64,000 nt of DNA from Ferrovibrio sp. MS7. Lineage in GTDB: Bacteria; Pseudomonadota; Alphaproteobacteria; Ferrovibrionales; Ferrovibrionaceae. Within the stretch, counting starts at the first letter, position 1. Each line of letters opens with the position of its first letter. The DNA is taken from contig NZ_JBBKBA010000004.1 in the NCBI RefSeq assembly GCF_038404985.1, positions 124,001-188,000 of the forward strand, read 5' to 3'. The notes beneath the pieces are model-generated. The model made no database searches. It had not been told where the DNA came from and saw nothing but the letters and a program-made list of their open reading frames with translations. Shown one piece after another: positions 1-64,000 of this stretch. A program made the position numbers and the translations under genes.

Positions 1-1394
1 AGGTTCAGCAGGTAGCTGCCCTTGTTGCCCGAGGTTTCCGCCGCCTTGTTGTTCAGGTAGCGGATCACCATTTTGTCGACCTCGGTGGCGTCCTTTAACT
101 TCTTCACGTCGACCTTGCGCTCCAGTGCCGTGACCTGGGCATCAACTTCCTGCACGGCAATCTGCTTCGGGATGTTGTTGGCCACCGTCACCACTTCGCG
201 CAGCACGGAATCGCCGAGCAACTGCACAGTCTGCGTCACATCCTTGGCGCGGCGCTTGAACTCGATGGCGGCCCGCACACCGGGCGCCTGCTCGTCCAGC
301 GACTGCTCGTACTTGACGCGCTCATACTTGGTGACGATGTTGTCCACCGTCGATTGCGAGGTGAGCTTGCTCACCTTGGCACCGAAGAAATTCAGGTCCT
401 GCGCCAATTGCTTGAAGCGCGGGTCCTGGAAACGATTGGCCAGCGAGTCGACATCGGACAGATCGCTTTCCAGGATCTTGCGGATCTTGCCGGTATTGGT
501 CAGTTCGCTTTCCAGGTCATAGGCCGAGAGCACGAAGCGCATGATGCGCTTGTCGGCGAAGAAATCATCCACCGACTTCAGGTTCTTCACATTGGCCTTG
601 AAATACTCTTCCTCGCGCTGGATATCGGCGCGGCCACGGAAACGCTGGAATTCCGGGCTGTCGAATTCATAAACCTTGCTGGTGTTATTGGCCGGCAGGG
701 TCAGTTCCTTTTCCGGCGTCTTGGTCACGGCCTTGGTATAGGCGTTGGCAACGGCATTGGGCAGGTTGCCGCTGGTCAGCACGCTGCCATCGGTGTTCAG
801 CGCCACCTGGCCGGAATTGTTGATCACCAGATTCTTGATCTTGGCGAGGCCGGGCTCAAGCGGCGAGCCGGTGCCATCGTTGCGCACCTTGCCGTTGACA
901 TCGATGGTGATGGCATTGCCGTTGGTATCCGCGAGCGCGCCGGTGGCGCCGAGATCGAACTTGCGCGCCAGCTCCAGTTCCTTGGTGGTGCCACGGCGTG
1001 CCACCGAATTCGGATCGTTCAGATCGCTCAGCAGCACATCCTTGAGGCGCTGCTTGTTGAAGCTATAGAGATCGGTAACGCCAAAGGCACGGGCCAACAC
1101 CCGCAGCACACGGTCATCATTGACCAGCTCATTCACCGTGGTGGCGCTGTTCATCCGGTTCTGCACATAGGCGGCATCGGAAACCGCCAATGCGTTGTCG
1201 GCCTTGATCTGCACATTGCGGATGCGGATCTGGGTGTTCTTGATATCCATCAGCTGCTTGGCCAGCGCATCCTGGGTGGAGGATTGCTTGGCCGAGCCGG
1301 CATTCTGCTCTGCCGTCTGCTGCAGACGGCGATACAGCACGAACGGCGACATGCCGGTGCTGGATGATGAGGGGATATCAATCGAGGTAACCAT
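1..1394 (-). CDS. DUF1217 family flagellar-locus protein (partial, C-terminus beyond window)
   Basis: The reverse strand stays open from an ATG at 1394 to the left edge, giving about 464 residues without a stop. The ATG follows an AGGAGG Shine-Dalgarno about ten bases upstream. The N-terminus (MVTSIDIPSSSS, then a Q/A-rich stretch) and the repeated mixed helical segments, such as 'FFADKRIMRFVLSAYDLE', fit DUF1217 proteins. These sit in flagellar loci of Rhizobiales and Rhodospirillales, and their role is poorly known. It lies downstream of motE in the same direction, about 200 bases away, so it may be in the same transcript or have its own promoter. The C-terminus is outside the window. Confidence 0.7.
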   Translation of the reverse strand, partial: MVTSIDIPSSSSTGMSPFVLYRRLQQTAEQNAGSAKQSSTQDALAKQLMDIKNTQIRIRNVQIKADNALAVSDAAYVQNRMNSATTVNELVNDDRVLRVLARAFGVTDLYSFNKQRLKDVLLSDLNDPNSVARRGTTKELELARKFDLGATGALADTNGNAITIDVNGKVRNDGTGSPLEPGLAKIKNLVINNSGQVALNTDGSVLTSGNLPNAVANAYTKAVTKTPEKELTLPANNTSKVYEFDSPEFQRFRGRADIQREEEYFKANVKNLKSVDDFFADKRIMRFVLSAYDLESELTNTGKIRKILESDLSDVDSLANRFQDPRFKQLAQDLNFFGAKVSKLTSQSTVDNIVTKYERVKYEQSLDEQAPGVRAAIEFKRRAKDVTQTVQLLGDSVLREVVTVANNIPKQIAVQEVDAQVTALERKVDVKKLKDATEVDKMVIRYLNNKAAETSGNKGSYLLN

Positions 1395-1592
1395 TTCAGC
1401 CCGCCTCCTGCGGTGTCCGAAGGTCCTGTGTCCGCGTTGCCTGCCGCACCCACCATTCTGGGGCGCCGCGTGCCGGCAACAATATTACCACGGACGGTAA
1501 ATGCTACAACCAGGATAGTCGCCCGGGTCCTAAGAAAAGGTTAACAACCGGGGTTGAAACGCGGGGCCGACCGGGGAACCCGGCTCACTGGC

Positions 1593-2564
1593 TCAACCAC
1601 CCGGACGTTGTGCCGGATTCGCTGCCGGAGCCTGGGCCGCCGGGGCCTGGGCCGGGCGAGCCTGGCCGGCTGCCGGCTGGTCGTTGGCCGCGGCCCGCAG
1701 ATTGGCCGGCAGTTGCTTCCGGGTAGCCATGCGCACGGTCAGGCTCTGCGCCATTGCCGGCTCCATCTTGGCCATGACGGCGGCCACCTTGGCCTCCTTC
1801 ATGCGCTCGATGACATTGAGCAGCACATTGGCGTCAAGCTCGGCAAAGATGCGCGCCGCCTCTTCCGGCTTCATGGTCTCGTAGATCTTCACCAGACCAC
1901 GCAGGTTCTCGTCTTCCTGCTTGTCGGTGCTCTGCACCGCCTGCTTGATGCTGGCTTCCAGCTTCTTCAGCTCGGCGATGCGTTCGTCGATCCGCTTCTC
2001 GGCCGCCGCCAGCAGGCTTTCGCGCAGATCCAGCTCACGCGAACGCTGCTCTAGCTGTTCGCGGCGCTGCGCCAGGTTGCCCAGCAGTTCGATCTCGGCG
2101 CGGGTGAAGGTGGTGGGGTCGCGGTCGGCCAGCGAAGCCACGCCGGAATTCTGTGCCGCAGCACCGCCAGCCGGTGCGGCAGCGGCGCCGCCGGCGGGAC
2201 GCTGCTGTCCCTGGCCCTGGGCCTGACCCTGAGTCTGACCTTGGGCCTGACCTTGCGCCGGTGCCTGCTGCTGCGCTTGGGCGACAGCCGCCGGGACGAA
2301 CAGGGCATCCCTGCCCTGCCACAGCGAGCCGACCTTGAGGCCGAGCAGCAGCGCGACGGCGAGAATGGTGAGCGGCAACAGCCGCACCCGGCTGGTCAGC
2401 GCGCGGGATACCGGGCGAACACTGCTATTCTGAACCGGCGCGGCGAGCGCCACCGCGGGCGCGGGCTTCGGTGCCGAGCGGCCAACGGCGGCATAGGCAG
2501 CGGCAGCGGCCGGCGGAATACCCTGGCGATGACGACGCGGATTGTCCTCGAAACGATCAGCCAT
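1593..2564 (-). CDS. motE: MotE family protein (periplasmic motor-associated chaperone-like)
   Basis: This 323-residue protein has one N-terminal membrane segment (about 64-82), then a low-complexity Q/G/A/P-rich linker (about 95-140). A coiled coil follows (about 155-205), and then an MgtE-N-like helical domain (about 220-285, containing 'MKPEEAARIFAEL' and 'VAAVMAKMEP'). Its C-terminal tail is rich in Ala and Pro. In rhizobia MotE is a periplasmic chaperone for the motor protein MotC. Here the gene starts two bases after the DUF6468 gene and belongs to the fliL-fliM unit, which supports a motor role. Family assignment is by architecture, and the linker repeats are unusually long. Confidence 0.75.
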   Translation of the reverse strand: MADRFEDNPRRHRQGIPPAAAAAYAAVGRSAPKPAPAVALAAPVQNSSVRPVSRALTSRVRLLPLTILAVALLLGLKVGSLWQGRDALFVPAAVAQAQQQAPAQGQAQGQTQGQAQGQGQQRPAGGAAAAPAGGAAAQNSGVASLADRDPTTFTRAEIELLGNLAQRREQLEQRSRELDLRESLLAAAEKRIDERIAELKKLEASIKQAVQSTDKQEDENLRGLVKIYETMKPEEAARIFAELDANVLLNVIERMKEAKVAAVMAKMEPAMAQSLTVRMATRKQLPANLRAAANDQPAAGQARPAQAPAAQAPAANPAQRPGG

Positions 2565-2566
2565 GA

Positions 2567-3121
2567 TCAGCGCGCCTGCCTCAGTGCCAGCAACAATTCA
2601 CGTTCGGCTTCCGAGCGCGGTTCAACCTTGAAATTGGCGGCGCCATTGGTGGCACTGGCCGGTGCCGGCGGCGCCGGGCGGCGGGCCGGGAATTGCGCGC
2701 CGGCAGCAGCGGCAGCGGCCACGGCGGCGGCGGCGACATTGGCAGCGCGGGCCGGCGGCTGCGGCCTTTCCGGCGTCGGGGTCTGTTCGGCCTTGGACTG
2801 GCGGTTGCCGGCGGCTTCGCCGGCCAGGCGATCGGCCAGGCGGTCGGCGGTCTCGATCATGAAGCCAAGCTCCTCGCGGATCGTCTTGGCCTGCTTCATC
2901 CGCTCTTCATGCGCGCCATCGGCAGCGGCGGAGGCGGATTTCAACTCGGCGACACCCTGGCGCGCGCGGTTCAGCGCCTTGTCGAATTCACCGATCAGGC
3001 GACGCATCTCATCCTGGTTGGCGCGCAGATTGCCCAGCCGGCGATTCAACACCAGGCACATGCCGAACGTGCCGATCAGCAGCACCACGACGACAATCTC
3101 AACGGCCAGCATCAGGTTCAT
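2567..3121 (-). CDS. DUF6468 domain protein of the flagellar operon
   Basis: This 184-residue protein has an N-terminal membrane anchor (about 3-24, 'LAVEIVVVVLLIGTFGMCLV'). A coiled-coil segment follows (about 30-90), then an Ala/Pro-rich tail. It matches the DUF6468 proteins found between fliM and motE in Rhodospirillales. Its ATG overlaps the fliM stop as TGATG, so the two are translationally coupled. The function is unknown. Position and topology suggest a membrane-anchored structural or regulatory partner of the flagellar motor. Confidence 0.7.
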   Translation of the reverse strand: MNLMLAVEIVVVVLLIGTFGMCLVLNRRLGNLRANQDEMRRLIGEFDKALNRARQGVAELKSASAAADGAHEERMKQAKTIREELGFMIETADRLADRLAGEAAGNRQSKAEQTPTPERPQPPARAANVAAAAVAAAAAAGAQFPARRPAPPAPASATNGAANFKVEPRSEAERELLLALRQAR

Positions 3122-4167
3122 CAGATGCCCTCCACGATCACCGGCGGACGCTTCAGCGCGCGATCCACCTTGATGGCGATATTGTTGCCCATGCGGCCCA
3201 TGCGGCCTTCAACCATCGGCACGCCGCCGCAGCGCATCATGATAATCGATTCCGGCGCGGCATTGAACATGATGGTCTTGCCGACTTCCAGATTCATCAC
3301 CTGGCCCAGCGTCATCACCTGTTCATCGAGAACCGCTTCAATTTCCACGTCAGTCGACCAGAGTTCCGTCGCCAAGTGGTTTTCCCAGATCGAGTCACGG
3401 CCGAACTTTTCGCCCATGAACATCTGCAGCAGCAGTTCGCGCACCGGTTCCAGGGTGGCGTAGGGCAGCAGCAGTTCCAGGCGACCGCCGCGATCTTCCA
3501 TGTCGACGCGCAGGCGGGCGAGAATGGCGGCATTGGCAGGACGCGCGATGGTGGCGAAACGCGGATTGGTCTCGATGCGGTCGTAGGAGAAGTTGACCGG
3601 CGCCAGCGGCTCGAAGGCGGCGCGCATGTCGTCGAGCACCACGTTGACCATGCGCTCGACCAGGTTGCGCTCGATCGTGGTGTAGGGGCGGCCTTCAATA
3701 CGCATTGCCGCCGTGCCGCGGCGGCCACCGAGCAGCACGTCGACGATGGAGTAGATCAGCGACGAGTCGACGGTGAGCAGGCCGTAGTTATCCCACTCCA
3801 CCGCGCGGAACACGGACAGGATGGCGGGCAGCGGGATCGAGTTCAGGTAGTCGCCGAAGCGGATCGAGGTGATGTTATCGAGCGAGACTTCGACGTTATC
3901 GGACGTGAAGTTGCGCAAAGACGTGGTCATCAGGCGCACGAGGCGGTCGAACACCACCTCGAGCATCGGCAGGCGTTCATAGGAAACCAGCGCGGAATTG
4001 ATGATCGCGCGGATGCCGGCTTTATCGGAATCGTCTTCTACGGATGCATCGAAGCCAAGCAGGCTATCGATTTCATCCTGATTCAGGATGCGCGTGGAAC
4101 CGCCGCCGGCATCGCCGCCGCCAGCGCCGCCCGCCCATCCACCGCCATCTTCGCCTGTATCCGCCAT
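3121..4167 (-). CDS. fliM: Flagellar motor switch protein FliM
   Basis: FliM is the middle ring protein of the flagellar C-ring and binds CheY-P to reverse or stop the motor. The 348-residue length is typical. After a Gly-rich N-terminus, the CheY-P-binding peptide 'ILNQDEIDSLLGF' lies near residues 27-39. The CheC-like middle domain (about 65-245) and the SpoA/FliN-like C-terminal domain (about 265-335, 'EVGKTIMFN') follow. fliL lies 34 bases upstream, and DUF6468 overlaps its stop codon. FliN and FliG are not in the window. Confidence 0.96.
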   Translation of the reverse strand: MADTGEDGGGWAGGAGGGDAGGGSTRILNQDEIDSLLGFDASVEDDSDKAGIRAIINSALVSYERLPMLEVVFDRLVRLMTTSLRNFTSDNVEVSLDNITSIRFGDYLNSIPLPAILSVFRAVEWDNYGLLTVDSSLIYSIVDVLLGGRRGTAAMRIEGRPYTTIERNLVERMVNVVLDDMRAAFEPLAPVNFSYDRIETNPRFATIARPANAAILARLRVDMEDRGGRLELLLPYATLEPVRELLLQMFMGEKFGRDSIWENHLATELWSTDVEIEAVLDEQVMTLGQVMNLEVGKTIMFNAAPESIIMMRCGGVPMVEGRMGRMGNNIAIKVDRALKRPPVIVEGI

Positions 4168-4201
4168 GATCCGTTCCTGTCACTCCGATTCAGCAGCGCC
4201 G

Positions 4202-4708
4202 CTACTGGATCAGCATTTCCTTGAACAGCACATCATTGATCTTGATCGGCGCCACCGCCTGGTTGACGCGAACCAGCAACTCTTCCTTCAGCCGGTAGAG
4301 GCCGGCGGAACCGACCAGGTCATCCGGGCGCAATTCGCGCAGGTAGACCTGGAAATTGTCGATCACGCGCGGCATCAGCTCGTTCAGCTTCGGCGTCGAC
4401 AGCGGTTCCTGGTGTTCCAGCGCCACCTTCAGCTTCAGATAGCTGGCCTGCCGGCCGGTGGCATTCAGGTTGACCAGAATGTCAGGCAAATCGTGGAAAA
4501 CCGTCACTTTCGGCGGCTCCGGCTTGGCCTCTTCTTCCTTCTTGGCACCACCGAACACGCCGAGGAAGTAAGCCGCCGCGCCACCGCCCAGCAGCAGCAC
4601 CAGCAGCAGCGGCACCACCACGAACACGATCATACGCTTGCCAGAGAGCTTCTTTTTGCCCCCGGCTTCGCCGCCCTCGCCGCCTTCACCTTCAGTTTCG
4701 TCAGCCAT
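4202..4708 (-). CDS. fliL: Flagellar basal body-associated protein FliL
   Basis: This 168-residue single-pass inner-membrane protein surrounds the stators and stabilises the motor. It has a charged Gly/Glu-rich cytoplasmic N-terminus and a membrane segment at about residues 25-50 ('MIVFVVVPLLLVLLLGGGAA'). A periplasmic FliL domain follows, with the typical 'LPDILVNLN' and 'LRPDDLVGSAGLYRLKEELL' stretches. It is the first gene of the leftward unit fliL-fliM-DUF6468-motE and is divergent from flgF across about 230 bases. I did not find a sigma54 match for the fliL direction. Confidence 0.95.
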   Translation of the reverse strand: MADETEGEGGEGGEAGGKKKLSGKRMIVFVVVPLLLVLLLGGGAAAYFLGVFGGAKKEEEAKPEPPKVTVFHDLPDILVNLNATGRQASYLKLKVALEHQEPLSTPKLNELMPRVIDNFQVYLRELRPDDLVGSAGLYRLKEELLVRVNQAVAPIKINDVLFKEMLIQ

Positions 4709-4771
4709 TGCAGACCTTCTCTACCAATCACCGCATGGATACGCCGCAAGTGTTAACGAACCGTCATCACT

Positions 4772-4788
4772 GGGCAGATTTTGCCGGG
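4772..4788. promoter_or_regulatory. Palindrome upstream of flgF, possible FlbD/ftr-type enhancer site
   Basis: GGGCAGATTTTGCCGGG is an imperfect palindrome whose inner part matches the perfect palindrome upstream of flgI (9333-9347). Its centre is about 120 bases before the expected sigma54 transcription start of flgF, a normal distance for an enhancer. In Caulobacter, FlbD binds GC-rich CGGCA...TGCCG ftr elements. The assignment to FlbD is inference. Confidence 0.45.
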
Positions 4789-4871
4789 TAGGCCGTTTCA
4801 GCCGCCCGGCGGTTTTTGCCTCCGGCCCCGTTTTCCGAAGTTTTTTCTTTATTATTCAATATTTTAGCCAG

Positions 4872-4888
4872 TTGGCACGGAGCCTGCA
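4872..4888 (+). promoter_or_regulatory. Sigma54 (RpoN) promoter of the flgF operon
   Basis: TTGGCACGGAGCCTGCA fits the -24/-12 consensus TGGCACG-N4-TTGCW. The invariant GG (4874-4875) and GC (4886-4887) are separated by exactly ten bases. Transcription should start near 4899, leaving a leader of about 44 bases before flgF. Confidence 0.85.
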
Positions 4889-4942
4889 ATTCCTTTTGCG
4901 ACCCCGGCCCCGAGCCGACCCCAGGATGAAGCGAGCCCCGTC

Positions 4943-5686
4943 ATGGAGAATACGAGCTACATCGCCCTTTCCAAGATGTCCGCCATGCGGCGGCAGATGG
5001 ACGTGCTCGCCAACAACCTGGCGAACATGAATTCCAACGCCTACAAGGGCGAGCGGGTGATGTTCGAGGAATACCTGAGCCGTGGCAATACCAACCTGGA
5101 TACCCGCCAGAACCGCTTCAGCTTCGTCACCGATACCGGCGTGCTGCGCAATTTCGCCACCGGCAAGCTGAACAACACCGGCAACCCCTTCGACCTCGCC
5201 ATCACCGGCCCGGGCTATCTCAGCATCGACACCCCGCAGGGCCGCCGCTACACCCGCGACGGCCATCTCCGCCTCGATGAAGACCGCCGCCTGGTCACCG
5301 CCGGCGGCCATCCGGTGCTCGACAACCGCGGCCGCGAGATCGTGTTCCCGCCGAATGAAAACAACCCGCCGGCCATTGCCGCCGATGGCACCATCACCGT
5401 GGGCCCCAATCAGCTCGGCAAGATTGACCTGGTGACCTTCGAGAACGAGCAGGGCCTGCGCAAGACCGCACAGGGCATGTTCGCCACCGACCTTGAGCCG
5501 GAGGTGGCACCCGCCTCCTCCACCATCGCGCAGGGCATGCTGGAAGGCTCGAATATAGAGCCGATCATCGAGATGACCAACATGATCGACCTGCTGCGCT
5601 ACTACCAGAACACCCAGAACCTGATCGACGGCGAGCATGACCGCATGCGCCGCGCGGTCGAGCGGCTTGGCCGCGTTACCGGCTAA
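4943..5686 (+). CDS. flgF: Flagellar basal-body rod protein FlgF
   Basis: FlgF (247 residues) is a proximal rod component exported by the flagellar type III system. The N-terminus carries the rod/hook signature 'MDVLANNLANMNSNAYKGER' (about residues 19-38). The middle FlgE/F/G domain includes 'GNPFDLAITGPGYLSI'. The C-terminal helix 'IIEMTNMIDLLRYYQNTQNL' is the usual polymerisation segment. It is the first gene of flgF-flgG-flgA-flgH, and flgG starts 26 bases downstream. A strong sigma54 promoter lies at 4872-4888. Confidence 0.96.
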   Translation: MENTSYIALSKMSAMRRQMDVLANNLANMNSNAYKGERVMFEEYLSRGNTNLDTRQNRFSFVTDTGVLRNFATGKLNNTGNPFDLAITGPGYLSIDTPQGRRYTRDGHLRLDEDRRLVTAGGHPVLDNRGREIVFPPNENNPPAIAADGTITVGPNQLGKIDLVTFENEQGLRKTAQGMFATDLEPEVAPASSTIAQGMLEGSNIEPIIEMTNMIDLLRYYQNTQNLIDGEHDRMRRAVERLGRVTG

Positions 5687-5712
5687 CGGAATTTAAGGAA
5701 GAGGAGAGAGCC

Positions 5713-6498
5713 ATGCGTTCGCTCAGCACCGGCGCCACCGGCATGATGGCCCAGCAGCTCAATGTTGAAGTCATCTCGAACAACATTGCCAACATGAACA
5801 CCACGGGCTTCAAGCGCCAGCGCGCGGAGTTCCAGGATCTGCTCTATCAGAACCAGCGCCGCCCCGGCGCCACGTCGTCGGACGCCAATACCATCGTGCC
5901 CTCGGGCATCCAGATCGGTGTCGGTGTGCGCGCCGCCGGTGTCTACCGTATCCACGAGCAGGGCAACCTGACCTCGACCGGCAATCCCTACGACATCGCC
6001 ATCAACGGCAAGGGCTTCTTCCAGATCACCCTGCCATCGGGCGAAACCGCCTATACCCGCGCCGGCTCCTTCCAGGTCAATGCGCAGGGCCAGGTGGTGA
6101 CCGCCGATGGCTACCTGATCAACCCGAACATCACCGTGCCGCAGGGCACGCTGGCGGTGAGCGTCGACAACACTGGCATCGTCGAGGCCCGCATCACCGG
6201 CCAGACCGCGCCGCAGCAGCTCGGCCAGATCCAGCTCGCCAACTTCGTCAACGAAGCTGGCCTGGAAGCGGTGGGCGACAACCTGTTCCTCGAAACCCCG
6301 GCCTCGGGCCAGCCGCAGGTCGGCAACCCGAACACCCAGGGCCTCGGCACACTGCGCCAGGGCTACCTGGAAACCTCGAACGTCAACCCGGTGCAGGAAA
6401 TCACCAACCTGATCACTGCCCAGCGTGCCTACGACATGAACTCGAAGGTGATCACCACCTCCGACGAAATGCTGCAGACCACCACCCGCCTGCGCTGA
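5713..6498 (+). CDS. flgG: Flagellar distal rod protein FlgG
   Basis: FlgG (261 residues, the family standard) forms the distal rod. Visible marks are the N-terminal helix with 'VEVISNNIANMNTTGFKRQR', the central 'GNPYDIAINGKGFFQITLPS', and the C-terminal 'SNVNPVQEITNLITAQRAYD'. An AGGAAGAGGAGAG ribosome-binding region precedes the ATG. It lies between flgF and flgA in one transcript. Confidence 0.98.
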   Translation: MRSLSTGATGMMAQQLNVEVISNNIANMNTTGFKRQRAEFQDLLYQNQRRPGATSSDANTIVPSGIQIGVGVRAAGVYRIHEQGNLTSTGNPYDIAINGKGFFQITLPSGETAYTRAGSFQVNAQGQVVTADGYLINPNITVPQGTLAVSVDNTGIVEARITGQTAPQQLGQIQLANFVNEAGLEAVGDNLFLETPASGQPQVGNPNTQGLGTLRQGYLETSNVNPVQEITNLITAQRAYDMNSKVITTSDEMLQTTTRLR

Positions 6499-6524
6499 TC
6501 CAGAGCCAGACCAGGAGACCCGCC

Positions 6525-7304
6525 ATGGCCCGCACCGCTCTTCTTCTCATCGCCGCCGCCGGCGCCTTCGCCATCGGCGTGGCGCTCAGCCAGCAGGCAC
6601 ACGCGCAGCAGCAGATTGCTTCGGCTGCGCCGGTTGCCGCCGCGAAGGCTGCCGCGACGCGCTACGTTTCGGAGCGCGAAGTGGCCCGCCGCGTGGTGAA
6701 CATGATCCAGCAGCGCAATGGCGGTCGCCCGGTGGAAGTGGCTTTCCACGGCAACGACAACGGCCTGACCATGCCGGCCAGCGCCGAATGGCGCATCGAC
6801 AGCTTCACCTACGACGACCGCTCCGGCCGCTTTACCGGCACGGTGGCGGCCAGCGGCACCAGCGAATTCCTGCGCATTTCCGGCCGCGCCAACGCGGTGG
6901 AAGCCATGCCGGTGCTGCGTACCCGCATCGCGCCGGGCGAAGTGATCACCACCGATGCGCTGGAATGGCGCCAGGTGCCGATGGGCCGCTATACCTCGGC
7001 CTATATCGACCGCATGGACGATCTGGTTGGCATGACCCCGAAGCGGGCGCTGAATGTCGGCCAGCCGATCCGCAGCAACGATGTCGGCCGCCTTGAACAG
7101 GTGACCAAGAACAGCCTGATCACCATGGTGGCGCAGGTCCCCGGCATGACCATCACCACCACCGGCCGCGCGCTGGAAGGCGGCGCCATCGGCGATGTGA
7201 TCCAGGTGATGAACCTGCAGAGCAAGAAGACCATCCAGGCGACGGTTACCGGCAGCAACGTGGTGCAGGTGGTGACCGCGCCGCGCCTGATCGCCAGCAA
7301 CTGA
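6525..7304 (+). CDS. flgA: P-ring assembly chaperone FlgA
   Basis: FlgA (259 residues) is a periplasmic chaperone that helps FlgI build the P ring. A Sec signal peptide covers about residues 1-27 and ends AHA. The C-terminal SAF domain (about 135-255) includes 'APGEVITTDALEWRQVP' and 'GQPIRSNDVGR'. AGGAGA precedes the start. Placing flgA between flgG and flgH is a common alphaproteobacterial order. FlgI itself is encoded about 2 kb downstream under its own promoter. Confidence 0.93.
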   Translation: MARTALLLIAAAGAFAIGVALSQQAHAQQQIASAAPVAAAKAAATRYVSEREVARRVVNMIQQRNGGRPVEVAFHGNDNGLTMPASAEWRIDSFTYDDRSGRFTGTVAASGTSEFLRISGRANAVEAMPVLRTRIAPGEVITTDALEWRQVPMGRYTSAYIDRMDDLVGMTPKRALNVGQPIRSNDVGRLEQVTKNSLITMVAQVPGMTITTTGRALEGGAIGDVIQVMNLQSKKTIQATVTGSNVVQVVTAPRLIASN

Positions 7305-7337
7305 TAATAACAAAGCATCACAGAGAGAGACCCAGCC

Positions 7338-8150
7338 ATGACCCGCTTCAGCAACAGCTTCCGCCTTATCGCCCCCCGCGTCATCATGCTGGCCGGCGTT
7401 GCCATGAGCCTTGCCGCCTGCGATGTCGGCCGCCTGACCGAGATCGGCAAGCCGCCAGCCCTGAGCAAGATCGACAATCCCACCGAGCAGAAGGATTACC
7501 GCCCGGTGAGCCTGCCGATGCCGTCGCCGGAAGTGTCAGCGCGCTCCGCCAACTCGCTGTGGCGCCCGGGCTCGCGGCAGTTCTTCAAGGATCACCGTGC
7601 CGCCAAGGTCGGCGACATCCTGACGGTAAACATCGACATCCAGGAACGCGCCTCGCTGCAGAACAACACCACCACCTCACGCGAGAGCAGCGAAGAAGCC
7701 AACATCACCAACCTGCTGGGCCTGGAATCGGCTTCCGATGGTGCTGGCGGCGTGACCACGGGCGCCGGCACGGCCTCGACGCTGAACAAGATTTTCAAGA
7801 ATATCAATCCTTCGGCGGCGGCCAATCTCGGTTCCACCTCCTCGGTCACCGGTCAGGGTCAGGTGCAGCGCCAGGAACAGATTACGCTGCGCGTCGCCGG
7901 CCTCGTCACCCAGGTGCTGCCGAACGGCAATCTGGTGGTACAGGGCCGCCAGGAAATCCGCGTCAACAATGAAGTGCGCGAATTGATGATCCAGGGCATC
8001 GTGCGGCCGGAAGACATCACCGCCACCAACACGGTGAGCCACACCCAGATGGCTGAAGCTCGCATCGCCTATGGTGGCCGCGGCCAGCTCACCAACGTGC
8101 AGCAGGCGCGCTACGGCCAGCAGATCTACGACGTGCTCTTCCCCTTCTGA
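7338..8150 (+). CDS. flgH: Flagellar L-ring lipoprotein FlgH
   Basis: FlgH (270 residues) builds the outer-membrane L ring. It has a lipoprotein signal with lipobox LAAC (Cys at about residue 30). The FlgH domain carries 'SLWRPGSRQFFKDHRAAKVG' and 'VLPNGNLVVQGRQEIRVNNE', and ends 'QQIYDVLFPF'. It is the last gene of the flgF unit, with a strong terminator 20 bases after the stop. Confidence 0.97.
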   Translation: MTRFSNSFRLIAPRVIMLAGVAMSLAACDVGRLTEIGKPPALSKIDNPTEQKDYRPVSLPMPSPEVSARSANSLWRPGSRQFFKDHRAAKVGDILTVNIDIQERASLQNNTTTSRESSEEANITNLLGLESASDGAGGVTTGAGTASTLNKIFKNINPSAAANLGSTSSVTGQGQVQRQEQITLRVAGLVTQVLPNGNLVVQGRQEIRVNNEVRELMIQGIVRPEDITATNTVSHTQMAEARIAYGGRGQLTNVQQARYGQQIYDVLFPF

Positions 8151-8170
8151 TCCGAAGACGGAAGAAAACA

Positions 8171-8201
8171 AAAAGGCCGGTCAGAATGACCGGCCTTTTT
8201 T
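8171..8201. terminator. Bidirectional rho-independent terminator between flgH and dksA
   Basis: A perfect 13-base stem (AAAAGGCCGGTCA / TGACCGGCCTTTT) with loop GAA is flanked by A and T runs. It can end both flgH and the convergent dksA. Confidence 0.92.
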
Positions 8202-8236
8202 ATTGTCTCGCAGATGCGAGCGATTAGATCATTAGA

Positions 8237-8656
8237 TCAGATATCGTCGCGATGCGTCCGCTCGCGGCGCTCATGGCGTTCCTGCGCCTCGATGGAGAGC
8301 GTGGCGATCGGGCGGGCTTCGAGGCGCTTCAGCGAAATCGGCTCGCCGGTTTCCTCGCAATAGCCATAGGTGTTGTCGTCAATCCGCTTCATCGCTGCAT
8401 CGATCTTGGAGATCAGCTTGCGTTGGCGGTCGCGGGTGCGCAGTTCCAGTGCGCGGTCGGTTTCCACCGAGGCACGATCGGCGATATCCGGTTCCTGGCT
8501 GGTGTCTTCCTGCAAGTGCTGCAGCGTCTGGTTCGACTCCCGCAGGATGTCGTCCTTCCAGGCCTGCAGCTTGCGGCGGAAATACTCCCGCATCTTGGGA
8601 TTCATAAATGCTTCGGACTCGGTGGGACGGTAATTCGGCTTCAACTGGATACCCAT
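8237..8656 (-). CDS. dksA: RNA polymerase-binding transcription factor DksA
   Basis: DksA works with ppGpp in the secondary channel of RNA polymerase during the stringent response. I start at MGIQLKPNY (8656), which has GGAGG seven bases upstream. The open frame continues upstream but does not look coding. The 139-residue protein has the coiled coil (about 20-95) with acidic tip 'DIADRASVETDRALELRTRD'. The C-terminal globular segment is 'YGYCEETGEPISLKRLEARP'. Only the first Cys of the classical four-Cys zinc finger is present (C followed by EET, no second pair). This resembles the Cys-poor DksA forms common in alphaproteobacteria. Confidence 0.94.
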   Translation of the reverse strand: MGIQLKPNYRPTESEAFMNPKMREYFRRKLQAWKDDILRESNQTLQHLQEDTSQEPDIADRASVETDRALELRTRDRQRKLISKIDAAMKRIDDNTYGYCEETGEPISLKRLEARPIATLSIEAQERHERRERTHRDDI

Positions 8657-8865
8657 GCGAGAACCTCCAAAACCCTGCCCCGCCCCCGGAAACACGACTC
8701 GTTTGATACTGGGGGGCTGGCAACGGCGGCGGGAGTATATGAATCGACCGGGGCCGGAGCAAGCACGGAGATTGCTCTCGGAACCCATTGAAATCGTGAA
8801 ATAATTGTGAAGTTCAGGGGTTGACCCTGTGTCTGGCGGCCCTAGCGGGCAGGCCGGCGGCGGGG

Positions 8866-9294
8866 CTAGTAGCCGAGCTTGGCCAATTCCACTTCGCAGC
8901 GCAGTTCAATTTCACCGATCAGCTCGGCCAATTGCGGGTCCGCCACCATCATGCGCTCCTGGCGCAGCATCTGGGCCAGGCCCTGCAACCGGTCCAGCGG
9001 GATGCGGCCCATCAGCAGGCCCTCCTGGATATCCTCCAGCTTGTCGAGCAGACCGGAACCGCGCCGGGCAGCGCGGCGGCGTTCCTGCTTGTGGGCATCG
9101 GCATCCACCGCCTGCAGCATCAGGGTGGCATCCAGCGCAGCCATCGGGGCCGCCCCGGTGACGCCGCTGGTGGCGGTTTCCGGGCCTTTTAAGTAGCTGG
9201 AAAAGCTGGCGCCACCGGCCGAACCGGTGCCGCCGGCACGCTTGGGTGCGCCGGGCTGAACGCCGCCGGGGCCGCCGATCTTGTTAATGCTCAT
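8866..9294 (-). CDS. fliX: Flagellar assembly regulator FliX
   Basis: FliX links basal-body assembly to FlbD activity in Caulobacter and related bacteria. The roughly 142-residue protein has a Gly-rich N-terminus (MSINKIGGPGG). Its helical C-terminal core reads 'LLDKLEDIQEGLLMGRIPLD' and ends 'AELIGEIELRCEVELAKLGY', typical of the family. An ATG nine bases upstream (9303) is also possible. It is divergent from flgI, and the shared region carries a palindrome and a sigma54 promoter. This is a fitting place for a FlbD-FliX circuit. Confidence 0.9.
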   Translation of the reverse strand: MSINKIGGPGGVQPGAPKRAGGTGSAGGASFSSYLKGPETATSGVTGAAPMAALDATLMLQAVDADAHKQERRRAARRGSGLLDKLEDIQEGLLMGRIPLDRLQGLAQMLRQERMMVADPQLAELIGEIELRCEVELAKLGY

Positions 9295-9332
9295 GCGCCG
9301 CATGGTGCCCGAGAAATTCCACCCGGTAAAGT

Positions 9333-9347
9333 CGGCAAATTTTGCCG
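9333..9347. promoter_or_regulatory. Perfect palindrome between fliX and flgI, possible FlbD/ftr-type site
   Basis: CGGCAAATTTTGCCG is a perfect 15-base palindrome, centred about 85 bases before the expected sigma54 start of flgI. It shares its core with the site at 4772-4788. A TTAACCAT sequence, resembling a CtrA half-site, follows at 9360-9367. Regulator identity is inferred from Caulobacter. Confidence 0.5.
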
Positions 9348-9398
9348 CCCGGCAGCCGCTTAACCATTATTTTCTCAATAAAATCAATGCACTCCGCG

Positions 9399-9415
9399 TT
9401 GGCACGATACTCGCA
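9399..9415 (+). promoter_or_regulatory. Sigma54 (RpoN) promoter of the flgI operon
   Basis: TTGGCACGATACTCGCA has GG (9401-9402) and GC (9413-9414) ten bases apart and is almost identical to the flgF promoter at 4872-4888. The expected start is near 9426, giving a leader of about 64 bases. Confidence 0.85.
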
Positions 9416-9489
9416 TCCATATTGCCCAAGACCGGGCGTTGGCAAGAATTGCCGGCGGATCGGTCAAACGACCAGAGAGAGCGACCACC

Positions 9490-10824
9490 ATGATCCGCAC
9501 TGCTTCCAACCGCTTCCGCCGCAAGGCCGCCAAACTGGCGGTCAGCCTCGTGGCTGCCTGCGCGATCCTGGCGGCACAGCCGGGCCCCGCCCTGGCCGGT
9601 TCCCGTATCAAGGACGTAGCCGACTTCGAGGGTATCCGCGAAAACATGCTGATCGGCTACGGCCTGGTGGTCGGCCTGGACGGCACCGGCGACAGCCTGA
9701 CCAACGCCCCCTTCACCAAGCAGAGCCTGCAGGCCATGCTGGAACGCCTGGGCGTCAACATCCGCGACGCCGGCAACTTCACCACCAAGAATATCGCCGC
9801 GGTGATGGTCACCGCCACGCTCCCCCCCTTCGCCCGCCATGGCAGCCGCATCGACGTCACCGTCTCCACGCTTGGCGACGCCAAGAGCCTGCAGGGCGGC
9901 ACCCTGATGGTGACGCCGCTACTCGGCGCTGATGGCGAGGTCTATGCCGTCGGCCAGGGCGCCGTCGCGGTCAGCGGCTTCAAGGCCCAGGGCGCCGCCG
10001 CCCAGATCACCCGTGGCGTGCCCACCGCCGGCCGCATCGCCAACGGTGCGATCGTCGAGCGCGAGGTCGGCTTTGAACTCGCCTCGCTGCCGGTGCTGCG
10101 CCTGGCGCTGAAGAATCCCGATCTCACCACCGCGCGGCGCATCAGCCAGGCGGTGTCGACCCTGGCCGGCGTACCGACCGCTCGCGCGCTGGACCCGACC
10201 ACGGTGCATATCGACGTGCCGCAGCGCTGGCGTGCCGACCTGATCGGTTTCATGACCGAGATCGAACAGTTGCAGGTCGAGACCGACCAAGTTGCCCGCG
10301 TGGTGATCGACGAACGCTCCGGCACCATCGTGATGGGCCCGAATGTGCGTATCGACACTGTTGCCATCGCCCAGGGCCAGCTCACCATCCGCGTTACCGA
10401 GACGCCGCAGGTATCGCAGCCGAACCCATTTGCGCCGGGCGGTGTTGCCGTGCCGGGCATTGCCGGCACCTCCGCCGCCACCGGCACCGTGCAGGTGCCG
10501 CGCATCGGCCCGGATGGTCAGCCGGTGCGCGATGCCCAGGGCAATGTGGTGTTCGATCCCGTGACCCAGGCCGTGCCGGGCACTGGCACGCCCACCGTGC
10601 CGGGCCAGGTCGGCGGCGGCGCGCAGACCGTGGTGGTGCCGCGCACCGATATCCAGATCGACGAACAGGTGGATCGCCGCCTGGCAGTGATGCAGCGCGG
10701 CGTGTCGCTGCGCGAGCTGGTGGATGGCCTTAATGCGCTGGGCGTCGGCCCGCGCGACATGATCACCATCCTGCAGGCGATCAAGGCTGCTGGCGCCTTG
10801 CAAGCCGAAATCCAGGTGATGTGA
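9490..10824 (+). CDS. flgI: Flagellar P-ring protein FlgI with an internal insertion
   Basis: FlgI forms the periplasmic P ring. I start at MIRTASNRF (9490), after an AGAGAGAG purine run. A Sec signal peptide ends near residue 37 (ALAG). The body is classical: '[20 protein letters not shown]', '[20 protein letters not shown]', and the C-terminal '[20 protein letters not shown]'. At 444 residues it is about 70 longer than usual. The extra length lies at about residues 315-390 as a Pro/Gly/Val-rich insert ('[12 protein letters not shown]', '[17 protein letters not shown]'). The start of flgJ follows after eight bases. Confidence 0.95.
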
Positions 10825-10832
10825 GGCCCGCC

Positions 10833-11183
10833 ATGATCAACGCCCAGGTCGCCTCCCCCATCGTCAACAATTACGCGGTCGAACAGGCCCGCGCCCAGCG
10901 CGCGAGCAACGATGCTGGCGGCAAGTTCATGGCCGCTGGCCCGCAGAGCGAAGCCTCAATGCGCAAGACCGCACAGGAGTTCGAATCCTACTTCCTCGGC
11001 CAGATGTTCGAGTTCATGTCGACCGGCATCAAGACCGACGGTCCCTTCGGCGGCGGCCAGGCGGAAGGCACCTGGCGCAGCTTCCTCAATCAGGAATACG
11101 GCAAGTCGATGGCGCAGAGCCGCGGCATCGGCATCGCCGACATGGTCTATCGCCAGATGCTCCAGCTTCAGGAGGCCAAGTGA
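10833..11183 (+). CDS. flgJ: Rod-binding protein FlgJ (N-terminal domain type, no muramidase)
   Basis: This 116-residue protein corresponds to the rod-binding domain of FlgJ, with '[20 protein letters not shown]' and '[20 protein letters not shown]'. The peptidoglycan hydrolase domain of enteric FlgJ is absent, as is normal in alphaproteobacteria. It follows flgI closely, and its stop overlaps the next ATG (TGATG), so it is coupled to flgN. Confidence 0.9.
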
Positions 11184-11752
11184 TGCAACCGCAACTGCAG
11201 CAACAGCAGCGGCAAGGTTTGCCGCCGGCACTGGCGCGGCGCCTGCAGCGCCCCGCCAGCAACCAGCCGCCCGAACCGGGCCGGCCACGTGATAACACCG
11301 GCGCCGGCGCCATCCCGCCGACCCCGAAGGAACTTTACGAACTCGGCGGCCAGCTCAAGGGCCTGATGCAGGAGGAAATCGCCGCCATCGATCGTCATGA
11401 CTATGCCGCGCTGGGTCCGCTCGGCGAGCGCAAGCGCATCATCTCCAGCCTGTTCAAGGAAAAGCAGAAGGTGATGATGGAGCATCTCGACACGCTGAAG
11501 GACGCACCGCGCGAGGAGCGCATGGTGCTGGCCGATCTGCTGGAAGAACTGCGCGAGATTGCCCGCAACAACGAAATCGCCGTGCGCGGCGCCCGCGATG
11601 GTCACCAGCGCTTCCTCAACGCCATCATCCGTGGCGCCACCAAGATGGAGCAGCTCGGCAACGGCTATTCCCGCAACGGCCGCTCCACTTCACTTTCCGC
11701 CAATTACGGCGCCCAGCGCCCGGTATCGCTGTTCAACGACACCAAGTGCTGA
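11183..11752 (+). CDS. flgN: FlgN-like flagellar export chaperone
   Basis: The 189-residue protein has a disordered Gln/Pro-rich N-terminus (about 1-45) and a long helical FlgN-type region (about 48-150). The helical region includes 'LYELGGQLKGLMQEEIAAID' and 'LADLLEELREIARNNEIAVR'. FlgN chaperones the hook-junction proteins FlgK and FlgL. The assignment rests on helix pattern and position after flgJ, and sequence similarity in this family is low. Its ATG overlaps the flgJ stop. Confidence 0.72.
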   Translation: MQPQLQQQQRQGLPPALARRLQRPASNQPPEPGRPRDNTGAGAIPPTPKELYELGGQLKGLMQEEIAAIDRHDYAALGPLGERKRIISSLFKEKQKVMMEHLDTLKDAPREERMVLADLLEELREIARNNEIAVRGARDGHQRFLNAIIRGATKMEQLGNGYSRNGRSTSLSANYGAQRPVSLFNDTKC

Positions 11753-11819
11753 TCGAGATCCGCGCAAGCGGTTTCCTGGGGGAATAACGCATTCGCGTTA
11801 GTACCTCTCTCTCACCTAA

Positions 11820-11849
11820 AGCCCCGCCAGCAATGGCGGGGCTCTTTTT
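11820..11849. terminator. Rho-independent terminator between flgN and the chemoreceptor gene
   Basis: AGCCCCGCCA-GCAA-TGGCGGGGCT is a perfect ten-base stem followed by CTTTTTA. It lies between two convergent genes. The A run on the left arm is short, so it is stronger for flgN. Confidence 0.9.
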
Positions 11850-11858
11850 ATTCAGGCT

Positions 11859-13763
11859 TCAGACGCGGAAGAACGCCACGACGCCGGCAAGGTCTTGCGC
11901 CTGGCTGTTAAGTGACTGCGCCGCCGCCGTGGTCTGCTCTACCAGGGCGGCATTGCGCTGCGTCATCTCGTCCATATGGCCTACCGCCGTGTTGACCTGC
12001 TCGAGTCCGGTGGCCTGCTCGCGGCTCGCCGCCGCGATCTCTGCGACGATATCCGACACCTTCTTGATCGAGGCGACGATATCGACCAGCGTGCCGCCGG
12101 CCTGGTTGACCAGCGCGACACCCTGGCGCACCTGGCCATTCGAGGTGCTGATCAGCGCCTTGATATCCTTCGAGGCATTGGCGGAACGCTGTGCCAGCGC
12201 CCGCACCTCCTGCGCCACCACGGCGAACCCCTTGCCTGCCTCACCCGCCCGCGCCGCTTCCACGGACGCATTCAAGGCCAACAGGTTGGTCTGGAAGGCA
12301 ATCTCGTCGATCAGCGCCACGATATCGGAAATCCGCCGCGCGCTTTCCTCGATGCCGCTCATCGCCGTCACCGCATCCTGCACCACGTTGCCGCCCTTGG
12401 CGGCGGCTTCGCGGGCTGCCTGGCTGAGCTGGTCGGCAGCAGCGGCATTGTCGGCATTCAGCTTCACCGTGGTGGTGATTTCCTGCATCGAGGCTGCGGT
12501 CTGCTCGATGCTGGCCGCCTGTGCCTCGGTACGGCTGGCAAGATCCTGGCTGCCAGTGGAAATCTCGGCGCTGGCACTCTGCACCGCCTGCGCCGTGCCG
12601 CTCAGGCGCCCGGCGACCTCGCGCAGCTTTGCCGCCGTGGCATTGACATTGCGCCGCAACTCGCCAAAGACGCCACGATATTCCGTGACGATGGAGCGCC
12701 CGAGATCGCCCTGTGCCATGCCGCCGAGCACATGGGCAAGTTCGCCGGTCACCTCGCGCAGGGTGGAGGACAGGCCATTGAGCTGCTGCGTCAGGGTAAG
12801 TTGAAACCCCTCCTTGCCGCTTTCATCCAATTGGATCGACAAGTCGCCGCTGGCGATGCGCTGGCAGAGATCGGCAATCTCGCGCGCTGCCGCCGCCTCC
12901 TGCGCCTCCCGCTCCTTGCGCCGGGCCTTGCTGTTGCGTGCCTGCTCGGCATTCTCCGCTTCCAGCCGCTTCTTCTCCTCGGCGTTGCGCTTGAACACTT
13001 CGACATTGCGCGCCATCACGCCGATCTCGTCGCCCCGGTCAACGCCAGGCACCATTGACTCCTCGTCACGTGCCAGCTTCGCCATCGAGTCAGACAGGCC
13101 ATTCAGCGGCTTGACGATGCCACTGCGCGCGATCAGGAAGGAAACCAGCAGCATCAGCGTAAGGCCGCCGATGCCGATAGAACTCAGCCGCGTGATGTGA
13201 TGATCGTAGTAGCGTTCCAGTTCGCGCCGCAATTCGCCAATATTTTCCGCATTGTCCTTGGCCAGAAGCTGCACCGCGCGGTTCAGCGCCTGGCGATTGC
13301 TGCGGTTAGCTTCGTTGTCGCCGAATTCGCGCGCCTTGGCCGGGGTCTCCTGCGAGCCAAGCCGCGCCAGTTCGGTGCGGAATTCGATGAACTGCTTCAC
13401 GCTGGTGAAGGCGGCGTTGCGGTCGGCATCAAGCTGCGCCGGCAGCAACGAGCGCCATTCCTGCATCGCCACGTCGATCTTCTTTAGGCCTTCAATCAGC
13501 AGCTTGCCGTAACGGTCCGCTTCTTGATTGGTATTCGACATATAGACGCCGCGCGATTCCATCACCACGGCATTGATCAGGCCGTTGACCTGCTCGGCGA
13601 TCACTGCCTGGCGGCTCTCGCGCTCGATCTGTGCCAGCTTGGCATTATAGGTGCGCAAGGCATCCACGCCCATATAGGTCATGGTAGCGCCGAGCAAACC
13701 GGCCAACAGGACGATGAAATAGATTTTGCCGCCAAGCCCGATACGGGCCAAAGCCTGGGTCAT
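11859..13763 (-). CDS. Methyl-accepting chemotaxis protein
   Basis: This transmembrane chemoreceptor has 634 residues. I start at MTQALARIG (13763), with GGGGAGG seven bases upstream. Membrane segments are at about 14-32 and 190-210. Between them lies a helical periplasmic ligand domain of about 155 residues of four-helix type. HAMP follows at about 211-263 ('[20 protein letters not shown]'), a second HAMP-like segment lies near 310-365, and the signalling domain covers about 380-634. Its conserved hairpin includes '[20 protein letters not shown]'. There is no C-terminal CheR-tethering pentapeptide. It is next to flagellar genes, but no che genes are in the window. The ligand is unknown. Confidence 0.95.
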
Positions 13764-13929
13764 GTGCGCCTCCCCTGCGACTAGCGGCCAGCTTTCCATG
13801 AAGCCGACTCTGCTTTTCATTCCCGGCTAAAATTCTATGCCCAGGCGCGCCAGGGGGAAACAACCTTCTGCTGGGAGGCAGCGCTGCCAAACGCCCCGCC
13901 CTGTCAAAAAATCGTGTAGTTGCTACAAC

Positions 13930-15153
13930 TTATTCGATAGCGGGAGGATTCTTCGGCGTCGCAAGGTCGCTGCCCGCCAGGTTGGCGCCAGCCAGGTTGG
14001 TGCCTTCCATCTTCGAGCCGCGGAACTGGCAGCCGCGCAAATCGGCGCCGGAGAAGTTCGCTTCGCTCAAATTGGCATTCCAGCTTCGCCCGGTTGGGCG
14101 CCCCTGCCCGTCCAGCAATTGCAGCGCGCCGAAACGCGCGCCACGCAGCTTGGCGCGCAACAGCTTGGCCCGCTGCAAGGTGGCGCCGGCCATGTTGGAG
14201 CCATCCAGCGTCGCTTCCACCAGGTCGCAATCGGTGAAATCGGCCATGGTGAGGTCGCAATCGGTCAGCACGATATTGTGCAGGTCAGCAGCCCGGAACA
14301 GGGCGGCCCGCAGATCGAACCCGCCGAGATCAAGGCCCGCCAGAGTCTTGCCGCTGATATCGAAGCGCTGGCCCTTGGCACCGTTGGTATTGATCCACAG
14401 TGAATGCAGGTCCAGCTTGATCCGCAGCCAGGATGGCACCGGCGCATCGGAATTGCGCATCGCCGCATTGGTCAGGTTGGCACCGGAAAGATCGGTGGCG
14501 GAAAGATCGACATTGCGCAGATTGGCGCCGGAGAGATCGGCACCGGTGAGCCGCGCATGGGCCAGGTTGGCTCCCACCAGCACCGCCTCGCGCAACCGCG
14601 CGCCGGCCAGATTGGCGCCGGAAAGATCAGCGCCCGATAGATTGGCGGCGAAGAGATTCGAGCCGCTGAAATTGGCTTCCTTGGCCGAGGTCATCACCAG
14701 ATTGGCCTGGCTGAGATCGGCCTGGGTCAGATTGGCGCCATCAAGATTGGCGTTGAGCAGGTTGGTCTCGCGTTCACTGGTTTGCTGCGCGCCGTTCTTC
14801 CAGGTGACCATCTGGCCTGGCCGCAGGTCGGCTTCCGACAGGTCGGCGTCGGTTAGCTTGGCATCCATGAAATTCACCGCCCGCAGGTCGGTCTTGCGGA
14901 AGCTGGAGCCGCGCAGGTCGGCATTGTTGAAATCGCTGGAAAACAGGTCGCAGCCATCGAAACGGCTGCCGCGCAGCAGCGAGCCGGTGAAATTGCAGCC
15001 CGACAGGATGGCTTCGCGCAGGTCGAGATTCGTCAAAGACAGGCGCGACAATTCGAGATGCCGCACCATCAGGCGCTTGCCATTGCCCTGACCGGACAAA
15101 TAGCGGTGATGCGCATTCACCGCCTGCATGAAGGCCCTGGAATTGGGATCCAT
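13930..15153 (-). CDS. Pentapeptide repeat protein
   Basis: The 407-residue protein is made largely of A(D/N)LXX pentapeptides, for example 'ADLSGANLAGARLREAVLVG', which fold as a right-handed quadrilateral beta-helix. Two repeat blocks (about 38-228 and 262-400) are separated by a non-repeat linker containing 'PSWLRIKLDLHSLW'. There is no signal peptide or membrane segment, so it is probably cytosolic. The length and split architecture differ from the small DNA-mimic Qnr proteins. It lies 79 bases downstream of the giant repeat gene in the same direction, so the two may be linked, but the link is unproven. Confidence 0.9.
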   Translation of the reverse strand: MDPNSRAFMQAVNAHHRYLSGQGNGKRLMVRHLELSRLSLTNLDLREAILSGCNFTGSLLRGSRFDGCDLFSSDFNNADLRGSSFRKTDLRAVNFMDAKLTDADLSEADLRPGQMVTWKNGAQQTSERETNLLNANLDGANLTQADLSQANLVMTSAKEANFSGSNLFAANLSGADLSGANLAGARLREAVLVGANLAHARLTGADLSGANLRNVDLSATDLSGANLTNAAMRNSDAPVPSWLRIKLDLHSLWINTNGAKGQRFDISGKTLAGLDLGGFDLRAALFRAADLHNIVLTDCDLTMADFTDCDLVEATLDGSNMAGATLQRAKLLRAKLRGARFGALQLLDGQGRPTGRSWNANLSEANFSGADLRGCQFRGSKMEGTNLAGANLAGSDLATPKNPPAIE

Positions 15154-15232
15154 TTCGCCGCCAAATCCCCTGATTTCCGGGGCTTAGTAAAGCAGCCCGC
15201 CGCCGGCTTTTCCAGGGGATTTAGCCGCCGGA

Positions 15233-18200
15233 TCAGACCTGCTGGATATTGTCGATATCAAACTGCCACGGGCTTCCATTGGTGCCCGTGATGGTGCCGA
15301 TCAGAATTGCACCCGAGGAGAATTTGCCGTCGGCATCGTAGTACAAGCCACCGGTATCCTGGCGGTAGACAAAGCCGGCCTGACCGAAATTGACCGTATT
15401 GAATGCACTGGCCGAAGCGACCGACGTGATATTCACATTGTATTTGAGGTTCTGCGACAGCGTGAATGCATTGCCGGTCATGTCATTGGACCGATTTGTA
15501 TCCAGCTCGATGACATCATTGTTGGACATGCCGGTGACGTTCATGCGGTCGGCACTGCCGGCAGAGATGAAGGTGAAGTAGTCGGTACCTGAGCCACCCA
15601 CGGCAGTATTGACGCCGGCGCCGCCGACCATGCGAGCACCACCAGTGCCCCCGATCATCATGTCGTTGCCAGCCTCGCCATACAGGCGGTCGAAGCCTTC
15701 GCCGCCACTCAGCGTATCGTTGCCATCGCCACCATAGAGGCGGTCGCCATACTTCCAACCAGTCAGCGTGTCGTTGCCGCCGCCGCCATACATGGTGATC
15801 GAGGCGCCAAAACCAGTCGAGGTGATGACATCCGCGCCGGTGCCGCCATACACGGTCTGCACGCCGCTGACTTCGACCTTGTTGCTGCCATTGGCCAGCG
15901 TCAGCGTATCGCTGCCATAGCCAAGCTGCACCAGGCCGTTGGTCATCACCGTGCCGAGCGTGACATTGTCGGAGCCGCTGGAGCCGATGATGGTCTCGAC
16001 GTTGTTCACCGTCACGGTGTTGCTGCTGCCATCCAGCACCAGCTTGTCGTTGCCGCCGGCAAGGTCGACCGTGCCGCCATTGATGCGGCTCTTCATCACC
16101 AGCACATCGTCGGTATCGCCGCCACGCAGCGTCTCGACATTGCTGACCGAGAGATTGCCGGTGCCCTGCACCACCAGGGTGTCGGTGCCGCTGCCGAGAT
16201 CGACCACCACGGTATCGCTGCCGCCGAACAGCTTCAGCGTCACACTGTCGTTGCCGCTGCCGCCGACGATATTCTCGACATTGCTGATGGTCAGGCTGTT
16301 GGAAGCATTGGCCAGCACCAGCTTGTCGCTGCCGGCGCCCAGATCGATGCTGCCGTTGGCGATGGCGGCGCCGAGCGTCACCTGGTCGGCGCCAGTGCCG
16401 CCAGTGATAGTCTCGACATTGCTGGCGGTGAGCGTGTTGCTGCCATTGGCGAGCGTCAGGGTGTCGGTGCCGCCGAGCAGGTCAATATTGCCACCGGTCA
16501 CGGCGCCAGACATCACCACGGTATCACTGCCGCTGCTGCCCTTCACGGTCTCGACGCCGTTCAGTGTGGCGGCCAGGCCAGCCACGCCGAAGGTGACGGT
16601 GTCGCTGCCGCCGGCGAGATTGAGGTTGGCCGAGCCGTTCAGCGTGATGCTGTCATTGGCGCTGCCGCCAGTGATGGTCTCGACATTCACCACGGTGATG
16701 GTGTTGGTACCAGACGAGGACAAGGTCAGCGCATCGTTGCCGGCACCGAGGTCGATGAAGCCACCGGCCAAGCCCTGGGCCAGGGTGACGCTGTCATTGC
16801 CGGTGCCGCCGAGGATGGTCTCGGTGTTGTAGACCATCAGGCTGTTGGTGCCATTGGCAAGCTGCAGCTTGTCGCTGCCCGCGCCGAGGTCGATATGGCC
16901 ATTGGTGATCGCGGTGCCGAGCGTAACGCTATCGTTGCCGCTGTTGCCAATCACCGTCTCGCTGTTGCTCACCGTCACCGTGTTGGTGCCGTTGCCGAGC
17001 GTCAGTTTGTCGCTGCCCGCGCCGAGATCGTAGCTGCCGGCCGCCACGGCGGTGAGCAGCGTGATCGTATCGTTGCCGCTGCCGCCGGCAACGGTCTGCA
17101 CATTGGAGATGGTCAGCGTATTGTCGGCATTGGCGAGCTTGAGCATGTCGCTGCCGCTGCCCAGATCAATGCCGCTGCTGGTCAAGCCGCTGCCGAGGGT
17201 GACAACGTCGTTACCGCTGGAACCGGTGATGGTTTCGGTGTTGCTGACCGTGATCGTGCTGGCGCCGCTGAGTACGATGCGGTCACTGCCGGCGCCGAGA
17301 TCGTAGCTGCCGCCGGTGACGCCGCTGGAGAGCGTCAGCACATCGTTGCCAGTGCCGCCGATCACCTGCTCGATATTGTTCACCGCCACGGTGTTGCTGA
17401 AATTGCCAAGCTGCAGCGTGTCGCTGCCCGCGCCGAGATCAAGCTGCAGGCCAGAAGCGGCAGCCGCGAGCGTGACAGTATCGGCACCGGAACCGCCGGT
17501 GATGGTCTCGACATTGGCGACCGTGACAGTGGCGCCGCTATCGCTGAACTTCAGGATGTCGCTACCGGCGCCAAGATCGATGCTGCCGGAACCGGCGAAG
17601 GTGACACTGTCGTTGCCGGTGCCGCCGACAAGCTGCTCGACATTGGCAACCGTAAGCGAATTGGCGCCATTGGCGAGCGTCAGCTTGTCGCTGCCCGCAC
17701 CCAGATCAATGCTGGCATTGGTGACTAGGCTGCCGAGCGTGATCGTGTCGTTGCCGGTGCCGCCAATGACATTCTCGATGTTGCTCAGCACCGCCGAATT
17801 GTCGGCATTGGCGAGCTTCAGGCTATCGGTACCGGCACCAAGATCGATATTGCCGTTAGCAATGGCGGCGCTGAGCGTGACACCATCATTGCCGCTGCCG
17901 CCCTGGATGGTTTCGGCATTCGCGACCGTCACGGCATTGTTGGCACCGGTCAGGATCAGCTTGTCCGAGCCCCAGCTCAGGTCGACATTGCTGGTACCGG
18001 CGATATTCACCACGTCGTTGCCGGCGCTGCCGGTAACGGTCTCGACATTGGCGATGGTGAGATTATTGGTGCCGTTGGACAGGATGAGCTGATCGTTGCC
18101 GGCGCCGAGGTCGATGGTGCCGCTCTGCTCCAGGCCCAGCGTGACGACATCATTGCCGGCGCCGCCATAGATGGTCTCGACGCAAGTGGCCGTGACAGTG

Positions 18201-21200
18201 GCGCCCACCGAGCCGATGGTCAGCACATCGTTGCCGGCGCCGAGATGAACAGTGCCGTTGCCGAAGAAGGTCAGCGTGTCGTTGTTGCTGCCGCCCTGCA
18301 CGCTCTCCACATTGGTGGTGGTGAGGCTGTTGACGCCATTGGCCAGGACCAAGGTGTCATTGCCGGCAGCAAGGTCGACGCTGATGCCGGTGGCGGCGCT
18401 GGACAGCGTGATGTAATCCTCGCCCGAGCCGCCATCGAGATCCTCGACATTGCTGATCGTCAGGCGGTTGCCGTCATTGCCAAGCTGCAGCTTGTCACTG
18501 CCCGCGCCCAGATCGATGGTGCCGTAATAGGTGACGCCGCTGAGCGTGACGCTGTCGTTGCCGCTGCTGCCCAGCACGGTTTCGGTGTTGGACACGGAAA
18601 CCGTGGAGGCACTGGTCAGAGTCAGCTTGTCGCTGCCATAGCCCATGTCGATGGTGCCGGTGCCGGCATAGCTCAGCGTATCGTCGCCAGTGCTGCCGAC
18701 CACGGTCTCGATATTCGCGGCGGTGATGTTGTTGCTGCCATTGGCCAGGATCAGCTTGTCCTTGCCGGCGCCAAGATCGAAGCTGCCGCTCTGGGCGACA
18801 GTCAGGGTCACCACATCATCGCCCGAGCCGCCAATGATATTCTCGACATTCACCGCCGTGAGCGCGCCACCGGTATTGCCCAGCACCAAGGTATCGGTGC
18901 CGGTGCCGAGATCGACATTGCCGCCGCCGTTCAGCGTGACGGTATCGGCACCCGAACCACCCTGGATGCTCTCGATGTTGGTGGCGGTAACATTATTCGT
19001 ACCACCCGAGAGCACCAGCTTGTCGCTGCCGCCGCCGAGATTGTAGCTGCCGGTGATGCCAGCCCCGAGCGTCAGGGTATCGTTGCCGCTGCCGCCCTGC
19101 ACGCTTTCGACATTCACCGCCGTCAGCGTGTTGGCGCCGTTGGCGAGCGTCAGCGTGTCGCTGCCCGCGCCCAGATCGATGCTGCCGCTGGTCTGCACCG
19201 CAGCCAGGGTCACGGCGTCGTCGCCCGTGCCGCCGGTGATGGTTTCCGTATTCGCCACCGTCACGGCATTGGCCGCGCCGTAGAGGATCAGCTTGTCGTT
19301 GCCAGCGGCGAGATCGATGCTGCCGGTGCCGTTATAGGTAACGACATCATCGCCGGAATTGCCGCTCACGCTCTCGACATTGTTGACGCTGAGCGTGTTG
19401 TTGCCGCTGCCGAGGAACAGCTTGTCGTTGCCGGCGCCGCCATTGACGGTTTCGACATTGCTCGTCGTGATCGACCCACCGGCGGTGCCGAAGGTGAGCG
19501 TGTCGCTGCCGGCGCCAAGATTGACGCTACCCGAGCCGTTGAACACCAGGGTATCCGCGCCGGTGCCGCCCAGCACGGTTTCGATATTGCCGGTGGTCAG
19601 GTTGTTGCTGCCGTTGGCGAGTTGCAGCGTGTCGTTGCCAGCCGCCAGGTCATGGCTGACACCCGACACCACGTTGCCGAGCGTGACATAATCGTCGCCC
19701 GAGCCGCCGGTCAGCTTCTCGACATTGGTTGCGGTCAGCGTGTTGGCGCCATTGGCCAGCGTCAGGCTATCAGTGCCGGCACCGAGGTCGATACTGCCGC
19801 TGGTCTGCGGCGCGGCCAAAGTCACGGCGTCGTCGCCCGCGCCGCCTTGAATAGTTTCAGTATTTGCCACGGTCACGGCATTGGCCGCGCCGGTCAGGAT
19901 CAGCTTGTCGTTGCCAGCCGCCAGATCGATGCTGCCGGTGCCGTTATAGGTAACGACATCATCGCCGGAATTGCCGCTCACGCTCTCGACATTGTTGACG
20001 CTGAGCGTGTTGTTGCCGCTGCCGAGGAACAGCTTATCGGTGCCGGCGCCGCCGGTCACAGTCTCGACATTGCTGACTGTGATCGAGCCGCCCGTGGCGC
20101 CGAAGGTGAGCGCATCATTGCCAGCGCCGAGGCTGACACTGCCCGAGCCATTGAAGGTGACGCTGTCTGCGCCCGTGCCACCCAGCACGGTCTCGATATT
20201 GGTTACCGTCAGGCTATTGGTGCCATTGGCAAGCTGCAGCGTGTCGTTGCCAGCACCCAGGTCGAAGCTGCCGCCCGCGACGGTGCTGCCCAGCGTGACA
20301 TAATCATCGCCGCTGCCACCCGCGATGCTCTCGACATTGGTGGCGGTGAGCGTGTTAGCGCCATTGGCCAGCGTCAGCTTGTCGCTGCCGGCACCCAGAT
20401 CAATGCTGCCGCTGGTCTGCGGCGCGCTGAGCGTGACGGCATCGTTGCCGCTGCCGCCGGTGACGGTTTCGACATTGGCGACCGTGACGGCGTTGGCAGC
20501 GCCAGCGAGAACCAGCTTGTCACTGCCGGCGCCGAGATCGATCGTTCCGGTGCCGCTATAGGTGACAGTGTCGTTGCCGGTGCCGCCGATCACGGTCTCG
20601 ATATTCGCCGCGGTCAGGCTGTTGGTGCCGTTCGCCAGGATCAGCTTGTCATTACCGGCGCCAAGATCGAAATTCTGCCCTGTCACCGGGCTGGCCAGCG
20701 TCACCGTGTCGTCGGTGGCGGTGCCGACATTGGTGACATCCATGCCATTCAGCTTCATGCCATACTGGATGGTGAGCGTGGCACCGTTGCTGATGAAGGT
20801 GGCGTAGGTGACGCCGCCGATGGTGACGTCGGCGCCGCGCGCACTGAAGCTCGAGGCGCTGATATTGTCGCCGGCATTGCCGCGCACGGTGAGCGTATCG
20901 GTATCGGATACCCGCACGATATCGGCGGCGGTCAGCGTCACCGTCTTGGCGCTGCTGCCGGTCAGTTCCACCACCTCGATGCCGGTGATCTTGCTGTCGC
21001 TCAGGTTCAGCGAGGAAGCCGAACGCAGCGTATCGGTGCCGGTGCCGCCGGCGATCAGCGTATCGGCGGCGTCGTAGACCAGCGTGTCGTCGCCAGTGCC
21101 GCCATCCAGCTTGTCGGCACCTGCGCCGCCATCCAGCAGGTCGTTTCCGGCGCCGCCCCAGAGGTTGTCGGTGCCGTCGCCACCCGAAAGCGTATCGTTG

Positions 21201-24200
21201 CCGACGCTGGCCCACAGCACGTCGTCGCCGGCGCCGCCATCAATGGTGACGGAGCCGATAGTGTAGGTTTCGCTGGTCAGGTCGACGATATCGTTGCCGT
21301 CGCCGGCATTGATGATCTCGATATCCTTCAGCCGCGCGCCGACACCAGAAGGCTCGCTATACTTGTCGTCCAGGAACAAGGCATCGTTGCCGCTGGAGAG
21401 ATTGACCGTGTCGACGCCCTCGCCGCCATCGATCACATCGTAGCTGCGCACCTGGCCGGTAATGCTGACCAGCTCGCCGGTGCCGGCGATGCCGCTGCCA
21501 TTGCCAACATTCTTCGCCGACCAGCCGCTGGTCCAGATCGCATCAACGGAATTATTGAAGGTGTCGTTGCCCGCACCGCCATAGAGATAGTCGCTGCCGG
21601 CGCCGCCATCGATGATGTCGTTGCCATCGCCACCGCGGATGATGTCGTTGCCGTCGCCGCCGAGCAGAGTGGCGCCGGTGCTGCCGGTGGCCGTGATCGT
21701 ATCGGCGCCGCTGGAGCCGGTGACGCTCTCGATGGCACTGACCGTGATGCTGCCGGCGCTGCCCAGCGTCAGGCTGTCGGCGCCGCTGGAGCCCTGGGCC
21801 GTCTCGACATTGGTCGCCGTGATGGCATTGCCGCCGTTGCCGAAGGTCAGCGTGTCGCTGCCGGCGCCGAGGTCAACGCGGCCCGAGCCGTTGAAGGTGA
21901 CGCTGTCATTGCCCGTACCGCCGAGCACGGTCTCGATATTCGCCGTGGTCAGCGTGTTGGTGCCGTTGGCGAGTTGCAGCGTGTCCTTGCCGGCATTGAG
22001 GTCGTAGCTGCCATTGGTGACCAGGTTACCGAGCGTGACATAATCATCGCCCGAGCCGCCGGTCAGCTTCTCGACATTGGTGACGGTGAGGCTGTTGGCG
22101 GCATCGGCCAGCTTCAGGCTGTCGCTGCCGGCACCGAGATCGATAGCACCGCCGGTGATGCCCTGGCTCAGGGCCACGGTGTCGTTGCCACTGCCGCCGA
22201 CGATATTCTCGATATTGGCAATCGTGACGCTGTTCGCCGTGCCGGTAAGGATCAGCGTGTCGTTGCCGCCGCGCAGGTCCAGCGTACCGGTGCCGCTGTA
22301 GGTAATGGTGTCATCGCCCGAACCGCCGGTGACACTCTCGACATTGGCGACCGTAGCAGTCTCGCCGGCATCGCCAAGCACCAGCTTGTCGTAGCCGGAC
22401 GAACCCTGCACGCTCTCGGCATTGCTGGCGGTGATGGTGGCGCCGGCAGCGCCAAACACCACGGTATCGCTGCCATCGCCGAGATCGACGCTGCCGCCGG
22501 TGCCGCTGAGCGTGACGGTATCATCGCCCGAACCGCCCAGCACGGTTTCGATATTGGTCGCGGTCAGCGTGTTGGTGCCGTCCGCAAGCTGCAAGGTGTC
22601 CTTGCCGGCATTGAGGTCGTAGTTGCCGTTGCTGACCAGATTGCCGAGCGTGACGTAATCATCGCCCGAGCCGCCGGTCAGCTTCTCGACATTGGTCACC
22701 GTCAGACTGTTGGCGGCATTGGCGAGCGTCAGGCTGTCATTGCCGCCGCCGAGGTCAATATCGCCGCCAGTGAAGCCCTGGAGAAGGGTGACGACATCGT
22801 TGCCGCTACCGCCGGTGATATTCTCGATATTCGCTGCCGTCACGGCATTCGCCGCACCGACCAGGATCAGCGTGTCGTTGCCGCCGCGCAGGTCGATGGT
22901 GCCGGTGCCGTTATAGGTGACGGTATCGTCGGCATCACCGCCGGTGACGCTCTCGACATTATTGACCGCGACGTCGTTGCCATTGGCGCCCAGCACCAGC
23001 TTGTCGTAACCCGACGAGCCCTGCACTACTTCGGCATTATTGGCGGTGATGGTGGCGCCGGCCGTGCCAAACACCACGGTGTCGCTGCCATCGCCGAGAT
23101 CGACATTGCCGCCAGTGCCGGCAAGCGTGACGGTATCATCGCCGGCACCGCCCAGCACGGTCTCGATATTGCTGGCGGTCAGCGAATTGGTGCCGTCCGC
23201 AAGCTGCAGCGTATCCTTGCCCGCCGCCAGATCGAAGCTGCCGCCGCTGACCGGGGCGCCGAGGGTGACATAATCATCGCCCGAACCGCCTGTGACGCTC
23301 TCGACATTGCTGACCGTCAGGCTGTTGCCGCCATTAGCGAGCTTCAGGCTGTCGCTGCCGGCGCCAAGATCGACTTCGGCGCCATCAACCGGGCCAGCCA
23401 GCGTGACGGCATCGCTGCCCGCGCCACCCAGGATGCTTTCGATATTCGCCGCCGTAACGGCATTGGCAGCGCCGGTGAGAATAAGCGTGTCAGTGCCGCC
23501 GCGCAGATCCAGCGTGCCGGTGCCGCTATAGGTAACGGTATCGTCGCCTTCGTTGCCGGTGACGCTCTCGACATTGGCAACCGTCAGTGTGTTGCCGCCA
23601 TCGGCCAGGAACAGCTTGTCGTTGCCGCCCTTGAGGTCGACGCTGGCGCCATCCACCGGGCCGTCCAGCGTCAGGATATCGTCGCCCGAGCCGCCAGTGA
23701 CGGTCTCAATATTCGCCGCCGTGATGGTGTTGCCGCCATCGGCGAGGTTCAGCGTATCGCTGCCATCGCCGAGATCGGCATAACCCTGGCTCTGCGCCGT
23801 GCCATAGGTGACGGTGTCGTCGCCGGCCCCGCCCTGCACGCTCTCAATATTGCTGACCGTGATGTCATTGGCGCCATCGGCCAGGGTCAGCTTGTCGTTG
23901 CCGCCTGCAAGGTCGTAGCTGCCACCCTGCACCACATCGGCCAGCGTGATGTCGTCGTCGCCATCGCCGGCCACCAGGGTCTCGACATTGGCCACCGTCA
24001 GCATGTTGCCATCGGAAGCCAGCACCAGCTTGTCATTGCCAGCGCCGAGATCGATGGTGCCCGGCACGCTCGGCGGCACCAGCACTACGGTATCGTCACC
24101 GGAGCCGCCGATCACGTTCTCGACATTGTTCAGCGTGACAACATTGGTGCCCGGACCAAGCTGCAGCGTGTCTTCGCCATCGCTGAGATCGACGCGGCCG

Positions 24201-27200
24201 GTGCCGCTATAGGTCAGCGCATCGTTGCCGCTGCCACCCTGCACGGTCTCGACATTGGCAACCGTCAGCGTGTTGTCGCCATCGGCCAGCGTCAGCTTGT
24301 CGCTGCCGCCCTTGAGGTCGATGGTGACGCCATCCACCGCTTCGGTGAGCGTGACATCGTCGTTGCCCGAACCACCGGTGATGCTCTCGACATTCGACAC
24401 CGTTACGGTGCCGCCATCGGGGCCAAGCATCAGGGCATCGTTGCCGTCGCCCAGATCGACAGTACCGGAGCCATTGAAGGTGACGGTATCGTTGCCGCTG
24501 CCGCCGTTCAGGGTCTCGACATTGCTGACCGTGACGGTGTTGTTGCCATCAGCCAGGTTGAGCGTGTCGTCGCCGCCGCCGAGATCGACGCTGACGCCGG
24601 AAACCGGATCGGCCAGGGTGATATTGTCATCGCCCGAGCCGGCCACCAGGGTTTCGACATTGGCGACAGTGAGCGTGTTGCCGTCATCGGCCAGCACCAG
24701 CGTATCGTTGCCAGAGCCGAGATCAATGGTGCCCGGCACGCTCGGCGGCACCAGCACCACGGTATCGTCGCCAGCGCTGCCGACCACGTTCTCGACATTG
24801 GTCAGGGTGACGATGCTGCCGCTGCCGGTGAGCTTGAGCGTGTCCTCGCCGTCGCCGAGATCGATGGCGCCGTTGCCGTTGTAGCTGATCACATCCTCGC
24901 CGGTACCGCCGGTGAGGCTTTCGACATTGCTGACCGTCAGCGTGTTGCCGCCATCGGCCAGCGTCAGGCTGTCGTCGCCGCTGCCGAGGTCGATGCTGCC
25001 GCTGGTCTGCGGCGCCGCCAGGGTAACGTCGTCGTCGCCCAGGCCGCCGGTAATGGTTTCGACATTGGCAACCGTGATCGGGCCGCCCTCGCCGCCCAAT
25101 TGCAGCTTGTCATTGCCGCTGCCGAGATCGACATAAGCGCCGTTGTTGCCACCGGTCAGGGTCAGGTCGTCGCTGCCATTGGAGCCAACCACGCTTTCAA
25201 CATTGCCAGCGGTGATGTGGCCGCCATTGCCGCCGAAGCTGAGCGTATCGTCGCCATCGCCGAGATCCAGCGCGGCATCGCCGATCACGGTGACATCATC
25301 TGCGCCAGCGCCGCCGGTCAGGCTCTCGACATTGGAAATGGTGAGCGTGTTGCCGCCATCGGCCAGCGTCACCGTATCCTTGCCGCCGCCGAGGTCGATG
25401 CTCTCGCCGTCGAGATTGTCGGCGAAGGTGACATCATCGCCGCCAGTGCCGCCAACCAGGGTTTCGACGCCGGAAAGGGTGACGGTGTTGCCGCCATTGC
25501 CGAGCACCAGCTTGTCGTTACCGGCACCAAGATCGATGCTGCCGGTGCCGCTATAGGTGATGGTGTCGCTGCCCGAACCACCGGTCAGCGTTTCGACATT
25601 GGTGACCGTGAGCGAATTGGTGCCATCGGCGAGCGTCAGGCTGTCATCGCCGGCGCCGAGGTCGACGCTGCCGCCGGTGACCGGGGTGCCGAGGGTGACA
25701 TCGTCGCCGCCCTTGCCGCCGGTTACGGATTCGACATTGCTTGCCGTGACCGTGTTGCCGCCATCGGCCAGCACCAGGCCATCCTTGCCGCCACCGAGAT
25801 CGATCTGGATGCCGCCGCTGGTGGTTTCACCCAGCGTGACGATATCGGTGTTGTTGCTGCCCTGGATGGTTTCGGTGCCAGTAACGGTGTAGCTGCCGCC
25901 ACTGGTGCCGATCTGCAAGGTGTCGTTGCCGCCACCGAGATCGGCATTGCCGCCGCCGTTGAAATAGACCGTATCGTTGCCCGAACCGCCGGTGACGGTC
26001 TCGATATTAGTAACCGTCAGCTTGTTGCCGCCATCGGCCAGGATCAGGCCGTCATTGCCCGAACCGAGGTCGAAATTGCCGTTCGCCACCGTGGTGTCGA
26101 GCTGGAAGGTGACATTGTCCTTGCTGCCGGCAGCAACCACGGTCTCGACATTGACGGCAGTGACCTGGGTGGTCTCGCCCACCAGCACCAGCTTGTCGAT
26201 GCCGTCGCCAAGGTCGATATAGCCCTTGCCGGAGAAAGTGACGTAATCGTTGCCCGAGCCGCCGATCACGGTCTCGACGTTATTGATGGTGAGCTGGTTG
26301 CCGCCATCGGCCAGCACCAGCAGGTCATTGCCATCCATCAGGTCGATGGTGCCGCCGGTGCGGCCCTCGGTGAGCACAACGGCATCGTCGTTCTTGCCGC
26401 CGGTGATGCTCTCGACGTTGCTCGCCTGGATGTAATTGCCGCCATCGCCCAGCGTCACCTTGTCGGCGCCGGCGCTGCCGATCACCTTCTCGATGCTGCT
26501 GATGGTAACATTGCCGCTGCCGGCACCCAGCGTGACGGTGTCGGCACCAAGGCCACCGATGATGGTCTCGGTATTGGCAATGGTGAGCGTATTGCCGCCA
26601 TCGGCCAGGATCAGCTTGTCGCCGCCGCCGGCCAGATCGATGCTGCCGCCCTGCAGGCCCTGGGTAAGCTGCACGGTATCGGCGCCGGCGCTGCCGACGA
26701 CATTCTCGACATTGCTGAGCGTGACACTGTTGGCGGTGCCGTTCAGGATCACGGTATCGCTGCCGCCGGCCAGATCGATGCTGCCGGTGCCGGCATAAGT
26801 AATCGTGTCGTTGCCCGAACCGCCGGTAACACTCTCGACATTGGCGATGGTCAGGCTGTTTTCGCCATTGGCCAGCTTCAACGAGTCGATGCCGCCGAGC
26901 AGGTCGACGCGGCCGCCGGAGACGACGCTGGCGAGCGTCACGTTATCGCTGCCGCTGCCGCCGGTCACGCTCTCGGTGTTGATGGCATTGAAGGTGTTGC
27001 CGCCATCGGCCAGCTTCACAGAGTCGCGGCCTGCCCCCATGTCGATGCTGTAGGGGCTGGTGGCATTGCCAATGGCCGCGGTCAGGGTCAGCGCATCGTT
27101 GCCGCTGCCGCCTTCCACGGTCTCGAAATTAGAGGCAGTGGCGGCATTGTCACCGCCATCGGCGAAGCGCAGCAGGTCATTGCCGGCGCCAAGATCGACA

Positions 27201-30200
27201 GTGCCGTTGCCGGCAAAATAGATGGTTTCGTTGCCGGTGCTGCCGGTGATGGTCTCGATATTCGCCAGGGTAACGATGTTATCGCCCTTGGCCAGCGTCA
27301 GCGCATCATTGCCGCCAGCCAGATCGACCCGGCCATTCTTCAGTACGGTACCGAGCGTCAGCACGTCGCCATTGGCCGAGCCAATCACGGTTTCGATATT
27401 GGTCAGCGACAGGGTGCCGCCGGAATTGATGATCAGCGTGTCGTTGCCGGCGCCAAGATCGATCACCGCATTTGCCGGCTGGTTCGGGCCGAGCGCGATA
27501 GTGTCGTTACCAGTCGAGCCAATCACGGTCTCGATGTTGCTGATGGTGAAGGTGCTGCCACCAACGGCCAGGATCAGCTTGTCCTTGCCGGCGCCGAGAT
27601 CCATGTAGCCGTTAGTGATCACGTCACCAACAGTGATGGTGTCGTTGCCGGTGCCGCCAAGCACCGTCTCGGTGCCATACACGGTCTGGGTATTGGCGCC
27701 ATTGGCCAGCTTCAGGCTGTCATTGCCGGCACCGAGATCCAGGCTGATCGCCTTGGTCAGCGCCGCCTTCATGGTGATGCTGTCGTCACCGGCGCCGCCG
27801 ACCAGGGTTTCGACGCCCGCCACGGTCACGGCGTTGGCAGCGCCCGTCAGAGTCAGCTTGTCGAGGCCAGTACCGAGATCGACACTGCCAGTGCCGCTAT
27901 AGGTGACGGTATCGGCGTTGTTGCCGCCGGTCACAGTCTCGGCATTGGCGATAGTCAGGCTGTTGACGAAGTTGCCCAGCTTCACCGTATCGCTGCCGCC
28001 ACCGGCATCGACAAAGCCGTTGCTGATGCCGTTCATCAGCGTGATCTTGTCGTTGCCACTGCCGCCGATGATGGTTTCCACATTGGCGAACGAGGCCGTG
28101 TTGTTGCCGTTCGCCAGGAACACCTTGTCGAGGCCGTCGCCAAGATTGAAGCTGCCCTTGGCGGTAGTGACGTTGTTGTAGATGACGTCGTTGCCGCCGA
28201 GGCCGACCACGGTCTCGACATTGGCCAGAGTGAGCGTGTTGTTGCCGTTCGCCAGCGTCAGCTTATCGACGCCGCCGCCGAGGTCGATCACCGAGCTGCT
28301 AAGCCGGTCATCGCTCAGCGCAACGATATCGGCCGCGCTGCCGCCGGTCAGGGTTTCAATATTGGCCAGGGTGAGCATGCTGGAGACATTGCCCAGCACC
28401 AGGCTGTCCTGGCCGCCGCCGAGATCGACATTGGCCCGCGCTGATTTGTCGAGGCGGACGCTGTCATTGCCACTGCCACCAACGATCGTCTCGATGCTGA
28501 TCGCCGTGAGCGAATTGGCGACATCATCCAGGGTCAGGCTGTCGTTGCCGCTGCCAAGATCGACCTTGGCATTCTTCAGCGCACCGTCGATGGTGATTGT
28601 GTCGCCAGAGCCGCCGCCCGTGATGGTTTCGACATTGGCCACCGTGGCGCTGTTGGTGGCATGCGCCAGCTTCAGCGTATCGTTGCCGCCGCCGAGGTCG
28701 ATCAAGCTGCCGGATACACCGCCGCCGATAACGACATTGTCGGTGCCGGAGCCGCCGACGATGGTTTCGACGCCATTCGCTGTGACATTGCCGCCACCCG
28801 GATTCAGCGTCAGCTTGTCGTTGCCGGCGCCAAGGCTGACCGTGGTCTTGGTGGAGCCGGTGCCGAGGTAAATGTCATCGGCCTTGTCGCCGCCGATTAC
28901 CTGCTCGACATTGGCGAGCGTGACCGTGTTCGCGACATTGTCGAGTTCGACGCGGTCCGTACCCTTGCCGAGATCGATCGAGGCTTCACTGGAAATGGTG
29001 CCGGTAAAACGCACCGTATCGGCGCCAGTGCCGCCGACAAGAGTCTCGACATTCGAAACGTTGACGCTGTTGGTACCGTTGGCAAGCGCCAGCTTGTCAC
29101 TACCACCGCCAAGATCGAAGGTGCCAAGCCCAGCCGCCGACACGGTGACATAGTCAGCCCCGCTGCCGCCGATAACGGTGTCGACATTCTGCACCGAGAC
29201 GGAGTTGCCGCCATCGGCCAGCGTCAGCTTGTCGCCGCCACTGCGCAGATCGACCTTGCCGTTGGTGATATTGGTCTTCAGCGTCACATCGTCGTTGCCG
29301 ACGCCGCCGACGATGGTTTCGACATTCGCCAGATTGATGACAAAGCCGGTGCTGCTGTTCAGCGTCAGCTTGTCCTGGCCACCGCCGAGATCAACGGTAC
29401 TGTTCGTCTCCATCGCCGTCATGATGGTGACGTCGTCGTTGCCAGCGCTTCCTGTCAGCGTTTCGACATCGTAGACGGTAAGCTTGTTGCTTGCACCAGT
29501 CAGCGTCAGGCTGTCTTTGCCGGCACCAAGCGACACTACGCCGTTGCTGATGCCGCCACCCATGGTGATGTGGTCGTCGCCAGTGCCGCCGTAAATCGAT
29601 TCGACATTGGTCAGCGTCGTGGTATTGCCGCTATTGGCCAGGATGGCGATATCGGCACCGGCACCAAGATCGACATTGTGCTGCGTGCCGAGATTGGTCG
29701 TGAAGGTGACGGAATCGGCGGCCGTGCCGCCGGTTACAGTCTCGACGTTGCCGACCGTGACGCGGTTGCCGCCGGTGCCAAGCTGCAATTTGTCGGCGCC
29801 GTCACCCAGATCATAGAGCGCATCGAAGCTGCCGCGACCCAGTACAACCGAGTCGCTGCCGCTGCCGCCAAGCAAGGTATCGACGCCCGTGGCGGTGATA
29901 TTGTTGGTGCCATTGGCCAGGCGCAACGTATCGAAATCAAGGCCGAGATCGACCTTGGCATTGGCAGGCGCCGACAGCGTGATGTTGTCGACAGCGAGGC
30001 CGCCGGTGATGGTTTCGGCGTTGGCAATGGTCGCCGTGTTGGCGGCATTGTTGAAGATGATCGTGTCACTGCCAACACCGGTATCGATCGTGCCGTTGAA
30101 GGCTGTGTCAAATGTGATCTTGTCGGCACCATTGCCGCTGGCGACACCTTCGACATTGGACACATTGTACACGCCGCCGGCATTGCCGAACGTCACAGTA

Positions 30201-31312
30201 TCAGTGCCGCCGCCGAGATCGACGGTCGCCTTGGTGGCGCCATCGCCAAGCTTGACCTGATCGTCGCCGCTGCCGCCATAAACGGCTTCGACATTGTTGG
30301 CGGTAACGCGATTCACGCCATCGGCCAGCCGCAGGCTGTCGCTGCCGCCGCCGAGATCAAGCGTTACGCCATCCGGCGTTGCCGCATTGAGCCTGACATT
30401 GTCGGAACCGCTGGAGCCGATGATGGTTTCGGCATTGGCAACGCCAATATCGGAAGCGGTGAGAATGGTCAGCTTGTCGTTGCCGCCGCCGAGATCATAC
30501 TGGCCACCTTGCACGCGGCCGCTGATGGCAATGCTGTCGTCGCCGCTGCCGCCCACCAGCGTCTCGACACCGGCAATCGTGAGGTTATTGCCGCCATTGG
30601 CGAGATTGAGGGTATCGTTGCCGCTCAGCAAGTCGATCTTGACGCCGGTGGAAGCCTGCTCGAGCGTCACGACATCATTGCCGGCGGATCCGGTGATGGT
30701 CTCGACATTGGCGACGCTGACACTGTTGCCGACGGCGTTGAGCGTCAGTGCGTCGGCACCGGCGCCAAGATCGACGCGGCTGTCGGTAGTGAAAGCGGTA
30801 TTGGCAATCACAATATCCGCGCCACTGCCGCCCAGCACGGTTTCGATGCCGCTGACAGTGACGCTGTTGCCTGTATTGGCAAGCTGCAGGCTATCCTTGC
30901 CGTCGCCCAGCGAAACGCTGGCGCGGCTCAACTGCGTGGTGGCGGTGATGCTGTCGTTACCGCCATTGGCGCTGATATTCTCGACATTGGCGACGGTGAC
31001 ATTGCTGCTGGCGCCAGAGATGCGCAGGGTGTCGATGCCGGCGCCAAGATCAACCTGCACGCCGCCGGCGGCATTGCTGAGATTGACCGTGTCGCCAAGC
31101 TTGCCGCCGAGTATGGTCTCGACATTGGCAGCGGAAAGATTGTTGGTGGTGTCAGGCAGGGAGAGATGGTCTTTGCCGTCGCCGAGATCGACAGACACGC
31201 TGCCGGTGAATTTGGACACGACAACCCTATCGTCGCCGCTGCCACCTTGCAGCGTCTCGACGTTGGTAAGGGTGTAATTGCCACCCTCGTCATTCAGGGT
31301 CGTGGTCGGCAC
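15233..31312 (-). CDS. Giant RTX-like repeat protein (5,359 residues), putative secreted or surface adhesin
   Basis: One uninterrupted frame of 16 kb. It opens at a GTG (31312), because an in-frame TAG lies four codons upstream and no ATG is available. I count about 110 units by eye, mostly 41-46 residues. Each has two calcium-binding-like nonapeptides: 'GGSGDDYVTL' after an NVET/NIES motif, and 'DLGAGNDKLTL' followed by 'NGTNSLT'. Repeats start at residue 10, with no signal peptide or N-terminal domain. At about 3200-3530 they are broken by a classical RTX block ('GGDGNDIIRGGDGNDIIDGG') and a beta-rich segment. The last 230 residues hold a second RTX block and 'YRQDTGGLYYDADGKFSSG', typical of type I secreted RTX C-termini. 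I noticed a single Cys (near 4376). A calcium-stabilised beta-roll filament exported by type I secretion is the likely picture. No secretion genes are nearby. Confidence 0.88.
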   Translation of the reverse strand: MPTTTLNDEGGNYTLTNVETLQGGSGDDRVVVSKFTGSVSVDLGDGKDHLSLPDTTNNLSAANVETILGGKLGDTVNLSNAAGGVQVDLGAGIDTLRISGASSNVTVANVENISANGGNDSITATTQLSRASVSLGDGKDSLQLANTGNSVTVSGIETVLGGSGADIVIANTAFTTDSRVDLGAGADALTLNAVGNSVSVANVETITGSAGNDVVTLEQASTGVKIDLLSGNDTLNLANGGNNLTIAGVETLVGGSGDDSIAISGRVQGGQYDLGGGNDKLTILTASDIGVANAETIIGSSGSDNVRLNAATPDGVTLDLGGGSDSLRLADGVNRVTANNVEAVYGGSGDDQVKLGDGATKATVDLGGGTDTVTFGNAGGVYNVSNVEGVASGNGADKITFDTAFNGTIDTGVGSDTIIFNNAANTATIANAETITGGLAVDNITLSAPANAKVDLGLDFDTLRLANGTNNITATGVDTLLGGSGSDSVVLGRGSFDALYDLGDGADKLQLGTGGNRVTVGNVETVTGGTAADSVTFTTNLGTQHNVDLGAGADIAILANSGNTTTLTNVESIYGGTGDDHITMGGGISNGVVSLGAGKDSLTLTGASNKLTVYDVETLTGSAGNDDVTIMTAMETNSTVDLGGGQDKLTLNSSTGFVINLANVETIVGGVGNDDVTLKTNITNGKVDLRSGGDKLTLADGGNSVSVQNVDTVIGGSGADYVTVSAAGLGTFDLGGGSDKLALANGTNSVNVSNVETLVGGTGADTVRFTGTISSEASIDLGKGTDRVELDNVANTVTLANVEQVIGGDKADDIYLGTGSTKTTVSLGAGNDKLTLNPGGGNVTANGVETIVGGSGTDNVVIGGGVSGSLIDLGGGNDTLKLAHATNSATVANVETITGGGSGDTITIDGALKNAKVDLGSGNDSLTLDDVANSLTAISIETIVGGSGNDSVRLDKSARANVDLGGGQDSLVLGNVSSMLTLANIETLTGGSAADIVALSDDRLSSSVIDLGGGVDKLTLANGNNTLTLANVETVVGLGGNDVIYNNVTTAKGSFNLGDGLDKVFLANGNNTASFANVETIIGGSGNDKITLMNGISNGFVDAGGGSDTVKLGNFVNSLTIANAETVTGGNNADTVTYSGTGSVDLGTGLDKLTLTGAANAVTVAGVETLVGGAGDDSITMKAALTKAISLDLGAGNDSLKLANGANTQTVYGTETVLGGTGNDTITVGDVITNGYMDLGAGKDKLILAVGGSTFTISNIETVIGSTGNDTIALGPNQPANAVIDLGAGNDTLIINSGGTLSLTNIETVIGSANGDVLTLGTVLKNGRVDLAGGNDALTLAKGDNIVTLANIETITGSTGNETIYFAGNGTVDLGAGNDLLRFADGGDNAATASNFETVEGGSGNDALTLTAAIGNATSPYSIDMGAGRDSVKLADGGNTFNAINTESVTGGSGSDNVTLASVVSGGRVDLLGGIDSLKLANGENSLTIANVESVTGGSGNDTITYAGTGSIDLAGGSDTVILNGTANSVTLSNVENVVGSAGADTVQLTQGLQGGSIDLAGGGDKLILADGGNTLTIANTETIIGGLGADTVTLGAGSGNVTISSIEKVIGSAGADKVTLGDGGNYIQASNVESITGGKNDDAVVLTEGRTGGTIDLMDGNDLLVLADGGNQLTINNVETVIGGSGNDYVTFSGKGYIDLGDGIDKLVLVGETTQVTAVNVETVVAAGSKDNVTFQLDTTVANGNFDLGSGNDGLILADGGNKLTVTNIETVTGGSGNDTVYFNGGGNADLGGGNDTLQIGTSGGSYTVTGTETIQGSNNTDIVTLGETTSGGIQIDLGGGKDGLVLADGGNTVTASNVESVTGGKGGDDVTLGTPVTGGSVDLGAGDDSLTLADGTNSLTVTNVETLTGGSGSDTITYSGTGSIDLGAGNDKLVLGNGGNTVTLSGVETLVGGTGGDDVTFADNLDGESIDLGGGKDTVTLADGGNTLTISNVESLTGGAGADDVTVIGDAALDLGDGDDTLSFGGNGGHITAGNVESVVGSNGSDDLTLTGGNNGAYVDLGSGNDKLQLGGEGGPITVANVETITGGLGDDDVTLAAPQTSGSIDLGSGDDSLTLADGGNTLTVSNVESLTGGTGEDVISYNGNGAIDLGDGEDTLKLTGSGSIVTLTNVENVVGSAGDDTVVLVPPSVPGTIDLGSGNDTLVLADDGNTLTVANVETLVAGSGDDNITLADPVSGVSVDLGGGDDTLNLADGNNTVTVSNVETLNGGSGNDTVTFNGSGTVDLGDGNDALMLGPDGGTVTVSNVESITGGSGNDDVTLTEAVDGVTIDLKGGSDKLTLADGDNTLTVANVETVQGGSGNDALTYSGTGRVDLSDGEDTLQLGPGTNVVTLNNVENVIGGSGDDTVVLVPPSVPGTIDLGAGNDKLVLASDGNMLTVANVETLVAGDGDDDITLADVVQGGSYDLAGGNDKLTLADGANDITVSNIESVQGGAGDDTVTYGTAQSQGYADLGDGSDTLNLADGGNTITAANIETVTGGSGDDILTLDGPVDGASVDLKGGNDKLFLADGGNTLTVANVESVTGNEGDDTVTYSGTGTLDLRGGTDTLILTGAANAVTAANIESILGGAGSDAVTLAGPVDGAEVDLGAGSDSLKLANGGNSLTVSNVESVTGGSGDDYVTLGAPVSGGSFDLAAGKDTLQLADGTNSLTASNIETVLGGAGDDTVTLAGTGGNVDLGDGSDTVVFGTAGATITANNAEVVQGSSGYDKLVLGANGNDVAVNNVESVTGGDADDTVTYNGTGTIDLRGGNDTLILVGAANAVTAANIENITGGSGNDVVTLLQGFTGGDIDLGGGNDSLTLANAANSLTVTNVEKLTGGSGDDYVTLGNLVSNGNYDLNAGKDTLQLADGTNTLTATNIETVLGGSGDDTVTLSGTGGSVDLGDGSDTVVFGAAGATITASNAESVQGSSGYDKLVLGDAGETATVANVESVTGGSGDDTITYSGTGTLDLRGGNDTLILTGTANSVTIANIENIVGGSGNDTVALSQGITGGAIDLGAGSDSLKLADAANSLTVTNVEKLTGGSGDDYVTLGNLVTNGSYDLNAGKDTLQLANGTNTLTTANIETVLGGTGNDSVTFNGSGRVDLGAGSDTLTFGNGGNAITATNVETAQGSSGADSLTLGSAGSITVSAIESVTGSSGADTITATGSTGATLLGGDGNDIIRGGDGNDIIDGGAGSDYLYGGAGNDTFNNSVDAIWTSGWSAKNVGNGSGIAGTGELVSITGQVRSYDVIDGGEGVDTVNLSSGNDALFLDDKYSEPSGVGARLKDIEIINAGDGNDIVDLTSETYTIGSVTIDGGAGDDVLWASVGNDTLSGGDGTDNLWGGAGNDLLDGGAGADKLDGGTGDDTLVYDAADTLIAGGTGTDTLRSASSLNLSDSKITGIEVVELTGSSAKTVTLTAADIVRVSDTDTLTVRGNAGDNISASSFSARGADVTIGGVTYATFISNGATLTIQYGMKLNGMDVTNVGTATDDTVTLASPVTGQNFDLGAGNDKLILANGTNSLTAANIETVIGGTGNDTVTYSGTGTIDLGAGSDKLVLAGAANAVTVANVETVTGGSGNDAVTLSAPQTSGSIDLGAGSDKLTLANGANTLTATNVESIAGGSGDDYVTLGSTVAGGSFDLGAGNDTLQLANGTNSLTVTNIETVLGGTGADSVTFNGSGSVSLGAGNDALTFGATGGSITVSNVETVTGGAGTDKLFLGSGNNTLSVNNVESVSGNSGDDVVTYNGTGSIDLAAGNDKLILTGAANAVTVANTETIQGGAGDDAVTLAAPQTSGSIDLGAGTDSLTLANGANTLTATNVEKLTGGSGDDYVTLGNVVSGVSHDLAAGNDTLQLANGSNNLTTGNIETVLGGTGADTLVFNGSGSVNLGAGSDTLTFGTAGGSITTSNVETVNGGAGNDKLFLGSGNNTLSVNNVESVSGNSGDDVVTYNGTGSIDLAAGNDKLILYGAANAVTVANTETITGGTGDDAVTLAAVQTSGSIDLGAGSDTLTLANGANTLTAVNVESVQGGSGNDTLTLGAGITGSYNLGGGSDKLVLSGGTNNVTATNIESIQGGSGADTVTLNGGGNVDLGTGTDTLVLGNTGGALTAVNVENIIGGSGDDVVTLTVAQSGSFDLGAGKDKLILANGSNNITAANIETVVGSTGDDTLSYAGTGTIDMGYGSDKLTLTSASTVSVSNTETVLGSSGNDSVTLSGVTYYGTIDLGAGSDKLQLGNDGNRLTISNVEDLDGGSGEDYITLSSAATGISVDLAAGNDTLVLANGVNSLTTTNVESVQGGSNNDTLTFFGNGTVHLGAGNDVLTIGSVGATVTATCVETIYGGAGNDVVTLGLEQSGTIDLGAGNDQLILSNGTNNLTIANVETVTGSAGNDVVNIAGTSNVDLSWGSDKLILTGANNAVTVANAETIQGGSGNDGVTLSAAIANGNIDLGAGTDSLKLANADNSAVLSNIENVIGGTGNDTITLGSLVTNASIDLGAGSDKLTLANGANSLTVANVEQLVGGTGNDSVTFAGSGSIDLGAGSDILKFSDSGATVTVANVETITGGSGADTVTLAAAASGLQLDLGAGSDTLQLGNFSNTVAVNNIEQVIGGTGNDVLTLSSGVTGGSYDLGAGSDRIVLSGASTITVSNTETITGSSGNDVVTLGSGLTSSGIDLGSGSDMLKLANADNTLTISNVQTVAGGSGNDTITLLTAVAAGSYDLGAGSDKLTLGNGTNTVTVSNSETVIGNSGNDSVTLGTAITNGHIDLGAGSDKLQLANGTNSLMVYNTETILGGTGNDSVTLAQGLAGGFIDLGAGNDALTLSSSGTNTITVVNVETITGGSANDSITLNGSANLNLAGGSDTVTFGVAGLAATLNGVETVKGSSGSDTVVMSGAVTGGNIDLLGGTDTLTLANGSNTLTASNVETITGGTGADQVTLGAAIANGSIDLGAGSDKLVLANASNSLTISNVENIVGGSGNDSVTLKLFGGSDTVVVDLGSGTDTLVVQGTGNLSVSNVETLRGGDTDDVLVMKSRINGGTVDLAGGNDKLVLDGSSNTVTVNNVETIIGSSGSDNVTLGTVMTNGLVQLGYGSDTLTLANGSNKVEVSGVQTVYGGTGADVITSTGFGASITMYGGGGNDTLTGWKYGDRLYGGDGNDTLSGGEGFDRLYGEAGNDMMIGGTGGARMVGGAGVNTAVGGSGTDYFTFISAGSADRMNVTGMSNNDVIELDTNRSNDMTGNAFTLSQNLKYNVNITSVASASAFNTVNFGQAGFVYRQDTGGLYYDADGKFSSGAILIGTITGTNGSPWQFDIDNIQQV
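19080..20580 (-). repeat. Five-unit super-repeat, period 612 bp
   Basis: Blocks of five units recur with a 612-base shift. TGTTGACGCTGAGCGTGTTG occurs at 19381 and again at 19993. The ACATAATC marker at about 19687 recurs at about 20299. Similarity over the copies is much higher than between neighbouring units, which points to recent duplication of whole blocks. Confidence 0.85.
21890..23560 (-). repeat. Five-unit super-repeat, period 615 bp, three copies
   Basis: The marker TAATCATCGC occurs at 22041, 22656 and 23271, exactly 615 bases (205 codons) apart. Each block contains units of about 43, 46, 46 and 44 codons plus a 26-codon half unit, in the same order. Confidence 0.85.
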
Positions 31313-31889
31313 GACTAAGACCTAAGCTCCTTCCGAACTTCTTTCTGACCATCAACCGCTCTACTGAGCGATCGTAACGAAGCTTTTGATAACGCAGCGT
31401 GCGCGACTAGAGTTGCCGGGCTGCTCGCGCTTTCGCCCGAGCCCGGCATCATGCAGTCGTCGCCCGACGTTCTCGCCTGCGACTTCCAGATGATTTACTC
31501 GACACGCAAAACAGATCGCTGGGTATGACTCAGGTCAAATCCGGGATGAAAATCTTGCGGAAGAACTTCCGCCGCCCAACCCGTGTGCGACCGACACACC
31601 CACGACACTGCACACAACGCTACGCTGCCGGCAAAGGGCCACGGCACTGAAATATGCCGCAACACCATTACCAAAACATCAATTCACTACCACAAATTGC
31701 TCACCCATTGCACGCCAAATTTTCCTGCAATTTCTGTGAATTGCGTCAAATTCTGGCATTTGTGAAAGGGGGTTCACGGAGCATATTCGTTCTCGCTTTT
31801 GGACCCCAGACTTCCCTGCATGGTTGCAATCGTCCTGCGAGTAATTGCAATTTCCAGCGAGGCTGACCTTGGTGGCGAATGCAACCAGC
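31313..31889. other. Gene-free leader region of the giant repeat gene
   Basis: I see no gene here. Base composition is visibly more AT-rich than the flagellar or core regions. The promoter of the giant gene should lie here on the minus strand, but no clear -10/-35 can be named. The only distinct sequence is the palindrome at 31557-31572. Confidence 0.6.
31557..31572. promoter_or_regulatory. Palindrome GCGGAAG-AA-CTTCCGC, operator-like
   Basis: Two perfect seven-base arms surround a two-base spacer, about 245 bases upstream of the GTG start of the giant gene. It could be a repressor site. No regulator can be named. Confidence 0.3.
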
Positions 31890-32019
31890 ACCACCCATCT
31901 ACCTGGAATCCAGAGGAAACCTCCACACCCTCCCGGCGGGTGCGAAGCCGGAACTGGCGCCATCAAACAGTTGTAGGTATCGCCGGGGAAAGCGCCCTCT
32001 ACAGGCGAATATCCCCGCC
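31890..32019 (+). ncRNA. Structured RNA-like element, possibly related to phage C4 antisense RNAs
   Basis: Three stems are visible on the plus strand. CCGGC/GCCGG closes a loop at 31933-31951. AACTG/CAGTT lies at 31952-31972. A nested pair, GGGG/CCCC (31985-31988 with 32013-32016) enclosing CGCC/GGCG (31993-31996 with 32004-32007), follows. From memory the primary sequence ('GGCGGGTGCGAAGCCGG', 'GCGCCATCAAACAGTTGTAG') resembles C4-type antisense RNAs of phages and prophages. I could not run a covariance search. It abuts insertion-sequence remnants. Confidence 0.4.
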
Positions 32020-32039
32020 CCGCCCCTGAAACCAGCCAC

Positions 32040-32446
32040 GATGGATTTGTTTCAGTATCTTTTTTCGCAAAGCGCTCAGGCAAGTTTCGGGCGGCACCCT
32101 GGCTGGCTTGCCCAAAAACATCGGCTCGACGAGTCGCCCGGTGCGGATATCGATTGGCAAGCGGTGGTACAGGTAGCCAGGTTCCGGCTCAGACATCAGG
32201 TGACCCCGGCCTTTGCGGATACCGACCAAATAGCCCTCGTCGGCCTCAACCTCGCCGGATAGCTCATAAGACGGCAGCTTGCTGGCAATCAGCTGGCGCA
32301 GGCGCATGAAAAACGGAGCGCCGTGTTCGGTTACCCCCAACCAGGTCAGTTGCAGCCCGAGCTGCCGTCCCAGCAATGAAATACTCCAGCAGACGGACTT
32401 GCTGACGCGAACTCAGGCGGCTCCGGCGGGAATACCGGGAATACAT
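32040..32446 (-). pseudogene. IS1595-family transposase remnant (frameshifted, truncated)
   Basis: Two minus-strand frames together recall the N-terminal third of an IS1595-type transposase. 'RSRLSSRQQVRLLEYFIAGT' and 'ARAATDLVG' lie in one frame (32446 to about 32340). 'FFMRLRQLIASKLPSYELSG' followed by 'EVEADEGYLVGIRKGRG' lies in the next frame, so at least one frameshift occurred near 32340. The DDE catalytic core further on is not recognisable. The element is dead, and I could not define terminal repeats. Confidence 0.65.
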
Positions 32447-32536
32447 CGCCGCTCTCCAGACCTCAAAGAGCGCCTTAGCAACCTCAGCCCCAGCGAAATA
32501 TCAGGGATTGCCCCCTCTCCAAACGGGGAAAAGGTA

Positions 32537-32598
32537 TGAATAGGCTCGCTCAGCGAGCTGACGCATCGCGTCCCGCTTGAATTCGTCTCTAAAATTGG
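32537..32598 (-). pseudogene. Fragment of an IS3-family OrfA transposase N-terminus
   Basis: The minus strand reads 'NFRDEFKRDAMRQLAERAYS', close to the first helix of IS3-family OrfA proteins. It is cut off after about 20 residues where the sequence changes to CCCTCTCCAAACGGGG. It lies between the IS1595 remnant and the end of the flavin reductase gene, so two elements appear nested or adjacent. Confidence 0.45.
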
Positions 32599-32619
32599 TT
32601 TCGCCGATCTCGACGAGGC

Positions 32620-33237
32620 TCAGCCCGGCCCTGTGCGAACATCGCCCACGTGACGCATGGAATGTATCTCGCCCAGCACGGCGTAGTTCGGTCCGCCAAT
32701 CCGACACACTGGCCGGAGGAGCGCCGTATCGATCTTGTTGGACTCGCACAGACCATCTCGGATGTGGAAAACCACCACCTCGCCGACGATGAATTCCGCG
32801 CCGGTTTCACCGAACTCGATGCTGCGCACGAACTTGCATTCCAGACTGATTGGCGTTTCTGCCAGATATGGCGTCTTGATTTTCTGGCTTGGCTTGACGC
32901 TGAAGCCCAGCAGATCGACCTCGCTGACATCGGGCGGATAGTCGATTGCGCTCTTATGAATGGCCTCGATCATTGTTTCGTCGCCGATGTTGACCACGAA
33001 ATCCTTGTTGGCCTCGATATTGAGCGATGTGTCCTTGCGTCGACCGCTGCGCAGGCCGACGTTGATTCCCACCATCGGCGGCTTCGACGAAACAAAGGTG
33101 AAGCAGCTGAAGGGGGCCAGATTTACAATGCCTCCAGGCCCCAGGGTGGAAACCCAGGCGATGGGACGGGGCACCACGATTCCAGTCAGAAGCTTGTAGA
33201 GCTCCTGAGGCTCGATGCCGTCAGGTATGATCTCCAT
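32620..33237 (-). CDS. Flavin reductase family protein (DIM6/NTAB, FMN-binding)
   Basis: The 205-residue protein has the flavin reductase-like split barrel: 'LTGIVVPRPIAWVSTLGPGG', 'NLAPFSCFTFVSSKPPMVGI', and C-terminal 'RIGGPNYAVLGEIHSMR'. Such proteins pass reduced FMN to a partner monooxygenase or act directly. The LLM-type oxidoreductase in the same cluster (44364-45395) is a plausible partner. It is the last gene of the transporter-regulator unit, nine bases after iclR. The final residues abut transposon debris and may be altered. Confidence 0.88.
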   Translation of the reverse strand: MEIIPDGIEPQELYKLLTGIVVPRPIAWVSTLGPGGIVNLAPFSCFTFVSSKPPMVGINVGLRSGRRKDTSLNIEANKDFVVNIGDETMIEAIHKSAIDYPPDVSEVDLLGFSVKPSQKIKTPYLAETPISLECKFVRSIEFGETGAEFIVGEVVVFHIRDGLCESNKIDTALLRPVCRIGGPNYAVLGEIHSMRHVGDVRTGPG

Positions 33238-33246
33238 ATTCCCCCC

Positions 33247-34059
33247 TCAATGCGGAACCGGCCTGGCCGCGCCTTCCTTCTCAACGGGCACGAATGCCGA
33301 GCCTGGATAGGCGCCGAGCTTCGTCGAAATGAGCGCAGCGGTCCTTTCGACGAGTTCTGCCAGACGCTTGTGTGAGTCAGCGTGGGCTTTTCCCTTCCCG
33401 ACGGCAGCACTGATAGCGGCAATCACTTCGCCTGGCGCATTCCGGATGGGCGCGCCGACGGCAAGAATGCCGACAAGGTTTTCTTCATCGGAAATCGCAT
33501 ATCCCCGCTCGCGAATCTTCTTGATATCGGCGAGGAGTTTTGCCGGCTCGGTAATGCTGTATGGCGTCAGGCGGGCAAGCACCATCTTCTGCATCACCTT
33601 TTCCAGCACCTCGTCCTGGAGAGCTGCAAGAAGAACCTTGCCTGCGCTTGTGGTGTGCAGATGACCCGTCGCCCCCGTATTGATGCGGAAGACAGAGGGC
33701 TGCGAACCCTGGATACTGCACAGATACAGGAGGGCGGTATCGCTTCGAACGCCGAGGTAGACATTCAAATGTTCTTCCTCGGCAAGTCGATGCAGTTCGT
33801 CGTAGGCCACACTGTAGAGCGGGTTGCTCTGCGTGTAGCGCTGACCGACCTGAAAGGCACGTGCTCCGACCCGATAGCGCCGCGTAACCGGGTTCTGTTC
33901 AAGGAAGCCCTGTTCGGCCAGCGTGTTGATAAGTCGCGACACAATGCTCTTGTCGAGATCCATAAGGCGTGACAATTCGCGAACCCCGATTTCGGGTCCG
34001 TTGTTGCTGACGACATCGAGGATGTGCAGCCCGCGCGATAAGGACTGGTTGGTTGTCAT
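33247..34059 (-). CDS. IclR family transcriptional regulator
   Basis: The 270-residue regulator has an N-terminal winged helix (about 5-60, 'GVRELSRLMDLDKSIVSRLI'). The C-terminal IclR effector domain (about 75-250) includes 'TTSAGKVLLAALQDE', 'RERGYAISDEENLVGILAVG' and 'APIRNAPGEVIAAISAAVGK'. It overlaps the permease stop by four bases, so it is co-transcribed with the transporter. The two bipartite operator-like sites at 36793-36829 and 46531-46567 are the natural candidates for its binding. The effector is presumably the imported substrate or an intermediate. Confidence 0.95.
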   Translation of the reverse strand: MTTNQSLSRGLHILDVVSNNGPEIGVRELSRLMDLDKSIVSRLINTLAEQGFLEQNPVTRRYRVGARAFQVGQRYTQSNPLYSVAYDELHRLAEEEHLNVYLGVRSDTALLYLCSIQGSQPSVFRINTGATGHLHTTSAGKVLLAALQDEVLEKVMQKMVLARLTPYSITEPAKLLADIKKIRERGYAISDEENLVGILAVGAPIRNAPGEVIAAISAAVGKGKAHADSHKRLAELVERTAALISTKLGAYPGSAFVPVEKEGAARPVPH

Positions 34060-34859
34060 GCACTTTCCACTGGAGGTTGCAATGCTCGGCCCGACTGCCG
34101 ATTCCCGTCCCAGTATATAACCCGACTCTGTACCGCGCGAATAACGATGTGCCCAATGATGCCAATCATCGACAGCGTGAATACGCTGGTGAACATGGTT
34201 CCAACGTCAAAATTCATCGACGATGCCTGGATCAGATACCCAAGGCCCTGTTTGGCCGCGACGAACTCGCCGACAACGGCGCCGATCAGGCCCAGCACGA
34301 TGGCAATCTGCAGGCCGGCGAAAATGGAATGTGCGGCGCCGGGCAGCTTCACATCCCAATAAACCAGCCAGCGCGGGGCCGAGAACGCCTTGTAGAGATC
34401 GAGCAGATCGGAATTGGTCGCACGCAGACCAGACAGCGTGTTTACGAAGACCGGGAAAAAGCAGATCAACGCAACGAGGATAACCTTGGAAGTCAGCCCG
34501 AAGCCGAACCACACGAGCAGGATTGGCGCCAGAGCTACCTTGGGCATCGACTGGAAGCCGATGACATAGGGAACGACGATCTGTTCGACAATTTCGAATT
34601 CGGCAACCAGGGAAGCAAGCAGGAAAGCAACCAGGCATCCGCAGGCATACCCCACCATCATCTCGGTCACGGTAATGCCGATATGCGGGAAGATCAGTCC
34701 GGTTGAGTACAGCTTGATTGCGGACTGCAGTACCGCGTATGGGCCGGGTAGCAGGTAGGCAGGCACGCCGAAAAGTACGGTGCCGTAATGCCAGAACAGC
34801 AAGAAGACGACGAGTGACAGAGCGGAGATGAGGCGACCCTTGAGCTTCTTCATTTTCAT
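34056..34859 (-). CDS. ABC transporter permease (SsuC/TauC/ThiX type)
   Basis: The 267-residue permease has about six membrane helices. The BPD_transp_1 coupling segment is 'IGFQSMPKVALAPILLVWFG', with 'GLRATNSDLLDLYKAFSAPR' after it. It belongs to the nitrate/sulfonate/taurine and pyrimidine-precursor import subfamily. It sits six bases after the ATPase gene and overlaps iclR. Confidence 0.95.
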   Translation of the reverse strand: MKMKKLKGRLISALSLVVFLLFWHYGTVLFGVPAYLLPGPYAVLQSAIKLYSTGLIFPHIGITVTEMMVGYACGCLVAFLLASLVAEFEIVEQIVVPYVIGFQSMPKVALAPILLVWFGFGLTSKVILVALICFFPVFVNTLSGLRATNSDLLDLYKAFSAPRWLVYWDVKLPGAAHSIFAGLQIAIVLGLIGAVVGEFVAAKQGLGYLIQASSMNFDVGTMFTSVFTLSMIGIIGHIVIRAVQSRVIYWDGNRQSGRALQPPVESA

Positions 34860-34865
34860 ACCGCC

Positions 34866-35645
34866 TTACAGATTTCTCTTCCCGGCCCCGAACATCTCGC
34901 GAAGCTTGTTCGCGACTTCGGAGAATCGGGGGCTGGCCATGGTGTCGAGAGTTCGCGGACGCTCCAGGTTGACATCCAGCTCCAGCACCTTGGTACCCGG
35001 ACGCCCCGACAGAACAACGACCTTGTCGGCTAAATAGACGGCTTCTTGGATTGAATGGGTGATGAAGACCACGGTCTTCCTGGTCTCCATCCAGATCGAT
35101 TGCAGCTCATCGGTCATGCGCTCACGGGTCAGTGCGTCGAGAGCTGCAAACGGCTCGTCCATCAGCAGGACGGCCGGGTCGTGAATGAGACCACGAGCGA
35201 TACCGGCACGCTGCTGCATGCCTCCGGACAATTCGTGGGGAAGATGGCCACCAAAATTTCCAAGGCCGACCAGATTCAACAGACGATCGGCTTCGACCTC
35301 ATACTGGGCCTTCGGCAGACGCTGGGCGCGGATGGGCACCAGCACGTTTTCGCGGACTGTCTTCCAGGGCAGCAGCGTTGGCTGCTGGAAGACAATACCG
35401 ACGTCCTTGCGTGGACCGGTGATCTTCTGGCCCGAAACCGTCACTTCGCCTTCAGCAATACCCAGCAGACCACTCACCACCTTGAGAAGGGTGGATTTGC
35501 CGCATCCTGAAGGCCCCAGGACCGCGACGAATTCACCTTTCCTCACCTGCAAATCGAGCTTGGAGAGCGCAGTAAGTGGGCCCCGCGTTGTCTCGTAAAC
35601 AACGGACATATTCTGGATGTTTAAGACAACGTCGGGGCTTTGCAT
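34866..35645 (-). CDS. ABC transporter ATP-binding protein (SsuB/TauB type)
   Basis: The 259-residue ATPase has Walker A 'GPSGCGKST' (about 43-51), Q-loop 'GIVFQQPTLLPW', signature 'LSGGMQQRAGIARGL', Walker B 'AVLLMDEPF', and H-loop 'VFITHSIQEA'. Together with the permease and the NMT1-type binding protein it forms a complete importer. Confidence 0.96.
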   Translation of the reverse strand: MQSPDVVLNIQNMSVVYETTRGPLTALSKLDLQVRKGEFVAVLGPSGCGKSTLLKVVSGLLGIAEGEVTVSGQKITGPRKDVGIVFQQPTLLPWKTVRENVLVPIRAQRLPKAQYEVEADRLLNLVGLGNFGGHLPHELSGGMQQRAGIARGLIHDPAVLLMDEPFAALDALTRERMTDELQSIWMETRKTVVFITHSIQEAVYLADKVVVLSGRPGTKVLELDVNLERPRTLDTMASPRFSEVANKLREMFGAGKRNL

Positions 35646-35676
35646 GACTACCTGGTCTCACATCTAGATGCTGGAC

Positions 35677-36780
35677 TTACTTGTAGGCCTTGGCCTTGCT
35701 AATGACCGCCGCGCGGTCAAATTTATTGTACTCGGGAACAAACTCGTTCGTGTAGAGCGTGTTGAGCGGGATATTGGCGTCCTTCTCGATCAAACCACCA
35801 ACCTTCAGAGCATTTATGAGGAGCTTCCAATCCTCTTCCGTGAAGGCACCCATGTTGGTCTCGTTCCGACCGGCGAGAAGGTTGGCCATGCGAGGCTTCA
35901 TTACCTCGACCTCCTTCTTCATGTTGTCGGCATCCGAGCCACTAGTCGGCTTCAGTTCGGGATACTGACGCCAGAACGACAAGATGCAGCCTTCCAGATT
36001 GGCGTTGCAGGCAATTGCCGCCTTCGACATCGCCCGGCCGAAGCGGATGACAAGGCCTGGGTTCTTTTTCAGCAGCTCCTCGGTAACCGGGAAGCCATGG
36101 CTAGAAAGATTCTGGTATTCCTTCGGGAACGGGATGCGGCGGATCTTGGTGCCCGTCAGCTCAAGCGATACATGGGCGGTGTCCCACAGGTTCAGGCCAT
36201 CGATGGACTTGCGGCGCAGCGCCTCGAAAGCCGGGACGCCCGAACCAGCGGCAATCTTTTGCACCGTGTTCCAGTTCACACCTTCACTCTGCGCCATCGC
36301 CTGGGTCATCGCGATATTGCCCGAGGTCAGCGACACGAAGCCGATCGTCTTGCCGCCGAAATCGCCCATCGTCTTGATCGGGCTATCTTCCAGCACCGCC
36401 ATCTCCCAGATGGAGCGCGGCAGGAAATTATAGACGAAGCGCAGCGGGAAGTTGGGCTTCCCCTCCTGGCGTGAGATCGGCAACGGCTCCAGGCTCGCAT
36501 AGGCCGAATGAATCGTGCCTGCCAGCAATTGGGGAATGATGACGCCCGATCCGGTCAGGACGATGATTTCGGCGTCGAGATTCTCCTCATCGAAGAAACC
36601 CAGAGCCTTGGCGAAGGTGAAATTGGCGGTGCCGGTATTCAGGGCCGACGGCCAGGCAAAGACAAATTTGTCTTTTGCGACAGCAGGTTGTGTGGCAAGT
36701 GCCGGAACCAGAACCGCAGCACCGATCAGGGCGCTCCGAAGCATATTAAAGCAGCGCGATACGCGTGGTGAAACTTGCAT
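35677..36780 (-). CDS. ABC transporter substrate-binding protein (NMT1/SsuA type)
   Basis: The 367-residue periplasmic protein starts at an ATG preceded by GGAGGGG. A Sec signal covers about residues 1-35 (ends PAVA). The mature part follows the NMT1/THI5-like fold: 'ALGFFDEENLDAEIIVLTGS', 'GDFGGKTIGFVSLTSGNIAM', and 'LNLWDTAHVSLE'. This family binds small N- or S-containing organics such as taurine, sulfonates and pyrimidine precursors. It is the first gene of the transporter-iclR-flavin reductase unit. A regulator-like site lies 13-49 bases upstream of its ATG. Confidence 0.93.
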   Translation of the reverse strand: MQVSPRVSRCFNMLRSALIGAAVLVPALATQPAVAKDKFVFAWPSALNTGTANFTFAKALGFFDEENLDAEIIVLTGSGVIIPQLLAGTIHSAYASLEPLPISRQEGKPNFPLRFVYNFLPRSIWEMAVLEDSPIKTMGDFGGKTIGFVSLTSGNIAMTQAMAQSEGVNWNTVQKIAAGSGVPAFEALRRKSIDGLNLWDTAHVSLELTGTKIRRIPFPKEYQNLSSHGFPVTEELLKKNPGLVIRFGRAMSKAAIACNANLEGCILSFWRQYPELKPTSGSDADNMKKEVEVMKPRMANLLAGRNETNMGAFTEEDWKLLINALKVGGLIEKDANIPLNTLYTNEFVPEYNKFDRAAVISKAKAYK

Positions 36781-36792
36781 AAACCCCTCCTT

Positions 36793-36829
36793 GTCTCTTT
36801 ATTTGCAATAATGTCTATAATATCGAGAC
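36793..36829. promoter_or_regulatory. Bipartite operator-like site upstream of the transporter operon
   Basis: GTCTCT at 36793 is followed 20 bases on by GTCTATAATATCGAGAC (36813-36829), a 17-base imperfect palindrome. The same two parts with the same 20-base offset recur at 46531-46567. An AT-rich -10-like TATTAT lies within it for the minus strand. Confidence 0.65.
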
Positions 36830-36872
36830 GCACGTAGCGTCAAGCAAATTGCATGATTTGGCAATGTCCGCG

Positions 36873-39800
36873 TCACAAAAGCTCAATTGCTTTCGCGATA
36901 GCGCGTCGTGCGACATTGATGGTCAGTTCCGCCTTGTAGGCGTTGTCCTTCATCGGCAGAGCGCCGAATACCACTGACTTCGCCGCCTCGTCGATCAGGT
37001 CCTGAGATAGCGGATCAGACAGAAGGATATTCTCAGCGACCGGGATGCGGATTGGCTTCGGCGCCACGCCGCCCAGCGAGATGGCGACATAGTCGAGGCG
37101 GGCACGGGTTCCCGCTACATCAACCGCAGCCGAGGCTTCCGCGAAGTCACCAGCCCAGCGGGCGAATTTCTCGAAGTGGAAAGCGCTTCTGCGGGACGGC
37201 ACGGGAATATTGATTTCCGTGATGATTTCATCCGGGTCCAGGACAGTCTCACCAGCCCAGACATACAGCTCGCCAACCGGAAGTTTTCGCGTTCGACGCG
37301 GACCGACCACAACCAGATCGGCTTTCAGCGCGGTCATGATTGGCGCGAGATCCGAAACACACGGCGCGGCACAGCGCCCAGTTCCCATGATGGAATGGTG
37401 CCTGTTCTCGCCCAGCACGGCGTAACACGGGCATGCCGGCCCGGAAAAACGGTAGCAAGGCGTCGCCGACCTGAAGAACCAGCAACGCTTTTCCTGGCAC
37501 AGATCGCCAGCCACGGTGGCGCGGTTGCGAACGATAGGCGTCGCAATCTGCAGAATGGCATTCTTCAATGTCGGAAAATGAGTGTTGATAAGCTCGTCCT
37601 CAGCCAGAGCTGTCAAGGTGACGCCAGCGCCGACCCGAATGAAGCCTTCATCAAGTCGCATCTTCCGCATCGATGCGATATGGCCGACCGAAACCAACTG
37701 CCTGGGCGAGTAGATGCCCTGCTTTATGCCGGGGATCAGATCCGTGCCACCCGCGATGAGCTGGCTCTTGAGACCAGGAGTCGCAAGCGTATGAACCGCA
37801 GTCGCTATAGACTCGGCCTGGACAATTCTTTTCGGCGTGCTGGCATCGCGCGAGGCCCCGATGGCCTTGCCGAGTTTTTTCATCACGGGCGCCATCGCCG
37901 GATAGGCCTTGCGTACGGTCGCGATTTCGAGATTGCGCAACCGGCTGAGCGACTTCATATCCGGCAGAGGGGCATTTTCCTTCTTGCGCAGGGCTTCCAG
38001 AACCATTTCCGGCGTGATCGGAAGCTTGTGGAATCGAACACCCGTCGCATTGGCAACCGCATTCGCGATCGCGGCCACAGTGGCGTTGATGGTCGGCTCA
38101 CCGGCAGCCTTGGCGCCAAAGGGGCCCAGATTTTCTTCTGTCTCGACGAATTCGACCACGATGTCCGGCGTGTCGAGCATCCGGGGGACACGGTAGTTGA
38201 AGAGCGACCGGTTGATCGGTCGGCCGTCCTGGAACAGAACCTCCTCGCTCAGTGCCATGCCGATGCCCTGAACGATACCACCGTAGGTCTGCCCCTCCAG
38301 TGCCGTAAGATTGATGACCTTGCCGACGTCCTGGACAGAAGCAATCTTGAGGACTTTGACCCGACCGGTCTCCGGATCGACTTCGACCTCGGCCGTCTGG
38401 GCTGCAAACGCATACGAGGCGGCGTAATTACCAAAGCCGGTCTTTGCATCCGGCCGTGCCAGGTCGATTTCGTAGAAGCCCTCAACCTTCAGCGTGCCAT
38501 ATCGTTGAGCTGCCTGCCCAAAAGTCATGAAGTCCGGGGCATCCGGCCGCTTGAACCGACCGTCTGCATAGTCAATGGCATCAACCGGAACCGACCAATC
38601 GATGGCCAGATTCTCCTTCACCGCAGCCACCAGTTTCCTGCCGGCATCGAGGACCGCATTGCCGGTGACAAAGGTCACGCGGGAGGCGGCGCTGCCCAGG
38701 TCGTCAGGGCTCTCTTCCGTATCCATGTGCAGGACGTCGATCCGGCTCATCGGGATGCCGAGGGAGTCCGACAGGAGCTGGGCAAGCAGGGTATTCTGGC
38801 CGGTACCGGTGTCGGCAGTTTGCGTGCCGATACGGAAGGTTCCGTCGGGATACGCAACCAGAGCAATCCTGGAGAAATTGCCTTCGGCATAGAGAACGCT
38901 GCCGCTGGCATGAATCATCGAAGCAACCCCGACGCCGCGATACTTGGGCAGCTTGCCGTACTTCTCCTTCCAGCCAATCAGCTCGGCCGAACGCTTCAGA
39001 CACTCGTCCAGGCCGCAGGAGGTGATTTTCCAGCCCAGGATGGTTTCATCGCCCGGCTGATTGGCAATGCTCCGCCGATACTCCACAGGGTCCAGGCCGA
39101 GTTTCTCGGCGACTTCATCGACTTGGCTCTCGATCGCCCAGATGATGCCAGGTGCGCCCATACCCCGATACGAACCACCCGGAACCTTGTTGGTGTAAAC
39201 CAGGTTGGCCTCGATTGCCGCCGCCTTGACCCGATAGAGATTGGTGATGCGGTGGCGCATTGCCGAGATGTAGACTGGCCCCATATGGGTATAGGCGCCG
39301 TTGTCGACATGGGCATCCAGCGTCCGGCAAAGGATGTTGCCGTGTTTGTCCACGGCAGTACGCAGGTTCATATACTTGGCATGGTCGGTCTTGCCCGCGA
39401 GGTATTCCTCATCACGGCTCAGCACCACTTTGACCGGGCGGCAAGTTTGGATCGACAGGAGTGCCGCAATGGCAATCTGTTCCGGCGATTGCGACTTTCC
39501 GCCGAAGCCGCCACCAACCGCAACAGACCGGACGACGACCTTCTCGCGCTCGAACGGCAGGACACGCGCCAGTTCCTTACGGACAAAGAAAGGGGCCTGT
39601 GTGCCCGCCCAGATTTCCAACTTTTCTTCGCTCTTGTCGTAGGACGCGACCGCTGCATTGGTCTCCATGCAGACCGGCCAAACGATACCGTGTTCGAAAT
39701 GCCCCTCGACGATCAGGGCAGCTTTGCCGAACTCTTCCTCGACATTGCCGAACATTGCCGAGATTTTCTGGGCCACATTCCTGGGCAACCCATCCCGGAG

Positions 39801-40247
39801 CGGATGTATTTCATCGGCGTTGGAGCTGATCGCCTCAAAAACATCCAGGGCCGGCTTCCAGACCTCGTAGTCAACCTTGATGGCTCGGACCGCCTCGCGA
39901 GCAATCTCCAGGGTATCGGCGGCCACTGCCGCCACCTCCTCGCCATAAAACCGTACGCGGCCGAGAGCCATCGGGCGACGATCCGAGTAGCCGGCGCCGT
40001 AGTTGACGTATTGTGCGTCTGCAAAATCCGAAGCCGTGATGACGGCATGGACGCCAGGCATGGCCTTGGCGGCCGAGATATCGATGCTGCATATCTTCGC
40101 CGATGCATGCGGGCTGCGCAGAATAGCGCCATGCAGCATATTGGGAAGCGAGATATCGTGAGTGTATTTGGAGCGACCGAAAATCTTGTTCCGGCCTTCG
40201 ATCTGAGGGATGCGCCGACCGACGGTCTTTTCAAATACCTCAGACAT
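36873..40247 (-). CDS. Molybdenum hydroxylase: fused molybdopterin subunit plus FAD subunit with extra Cys cluster
   Basis: I start at MSEVFEKTVG (40247), whose ATG overlaps the stop of the 2Fe-2S gene (TGATG), giving 1,124 residues. Residues about 1-760 form the xanthine dehydrogenase-family Mo subunit, with 'GGGFGGKSQSPEQIA' near 247 and the catalytic Glu in 'GAKAAGEPTINA' near 715. After a linker, about 810-1120 form an FAD_binding_5 plus CO_deh_flav_C subunit. Between about 916 and 960 this part carries a Cys-rich loop ('CQEKRCWFFRSATPC', 'CPCYAVLGENRHHS', 'GRCAAPCVSD'). It resembles the [4Fe-4S] loop of HcrB and PaoB flavoproteins. Fusing Mo and FAD modules in this order is unusual. The substrate is unknown. 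Confidence 0.88.
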   Translation of the reverse strand: MSEVFEKTVGRRIPQIEGRNKIFGRSKYTHDISLPNMLHGAILRSPHASAKICSIDISAAKAMPGVHAVITASDFADAQYVNYGAGYSDRRPMALGRVRFYGEEVAAVAADTLEIAREAVRAIKVDYEVWKPALDVFEAISSNADEIHPLRDGLPRNVAQKISAMFGNVEEEFGKAALIVEGHFEHGIVWPVCMETNAAVASYDKSEEKLEIWAGTQAPFFVRKELARVLPFEREKVVVRSVAVGGGFGGKSQSPEQIAIAALLSIQTCRPVKVVLSRDEEYLAGKTDHAKYMNLRTAVDKHGNILCRTLDAHVDNGAYTHMGPVYISAMRHRITNLYRVKAAAIEANLVYTNKVPGGSYRGMGAPGIIWAIESQVDEVAEKLGLDPVEYRRSIANQPGDETILGWKITSCGLDECLKRSAELIGWKEKYGKLPKYRGVGVASMIHASGSVLYAEGNFSRIALVAYPDGTFRIGTQTADTGTGQNTLLAQLLSDSLGIPMSRIDVLHMDTEESPDDLGSAASRVTFVTGNAVLDAGRKLVAAVKENLAIDWSVPVDAIDYADGRFKRPDAPDFMTFGQAAQRYGTLKVEGFYEIDLARPDAKTGFGNYAASYAFAAQTAEVEVDPETGRVKVLKIASVQDVGKVINLTALEGQTYGGIVQGIGMALSEEVLFQDGRPINRSLFNYRVPRMLDTPDIVVEFVETEENLGPFGAKAAGEPTINATVAAIANAVANATGVRFHKLPITPEMVLEALRKKENAPLPDMKSLSRLRNLEIATVRKAYPAMAPVMKKLGKAIGASRDASTPKRIVQAESIATAVHTLATPGLKSQLIAGGTDLIPGIKQGIYSPRQLVSVGHIASMRKMRLDEGFIRVGAGVTLTALAEDELINTHFPTLKNAILQIATPIVRNRATVAGDLCQEKRCWFFRSATPCYRFSGPACPCYAVLGENRHHSIMGTGRCAAPCVSDLAPIMTALKADLVVVGPRRTRKLPVGELYVWAGETVLDPDEIITEINIPVPSRRSAFHFEKFARWAGDFAEASAAVDVAGTRARLDYVAISLGGVAPKPIRIPVAENILLSDPLSQDLIDEAAKSVVFGALPMKDNAYKAELTINVARRAIAKAIELL

Positions 40248-40750
40248 CAGCCGCACGCCTTCCGGACGGCTTCGATGATCTGGACGTAGCCGGTACACCG
40301 ACAGATATTGCCCTGCAATGCCATCTTGATATCTTGATCGGACGGGCAGCTATTTCGCTGCAAGAGAGCAGCAGCCGACATCATCATGCCCGAGGTGCAG
40401 AAGCCACACTGGAAGGCGCCGTTTTCCAGAAAAGCCTGCTGCAGCGCCGTCGCCTCGCCATCTGGCGAAAGACCCTCGATGGTCGTTACGCTCCGGCCAT
40501 CAATAGTGGCGGCAAGTGTCACGCAAGCGGGGACGGCGACGCCGTCGAGATGGACCGTGCAGGCACCGCATTCAGCGCTGCCGCACCCGATCTTCGTACC
40601 GGTCAGTTGCAGCCGCTCCCTCAAAACCTCGGCCAAGGACGCGAATGCCTGCACCTCGACCACTATATCCTTGCCGTTCAGATTGAACTGAACGAGGACG
40701 GTGTCGCCGGCTACCGCGCTTGCATTCGATATGGCCGCAGCTTCAGTCAT
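40247..40750 (-). CDS. 2Fe-2S subunit of the second molybdenum hydroxylase
   Basis: The 167-residue CoxS/XdhC-type ferredoxin subunit has a plant-type 2Fe-2S domain ('GCGSAECGACTVHLDG') and a C-terminal helical 2Fe-2S domain ('CGFCTSGMMMSAAALL', 'CRCTGY'). Its ATG overlaps the end of the upstream Mo subunit by eight bases, and its stop overlaps the fused Mo-FAD gene. It is the natural electron carrier of the fused enzyme. Confidence 0.95.
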   Translation of the reverse strand: MTEAAAISNASAVAGDTVLVQFNLNGKDIVVEVQAFASLAEVLRERLQLTGTKIGCGSAECGACTVHLDGVAVPACVTLAATIDGRSVTTIEGLSPDGEATALQQAFLENGAFQCGFCTSGMMMSAAALLQRNSCPSDQDIKMALQGNICRCTGYVQIIEAVRKACG

Positions 40751-43013
40751 GCAACAAAATCTTTTCTGCTGTAATAGGCAGGCTCATGATGCGCTTGCCC
40801 GTCGCACTGAAGACGGCGTTTGCTATCGCCGCTGGAGGTTGGATGGTCGGAGGTTCTCCCACTCCCTTCGCTCCATATGGGGTGGAGGTGGCAGGGTGCG
40901 TCACGAGGATAACCTCGATTGGCGGAACATCCATGGAAGTGGGCATCTTATAGTCTGTCATGTTTGCATTCATGACATGGCCGTCGACTATGACGAGTTC
41001 CTCGAATATCGCTTGGCCAATCCCCTGAACCGCACCACCTTCCAGTTGGCCTTCGAGGTTTGACGGATTGATCGCATAGCCAACGTCCTGTGCAACAACG
41101 TAGCGATTAATAGTAATCGCGCCCGACATCTCATCGACGCTGACATCTGCAGCATGAACATGGAAACTCGCCGCCGGCCATGCTGGCGAGTAGTGCTTGC
41201 TCACGCGTGCCGGATCATGTGCAACTGCGTCGGCGATATAGTTCGCCTCTGCGGTCAGCCCTCCCCCACCCATATTCGCCGTGGCGGCCAGCTCGGCATA
41301 AGTGATTTTCTTTCCATTCGCCGAAAAGCCTTTGCCGCCGAGTTCGAGATCGACCTCAGCTACGCCAAGGGCCTTGGCGGCCATCGGACGCAACTTCTTC
41401 ATCAGGTTTTCCCCCGCCATGCGTGCGGCGTTGGCGACCGTAACCATGGTGCGGCTGCCTTGAGAACCGAAATCATATGGAGTGGTCTGGGAGTCCGCGC
41501 TGACGACCGTGATGTCCGAAACATCGACGCCCAGGTCTTCGGCGAGAATCTGAGCCACACCAGTCAGAGCGCCGGTGCCTAGTTCAACCACCCCGACCAT
41601 CAGGGTGAAGACTCCACCGGATGACAGCTTCAGGTAAGCCCCCGATGAGCCACGGGAGGTCATCCATGCCGCGCAGGCCAGGCCCTTGCCACGATTCTTC
41701 TCCGGGTTCCGCTTATCCCAGCCGATGGCTTCAGCCGCCTTGAGCAGGCATTCTTCCAGACCTACCTGGGTCATCACCTGGCCGGTCGGACTCAGATCGC
41801 CTTCATGAATGATGTTGCGCAGACGAATCTCCAACGGGTCGATACCCAGATCGTGCGCGATGATGTCCATCTGGGATTCAGACGCGAAGTTTGACATCGG
41901 ACCGGACGGGGCGCGTACTGAGCCGGTCGGATGGTTGTTAGTGTATATCGAGCGCCCTTCGATAAGAAGGTTGGGCAGCTTGTATGGACCAGCCAGTAGC
42001 GTGACACCTGTCGAGGCAATCAGCGGGCCGGAACCTGAAGCGGCACCGGTATCGACCAGAAGTCTGCCTTGTTTGGCGATAATGCGGCCTTCCTTGTCGA
42101 CACCGGTCTTCAACCAGATATGAGCTGGCTGCCGGAACAGTGCCGCAGACAGCTCCTCATGCGAAGTCGACATCACGCGCACAGGCCGCCTCGCCGCATG
42201 AGCCAGAGCCAGCGCGAAATGCTCCATGCCAATGCGCAGCTTGCCGCCAAAACCGCCCCCAATCGCCGGGACGATAACGCGGACTTTTCCGGGCGAGATA
42301 CCGAAGATTTCGGCAAGACTGCTCTGGGTATCGAACAGTAGCTGGGCATTGGACCAGACGGTGGCATCACCGTCGGGCGTCCATTGTCCCACAGCCACGC
42401 GCGGCTCGGTATAGCCGGCATGCACCGGGGCGGTACGGAAGGTGTGCTCGTAGACGCGGTAACTGTCCTTGAAGCCTTGCTCAACATCACCGGCCTTGAT
42501 GACTGTTACGCTCGATTGATTGCCGTCGGGGGTCGCAAGCGGATGACCCTTCAGGTTCTTCAGATCAGGATGAACCAGCGGCGCACCTTCTTTGATCGCC
42601 TCCGTCAGTTCAAAGACAGCCGGGAGCGGCTGATATTCTATCTCAATCAGACCAAGCGCCGCCTCCGCGATAGCTTCCGTATCCGCAGCAACAGCCGCAA
42701 TAGCCTGGCCGACATACTTCACCTCGCCATCGGCGAAAACTTCAAAATCCTTGATGAAATTGCCATAGAAATTGAGCTTCATGGTCTTCGCGGACACAAT
42801 GGCTCGCACCCCCGCAAGGGCCAGAGCCTTCGAAGTATCCAGACGAATAATTCTGGCATGGGCCTGGGTACTGCGGAATACGCGGCCATGGAGCATTCCA
42901 GGCAGAGTGAAGTCAGCAGCGTAAATCGTGGCTCCCTGAACCTTTGAAGACGCGTCAATGCGCTTGTGGCGGCTGCCTATCAGACGGTTATTGCTCAGAA
43001 GACCTGCGCTCAT
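40743..43013 (-). CDS. Molybdopterin-binding subunit of the first molybdenum hydroxylase
   Basis: This 756-residue xanthine dehydrogenase/CoxL-family Mo subunit has the aldehyde oxidase a/b hammerhead domain (about 15-130). 'GGGFGGKLRIGMEH' lies near 253, and the catalytic Glu is in 'GAKGVGEPPTIQPPAAIANA' near 715. With the separate FAD and 2Fe-2S genes just upstream it makes a standard three-subunit hydroxylase that adds water-derived oxygen to a carbon of a heteroaromatic ring or aldehyde. The CoxL-specific active-site loop AYRCSFR is not evident, so CO oxidation is unlikely. Confidence 0.93.
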   Translation of the reverse strand: MSAGLLSNNRLIGSRHKRIDASSKVQGATIYAADFTLPGMLHGRVFRSTQAHARIIRLDTSKALALAGVRAIVSAKTMKLNFYGNFIKDFEVFADGEVKYVGQAIAAVAADTEAIAEAALGLIEIEYQPLPAVFELTEAIKEGAPLVHPDLKNLKGHPLATPDGNQSSVTVIKAGDVEQGFKDSYRVYEHTFRTAPVHAGYTEPRVAVGQWTPDGDATVWSNAQLLFDTQSSLAEIFGISPGKVRVIVPAIGGGFGGKLRIGMEHFALALAHAARRPVRVMSTSHEELSAALFRQPAHIWLKTGVDKEGRIIAKQGRLLVDTGAASGSGPLIASTGVTLLAGPYKLPNLLIEGRSIYTNNHPTGSVRAPSGPMSNFASESQMDIIAHDLGIDPLEIRLRNIIHEGDLSPTGQVMTQVGLEECLLKAAEAIGWDKRNPEKNRGKGLACAAWMTSRGSSGAYLKLSSGGVFTLMVGVVELGTGALTGVAQILAEDLGVDVSDITVVSADSQTTPYDFGSQGSRTMVTVANAARMAGENLMKKLRPMAAKALGVAEVDLELGGKGFSANGKKITYAELAATANMGGGGLTAEANYIADAVAHDPARVSKHYSPAWPAASFHVHAADVSVDEMSGAITINRYVVAQDVGYAINPSNLEGQLEGGAVQGIGQAIFEELVIVDGHVMNANMTDYKMPTSMDVPPIEVILVTHPATSTPYGAKGVGEPPTIQPPAAIANAVFSATGKRIMSLPITAEKILLHD

Positions 43014-43016
43014 GGT

Positions 43017-43481
43017 TTACTGTCTCGCCTGTGCTGCGGCCTGCACGGCCTCGACGATCTTGTTGTAACCGGTGCAGCGACAGAGCGTGCCGCACAGTCC
43101 TTCGCGGATTTCCTCGGCGCTTGGATTCGGCAATTCATTTAGAAGACCGGCCGCCGTCATCACCATGCCGGGAATACAGTAGCCACATTGCACGGCATCA
43201 CAGCTTACGAATGCCTCTTGAATCGGATGCATCTTGCCGCCGACCGCCATGCCCTCGATAGTCGTGATTTTCCGGCCTTCGCACTGGGCGGCAATCAGGA
43301 TGCATGAGTTCACCGATCTTCCATCGAGGAGGACGGTACAGACGCCGCATTCAGCCTCGAGACAATTCTGCTTGGTTCCGGTGAGAAAAAGCTTGTCGCG
43401 CAGGACTTCCAGAAGCGTCGCACTATCCTCGATTTCGAGGTCGTGAATTTTGTTATTGATATCGAATTTGACCTTGAGCAT
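43017..43481 (-). CDS. 2Fe-2S subunit of the first molybdenum hydroxylase
   Basis: The 154-residue iron-sulfur subunit has 'NCLEAECGVCTVLLDG' in the ferredoxin-like domain and 'CGYCIPGMVMTAAGLL' with 'CRCTGYNKIVEAVQ' in the helical domain. It is one base from the FAD subunit gene and three bases from the Mo subunit gene, so all three form one enzyme. Confidence 0.95.
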   Translation of the reverse strand: MLKVKFDINNKIHDLEIEDSATLLEVLRDKLFLTGTKQNCLEAECGVCTVLLDGRSVNSCILIAAQCEGRKITTIEGMAVGGKMHPIQEAFVSCDAVQCGYCIPGMVMTAAGLLNELPNPSAEEIREGLCGTLCRCTGYNKIVEAVQAAAQARQ

Positions 43482-43482
43482 T

Positions 43483-44367
43483 TCAGCCTCTCAGCGCATT
43501 GGATATGTCGGTCAGCGCTCGGTTGACACTGCCCTCAATGACCTTGCGGCGGTATTGATCAGAGGCACGGACGTCTGTGCGCGGCGTGCAATCCTCACAA
43601 GCGGCGATCTTGGCCGCCTCCGCGATGATTGCGGCGGTGAGGTGCTGCTCCCTGAGGGCGACTTCCGCCTTAACGGCACGCAGTGGCTTTGGACCCACGG
43701 CACCGAGCGCGATACGCGTCGATAGAACCTTTCCGTCGGCATCGGCATTCACCAGCACCGCGACGGAGGCAACGGCGATTTCCATCGCTTTGCGACGCCC
43801 GATCTTGATGAAATCAGTCGCATAGCGGTTACCGCCATCCGTGAAGACACCGGGCTTCGGGATTGCGATACCCTGGATGATCTCATCTTCCCTAAGTATC
43901 GTTTTGCCCGGAGCCAGGAAGAAGTCATCAATGCTAATGGACCGAGTGCCGCCATTGCCCGTGACCATGACACTGGCGCCAAGGCCCAGTAGAGCAATGG
44001 CGACATCGGCTGCCGGGGAGGCATTCGCGATGTTGCCGCCGATAGTGCCGACGTTGCGGACCTGATGGCCGCCTACGACACGGGCTGCCTTGCACAGTGC
44101 CGGAAAATCAGCCTGCAGGCCCGCATGGCTTTCGATATCCTTGTGGGTGCAAAGGGCCCCGATCTGATAGCCGGTCGAATGCTTCTCGATTTGCTTCAGC
44201 CCGGTCATGCCTGATAGGTCGATAAGCTCTGGGCAGACCCGGATGCCGCGGCGCAACTGCACCACAAGGTCCGTGCCGCCAGCGATATACCGGCAATGCC
44301 CAGCATACCGTGCCGCCAGGGCAATGGCCTGGGACATGCTTGCCGGCCGATGGAGCGTGAACTTCAT
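43483..44367 (-). CDS. FAD-binding subunit of the first molybdenum hydroxylase
   Basis: The 294-residue CoxM/XdhB-type flavoprotein has 'RYIAGGTDLVVQLRRGI' and 'VRNVGTIGGNIANASPAADV' for FAD pyrophosphate binding, and a C-terminal CO_deh_flav_C domain. Unlike the fused enzyme next door, it lacks the Cys-rich insert. It overlaps the LLM oxidoreductase gene by four bases. Confidence 0.94.
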   Translation of the reverse strand: MKFTLHRPASMSQAIALAARYAGHCRYIAGGTDLVVQLRRGIRVCPELIDLSGMTGLKQIEKHSTGYQIGALCTHKDIESHAGLQADFPALCKAARVVGGHQVRNVGTIGGNIANASPAADVAIALLGLGASVMVTGNGGTRSISIDDFFLAPGKTILREDEIIQGIAIPKPGVFTDGGNRYATDFIKIGRRKAMEIAVASVAVLVNADADGKVLSTRIALGAVGPKPLRAVKAEVALREQHLTAAIIAEAAKIAACEDCTPRTDVRASDQYRRKVIEGSVNRALTDISNALRG

Positions 44368-45395
44368 TTCAGGGCCTCGCTGGCGGCGGGCCAGACTTCG
44401 GTCGCGAACTTCTCCAATGTGGATGCGACGTCGTATCCCTTGGCAGGCAGCACAGAGACGATCACACCATTCATACCCACGGCGAACAGGCCCTTGAGCT
44501 GTGCCGTGACTTCAGCCGGGGTGCCGCAGAGCGAAATGGCGCGAACCATATCCTGAGTCACGTCCTGCTTGATGATCTCGTATGGCGCGGCCCCAGCTTT
44601 GTAAGGGACGTCGGCGACTTTCGCCTTGACCGCATCGCTGAGTTCCAAGCCTTGCCGGGCCAGGGTCTCGAAGTGGGTACGTCCAGAAGCCAGCGTCCGA
44701 GCGGCACGCAGGCGCAGCGCATCGAAGGCATCAGAACTGACTTCGCTTAAGGACAGATTCAGACGGACGATGCACTTCACCGATTTCGGATCGCGGCCCT
44801 TCTTGGCGGCCGCCTTGTCGATACGTGCGCGCATGCTGGCGGCTTCTTCAGCATTGCCGCAGCCTTCCATGATGCAGGCATCGGCGTACGAAGCGGCCAT
44901 GTCCTGACCAAGCGGGCCATTGCTCGCGACCCAAATCGGGAGATCCTTGCGGGTCGGCTTGAATCCCAGCTTACCTGCATTGAACTGGACAACTTCACCC
45001 TTGTAGGTAACCTCTTCGCCAGTAGAGAACTGGCGGATAAATTCGATTGCTTCCCGGATCGCGCGGGCGGGTTTGGCGCGCGGGACGCCCATTTCAGTGA
45101 ACCCCGAAACACCGGCGCCCAGGCCCAGGATGGCACGGCCATGGGAAATGTCATCGAGCGTGTGAATGGCCATGGCGGTGAGAGCCGCATGGCGGGAATA
45201 CGGATCGGTGACGCACGGACCGATATTGATTTTCTCAGTCTTTGTGGCGATCAGGGTGAGCAGCGAATAGACCTCGCGATAGAAACGCTCGTCGGCAATC
45301 CAGACATCGGTGAAGCCGAGCTTCTCTGCTTTGACCGCCAAATCAGAGAGAGTGTGCGGGTCGCTGAGACCTGCCATCAGAAGGCCGAGCGTCAC
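44364..45395 (-). CDS. LLM class flavin-dependent oxidoreductase
   Basis: The 343-residue luciferase-like TIM-barrel protein reads 'AEKLGFTDVWIADERFYREV', 'INIGPCVTDPYSRHAALTAM', and 'ISHGRAILGLGAGVSGFTEM'. This looks like the branch containing F420-dependent methylenetetrahydromethanopterin-reductase-like enzymes. An FMN-dependent monooxygenase fed by the cluster's flavin reductase, or an F420 enzyme, are both possible. It overlaps both neighbours by four bases, so it is tightly coupled to the hydroxylase genes and probably acts on the same pathway. Confidence 0.9.
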   Translation of the reverse strand: MTLGLLMAGLSDPHTLSDLAVKAEKLGFTDVWIADERFYREVYSLLTLIATKTEKINIGPCVTDPYSRHAALTAMAIHTLDDISHGRAILGLGAGVSGFTEMGVPRAKPARAIREAIEFIRQFSTGEEVTYKGEVVQFNAGKLGFKPTRKDLPIWVASNGPLGQDMAASYADACIMEGCGNAEEAASMRARIDKAAAKKGRDPKSVKCIVRLNLSLSEVSSDAFDALRLRAARTLASGRTHFETLARQGLELSDAVKAKVADVPYKAGAAPYEIIKQDVTQDMVRAISLCGTPAEVTAQLKGLFAVGMNGVIVSVLPAKGYDVASTLEKFATEVWPAASEALK

Positions 45396-46525
45396 TGTCT
45401 TTCCTCCACTGGGACATAATCGATGTCGAAGCCGTAATGCCGGGGGCCATGTGCTGCGACGATCTCGGGAACCCGAAGCTGCTTTGGCGCAGGCGTTGCG
45501 ATGATGGAAACATCCATGCCTTCCTGGATGTTCGTGTTGGTGTCCGACTCGCCGGTTCGGCTATCATGAATGGTGATGAGGTCGGGGGACGTGGCTTTCA
45601 CTTCGCCATCGATCCAGAGAATGTGATTCTCGTTTTTCAGCCAGATGCGGGCTTTGCTACCGTTCGGCGCCTCGATGTAGAGGTCGCCATACATGTAACC
45701 GTCGCGTGATTCCCAGACTTTCTTGACGATACGGCCAGAATGCAAAATGTAGCCGTTGAGATATTCGGCAATGCGCTTCACCGGATCCTCACCTGCCTGG
45801 CGCGCCGCGGAAATGGTGCGGCCGAGGTTCAAGGCACGTGTCAGATTGCCGCCGATGGCATGCTTCTTCAGCGTCCTGCCATCGACAACGAAGGCCGCAC
45901 GGGCACATTGCGCTTTCATATCGGCCGCCTTCGTGACCGTACTGATGGCCTTGCCCAGGCGTTCGCCCAGCACGCTCGAATTGCAGCCGGTAACGGTCAG
46001 CGACATGCCCCAGGGATCGGCATAGGAGGCCGGGGCGAACGGAACGCCAGCGAGCGCGATCAGGTTTTGCGACATCTCTGGAATGGCCTTGCCGGCGCAA
46101 TCGCAGTCGACCATGTCGATGCCAGCCGCCATGGCCGCAGCCAGCGGCGTGGTGGAGTTGCCAGCGCCCAGCTCGATGGGATAGACGCCTGTGACCGTCT
46201 TGCCGAGATGGGCTTCCAGCGTACGGAGGGCCAACACCATCGGCGGGGTCGTCAGTTGCTTGGTGGGGTAGCCGTTGGATACCAGCTGCTCCTCGGTCAT
46301 CGGTGGGACCGGCGCAATCGAGCCGATACCTGACAGCGAGCAGAAGAGCTCATCGTCGCCAACCGTATCCAGGTCACGCCAGCGAGGGACCACCCCCTTC
46401 TCGATCAGGGGCATCAGGGCGTCTCGGCCGGCATCGATACGACCACCGCCGCCGGTGCCGTAAATAGTCAGTCCACTGATGAAATCTTCAACATCCCGGG
46501 GGCTGGTAAGTTGTCCGTTGGGCAT
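45392..46525 (-). CDS. DUF917 family protein (S-methyl-thiohydantoin desulfurase type)
   Basis: I start at the ATG at 46525 (MPNGQLTSPRDV). The frame extends to a TTG at 46549, but that lies inside the operator-like site. The 377-residue protein shows family marks 'SGLTIYGTGGGG', 'YPIELGAGNSTTPLAAAMAA', 'DMVDCDCAGKAIPEMSQ', and a beta-rich C-terminal half. DUF917 proteins occur beside hydantoinase-like genes, and part of the family is named for S-methyl thiohydantoin desulfurase. It leads the seven-gene hydroxylase operon. The substrate is unknown, but the family points to a five-membered N-heterocycle. Confidence 0.85.
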   Translation of the reverse strand: MPNGQLTSPRDVEDFISGLTIYGTGGGGRIDAGRDALMPLIEKGVVPRWRDLDTVGDDELFCSLSGIGSIAPVPPMTEEQLVSNGYPTKQLTTPPMVLALRTLEAHLGKTVTGVYPIELGAGNSTTPLAAAMAAGIDMVDCDCAGKAIPEMSQNLIALAGVPFAPASYADPWGMSLTVTGCNSSVLGERLGKAISTVTKAADMKAQCARAAFVVDGRTLKKHAIGGNLTRALNLGRTISAARQAGEDPVKRIAEYLNGYILHSGRIVKKVWESRDGYMYGDLYIEAPNGSKARIWLKNENHILWIDGEVKATSPDLITIHDSRTGESDTNTNIQEGMDVSIIATPAPKQLRVPEIVAAHGPRHYGFDIDYVPVEERQ

Positions 46526-46530
46526 AGCCT

Positions 46531-46567
46531 GTCTCTCAAATAGGGACAATGTCTTATATGTAGAGAC
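46531..46567. promoter_or_regulatory. Bipartite operator-like site upstream of the hydroxylase operon
   Basis: GTCTCT at 46531 is followed 20 bases on by GTCTTATATGTAGAGAC (46551-46567). It shares GTCTNNNATNTNGAGAC and the spacing with the site at 36793-36829. It lies 6-42 bases upstream of the DUF917 ATG, where a promoter is expected. The IclR protein of the cluster is the likely binder (inference). Confidence 0.65.
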
Positions 46568-47148
46568 ATTAATCGCGCCAAATTCGAAGAGTCAAGCTGA
46601 ATGAACGTTAGGTTCCCCTATAACGATGCCCTGCTCCAAAAAAACCAGATCGCTCTTAGCCTGGCCCCCACACTCCATCCTTTGCGCCGCGCAAAACAAG
46701 CGCACGCAGCCCGCGCCACCGCTCAAGCCTCGCGCGATCTTTTTGGCAGCGGACATCCCATCCGCCAATAAGCGGGCCGCACCCGTATCGGCCGCTATCG
46801 GCAATTCATCCCGTCAGCCGCAGCGAACCTGATCAAGTCTGGCTGGCGCAAACGCGCCGTCAGTCCATCACTGCCCCGCCCAAGAGCGGGGAATTTATGG
46901 AACAACTCCCGCTCAAAGAATGAGGCCGCCCGGGGCATCAAGTCATACTTGCAGCAGGGTTTGCGAGGTGGTCGGCGGAGCCGTCAAGGCGTCTTAAGAA
47001 CGACGCGAAAAGAGGGTGAGCACGCGCCCCGTTTTCGAAAAATTTTTCGGATCGGTCTCGGGATTTTGCGAAAAATCCCAGACAGGCCCCGAGGCCGCCC
47101 CGCCACCTCGGCTGAAGGCAGTCAAATAATTGATCAAAAAAGGGAAAA
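46568..47148. other. Gene-free stretch between the catabolic cluster and tRNA-Arg
   Basis: No convincing gene is seen. Small frames lack ribosome-binding sites or family likeness. A hairpin CCCCGC/GCGGGG near 46874-46890 lacks a T run. This is the junction between accessory and core sequence, and no direct repeat of the tRNA end was recognised. Confidence 0.5.
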
Positions 47149-47225
47149 TGGCGCGCTCGAAGAGATTCGAACTCCTGACCCCCAGATTCGTAGTCTGGTG
47201 CTCTATCCAGCTGAGCTACGAGCGC
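47149..47225 (-). tRNA. tRNA-Arg (anticodon ACG)
   Basis: A full cloverleaf reads on the minus strand. The acceptor is GCGCTCG/CGAGCGC, the D arm GCTC/GAGC, and the anticodon stem CCAGA/TCTGG with loop CTACGAA. The T arm contains GTTCGAATC, the discriminator is G, and CCA is encoded. Confidence 0.97.
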
Positions 47226-47510
47226 GTGACGCGGTGTGCCGCGACGGGGCCGGACCCTACTCAAACTCGCCCCCCGATGCAAGCCTCTCGCGGAGAGCTT
47301 TCCAGAGGCCCGCAAGTCTCGGATTTTCAAGGAAGAAGGTGCTTGCCTGGGCGATGCGCCTTTCGTTAGTATGCGGGCCAGTCCGTCTCCAGCCTGCAAG
47401 CTGGTGGCGAAATGGGGGTTGCCTCAGGATTGAATCGCGGTGGGAGCGCCATTGTCATGGCGGTGCCGCCGCATTACCGGTCCTGAGCAAGCTGTAACGC
47501 AAAAACGACT

Positions 47511-48860
47511 ATGAACGTGAGACGGCGCGGCATGTCACATCCTGTTGTTCTCGAGGCCCCTGTTGTTCTCGCAACCGAGATTGGGCGGGCGCCAGCGAAG
47601 CCGGTTGCGGCACAGCGTGGCTTGCGCTTGGTTTCCGCCCTCGCTCTGGTCTCGCTGCTTTCCGCCTGCTCCTATGTCACCGATGAATTGTGGCCCTCGC
47701 TGACCGGCGAGGAACCGACCGGCCGTCCGCTGGCGACGCAGCAGATCGCGCCTGCCGCAGTTGAGGCCAATCCGCAGCCGACCTTGAGCATGCCGCAGCA
47801 GCAGGTGGCGCAGCTTCCTCCCGCCCCCGCCCCGGGTGGCCCGGTGATGGGCAGCACCGGCTATCAGCCGATTGGCGTCACGCCCGGCCAGCCGACCGGC
47901 ACTTTTGTCGGCCAGAAGGTGCAGCAGATGCGCGCCGAACTGCAGCAACTGCAGCAGGCCGTATCGCAGCGCAGCCAGCAGGTGCAGGCGGTGCGCGGCT
48001 CGGCCACCACGAATTCGCAGCGCTACCATGGCACCGTGGCGGCGATTAACACCCGCCTGCAGATGGGCACCACACCGGGCAACCCGATCCTGGTGAACCA
48101 GTGGAATCAGGCCCAGGCCGATCTCGACCGCATGGCCACCGATGTGGCGGCGATGAATAGCTTGAGCAATGAAGTCGCCGCCGATTCCGCGATGGCGACC
48201 TACCTGCTGCAGGCCACCAAGTCGACCTACTCGATTTCCGGCGCCATCGACGAGGATCACCGCCAGCTTGCCGTGCTTGAGGATGAGACCTCGAAGACCG
48301 TGGTGCAGATCGACCGCCTGCTCGGTGAACTCTCCGAGGATGTGGCGCGCCAGACCGCCTATGTCGGCACCGAGCGCGGCAACCTCACCACCGTCGCCAC
48401 CGCGATCAAGAGCGGCGAGGCCCTCGGCCCGTCGCTCGGCACCCGCGCCTTCGCCGCCGCCACCATGGCCGGTGGTCAGCCGCTTGGCTTCGCCTCGCCT
48501 GGCGGCGCGATAAGCGGTGCTGTCACCACCGGTGCGCTGCCGGTGGTTGGCACCGATGGCCGCACGCCGCTGGTGGTGATCCGCTTCGACCGTGCCGATG
48601 TGCCCTACCAGCAGGCGCTGTACAACGCCGTGACCAAGGCGCTGGAGCGTCGGCCGCAGGCGCAGTTCGATGTCGTCGCTGTCGCCGCCGGCCAGGGCAA
48701 TGTCGCCCAGGTGGCGAGCAACCAGAACCAGGCCCGCCGCAATGCTGACCGCGTGGTGCGCAGCCTCGCCGATATGGGCCTGCCGGCCAGCCGCGTGACG
48801 GTTTCCGCCGCCGGCAACCCGCAGAGCGCCGCCAACGAGGTTCACGTCCTCGTCCGCTAA
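47511..48860 (+). CDS. Lipoprotein with coiled coil and OmpA-like C-terminal region
   Basis: The 449-residue protein has an N-terminal lipoprotein signal with lipobox LLSAC (Cys near 53). A Pro/Gln-rich linker follows (about 80-130), then a long coiled coil (about 130-300, 'QKVQQMRAELQQLQQAVSQR'). The C-terminal region (about 345-449) includes 'NQNQARRNADRVVRSLADMG' and 'ASRVTVSAAGNPQSAANEVH', like OmpA-type peptidoglycan-binding domains. An outer-membrane envelope role is likely. The start could also be the internal MSHPVVL at residue 8. A strong terminator follows the stop. Confidence 0.75.
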   Translation: MNVRRRGMSHPVVLEAPVVLATEIGRAPAKPVAAQRGLRLVSALALVSLLSACSYVTDELWPSLTGEEPTGRPLATQQIAPAAVEANPQPTLSMPQQQVAQLPPAPAPGGPVMGSTGYQPIGVTPGQPTGTFVGQKVQQMRAELQQLQQAVSQRSQQVQAVRGSATTNSQRYHGTVAAINTRLQMGTTPGNPILVNQWNQAQADLDRMATDVAAMNSLSNEVAADSAMATYLLQATKSTYSISGAIDEDHRQLAVLEDETSKTVVQIDRLLGELSEDVARQTAYVGTERGNLTTVATAIKSGEALGPSLGTRAFAAATMAGGQPLGFASPGGAISGAVTTGALPVVGTDGRTPLVVIRFDRADVPYQQALYNAVTKALERRPQAQFDVVAVAAGQGNVAQVASNQNQARRNADRVVRSLADMGLPASRVTVSAAGNPQSAANEVHVLVR

Positions 48861-48885
48861 ACTCCGCGCTTCGGCACTGAAAAAA

Positions 48886-48916
48886 GAAAAAGCCCGCCAT
48901 TGGCGGGCTTTTTTTT
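48886..48916. terminator. Bidirectional rho-independent terminator
   Basis: AGCCCGCC-ATT-GGCGGGCT is flanked by an A run and an eight-T run. It separates the lipoprotein gene from the convergent FGE-like gene. Confidence 0.92.
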
Positions 48917-48948
48917 ATGCTCGATCATCGAGGCTCAATCGCCCCTGC

Positions 48949-49671
48949 TCAATCATAGGCGCAGCGGAAACCGATATAGACGGCATAGAATGACGCCGGC
49001 TTCCATTGCATCGCCTCGGCGCGGGTCTGCTCGGCGCCATACCACCAGGAGCCACCGGCCGTGAGGGCTTCCCCGCCCTGCCCGTCATTGCCAACGCCGC
49101 GGCGATCCGCGAGCCATTCCCAGGCATTGCCGCCCATGTCGTAAAGACCGTTCACGCCGCGCTTCGATTGCGCCACCGGCCAATGCCGCTGCCGCCCATT
49201 GTTCATGCCCTCAGGCGTATCGCCAACGGGATAGACATAGGTGCGGCCAAGTACGAAGCCATCGCCCGGCTCGTCGCGGCTTTCGGTATAGGCGGCCTGT
49301 TTCCATTCCGCCGCTGTCGGCAGGCGGCCGCCCTTCGCGTGGCAAAAAGCATCAGCCTCGGCCCAGGTGACATGCACGGCCGGTTCGTTCTCGCCCGCCA
49401 CCGCACCGAAAGGCTGTGCCCAGGTCCAGCCCGGCCGCCGTGTCCAGCCGCCGGCATATTCGAAGCCGCCGCCCTCAGCTTCGGCCATGCTGCGGCGCTG
49501 GCGCGCTGCCATGTAGGCGCGGAAGGCGGCAACCGTGACTTCGGTACGGTCGATGCTGAAACTGCCGATGCGCTGGCGCCCGAACTCGACGGCTTGCTCT
49601 GCCCCCTGCGCAGCAGCCGGCAGCATCAACACCGCGATCACGCCCATGACGATGATTTTATGCCGTCGCAT
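48949..49671 (-). CDS. Exported formylglycine-generating-enzyme (SUMF1) family protein
   Basis: I start at MRRHKIIVMG (49671) because a Sec signal peptide follows directly (hydrophobic core 'IIVMGVIAVLMLPAAAQGA'). An ATG at 49704 is possible, and the frame further upstream runs into tRNA-Val. The 240-residue protein shows FGE-sulfatase marks: 'SFSIDRTEVTVAAFRAYM', 'HVTWAEADAFCHAKGGRLPT', 'AEWKQAAY', 'NGLYDMGGNAWEW', 'GGSWW', and C-terminal 'YIGFRCAYD'. The canonical active-site Cys pair of true FGE is not clear. It may be a structural or regulatory SUMF1 protein of the periplasm. Confidence 0.85.
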   Translation of the reverse strand: MRRHKIIVMGVIAVLMLPAAAQGAEQAVEFGRQRIGSFSIDRTEVTVAAFRAYMAARQRRSMAEAEGGGFEYAGGWTRRPGWTWAQPFGAVAGENEPAVHVTWAEADAFCHAKGGRLPTAAEWKQAAYTESRDEPGDGFVLGRTYVYPVGDTPEGMNNGRQRHWPVAQSKRGVNGLYDMGGNAWEWLADRRGVGNDGQGGEALTAGGSWWYGAEQTRAEAMQWKPASFYAVYIGFRCAYD

Positions 49672-49743
49672 CCAAGTCCCCAGCCGCTGTAATCCAGCAT
49701 GCATGACCGGGAATGGTGGCGAAAAAATGGTAGGCTGCAAGTC

Positions 49744-49818
49744 TGGTGGGCGGTGAGAGGGTCGAACTCCCGACATCCTCGGTGTAAACGAGGCGCTCTA
49801 CCACTGAGCTAACCGCCC
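49744..49818 (-). tRNA. tRNA-Val (anticodon TAC)
   Basis: The cloverleaf on the minus strand has acceptor GGGCGGT/ACCGCCC, anticodon stem CCTCG/CGAGG with loop TTTACAC, T-loop GTTCGACCC, discriminator A and encoded CCA. Confidence 0.97.
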
Positions 49819-49855
49819 GCGCTGCAGACGGCCGCTTATAGCAGGCGGCGCCATT

Positions 49856-49911
49856 GCTGCAAAGGTGCTGGGGCTGCAAAGGTGCCGGGGGCAGCAAAGG
49901 TGCTGGCGCGT
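49856..49911. repeat. Short tandem repeat (about 18-20 bp, three copies)
   Basis: GCTGCAAAGGTGCTGGG, GCTGCAAAGGTGCCGGGG and GCAGCAAAGGTGCTGGC follow one another just upstream of the PAS-protein gene. Confidence 0.7.
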
Positions 49912-49940
49912 TGGGGCGAATTCGTCCAAGCTGCGGCCCG

Positions 49941-50387
49941 ATGACCGCACGTGATCTGAGCCTGCTGCCGCCTGACCTGAAAGCCTTCCTGGATCTTTGG
50001 GAGAGCAAGCGCCGGGGCCGTGCCATGCCTCAGCGCAGCGACTTCACGGTGGAGGAGTTCACGCCTTGGCTTGGCCGCCTGCATCTGGTGCGGGTGGAAG
50101 GCGAGAATGGCGAGGATGGCCGCTATATCGTCTTTGCCACCAGTTCAGCCGAGCGCTATGGCCGCGAGATGACCGGCAAGCTGATGAGCCAGTTCGAACC
50201 CGCCGAGATGGCGGAACGAGCCATGGAGGATCATCGCCGCATCCTCAATGCCCGCGGCCCGGTTCATAGCGAGATCAACGACACCTTCGGCCCGATCCTG
50301 ATGCATTGGAGCCGCCTGGCGGTGCCCTTGAGCGACGACGGGCAGCGGATCGACCGCTACCTGGTGGCGTTGCATTATCATCTCTGA
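49941..50387 (+). CDS. PAS domain protein (PAS_5 type)
   Basis: The 148-residue protein starts at MTARDLSLLP. It consists of one PAS-like fold: 'LKAFLDLWESKRRGRAMPQR', 'EEFTPWLGRLHLVRVEGENG', 'AERYGREMTGKLMSQFEPAE', and C-terminal 'LAVPLSDDGQRIDRYLVAL'. The family is abundant in Rhodospirillales as stand-alone sensors of unknown ligand. No output domain is present, so it must act through a partner. Confidence 0.8.
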   Translation: MTARDLSLLPPDLKAFLDLWESKRRGRAMPQRSDFTVEEFTPWLGRLHLVRVEGENGEDGRYIVFATSSAERYGREMTGKLMSQFEPAEMAERAMEDHRRILNARGPVHSEINDTFGPILMHWSRLAVPLSDDGQRIDRYLVALHYHL

Positions 50388-50467
50388 GAATTCCGCCGCC
50401 TGGCGCAGCCCGGCACCGGCCTAAAAGCCCCGGGCCCGCGAAACAGCTTTGTCATGCCATCAACGGC

Positions 50468-50500
50468 AACGGGCAGCGCCATGATGGCACTGCCCGTTGT
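50468..50500. terminator. Hairpin between convergent PAS and HU genes
   Basis: CAACGGGCAG/CTGCCCGTTG with an inner GCCAT/ATGGC stem makes a 15-pair hairpin with one mismatch. A T run is lacking, so terminator function is probable only from its position between convergent genes. Confidence 0.45.
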
Positions 50501-50528
50501 GTTTCCCGTCGATGAAAGCTGGTGCGGC

Positions 50529-50801
50529 TTAGCCGACCGCTTCCTTGAGGCTCTTGCCGGCGCGGAACTTGGCCTGACGCGTTGGCGGCAGGTCGATCCT
50601 CTCGCCGGTGCGCGGGTTGCGGCCCGGGCTTGCCCGCCGGGTGCCGACGAAGAAGCTGCCGAAGCCGACGATGCGCACCTCTTCACCACGCTTGAGCGAT
50701 TCCGTGATCAGGTCGAACACGGACTCAACAGCCCGTTCCGCCTGCTCCTTGCTCAAGCCGGTCGCCTCGCGCACTTGCACCATCAGATCCTGCTTATTCA
50801 C
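50529..50801 (-). CDS. hup: HU family DNA-binding protein
   Basis: The 90-residue HU/IHF-fold protein reads 'MNKQDLMVQVREATGLSKEQ' at the N-terminus. The DNA-binding beta arm is 'FGSFFVGTRRASPGRNPRTG', with 'KFRAGKSLKEAV' at the end. It bends and compacts DNA as a dimer. It lies about 45 bases downstream of lon in the same direction, the conserved lon-hup arrangement. Confidence 0.96.
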   Translation of the reverse strand: MNKQDLMVQVREATGLSKEQAERAVESVFDLITESLKRGEEVRIVGFGSFFVGTRRASPGRNPRTGERIDLPPTRQAKFRAGKSLKEAVG

Positions 50802-50844
50802 GCCGCCTCCGTTTCCCGTCTAGTTCAGGCCGAAGCCGTTGAGT

Positions 50845-53256
<2,412 letters not shown>

Positions 53257-53313
53257 GCGAAATCTTTTTGCTACTGGGCCGCTGGGGAAATCCCTGCGGC
53301 AACCGTTAGTGGG

Positions 53314-53344
53314 TAAGATGGGAGCTTGCCGTGGTTCCGTCAAG
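53314..53344 (-). promoter_or_regulatory. Sigma32 (heat-shock) promoter of lon
   Basis: On the minus strand CTTGACGG (-35) is followed by about 14 bases and then TCCCATCTTA (-10), close to the RpoH consensus CTTGAAA-N13-17-CCCCATNTA. It lies 58 bases or more before the lon start. It also overlaps the region upstream of the divergent monooxygenase gene. Confidence 0.65.
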
Positions 53345-53382
53345 CCATGGTCCCCACACCCCACTTCACCGGACCGTTACTG

Positions 53383-53688
53383 ATGATTCTCGAATCGGCG
53401 TTGCTCCACATACGGAGCGGAATGGAATCGGATTTCGAAAAGGCGATGGCAGAGGCCGCGCAGTTCATCCGGCAAGTTCCTGGATTCAAAGGGCTGGAAG
53501 TGCGGCGCGGGATCGAACGCCCCGGCACTTACCTGCTGCTGGTGCGCTGGGCCAGCCTGGAAGCGCATACCGTCGGTTTCCGCCAGTCACCACACTACCG
53601 CGAGTGGCGCGCCCGATTGCACGGCTATTACGAACCATTCCCCTTGGTGGAACACTGGGCCGAACCGGTGGTGGAGGCAGAGGCGTGA
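53383..53688 (+). CDS. Antibiotic biosynthesis monooxygenase (ABM) family protein
   Basis: The 101-residue protein starts at MILESALLHIR. It is a ferredoxin-like ABM fold: 'SDFEKAMAEAAQFIRQVPGF', 'YLLLVRWASLEAHTVGFRQS', and 'HYREWRARLHGYYEPFP'. Members are small dimeric oxygenases or heme-binding proteins, often of unknown substrate. It is divergent from lon and is the last gene before a long non-coding stretch. Confidence 0.85.
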   Translation: MILESALLHIRSGMESDFEKAMAEAAQFIRQVPGFKGLEVRRGIERPGTYLLLVRWASLEAHTVGFRQSPHYREWRARLHGYYEPFPLVEHWAEPVVEAEA

Positions 53689-53769
53689 GCCACGGAGATG
53701 ATGGGAGGAAAATCCTGAAGGGTTGCGCGGCATCGTTGCTAAATCCCTGAAAAGATTGCGCCGCGCGGC

Positions 53770-53851
53770 TTATTTTTCCTTATTCCTCCTTATTCCTCCT
53801 TATTTTTCCTTATCTCGGCTTATTTCTTCTTATTCCACCTTATTCGCGCTT
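53770..53851. repeat. Eight copies of a 10-bp T-rich repeat in helical phase
   Basis: TTATTTTTCC, TTATTCCTCC, TTATTCCTCC, TTATTTTTCC, TTATCTCGGC, TTATTTCTTC, TTATTCCACC and TTATTCGCGC follow without gaps, so TTAT recurs exactly every ten bases. T tracts phased with the helix would be expected to bend DNA. Confidence 0.85.
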
Positions 53852-53967
53852 AAGCGTTTGGATCGAATGGGGGAAATTCAGGAACATTATACCGTGAGAC
53901 CGGCCCAGCGTCAAAACCAAATGGGATTCATTGTACGCGCGCGCGAGTGACGGCCCCTGAACAACAT

Positions 53968-54041
53968 CGTCATGCGCGGGCTTGACCCGGGCATCTCGTG
54001 CCGCCTGGCCTGAGATGCGCGGATCAAGTCCGCGCATGACG
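53968..54041. repeat. REP-like inverted repeat (30-base arms)
   Basis: The left arm CGTCATGCGCGGGCTTGACC (continuing CGGGCATCTC) and the right arm ending GGATCAAGTCCGCGCATGACG are near-perfect inverted copies around a 14-base loop. Such 'CGTCATGCGCGGACTTGATC' palindromes are dispersed in alphaproteobacterial intergenic DNA. Confidence 0.7.
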
Positions 54042-54073
54042 ATAATAAAGTACGCTGGCCACTCCCTCTCCTA

Positions 54074-54142
54074 TCATCCCCGCGAAAGCGGGGATCCCAT
54101 TGTTTTCAATCCGAAATGGAACCCTCGCTTTCGCGAGGGTGA
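54074..54142. repeat. Paired hairpins forming a REPIN-like inverted element
   Basis: ATCCCCGC-GAAA-GCGGGGAT (54076-54095) and ACCCTCGC-TTTC-GCGAGGGT (54121-54140) are each perfect hairpins. They are also inverted copies of one another with a few changes, separated by about 25 bases. Two REP-type palindromes in opposite orientation make a REPIN-like unit. Confidence 0.6.
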
Positions 54143-54181
54143 CGAAGAGAAACAGGGAGTGACGGAACACAGAGAGCGTGG

Positions 54182-54218
54182 GCCTCAAAAACGAAATGCC
54201 CGGCTTGTGGCCGGGCAT
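54182..54218 (-). terminator. Rho-independent terminator of clpX
   Basis: On the minus strand ATGCCCGGCC-ACAA-GCCGGGCAT is followed by TTCGTTTTTG. It begins about 34 bases after the clpX stop. Confidence 0.85.
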
Positions 54219-54251
54219 CGCGTGAAGTCTTGGTCAGGGAGAGCCGGGCGT

Positions 54252-55514
<1,263 letters not shown>

Positions 55515-55846
55515 GCCTACTCCGTCTTCTGGCCGACACCGGACGAACCGGGCCCCGCCCTGCCCGCCGGGAAACACCGACGGGGCTTCATCGAATCACC
55601 ATAATAAGGAAGCACTTCGCGTCACACAACGCCCGGCTCCGCTGCCGCGCGCCCTACACCAGCCACGATACTAGTCACGGTGGGGTTAGACAGGAATTAA
55701 CGCGGACCGGCGGAATGGCAATCGGCTGAACTGATCCGTCAAGCCGCCCTGCGGGCAAGCCCGGAATTGCATGCAACCGCCGAATCGGCAGCCATGCCAG
55801 CTTGGCGGCAATCTGCCTAATTCCCAGGCTTAAATCCGGGGCCGGC
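55515..55846. other. clpP-clpX intergenic region, no gene seen
   Basis: This 332-base stretch has no coding-like frame. On the minus strand, GGCTTGACGGA near 55732-55742 is identical to the -35 part of the lon heat-shock promoter, but its -10 partner (TTGCCATTC) is weaker and the spacing is longer. It may be a heat-inducible clpX promoter. Confidence 0.4.
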
Positions 55847-56479
55847 TTACTTCTTGGCGTCGTCCGGCACAACCCGCTTATCGACCACTTCGTCCACGAT
55901 GCCGAATTCCTTGGCCTGCAGGGCGGTCATGAAATTGTCCCGTTCCATTGCCGCTTCGATCGCGGCGAGCGGCTGGCCGGTATGGCGGGCATAGATATCG
56001 TTGAGGCGGGCGCGGAGCTGCAGGATCTCGCGGGCGTGGATTTCGATATCCGCCGCGGCACCCTGATAGCCGCCGGACGGCTGGTGCACCATGATGCGGC
56101 TGTTCGGCAGCGAGTAGCGCATGCCCTTCTCGCCGGCGGCGAGCAGCAGCGAGCCCATGGAAGCCGCCTGGCCGATGCACAGCGTCATCACCTTCGGGCG
56201 GATATACTGCATGGTGTCGTAGATCGCCAGGCCGGAGGTGACCAGGCCGCCCGGGCTGTTGATATAGAAGGCGATTTCCTTGTTCGGGTTCTCGGCTTCG
56301 AGGAACAGCAACTGGGCGGTGATCAGCGAGGCGACCCCGTCATGCACCGGACCGACCAGGAAGATGATGCGCTCTTTCAGCAGGCGGGAATAGATGTCGT
56401 AAGCCCGCTCGCCCCGATTGGTCTGTTCGATGACCATCGGAACCAGCGTATTCATGTAGGTGTCGATCATCTTGTCCAT
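55847..56479 (-). CDS. clpP: ATP-dependent Clp protease proteolytic subunit ClpP
   Basis: ClpP (210 residues from [10 protein letters not shown]) is the serine peptidase of ClpXP. Catalytic Ser is in '[16 protein letters not shown]', His in '[13 protein letters not shown]', and Asp in 'MERDNFM'. The N-terminal '[20 protein letters not shown]' is diagnostic. The frame upstream is not coding-like. It follows tig with a 114-base gap that holds an inverted repeat. Confidence 0.98.
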
Positions 56480-56530
56480 AGACGCCTGTCCGGTCGGCTC
56501 GCGTTGATTCGAGCTATGTTGCCTGGAGCA

Positions 56531-56577
56531 CAATAGTGGGGCAGCAAACGCCGCTCGGCAACTGCCGCCCCCTATTG
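56531..56577. promoter_or_regulatory. Inverted repeat in the tig-clpP gap
   Basis: CAATAGTGGGGCAGCA (56531-56546) and TGCCGCCCCCTATTG (56563-56577) form a long imperfect stem with a 16-base loop. There is no T run. It could be a leader hairpin of clpP, a processing site or a weak tig terminator. Confidence 0.4.
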
Positions 56578-56593
56578 TTTAACGCCCCTGGTC

Positions 56594-57919
56594 TTAACCC
56601 TGGGCTTCTTCCGCCGCCTTGGTCAGCTCTTCCTTGCTCACCGGCTTCTCGGTAACCGAGGCCATCTCGACGATGAAGTCGATGACCTTGTCCTCGAAGA
56701 TCGGGGCGCGCAGGCTGGCGGAAGCTTCCGGGTTCTTCTGGAAGTATTCCATCACCTGGCGTTCCTGGCCCGGGAAACGGCGGGCCTGCTCGATCATCGC
56801 CTTGGTGACTTCCTCGGGCTTGACCTCGATATTGTTGCGGCGGCCAACCTCGGAGAGCAGCAGGCCGAGGCGGATACGGCGTTCGGCGATCTTGGTGTAT
56901 TCCGCCTTCAGCTCGTCCTCGGTCTTCTTCTCTTCCGCCAGCTCGGCCTTGAAGCGCGCCTCATCCGAGGTCACTTCCTTCCAGATCTGGTCGAATTCCA
57001 GTTCCACCATGCCCGGCGGCACGTCGAACTGATTGGCTTCAGCGAGCTGGTCGAGCAGGCTGCGCTTCATCTGCAGGCGCGACAGGCCCTTGTATTCCTG
57101 GCCCAGGTCGCGCTTCACATTCTCGCGCAGTTCCTGCAGCGAGCCGAGGCCGAAGCGCTTGGCGAATTCATCATCCACGGTGGCCTGCTGGCCGGCCTTG
57201 ACTTCGCGGATGGTGCAGGCGAATACGGCGGCCTTGCCGGCGAGATCGCTGTTGCCGTAATTCTCCGGGAAGGTGACGTTCACGGTCACCGGCTCGCCCA
57301 CGGCCTTGCCGATCAACTGATCCTCGAAGCCCGGAATGAAGCTGTTGGAGCCCAGCACCAGCGGATAGTTTTCCGCCGTGCCGCCGTCGAACTTCACGCC
57401 GTCCACGCTGCCTGAGAAATCGAGCAGGATCTGGTCGCCCTTCTCGGCGGCGCGCTCGACCTTCTCATAGGTCTTCTGGTTCTCGGCGATCTTGGCGACG
57501 AATTCGTCGACCTCGGACTCGCCGATCTCAACCGTCATGCGCTCCAGCTTGATCTGCTTGAAGTCGCCCGGCTCGATCTCCGGCAGCAGCTCGATGGTGA
57601 GCGAGCATTCCAGGTCCTTGCCCTCCTCGAAGGAGGTGATCTCGACCTTCGGCTGCATCGCGGGCTTCAGGCCCTTGCCTTCGATCGTATCCTTGAGCGC
57701 GGAATTGACCTGCTCTTCCATCGCCTCGCCCAGCAGGGCGCGGCCATACTGCTTCTTGACCAGGGCGGCCGGCGCCTTGCCCGGGCGGAAGCCCGGCATG
57801 TTGACGCGCTGGCGAAGCTGCTCGAGCTTCTCGGACACGACGGCATCAAGGGCGGCGGCGTTGATCACCACCTTGTATTCGCGCTTCAGGCCCTGTGCGC
57901 TGACTTCCGTAATCTGCAT
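56594..57919 (-). CDS. tig: Trigger factor
   Basis: The ribosome-bound chaperone and prolyl isomerase has 441 residues. The N-terminal ribosome-binding loop is 'MPGFRPGKAPAALVKKQYG' (about 41-59). The FKBP-like PPIase domain lies at about 150-245 ('GDQILLDFSGSVDGVKFDGG', 'FIPGFEDQLIGKAVGEPVTV'), and the helical C-terminal chaperone arms at about 250-430. Order tig-clpP-clpX is the widespread proteostasis arrangement. Confidence 0.98.
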   Translation of the reverse strand: MQITEVSAQGLKREYKVVINAAALDAVVSEKLEQLRQRVNMPGFRPGKAPAALVKKQYGRALLGEAMEEQVNSALKDTIEGKGLKPAMQPKVEITSFEEGKDLECSLTIELLPEIEPGDFKQIKLERMTVEIGESEVDEFVAKIAENQKTYEKVERAAEKGDQILLDFSGSVDGVKFDGGTAENYPLVLGSNSFIPGFEDQLIGKAVGEPVTVNVTFPENYGNSDLAGKAAVFACTIREVKAGQQATVDDEFAKRFGLGSLQELRENVKRDLGQEYKGLSRLQMKRSLLDQLAEANQFDVPPGMVELEFDQIWKEVTSDEARFKAELAEEKKTEDELKAEYTKIAERRIRLGLLLSEVGRRNNIEVKPEEVTKAMIEQARRFPGQERQVMEYFQKNPEASASLRAPIFEDKVIDFIVEMASVTEKPVSKEELTKAAEEAQG

Positions 57920-58015
57920 GGTCTCAACACCTGTGGTTCAGAATTCCGTGGCTCTGCGATCCCGGCGGCAGGGCTTACAGGCTGCATTTTTCAGGCAGGC
58001 TGTCGGGCCGGCGGG

Positions 58016-58100
58016 TGGTGCGGGCGGAGGGATTTGAACCCACACGCCTTGCGGCACGGGAACCTAAATCCCGCGTGTCTACCAGTTCCACCACGCCCGC
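58016..58100 (-). tRNA. tRNA-Leu (anticodon TAG)
   Basis: A class II tRNA on the minus strand. The acceptor is GCGGGCG/CGCCCGC and the anticodon stem CGGGA/TCCCG with loop TTTAGGT. It has a long variable arm (TGCCGCAAGGCG), T-loop GTTCAAATC, discriminator A and encoded CCA. Confidence 0.96.
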
Positions 58101-58164
58101 TTCCCCAAGGTCCGGGACCGCGCCGGCTGGGCCGGCACGAGGGCGCAGTCTATAGCATGGGCAT

Positions 58165-58194
58165 AAGCCCCAGGATAGGGCTTTCGGGGCTTTT
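58165..58194. terminator. Weak terminator-like hairpin
   Basis: AAGCCCC and GGGGCTTTT pair across a 14-base loop in the gap between the glycosyltransferase stop and tRNA-Leu. The T run is short. Confidence 0.35.
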
Positions 58195-58216
58195 GCAGCG
58201 GCCTTGAGCGAAAAGC

Positions 58217-58930
58217 TCAACCGCCTGATTTGGCGGGCTTTTTGGCCTTGCTCTGGTCGCAATGGAGCATCGCTTCGCGCTCAGCCAGCCACTCGGCGGC
58301 ATAGCCGCAGTCGCGGAAGTCGTCATAGAACGGGCCGCCGGACGTGTAATGCAGGTTGCCGACATCGTTGCTGGGCGGGTCATAATCGACCAAGTGGTTC
58401 CAGCGATGCGGGATTTCGCCGATCCGGGCGTCGTCCTTGAGCCACTTGAACTGGTGCAGTTCCAGGCCGGTGGCACTGTTGACGTAATCCGGCGTCAGCG
58501 CCCGGCATTCGGCGCAGTTGAACAGCATGACGCTGGACCAGTTCTTCTTCTCGTATTTGGTCTGCACCTTTTCGAGGAATTTCACTTCCTCCTTCGGCAC
58601 ATGGTCGTGCTTCACCACCTGCACGGCATAGGCCGGATCGCGCAACGCCCACAGCTTGGCGATGTCGTCCTGGAACAGCATGTCGTCATCCGTGAACAGC
58701 GCCCAGCCCTGGAAATCGCACAAACTCGGCACCAGGAAGCGCGAGAAGGAAAAGTCGGTGGATTGCAGCTCATGGCGCGGCCGCGTGTAGATGCCGTCAA
58801 GCTGGTTCAGCGCCAGATAGGTGAAGCTGACCGGCTGCGAGGCACGGCTGGCGATGCTGTGGGCGGCCACCGAGGAGGCCACCGGCGCGGAACGGCTGTA
58901 ACCGAGAAAGACCCTGATCATGGCGCTCAT
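58217..58930 (-). CDS. Putative glycosyltransferase (GT-A/GT8-like)
   Basis: The 237-residue protein opens with 'MIRVFLGYSRSAPVASSVAA'. It carries a DXD-type motif in 'FQGWALFTDDDMLFQDDIAK', then 'MLFNCAECRALTPDYVN' and 'HRWNHLVDYDP', a layout like small GT8-type nucleotide-sugar transferases. The start may be the third codon position Met (58921). It stands alone next to tRNA-Leu, so the acceptor cannot be inferred. Confidence 0.7.
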   Translation of the reverse strand: MSAMIRVFLGYSRSAPVASSVAAHSIASRASQPVSFTYLALNQLDGIYTRPRHELQSTDFSFSRFLVPSLCDFQGWALFTDDDMLFQDDIAKLWALRDPAYAVQVVKHDHVPKEEVKFLEKVQTKYEKKNWSSVMLFNCAECRALTPDYVNSATGLELHQFKWLKDDARIGEIPHRWNHLVDYDPPSNDVGNLHYTSGGPFYDDFRDCGYAAEWLAEREAMLHCDQSKAKKPAKSGG

Positions 58931-59048
58931 CCTGCGACAAAAAGCCCATACAATTGGTTAAGAATTCCGCTTTCCAAAACCTGGTTTCGGGAGGAAGATG
59001 GAAAGTAGTGCGGTAATATCATACCGCCGCTAATATTGAGTTAAGCCC

Positions 59049-60299
59049 ATGCTCGTCCCCAAACTTGTCACCGTGCTGCGCGACGGCTACGGCCTGGCCG
59101 CATTGCGCAAGGATGCCTTGAGCGGCCTCACCGTCGCCATCGTCGCCCTGCCGCTCGCCATGGCGATTGCGATTGCCAGCGGCACCACCCCGGACCGGGG
59201 CCTGGTCACCGCCATCGTCGCCGGCTTCATCATTTCGGCTTTCGGCGGCAGCCGGCACCAGATCGGCGGCCCCACCGCCGCCTTCGTCATCGTGGTCTAT
59301 GGCGTGATCCACCAGCATGGCTATGACGGCCTGCTGCTGGCCACCCTGATGGCCGGTGGCCTGCTGCTGCTGGCCGGCCTGTTCCGGCTCGGCAGCCTGA
59401 TCCGCTTCATCCCCCATCCGGTGATCACCGGCTTCACCGCCGGCATCGCCATCACCATCCTCTCGACCCAGGTGAAGGATTTCTTCGGGCTTCAGATCGC
59501 CGAGGTGCCGGCTGATTTCATTGCCAAGCTCGCCGCCTTCATTGCCGCCGCGCCGAGCTTCAGCCCCCTCACCTTCGCCATCGCCGCCCTGTCGCTCGGC
59601 ATCATCATCGCGCTGCGTCGCTGGCGCCCAACCTGGCCCGGCTTCCTCATCGCCATCACTGTCGCGACCCTGCTGGTGCAGCTTCTGCATCTGCCCGTCG
59701 AGAGCATCGAGAGCCGCTTCGGCGCCATTCCCGCCAGTCTGCCGCTGCCGGCCCTGCCGCAGATCAGCGGCGCCCGGCTGCTGGAATTGCTGCCCTCGGC
59801 CTTCACCATCGCCCTGCTCGCCGGCATCGAGAGCCTGCTTTCCTGCGTCATCGCCGATGCCATGACCGGACGGCAGCATCGCTCCAATATCGAACTGATC
59901 AGCCAGGGCCTGGCCAATATCGCATCTCCCTTGTTTGGTGGTTTGCCCGCCACCGGCGCGCTGGCGCGCACCGCCACCAATATCCGCGCCGGCGCCCATG
60001 GCCCGGTTTCCGGCATGCTGCATGCCGTGTTCCTGCTGCTGTTCATGCTGGTGTTTGCGCCACTGGCCGGGCTGTTCCCGCTCGCCGCACTGGCCGCCCT
60101 GCTGGTGGTGGTGGCCTGGAACATGAGCGAATGGCACCAGATCAAGCAGACCGCGCGCGGCCCGAAAACCGATTTCGCCGTGCTGCTGATAACGCTGGCG
60201 CTGACCGTGCTGCTCGACCTCACCGTTGCCATCGTCGTCGGCACGGCACTGAGCTATGGCCTGAAGCTACTGCCGCAAACGCCGCAGCACCGGGCGTAA
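59049..60299 (+). CDS. SulP family inorganic anion transporter (no STAS domain)
   Basis: The 416-residue membrane protein has about ten hydrophobic helices. It has the SulP signature near the N-terminus ('DALSGLTVAIVALPLAMAIA') and 'GGSRHQIGGPTAAFVIVVYG'. The C-terminal STAS domain found in many SulP carriers is missing, so it ends about 100 residues early, a known short variant. Substrates in the family are sulfate, bicarbonate or other anions. Its 3' end overlaps the convergent nnr gene by 33 bases. Confidence 0.93.
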   Translation: MLVPKLVTVLRDGYGLAALRKDALSGLTVAIVALPLAMAIAIASGTTPDRGLVTAIVAGFIISAFGGSRHQIGGPTAAFVIVVYGVIHQHGYDGLLLATLMAGGLLLLAGLFRLGSLIRFIPHPVITGFTAGIAITILSTQVKDFFGLQIAEVPADFIAKLAAFIAAAPSFSPLTFAIAALSLGIIIALRRWRPTWPGFLIAITVATLLVQLLHLPVESIESRFGAIPASLPLPALPQISGARLLELLPSAFTIALLAGIESLLSCVIADAMTGRQHRSNIELISQGLANIASPLFGGLPATGALARTATNIRAGAHGPVSGMLHAVFLLLFMLVFAPLAGLFPLAALAALLVVVAWNMSEWHQIKQTARGPKTDFAVLLITLALTVLLDLTVAIVVGTALSYGLKLLPQTPQHRA

Positions 60300-61697
60300 C
60301 GCTTCCGGCAGATCATCGGCGATCAGGCCGGGGCCGCTCTCAGAAGCCGCCGCGCCATGCAGCCACACGGCGGCGCTCGCCGCCATCAGCGGCTTCATGC
60401 CCTGGGCCATCAGGCCGGCGCAGAAACCGGCCAGCACATCGCCGGCGCCGGCGGTGGCGAGATCGGGCGGCGCGTTGTCATTGATCACCGCGAAGCCATC
60501 GGGCGAGGCAATCACCGTGTCGGCGCCTTTCAGCACCAGCACCGCTTTCGCCCGCGCCGCCGCCTGCCGCGCGCGCGCAAGCTTGTTGGTTTCAGCGGCA
60601 ATATCGGGAAACAGCCGGGCGAATTCGCCGTCATGCGGGGTGAGCACCGCCGGCCCCTGGATGGCCGCGAACAAAGCCGCCGGGTCGTCGGCGAATACCG
60701 AGAGCGCATCGGCATCGAGGACGCAGGCGCGTCTGGTTTTCAGTGCCGCCAGCACCGCCGCGCGGGTCTCGGCATCGGTGCCGTTGCCGGGGCCGAGCAG
60801 CAGGGCGTTGCGGCGTGGATCATTCAGGGCGGCGATGAAATCATCGGTGCGCATCAGGGCATCGGGCGGGCCATGCAGCGGATCGGGGCTGGCAATGGTG
60901 CAGAGCCCGGCGCCGATGCGCAACGCGCCGCGTGCCGCCAGCCGTGCCGCCCCTGCCTGGCGCCCGCCGCGCACCAGCACATGGCCGCGCGCGTATTTAT
61001 GGCCATCGAGGCGCGGGCGCGGCAGCACGGCCTGCCAGAGCCCCGGCTCGTTGCGCGCCTGGCGCGGCTTGATGCTGTCCAGCACCCCGGCGGAGATGCC
61101 GATATCGGCCAGCGCAATGGCGCCGCAATGCACCCGGCCGGGCAGCAGCAGATGGCCGGGCTTGAGGCGGAAGAAGGTGATGGTGCGGTCAGCACGGATC
61201 GCCAGCCCCAGCGGCTTGCCGTCATCGCCATGCAGGCCGCTCGGCAGATCGACCGCCACGATGGGCTTGCCCGACGCATTCGCCGCCGCGATAAGCTGCG
61301 CCGCCATGCCTTCCGGCGCACGCGACAGGCCGGCGCCATAGAGCGCGTCGACGATCACGTCGCAGGCCGAGAAATCCGCCTGCTCCGGCGTCAGCACCAG
61401 GCCGCGCCATTGCTGCGCCATCGCCGCCGCATCGCCTTTCAGCGCAGCGCGCTCGCCCAGCAGCACCAGCCGCACCGGCCAGCCGGCACGGTCCAGCAGC
61501 CGCGCCGCGACGAAACCATCGCCGCCATTGTTGCCAGGCCCGCACAGCACCAGCACCGGGCCGAAGGCATAGTTGAGCCGCACCGCATCGGCCACCGCCG
61601 CACCGGCATGCTCCATCAAGGTCAGGCTCGGCACACCGCTGGCAACGGCGAGGCGATCGGCCTCGGCCATTTCCGCAACGGTGAGCAGCGCGCTCAT
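60267..61697 (-). CDS. nnr: Bifunctional NAD(P)HX epimerase/dehydratase
   Basis: This metabolite-repair enzyme restores hydrated NAD(P)H. I start at MSALLTVAEMAEAD (61697), giving 476 residues. The epimerase (YjeF_N) domain covers about 1-210 with 'VLVLCGPGNNGGDGFVAARL' and 'DVIVDALYGAGLSR'. The ADP-dependent dehydratase (ribokinase-like) domain covers about 225-476 with 'AVLTPHDGEFARLFP' and 'LATAGAGDVLAGFCAGLMAQ'. It lies 22 bases after the amidase gene in the same direction. Confidence 0.96.
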   Translation of the reverse strand: MSALLTVAEMAEADRLAVASGVPSLTLMEHAGAAVADAVRLNYAFGPVLVLCGPGNNGGDGFVAARLLDRAGWPVRLVLLGERAALKGDAAAMAQQWRGLVLTPEQADFSACDVIVDALYGAGLSRAPEGMAAQLIAAANASGKPIVAVDLPSGLHGDDGKPLGLAIRADRTITFFRLKPGHLLLPGRVHCGAIALADIGISAGVLDSIKPRQARNEPGLWQAVLPRPRLDGHKYARGHVLVRGGRQAGAARLAARGALRIGAGLCTIASPDPLHGPPDALMRTDDFIAALNDPRRNALLLGPGNGTDAETRAAVLAALKTRRACVLDADALSVFADDPAALFAAIQGPAVLTPHDGEFARLFPDIAAETNKLARARQAAARAKAVLVLKGADTVIASPDGFAVINDNAPPDLATAGAGDVLAGFCAGLMAQGMKPLMAASAAVWLHGAAASESGPGLIADDLPEALRPVLRRLRQ

Positions 61698-61719
61698 GGC
61701 AGTAAGACCGGCATGGCCG

Positions 61720-63120
61720 TCAGACCGGCGGGCGCTTGGTATGCCAGTCGGTCGCCGCCTGATAGGCGGCACCGGCTTGCAGCACCAGATCATCGCGGTG
61801 CATCGGGCCGACGAATTGCAGGCCGACCGGCAGACCACCGGAGGTGAAGCCGCAGGGCACCGAGAGCGCCGGCTGCTGGCTCAGGTTGAACGGATAGGTG
61901 AAAGGCGTCCAGGCGGTCCAATAGGCATCGCCCATCGCCTTCGGCGCCAGCCGCCCGGCCTCGAAGGCCGGCACCGCCAGGCTAGGCGTCACCAGCAACG
62001 CATATGTCTCATGGAAGCGGCGCATCGTCACGCCAAGCCGTGCCCGTGCCGCCACGGCATCGAGATACTGCGCCATGCCAATCGCCGAGCCACGCCGGAA
62101 GGTTTCCTGCAAGCCGGGATCGAGGTCAGCGAAATGCTTCTCAGGCAGCGCCTTGAGCGCGTTATAGGCGCCGGTCCACCAATGGGTGTGGAAGCAATCG
62201 GTGGGATCGCCGATATCGGGATCCACTTCCTCGATGATGGCGCCTAGATCGGCCAGCACGCGCACGGCTTCCTTCACCTTTGCTGCCACTTCCGCATCGA
62301 CGCGGGCAAAGCCGAGCGTCGGGCTGTAGGCGATCTTGAGGCCCTTGATGCCGGCGCCGAGCTTGGCGGTGTAATCCACATCCTCCCAGGGCAGGCTGAA
62401 CCAGTCGCGCGCATCGGGCCGCGCCAGTTCGCGCAGCATCAGCGCCGCATCTTCCACGCTGCGGGCCATCGGCCCGAGATGCGCCACGGTGCCGAACGGG
62501 CTCAACGGCCAGGCCGGCACGCGACCGAACGACGGCTTGAGGCCGGTGATGCCGGCAAAGCCCGCCGGAATGCGGATTGAGCCGCCGCCATCGGTGCCGA
62601 TGGCAAGCGGACCCAGGCCGGCGGCAACCTGCGCCGAGGCACCGCCGGACGAGCCGCCCGGCGTGGTATCGAGATTCCACGGATTGCGCGTGATGCCGGT
62701 GAGCGGTGAATCCGTCACGCCCTTCCAGCCGAATTCCGGCGTCGTGGTCTTGCCGAGCAAAACGCACCCGGCTTCGCGCAGCCGCGCGGTGGCCGGCGCA
62801 TCGTCGTTCCACGGCTGGTTCGGATCGACGCTTTTCGAGCCGCGCAAGGTCGGCCAGCCCTTGGTGAGGATGATGTCCTTGATCGAGGCCGGCACGCCGT
62901 CGATCGGCGACAGCGGCTGCCCGGCGCGGTAGCGGGCCAGCGACGCCTCGGCATCGCGCAAAGCGGCTTCCTCGTCCACCAGATTATAGGCGTTCACCTT
63001 CGGGTTGACGCGGCCGATCCGCACCAGCAGCGCGCGGGTCACTTCTACCGGCGACAGCGTGCCCTTGGCATAAGCTTCCGCCATCGCCGCCGCCGAGAGA
63101 TAACAGATATCGTCGCTCAT
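61720..63120 (-). CDS. Amidase (amidase signature family)
   Basis: This 466-residue amidase-signature hydrolase has the Ser-cisSer-Lys triad. Lys is in 'GVPASIKDIILTKGW', and the Ser pair in 'TTPGGSSGGASAQVAAGLGP'. 'IGTDGGGSIRIPAGFAGITG' follows. It converts amides to acids and ammonia, with no substrate evident. Its ATG overlaps the P450 stop by four bases (ATGA), so the two are co-translated. Confidence 0.94.
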   Translation of the reverse strand: MSDDICYLSAAAMAEAYAKGTLSPVEVTRALLVRIGRVNPKVNAYNLVDEEAALRDAEASLARYRAGQPLSPIDGVPASIKDIILTKGWPTLRGSKSVDPNQPWNDDAPATARLREAGCVLLGKTTTPEFGWKGVTDSPLTGITRNPWNLDTTPGGSSGGASAQVAAGLGPLAIGTDGGGSIRIPAGFAGITGLKPSFGRVPAWPLSPFGTVAHLGPMARSVEDAALMLRELARPDARDWFSLPWEDVDYTAKLGAGIKGLKIAYSPTLGFARVDAEVAAKVKEAVRVLADLGAIIEEVDPDIGDPTDCFHTHWWTGAYNALKALPEKHFADLDPGLQETFRRGSAIGMAQYLDAVAARARLGVTMRRFHETYALLVTPSLAVPAFEAGRLAPKAMGDAYWTAWTPFTYPFNLSQQPALSVPCGFTSGGLPVGLQFVGPMHRDDLVLQAGAAYQAATDWHTKRPPV

Positions 63121-64000
63121 CGCTTGCTCGCTATCATGGGCAGGCCGGGCTGCGGCCTGAGGGTGATCTTGGCAATCGGTTCGATCTTCGCGCCCGGTAC
63201 CAGGTCGAAGCGGAAGCGCCGCGCCAGGGTGGCGAGGATCAGCACCGCTTCGGCCATCGCGAAGGCCATGCCGATGCAGATGCGCGGCCCGGCGCCGAAT
63301 GGCAGGTAGACGAAGCGCGGCCGCGCGGCGGCCTGGGGGGCCGCAAAGTTTTCCGGGTTGAAACGGTCCGGTTCAGCCCAGTAGCGGCGGTGGCGGTGCA
63401 TCAGCCAGGGCGAGACGATCACCGCCGTACCCTTCGGGATGTCGATACCCATGGCGTGATCGTCCTTGAGCGCCACGCGCGAGGTGCTGTGCGCCGGCGG
63501 GTAGAGCCGCATCGCCTCCTCGATCACCATGCGCGTATAGGGCAGCTTCTCGATATCGCCCCAATCGGGATCGCGGCCCGGCAATACACTGTCGATCTCG
63601 GCCCACAATTTCGCCTGCACGGCGGCATCCTGGCTCAGCAGATACCAGGCCCAGGCCAGCGCCGTGGCGGTGGTCTCATGTCCGGCGAGGAAGAAGGTCG
63701 CCATGTGGTCGCGCACTTCGCGATCATCCATGGCACTGCCGTCCGCTTCGGTATCGCGGGCAGACAGCAACAGGCCGAGCAGGTCGTCACCGGCCGGCTG
63801 GCCCTTGGCGATCAGCATGCGGCGGCGTTCGATCAGGCCGTTGATGATGCTGTCCATCTGGCTCAGCGCGGCGCGGCCCTTGGCGGCACCCTGGCGCGGG
63901 AACCAGGACGGCAGCCCGAGCAGGTCCGGGATGCTCGGCCGCACCGTCACCTGATAGGCATCCATCGCCGCGCCGACCTGCGACACATCGGAGGCCGGAT
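63117..64000 (-). CDS. Cytochrome P450 (partial, N-terminus beyond window)
   Basis: About 294 residues are in the window, and the frame is open through the right edge, so roughly the first 150 are missing. The I-helix is 'FFLAGHETTATALAWAWYLL', the ExxR motif is in 'VIEEAMRLYPPAHS', and the heme ligand Cys is in 'FGAGPRICIGMAFAMAE'. The sequence style fits soluble class I or CYP102-like bacterial P450s. It is coupled to the downstream amidase. No ferredoxin or reductase is visible. Confidence 0.95.
   Translation of the reverse strand, partial: PASDVSQVGAAMDAYQVTVRPSIPDLLGLPSWFPRQGAAKGRAALSQMDSIINGLIERRRMLIAKGQPAGDDLLGLLLSARDTEADGSAMDDREVRDHMATFFLAGHETTATALAWAWYLLSQDAAVQAKLWAEIDSVLPGRDPDWGDIEKLPYTRMVIEEAMRLYPPAHSTSRVALKDDHAMGIDIPKGTAVIVSPWLMHRHRRYWAEPDRFNPENFAAPQAAARPRFVYLPFGAGPRICIGMAFAMAEAVLILATLARRFRFDLVPGAKIEPIAKITLRPQPGLPMIASKR

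Follow-up and report, generated by a model that had tools for sequence, protein, structure and literature searches.

The fused gene and its neighbours

The window that we analysed, a 64,000-nucleotide stretch of DNA from Ferrovibrio sp. MS7, contains a gene cluster that lies entirely on the minus strand, from a DUF917 gene (46549) to a flavin reductase gene (32620). Within it, a single uninterrupted ORF (36873..40247) encodes a protein of 1124 aa in which a molybdopterin module (residues 1-757, 37977..40247) is followed by a linker (residues 758-806, 37830..37976) and by an FAD module (residues 807-1124, 36876..37829), the latter carrying a cysteine-rich loop (residues 917-963, 37359..37499). 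The molybdopterin (Mo) module was delimited by Pfam, alignment to HcrA and a structural model, the linker by alignment and the model, and the FAD module by Pfam, its PDB relatives and the model. The ATG of the fused gene overlaps the TGA of the gene for its partner, a 2x[2Fe-2S] subunit (40247..40750) with Pfam domains Fer2_2 and Fer2 above cut-off, and a homolog of this partner gene is immediately upstream of the fused gene in 8/8 loci examined.

All Pfam domains of the fused protein scored above cut-off: Ald_Xan_dh_C (24-129), MoCoBD_1 (153-392) and MoCoBD_2 (425-694) in the Mo half, and FAD_binding_5 (808-1016) and CO_deh_flav_C (1024-1119) in the FAD half. The defining features of the xanthine oxidase family were recovered, since residues 245-251 read GGGFGGK, E717 pairs with the catalytic Glu726 of HcrA in the alignment to 1rm6_A, and the two [2Fe-2S] centres are accounted for by Fer2 and Fer2_2 of the separate gene at 40247-40750. 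The first-pass annotation had described a Mo module with an intact catalytic Glu and GGGFGGK motif joined to a flavoprotein module, and both parts of that description hold, the second also through fused homologs found elsewhere. The protein is thus a Mo-then-FAD chain of the xanthine oxidase family, with the 2Fe-2S gene separate.

The nearest solved Mo subunit is HcrA (1rm6_A, 401 bits in the PDB comparison), and the model of the Mo module aligned with 1rm6_D at Z 43.8; PaoC is only about 29% identical to this module in a structural alignment. The closest PDB chains of the FAD module are flavoprotein subunits, namely 5y6q_B, 1rm6_B (HcrB) and 5g5g_B (PaoB). A model of the FAD module alone aligned with 5y6q_B at Z 36.8 (316/330 residues), with PaoB at Z 34.9 (306/316 residues) and with HcrB at Z 34.1 (306 residues), and 282 residues were aligned with the cluster-free CutM. 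The linker holds a predicted helix (770-796) and a motif common to the alphaproteobacterial and actinobacterial homologs.

The fused protein stayed below the cut-off of every curated family model tried. It scored 561 bits against 994.55 for HcrA (TIGR03194) and 163 bits against 404.55 for HcrB (TIGR03195), both models of 4-hydroxybenzoyl-CoA reductase (4-HBCR), 291 bits against 1180 for PaoC (NF041671), and, with the xanthine dehydrogenase XdhA models, 512 bits against 780 (NF043082) and 484 bits against 916 (NF007426).

A second, ordinary three-gene hydroxylase is encoded in the same cluster; Pfam assigned its Mo subunit (40743..43013), its 2Fe-2S subunit (43017..43481) and its FAD subunit (43483..44367), which has no Cys loop and reads RNVGTIGGNIANASPAADVA at the loop position. 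Next come a luciferase-like, Mer-like oxidoreductase (44364..45395), probably F420-dependent, and an S-Me-THD-like (DUF917) protein (45392..46549, Pfam). On the other side of the fused gene are an ABC transporter (34056..36780), composed of an NMT1-like binding protein identified by Pfam and an ATPase and a permease recognised from their ORF sequences, and an IclR-type regulator with a flavin reductase-like protein (32620..34059, Pfam). A twelve-gene synteny block in the same order, including the transporter genes, IclR and flavin reductase, is found in a Xanthobacteraceae MAG (G398), and much of the same gene set and order is found in a congener (G006), as far as the contig reaches. The transporter, the second hydroxylase, the Mer-like oxidoreductase and the DUF917 protein suggest that a small heterocyclic or aromatic compound is taken up and degraded in several steps.

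Elsewhere in the window, positions 15233-31312 hold one ORF of 5359 aa with short Gly/Asp/Asn-rich repeats, probably a large secreted or surface protein, and positions 31999-32376 hold a short ORF that, judged by eye, resembles an insertion-sequence transposase fragment. The genome as a whole (4.6 Mb) has at least 15 large-subunit molybdenum hydroxylase matches covering most of the Mo module.

Authenticity, distribution and descent of the fusion

An ORF of this kind could arise if a frameshift, a misassembly or an annotation artefact had joined two genes. Nothing in favour of such an origin was found. An intact fused copy, 98% identical, is present in a second, independent genome of the species, and the genome of the window itself encodes two further fused paralogs of full length, with identities of 52% and 50%. 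Two fused homologs each are present in the congener (65% and 50%) and in the Xanthobacteraceae MAG (64% and 50%), and one in Streptomyces atratus (37%). In total, fused homologs were found in six genomes; in a seventh, another actinobacterial genome, the Mo module continues into the same linker before the contig ends. Intact copies in the conspecific genome, in paralogs, in other genera and in a second phylum exclude an artefact, to which we give a negligible chance, and the genuine join that the first-pass annotation had assumed is confirmed.

The fused form is rare. With at most two candidates scored per genome and only strong matches taken, so that distant fusions could be missed, the fusion was seen in 1/276 genera sampled within its class, in no further genome of a Pseudomonadota-wide sample of 378, and in 2/346 genomes of an actinobacterial sample, one of the two being the starting genome. 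Plasmid records gave separate Mo subunits only and no fused relatives. Single-ORF Mo-FAD fusions outside this fused family were absent from the loci fetched, a sample biased by the queries.

A 22-row tree places the fused Mo modules together on one side of a split with support 94. Because they group in this way and the linker is recognisable across two phyla, a single old fusion event is likely, as the simplest reading of the sequences rather than as proof. Between the two conspecific genomes both halves are under strong purifying selection, with a dN/dS of 0.06 for the Mo half and 0.19 for the FAD half.

Whether the fusion matters to the enzyme is a separate question. It may represent a neutral joining of adjacent genes that left an enzyme acting like any three-gene hydroxylase, a reading that we take seriously and place somewhat below an even chance. 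Between the conspecific genomes the linker changes fast (4 nonsynonymous against 1 synonymous substitution, counts too small to weigh), and one survey mentions FAD-Mo subunit fusions in hundreds of organisms, giving neither their order nor their function (PMC6147048); both points are compatible with neutrality. However, the fused form has been kept in paralogs, in several genera and in two phyla, and its linker helix can be recognised among them. This retention argues for upkeep of the fusion, but not for a special role.

The cysteine loop and a predicted [4Fe-4S] cluster

Seven cysteines are found within 47 residues of the FAD module, at positions 917, 922, 931, 939, 941, 959 and 963; the first-pass annotation had counted eight near 916-960, one too many. 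The clustering is not due to chance, since 0/20,000 shuffles of the protein placed seven Cys within 47 residues. Over an alignment of 32 FAD modules, comprising fused and PaoB-like sequences, exactly four of the seven are invariant (C922, C931, C941 and C959), and they correspond to the four conserved Cys in the inserted loop of PaoB/HcrB-type subunits. Together with the nearest PDB chains given above, this bears out the likeness to HcrB and PaoB that had been noticed at first reading. The other three cysteines (917, 939 and 963) are present in most fused members and vary among the sequences: in Streptomyces, residue 939 is Ser and residue 963 is Thr, and in a Xanthobacteraceae copy residue 963 is Asn. 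C939 was considered as the third ligand and dropped in favour of C941, in view of the Ser at 939 in Streptomyces and of the spacing from C941 to the G-x-x-R/H motif that follows it, which equals that of PaoB.

An additional [4Fe-4S] cluster is established for PaoABC and 4-HBCR by the work of Unciuleac et al. (2004) and Correia et al. (2016), as these are reported in PMC3958847 and PMC13404670. Because its four invariant Cys match the PaoB/HcrB loop, the FAD module likely binds a [4Fe-4S] cluster as well, with C922, C931, C941 and C959 as putative ligands. The loop could instead have lost its cluster and have become a structural, disulfide or zinc site, the FAD then passing electrons straight to NAD or oxygen. 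In most fused members the three extra Cys make the loop crowded, which could favour such other chemistry, and the loop is poorly modelled (pLDDT below 50 with the full-length protein and about 60-75 with the FAD module alone). However, only the extra Cys vary, fused and unfused proteins alike keep the four PaoB-type Cys without exception, and the loop shows no amino acid change between the two conspecific genomes; we therefore regard loss of the cluster as unlikely.

Starting from the observed domain make-up and the conserved cysteine quartet, we infer the cluster itself, the electron path with its direction, and the substrate. The fused protein is, with good probability, the catalytic and flavin subunit of a xanthine-oxidase-family hydroxylase, a Mo-linker-FAD chain with a predicted [4Fe-4S] cluster and electron path. 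The usual Mo and FAD subunits would have become one chain, in the order Mo-linker-FAD, and this chain with the separate 2Fe-2S protein would be the two-gene counterpart of the PaoABC/HcrABC trimer. The substrate would be oxidised at Mo, an oxidative hydroxylase being the most likely activity, and electrons would leave Mo by way of the two [2Fe-2S] centres, reach FAD and move on to the [4Fe-4S] cluster, which could provide a one-electron contact with an outside carrier other than NAD. Electron flow could also run in reverse, as is known for 4-HBCR.

Relation to known enzymes and a possible F420 link

HcrABC (1rm6) supplies the nearest solved Mo subunit, and its FAD subunit HcrB likewise carries an extra [4Fe-4S] loop; however, HcrABC is encoded by three separate genes, and the HcrB loop differs from that of the fused protein in length and Cys spacing. 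PaoABC (5g5g) and the Methylobacillus aldehyde oxidase (5y6q) share the same four loop Cys and are the closest folds for the FAD module, but they too are products of three separate genes. Xanthine dehydrogenase, from eukaryotes and Rhodobacter, has the same three modules overall, but in the order FeS-FAD-Mo or as FeS-FAD plus Mo, and its FAD part is without the Cys loop. The first-pass annotation was therefore correct in stating that a Mo-FAD chain with a separate 2Fe-2S subunit departs both from xanthine dehydrogenase and from the three-gene form.

No description of this order with a separate 2Fe-2S subunit was found in the literature searched, which lay mostly outside subscription journals. 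A PaoABC-like protein of polar Flavobacteriaceae has been presented as a possible fusion retaining the four [4Fe-4S] Cys (PMC13404670, preprint 2026); it is said to align with the whole of YagTSR, so that it would include the 2Fe-2S part, and we set it apart by this description only. As the extra [4Fe-4S] of PaoB/HcrB-type subunits is already known, the new part is the order within one chain together with its setting.

Part of that setting points towards coenzyme F420. The top PDB matches of the Mer-like protein (44364..45395) are F420-dependent methylene-tetrahydromethanopterin reductases, although its score with the NCBIfam Mer model was 192 bits, below the cut-off of 276. Mer-like luciferase-family genes adjoin both the window cluster (cluster A) and one of the two paralogs in the same genome (paralog C, G000:C2:868944-879508), and paralog C lies just upstream of genes for FbiC, F420-dependent G6PDH, CofD and CofC, all above cut-off. 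CofD is 6 kb from the equivalent of paralog C in the Xanthobacteraceae MAG and 22 kb from it in the congener. Among well-covered genomes bearing the fusion, a small and partly related set, CofD is present in 4/4, against 57/385 sampled genomes of the class. In the stretches read, no Mer-like or F420 gene neighbours the other paralog (B) or the Streptomyces copy.

Some further observations were made at these loci. The F420 gene set beside paralog C looks complete, its host being an alphaproteobacterium. The Xanthobacteraceae MAG (3.4 Mb) has three CofD copies, on C1 and C2. In two genomes a DUF1177 protein is encoded between the Mer-like and 2Fe-2S genes of paralog C (L119:9486-10481, L123:8424-9341), and in Streptomyces atratus urease alpha and fused gamma-beta genes are directly downstream of the fused gene (L124:7417-10367).

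The F420 link is one of gene position and co-occurrence, and use of F420 by the fused enzyme is a guess. The fused enzymes could be part of catabolic clusters linked to F420 and could give electrons to this coenzyme or take them from it, directly or via ferredoxin; they would then be the first molybdenum hydroxylases with such a tie. We hold this proposal to be unlikely. Alternatively, F420H2 may serve the Mer-like enzymes only.

The Mo-FAD order shows that xanthine dehydrogenase does not represent the only way in which the modules of this family can be joined, and here the [4Fe-4S] loop has been retained. With just two genes, the system would allow the electron route beyond the flavin to be probed. 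A 2021 review leaves open why some Proteobacteria make F420 (PMC8498797); if the F420 link were true, that question would have a first answer.
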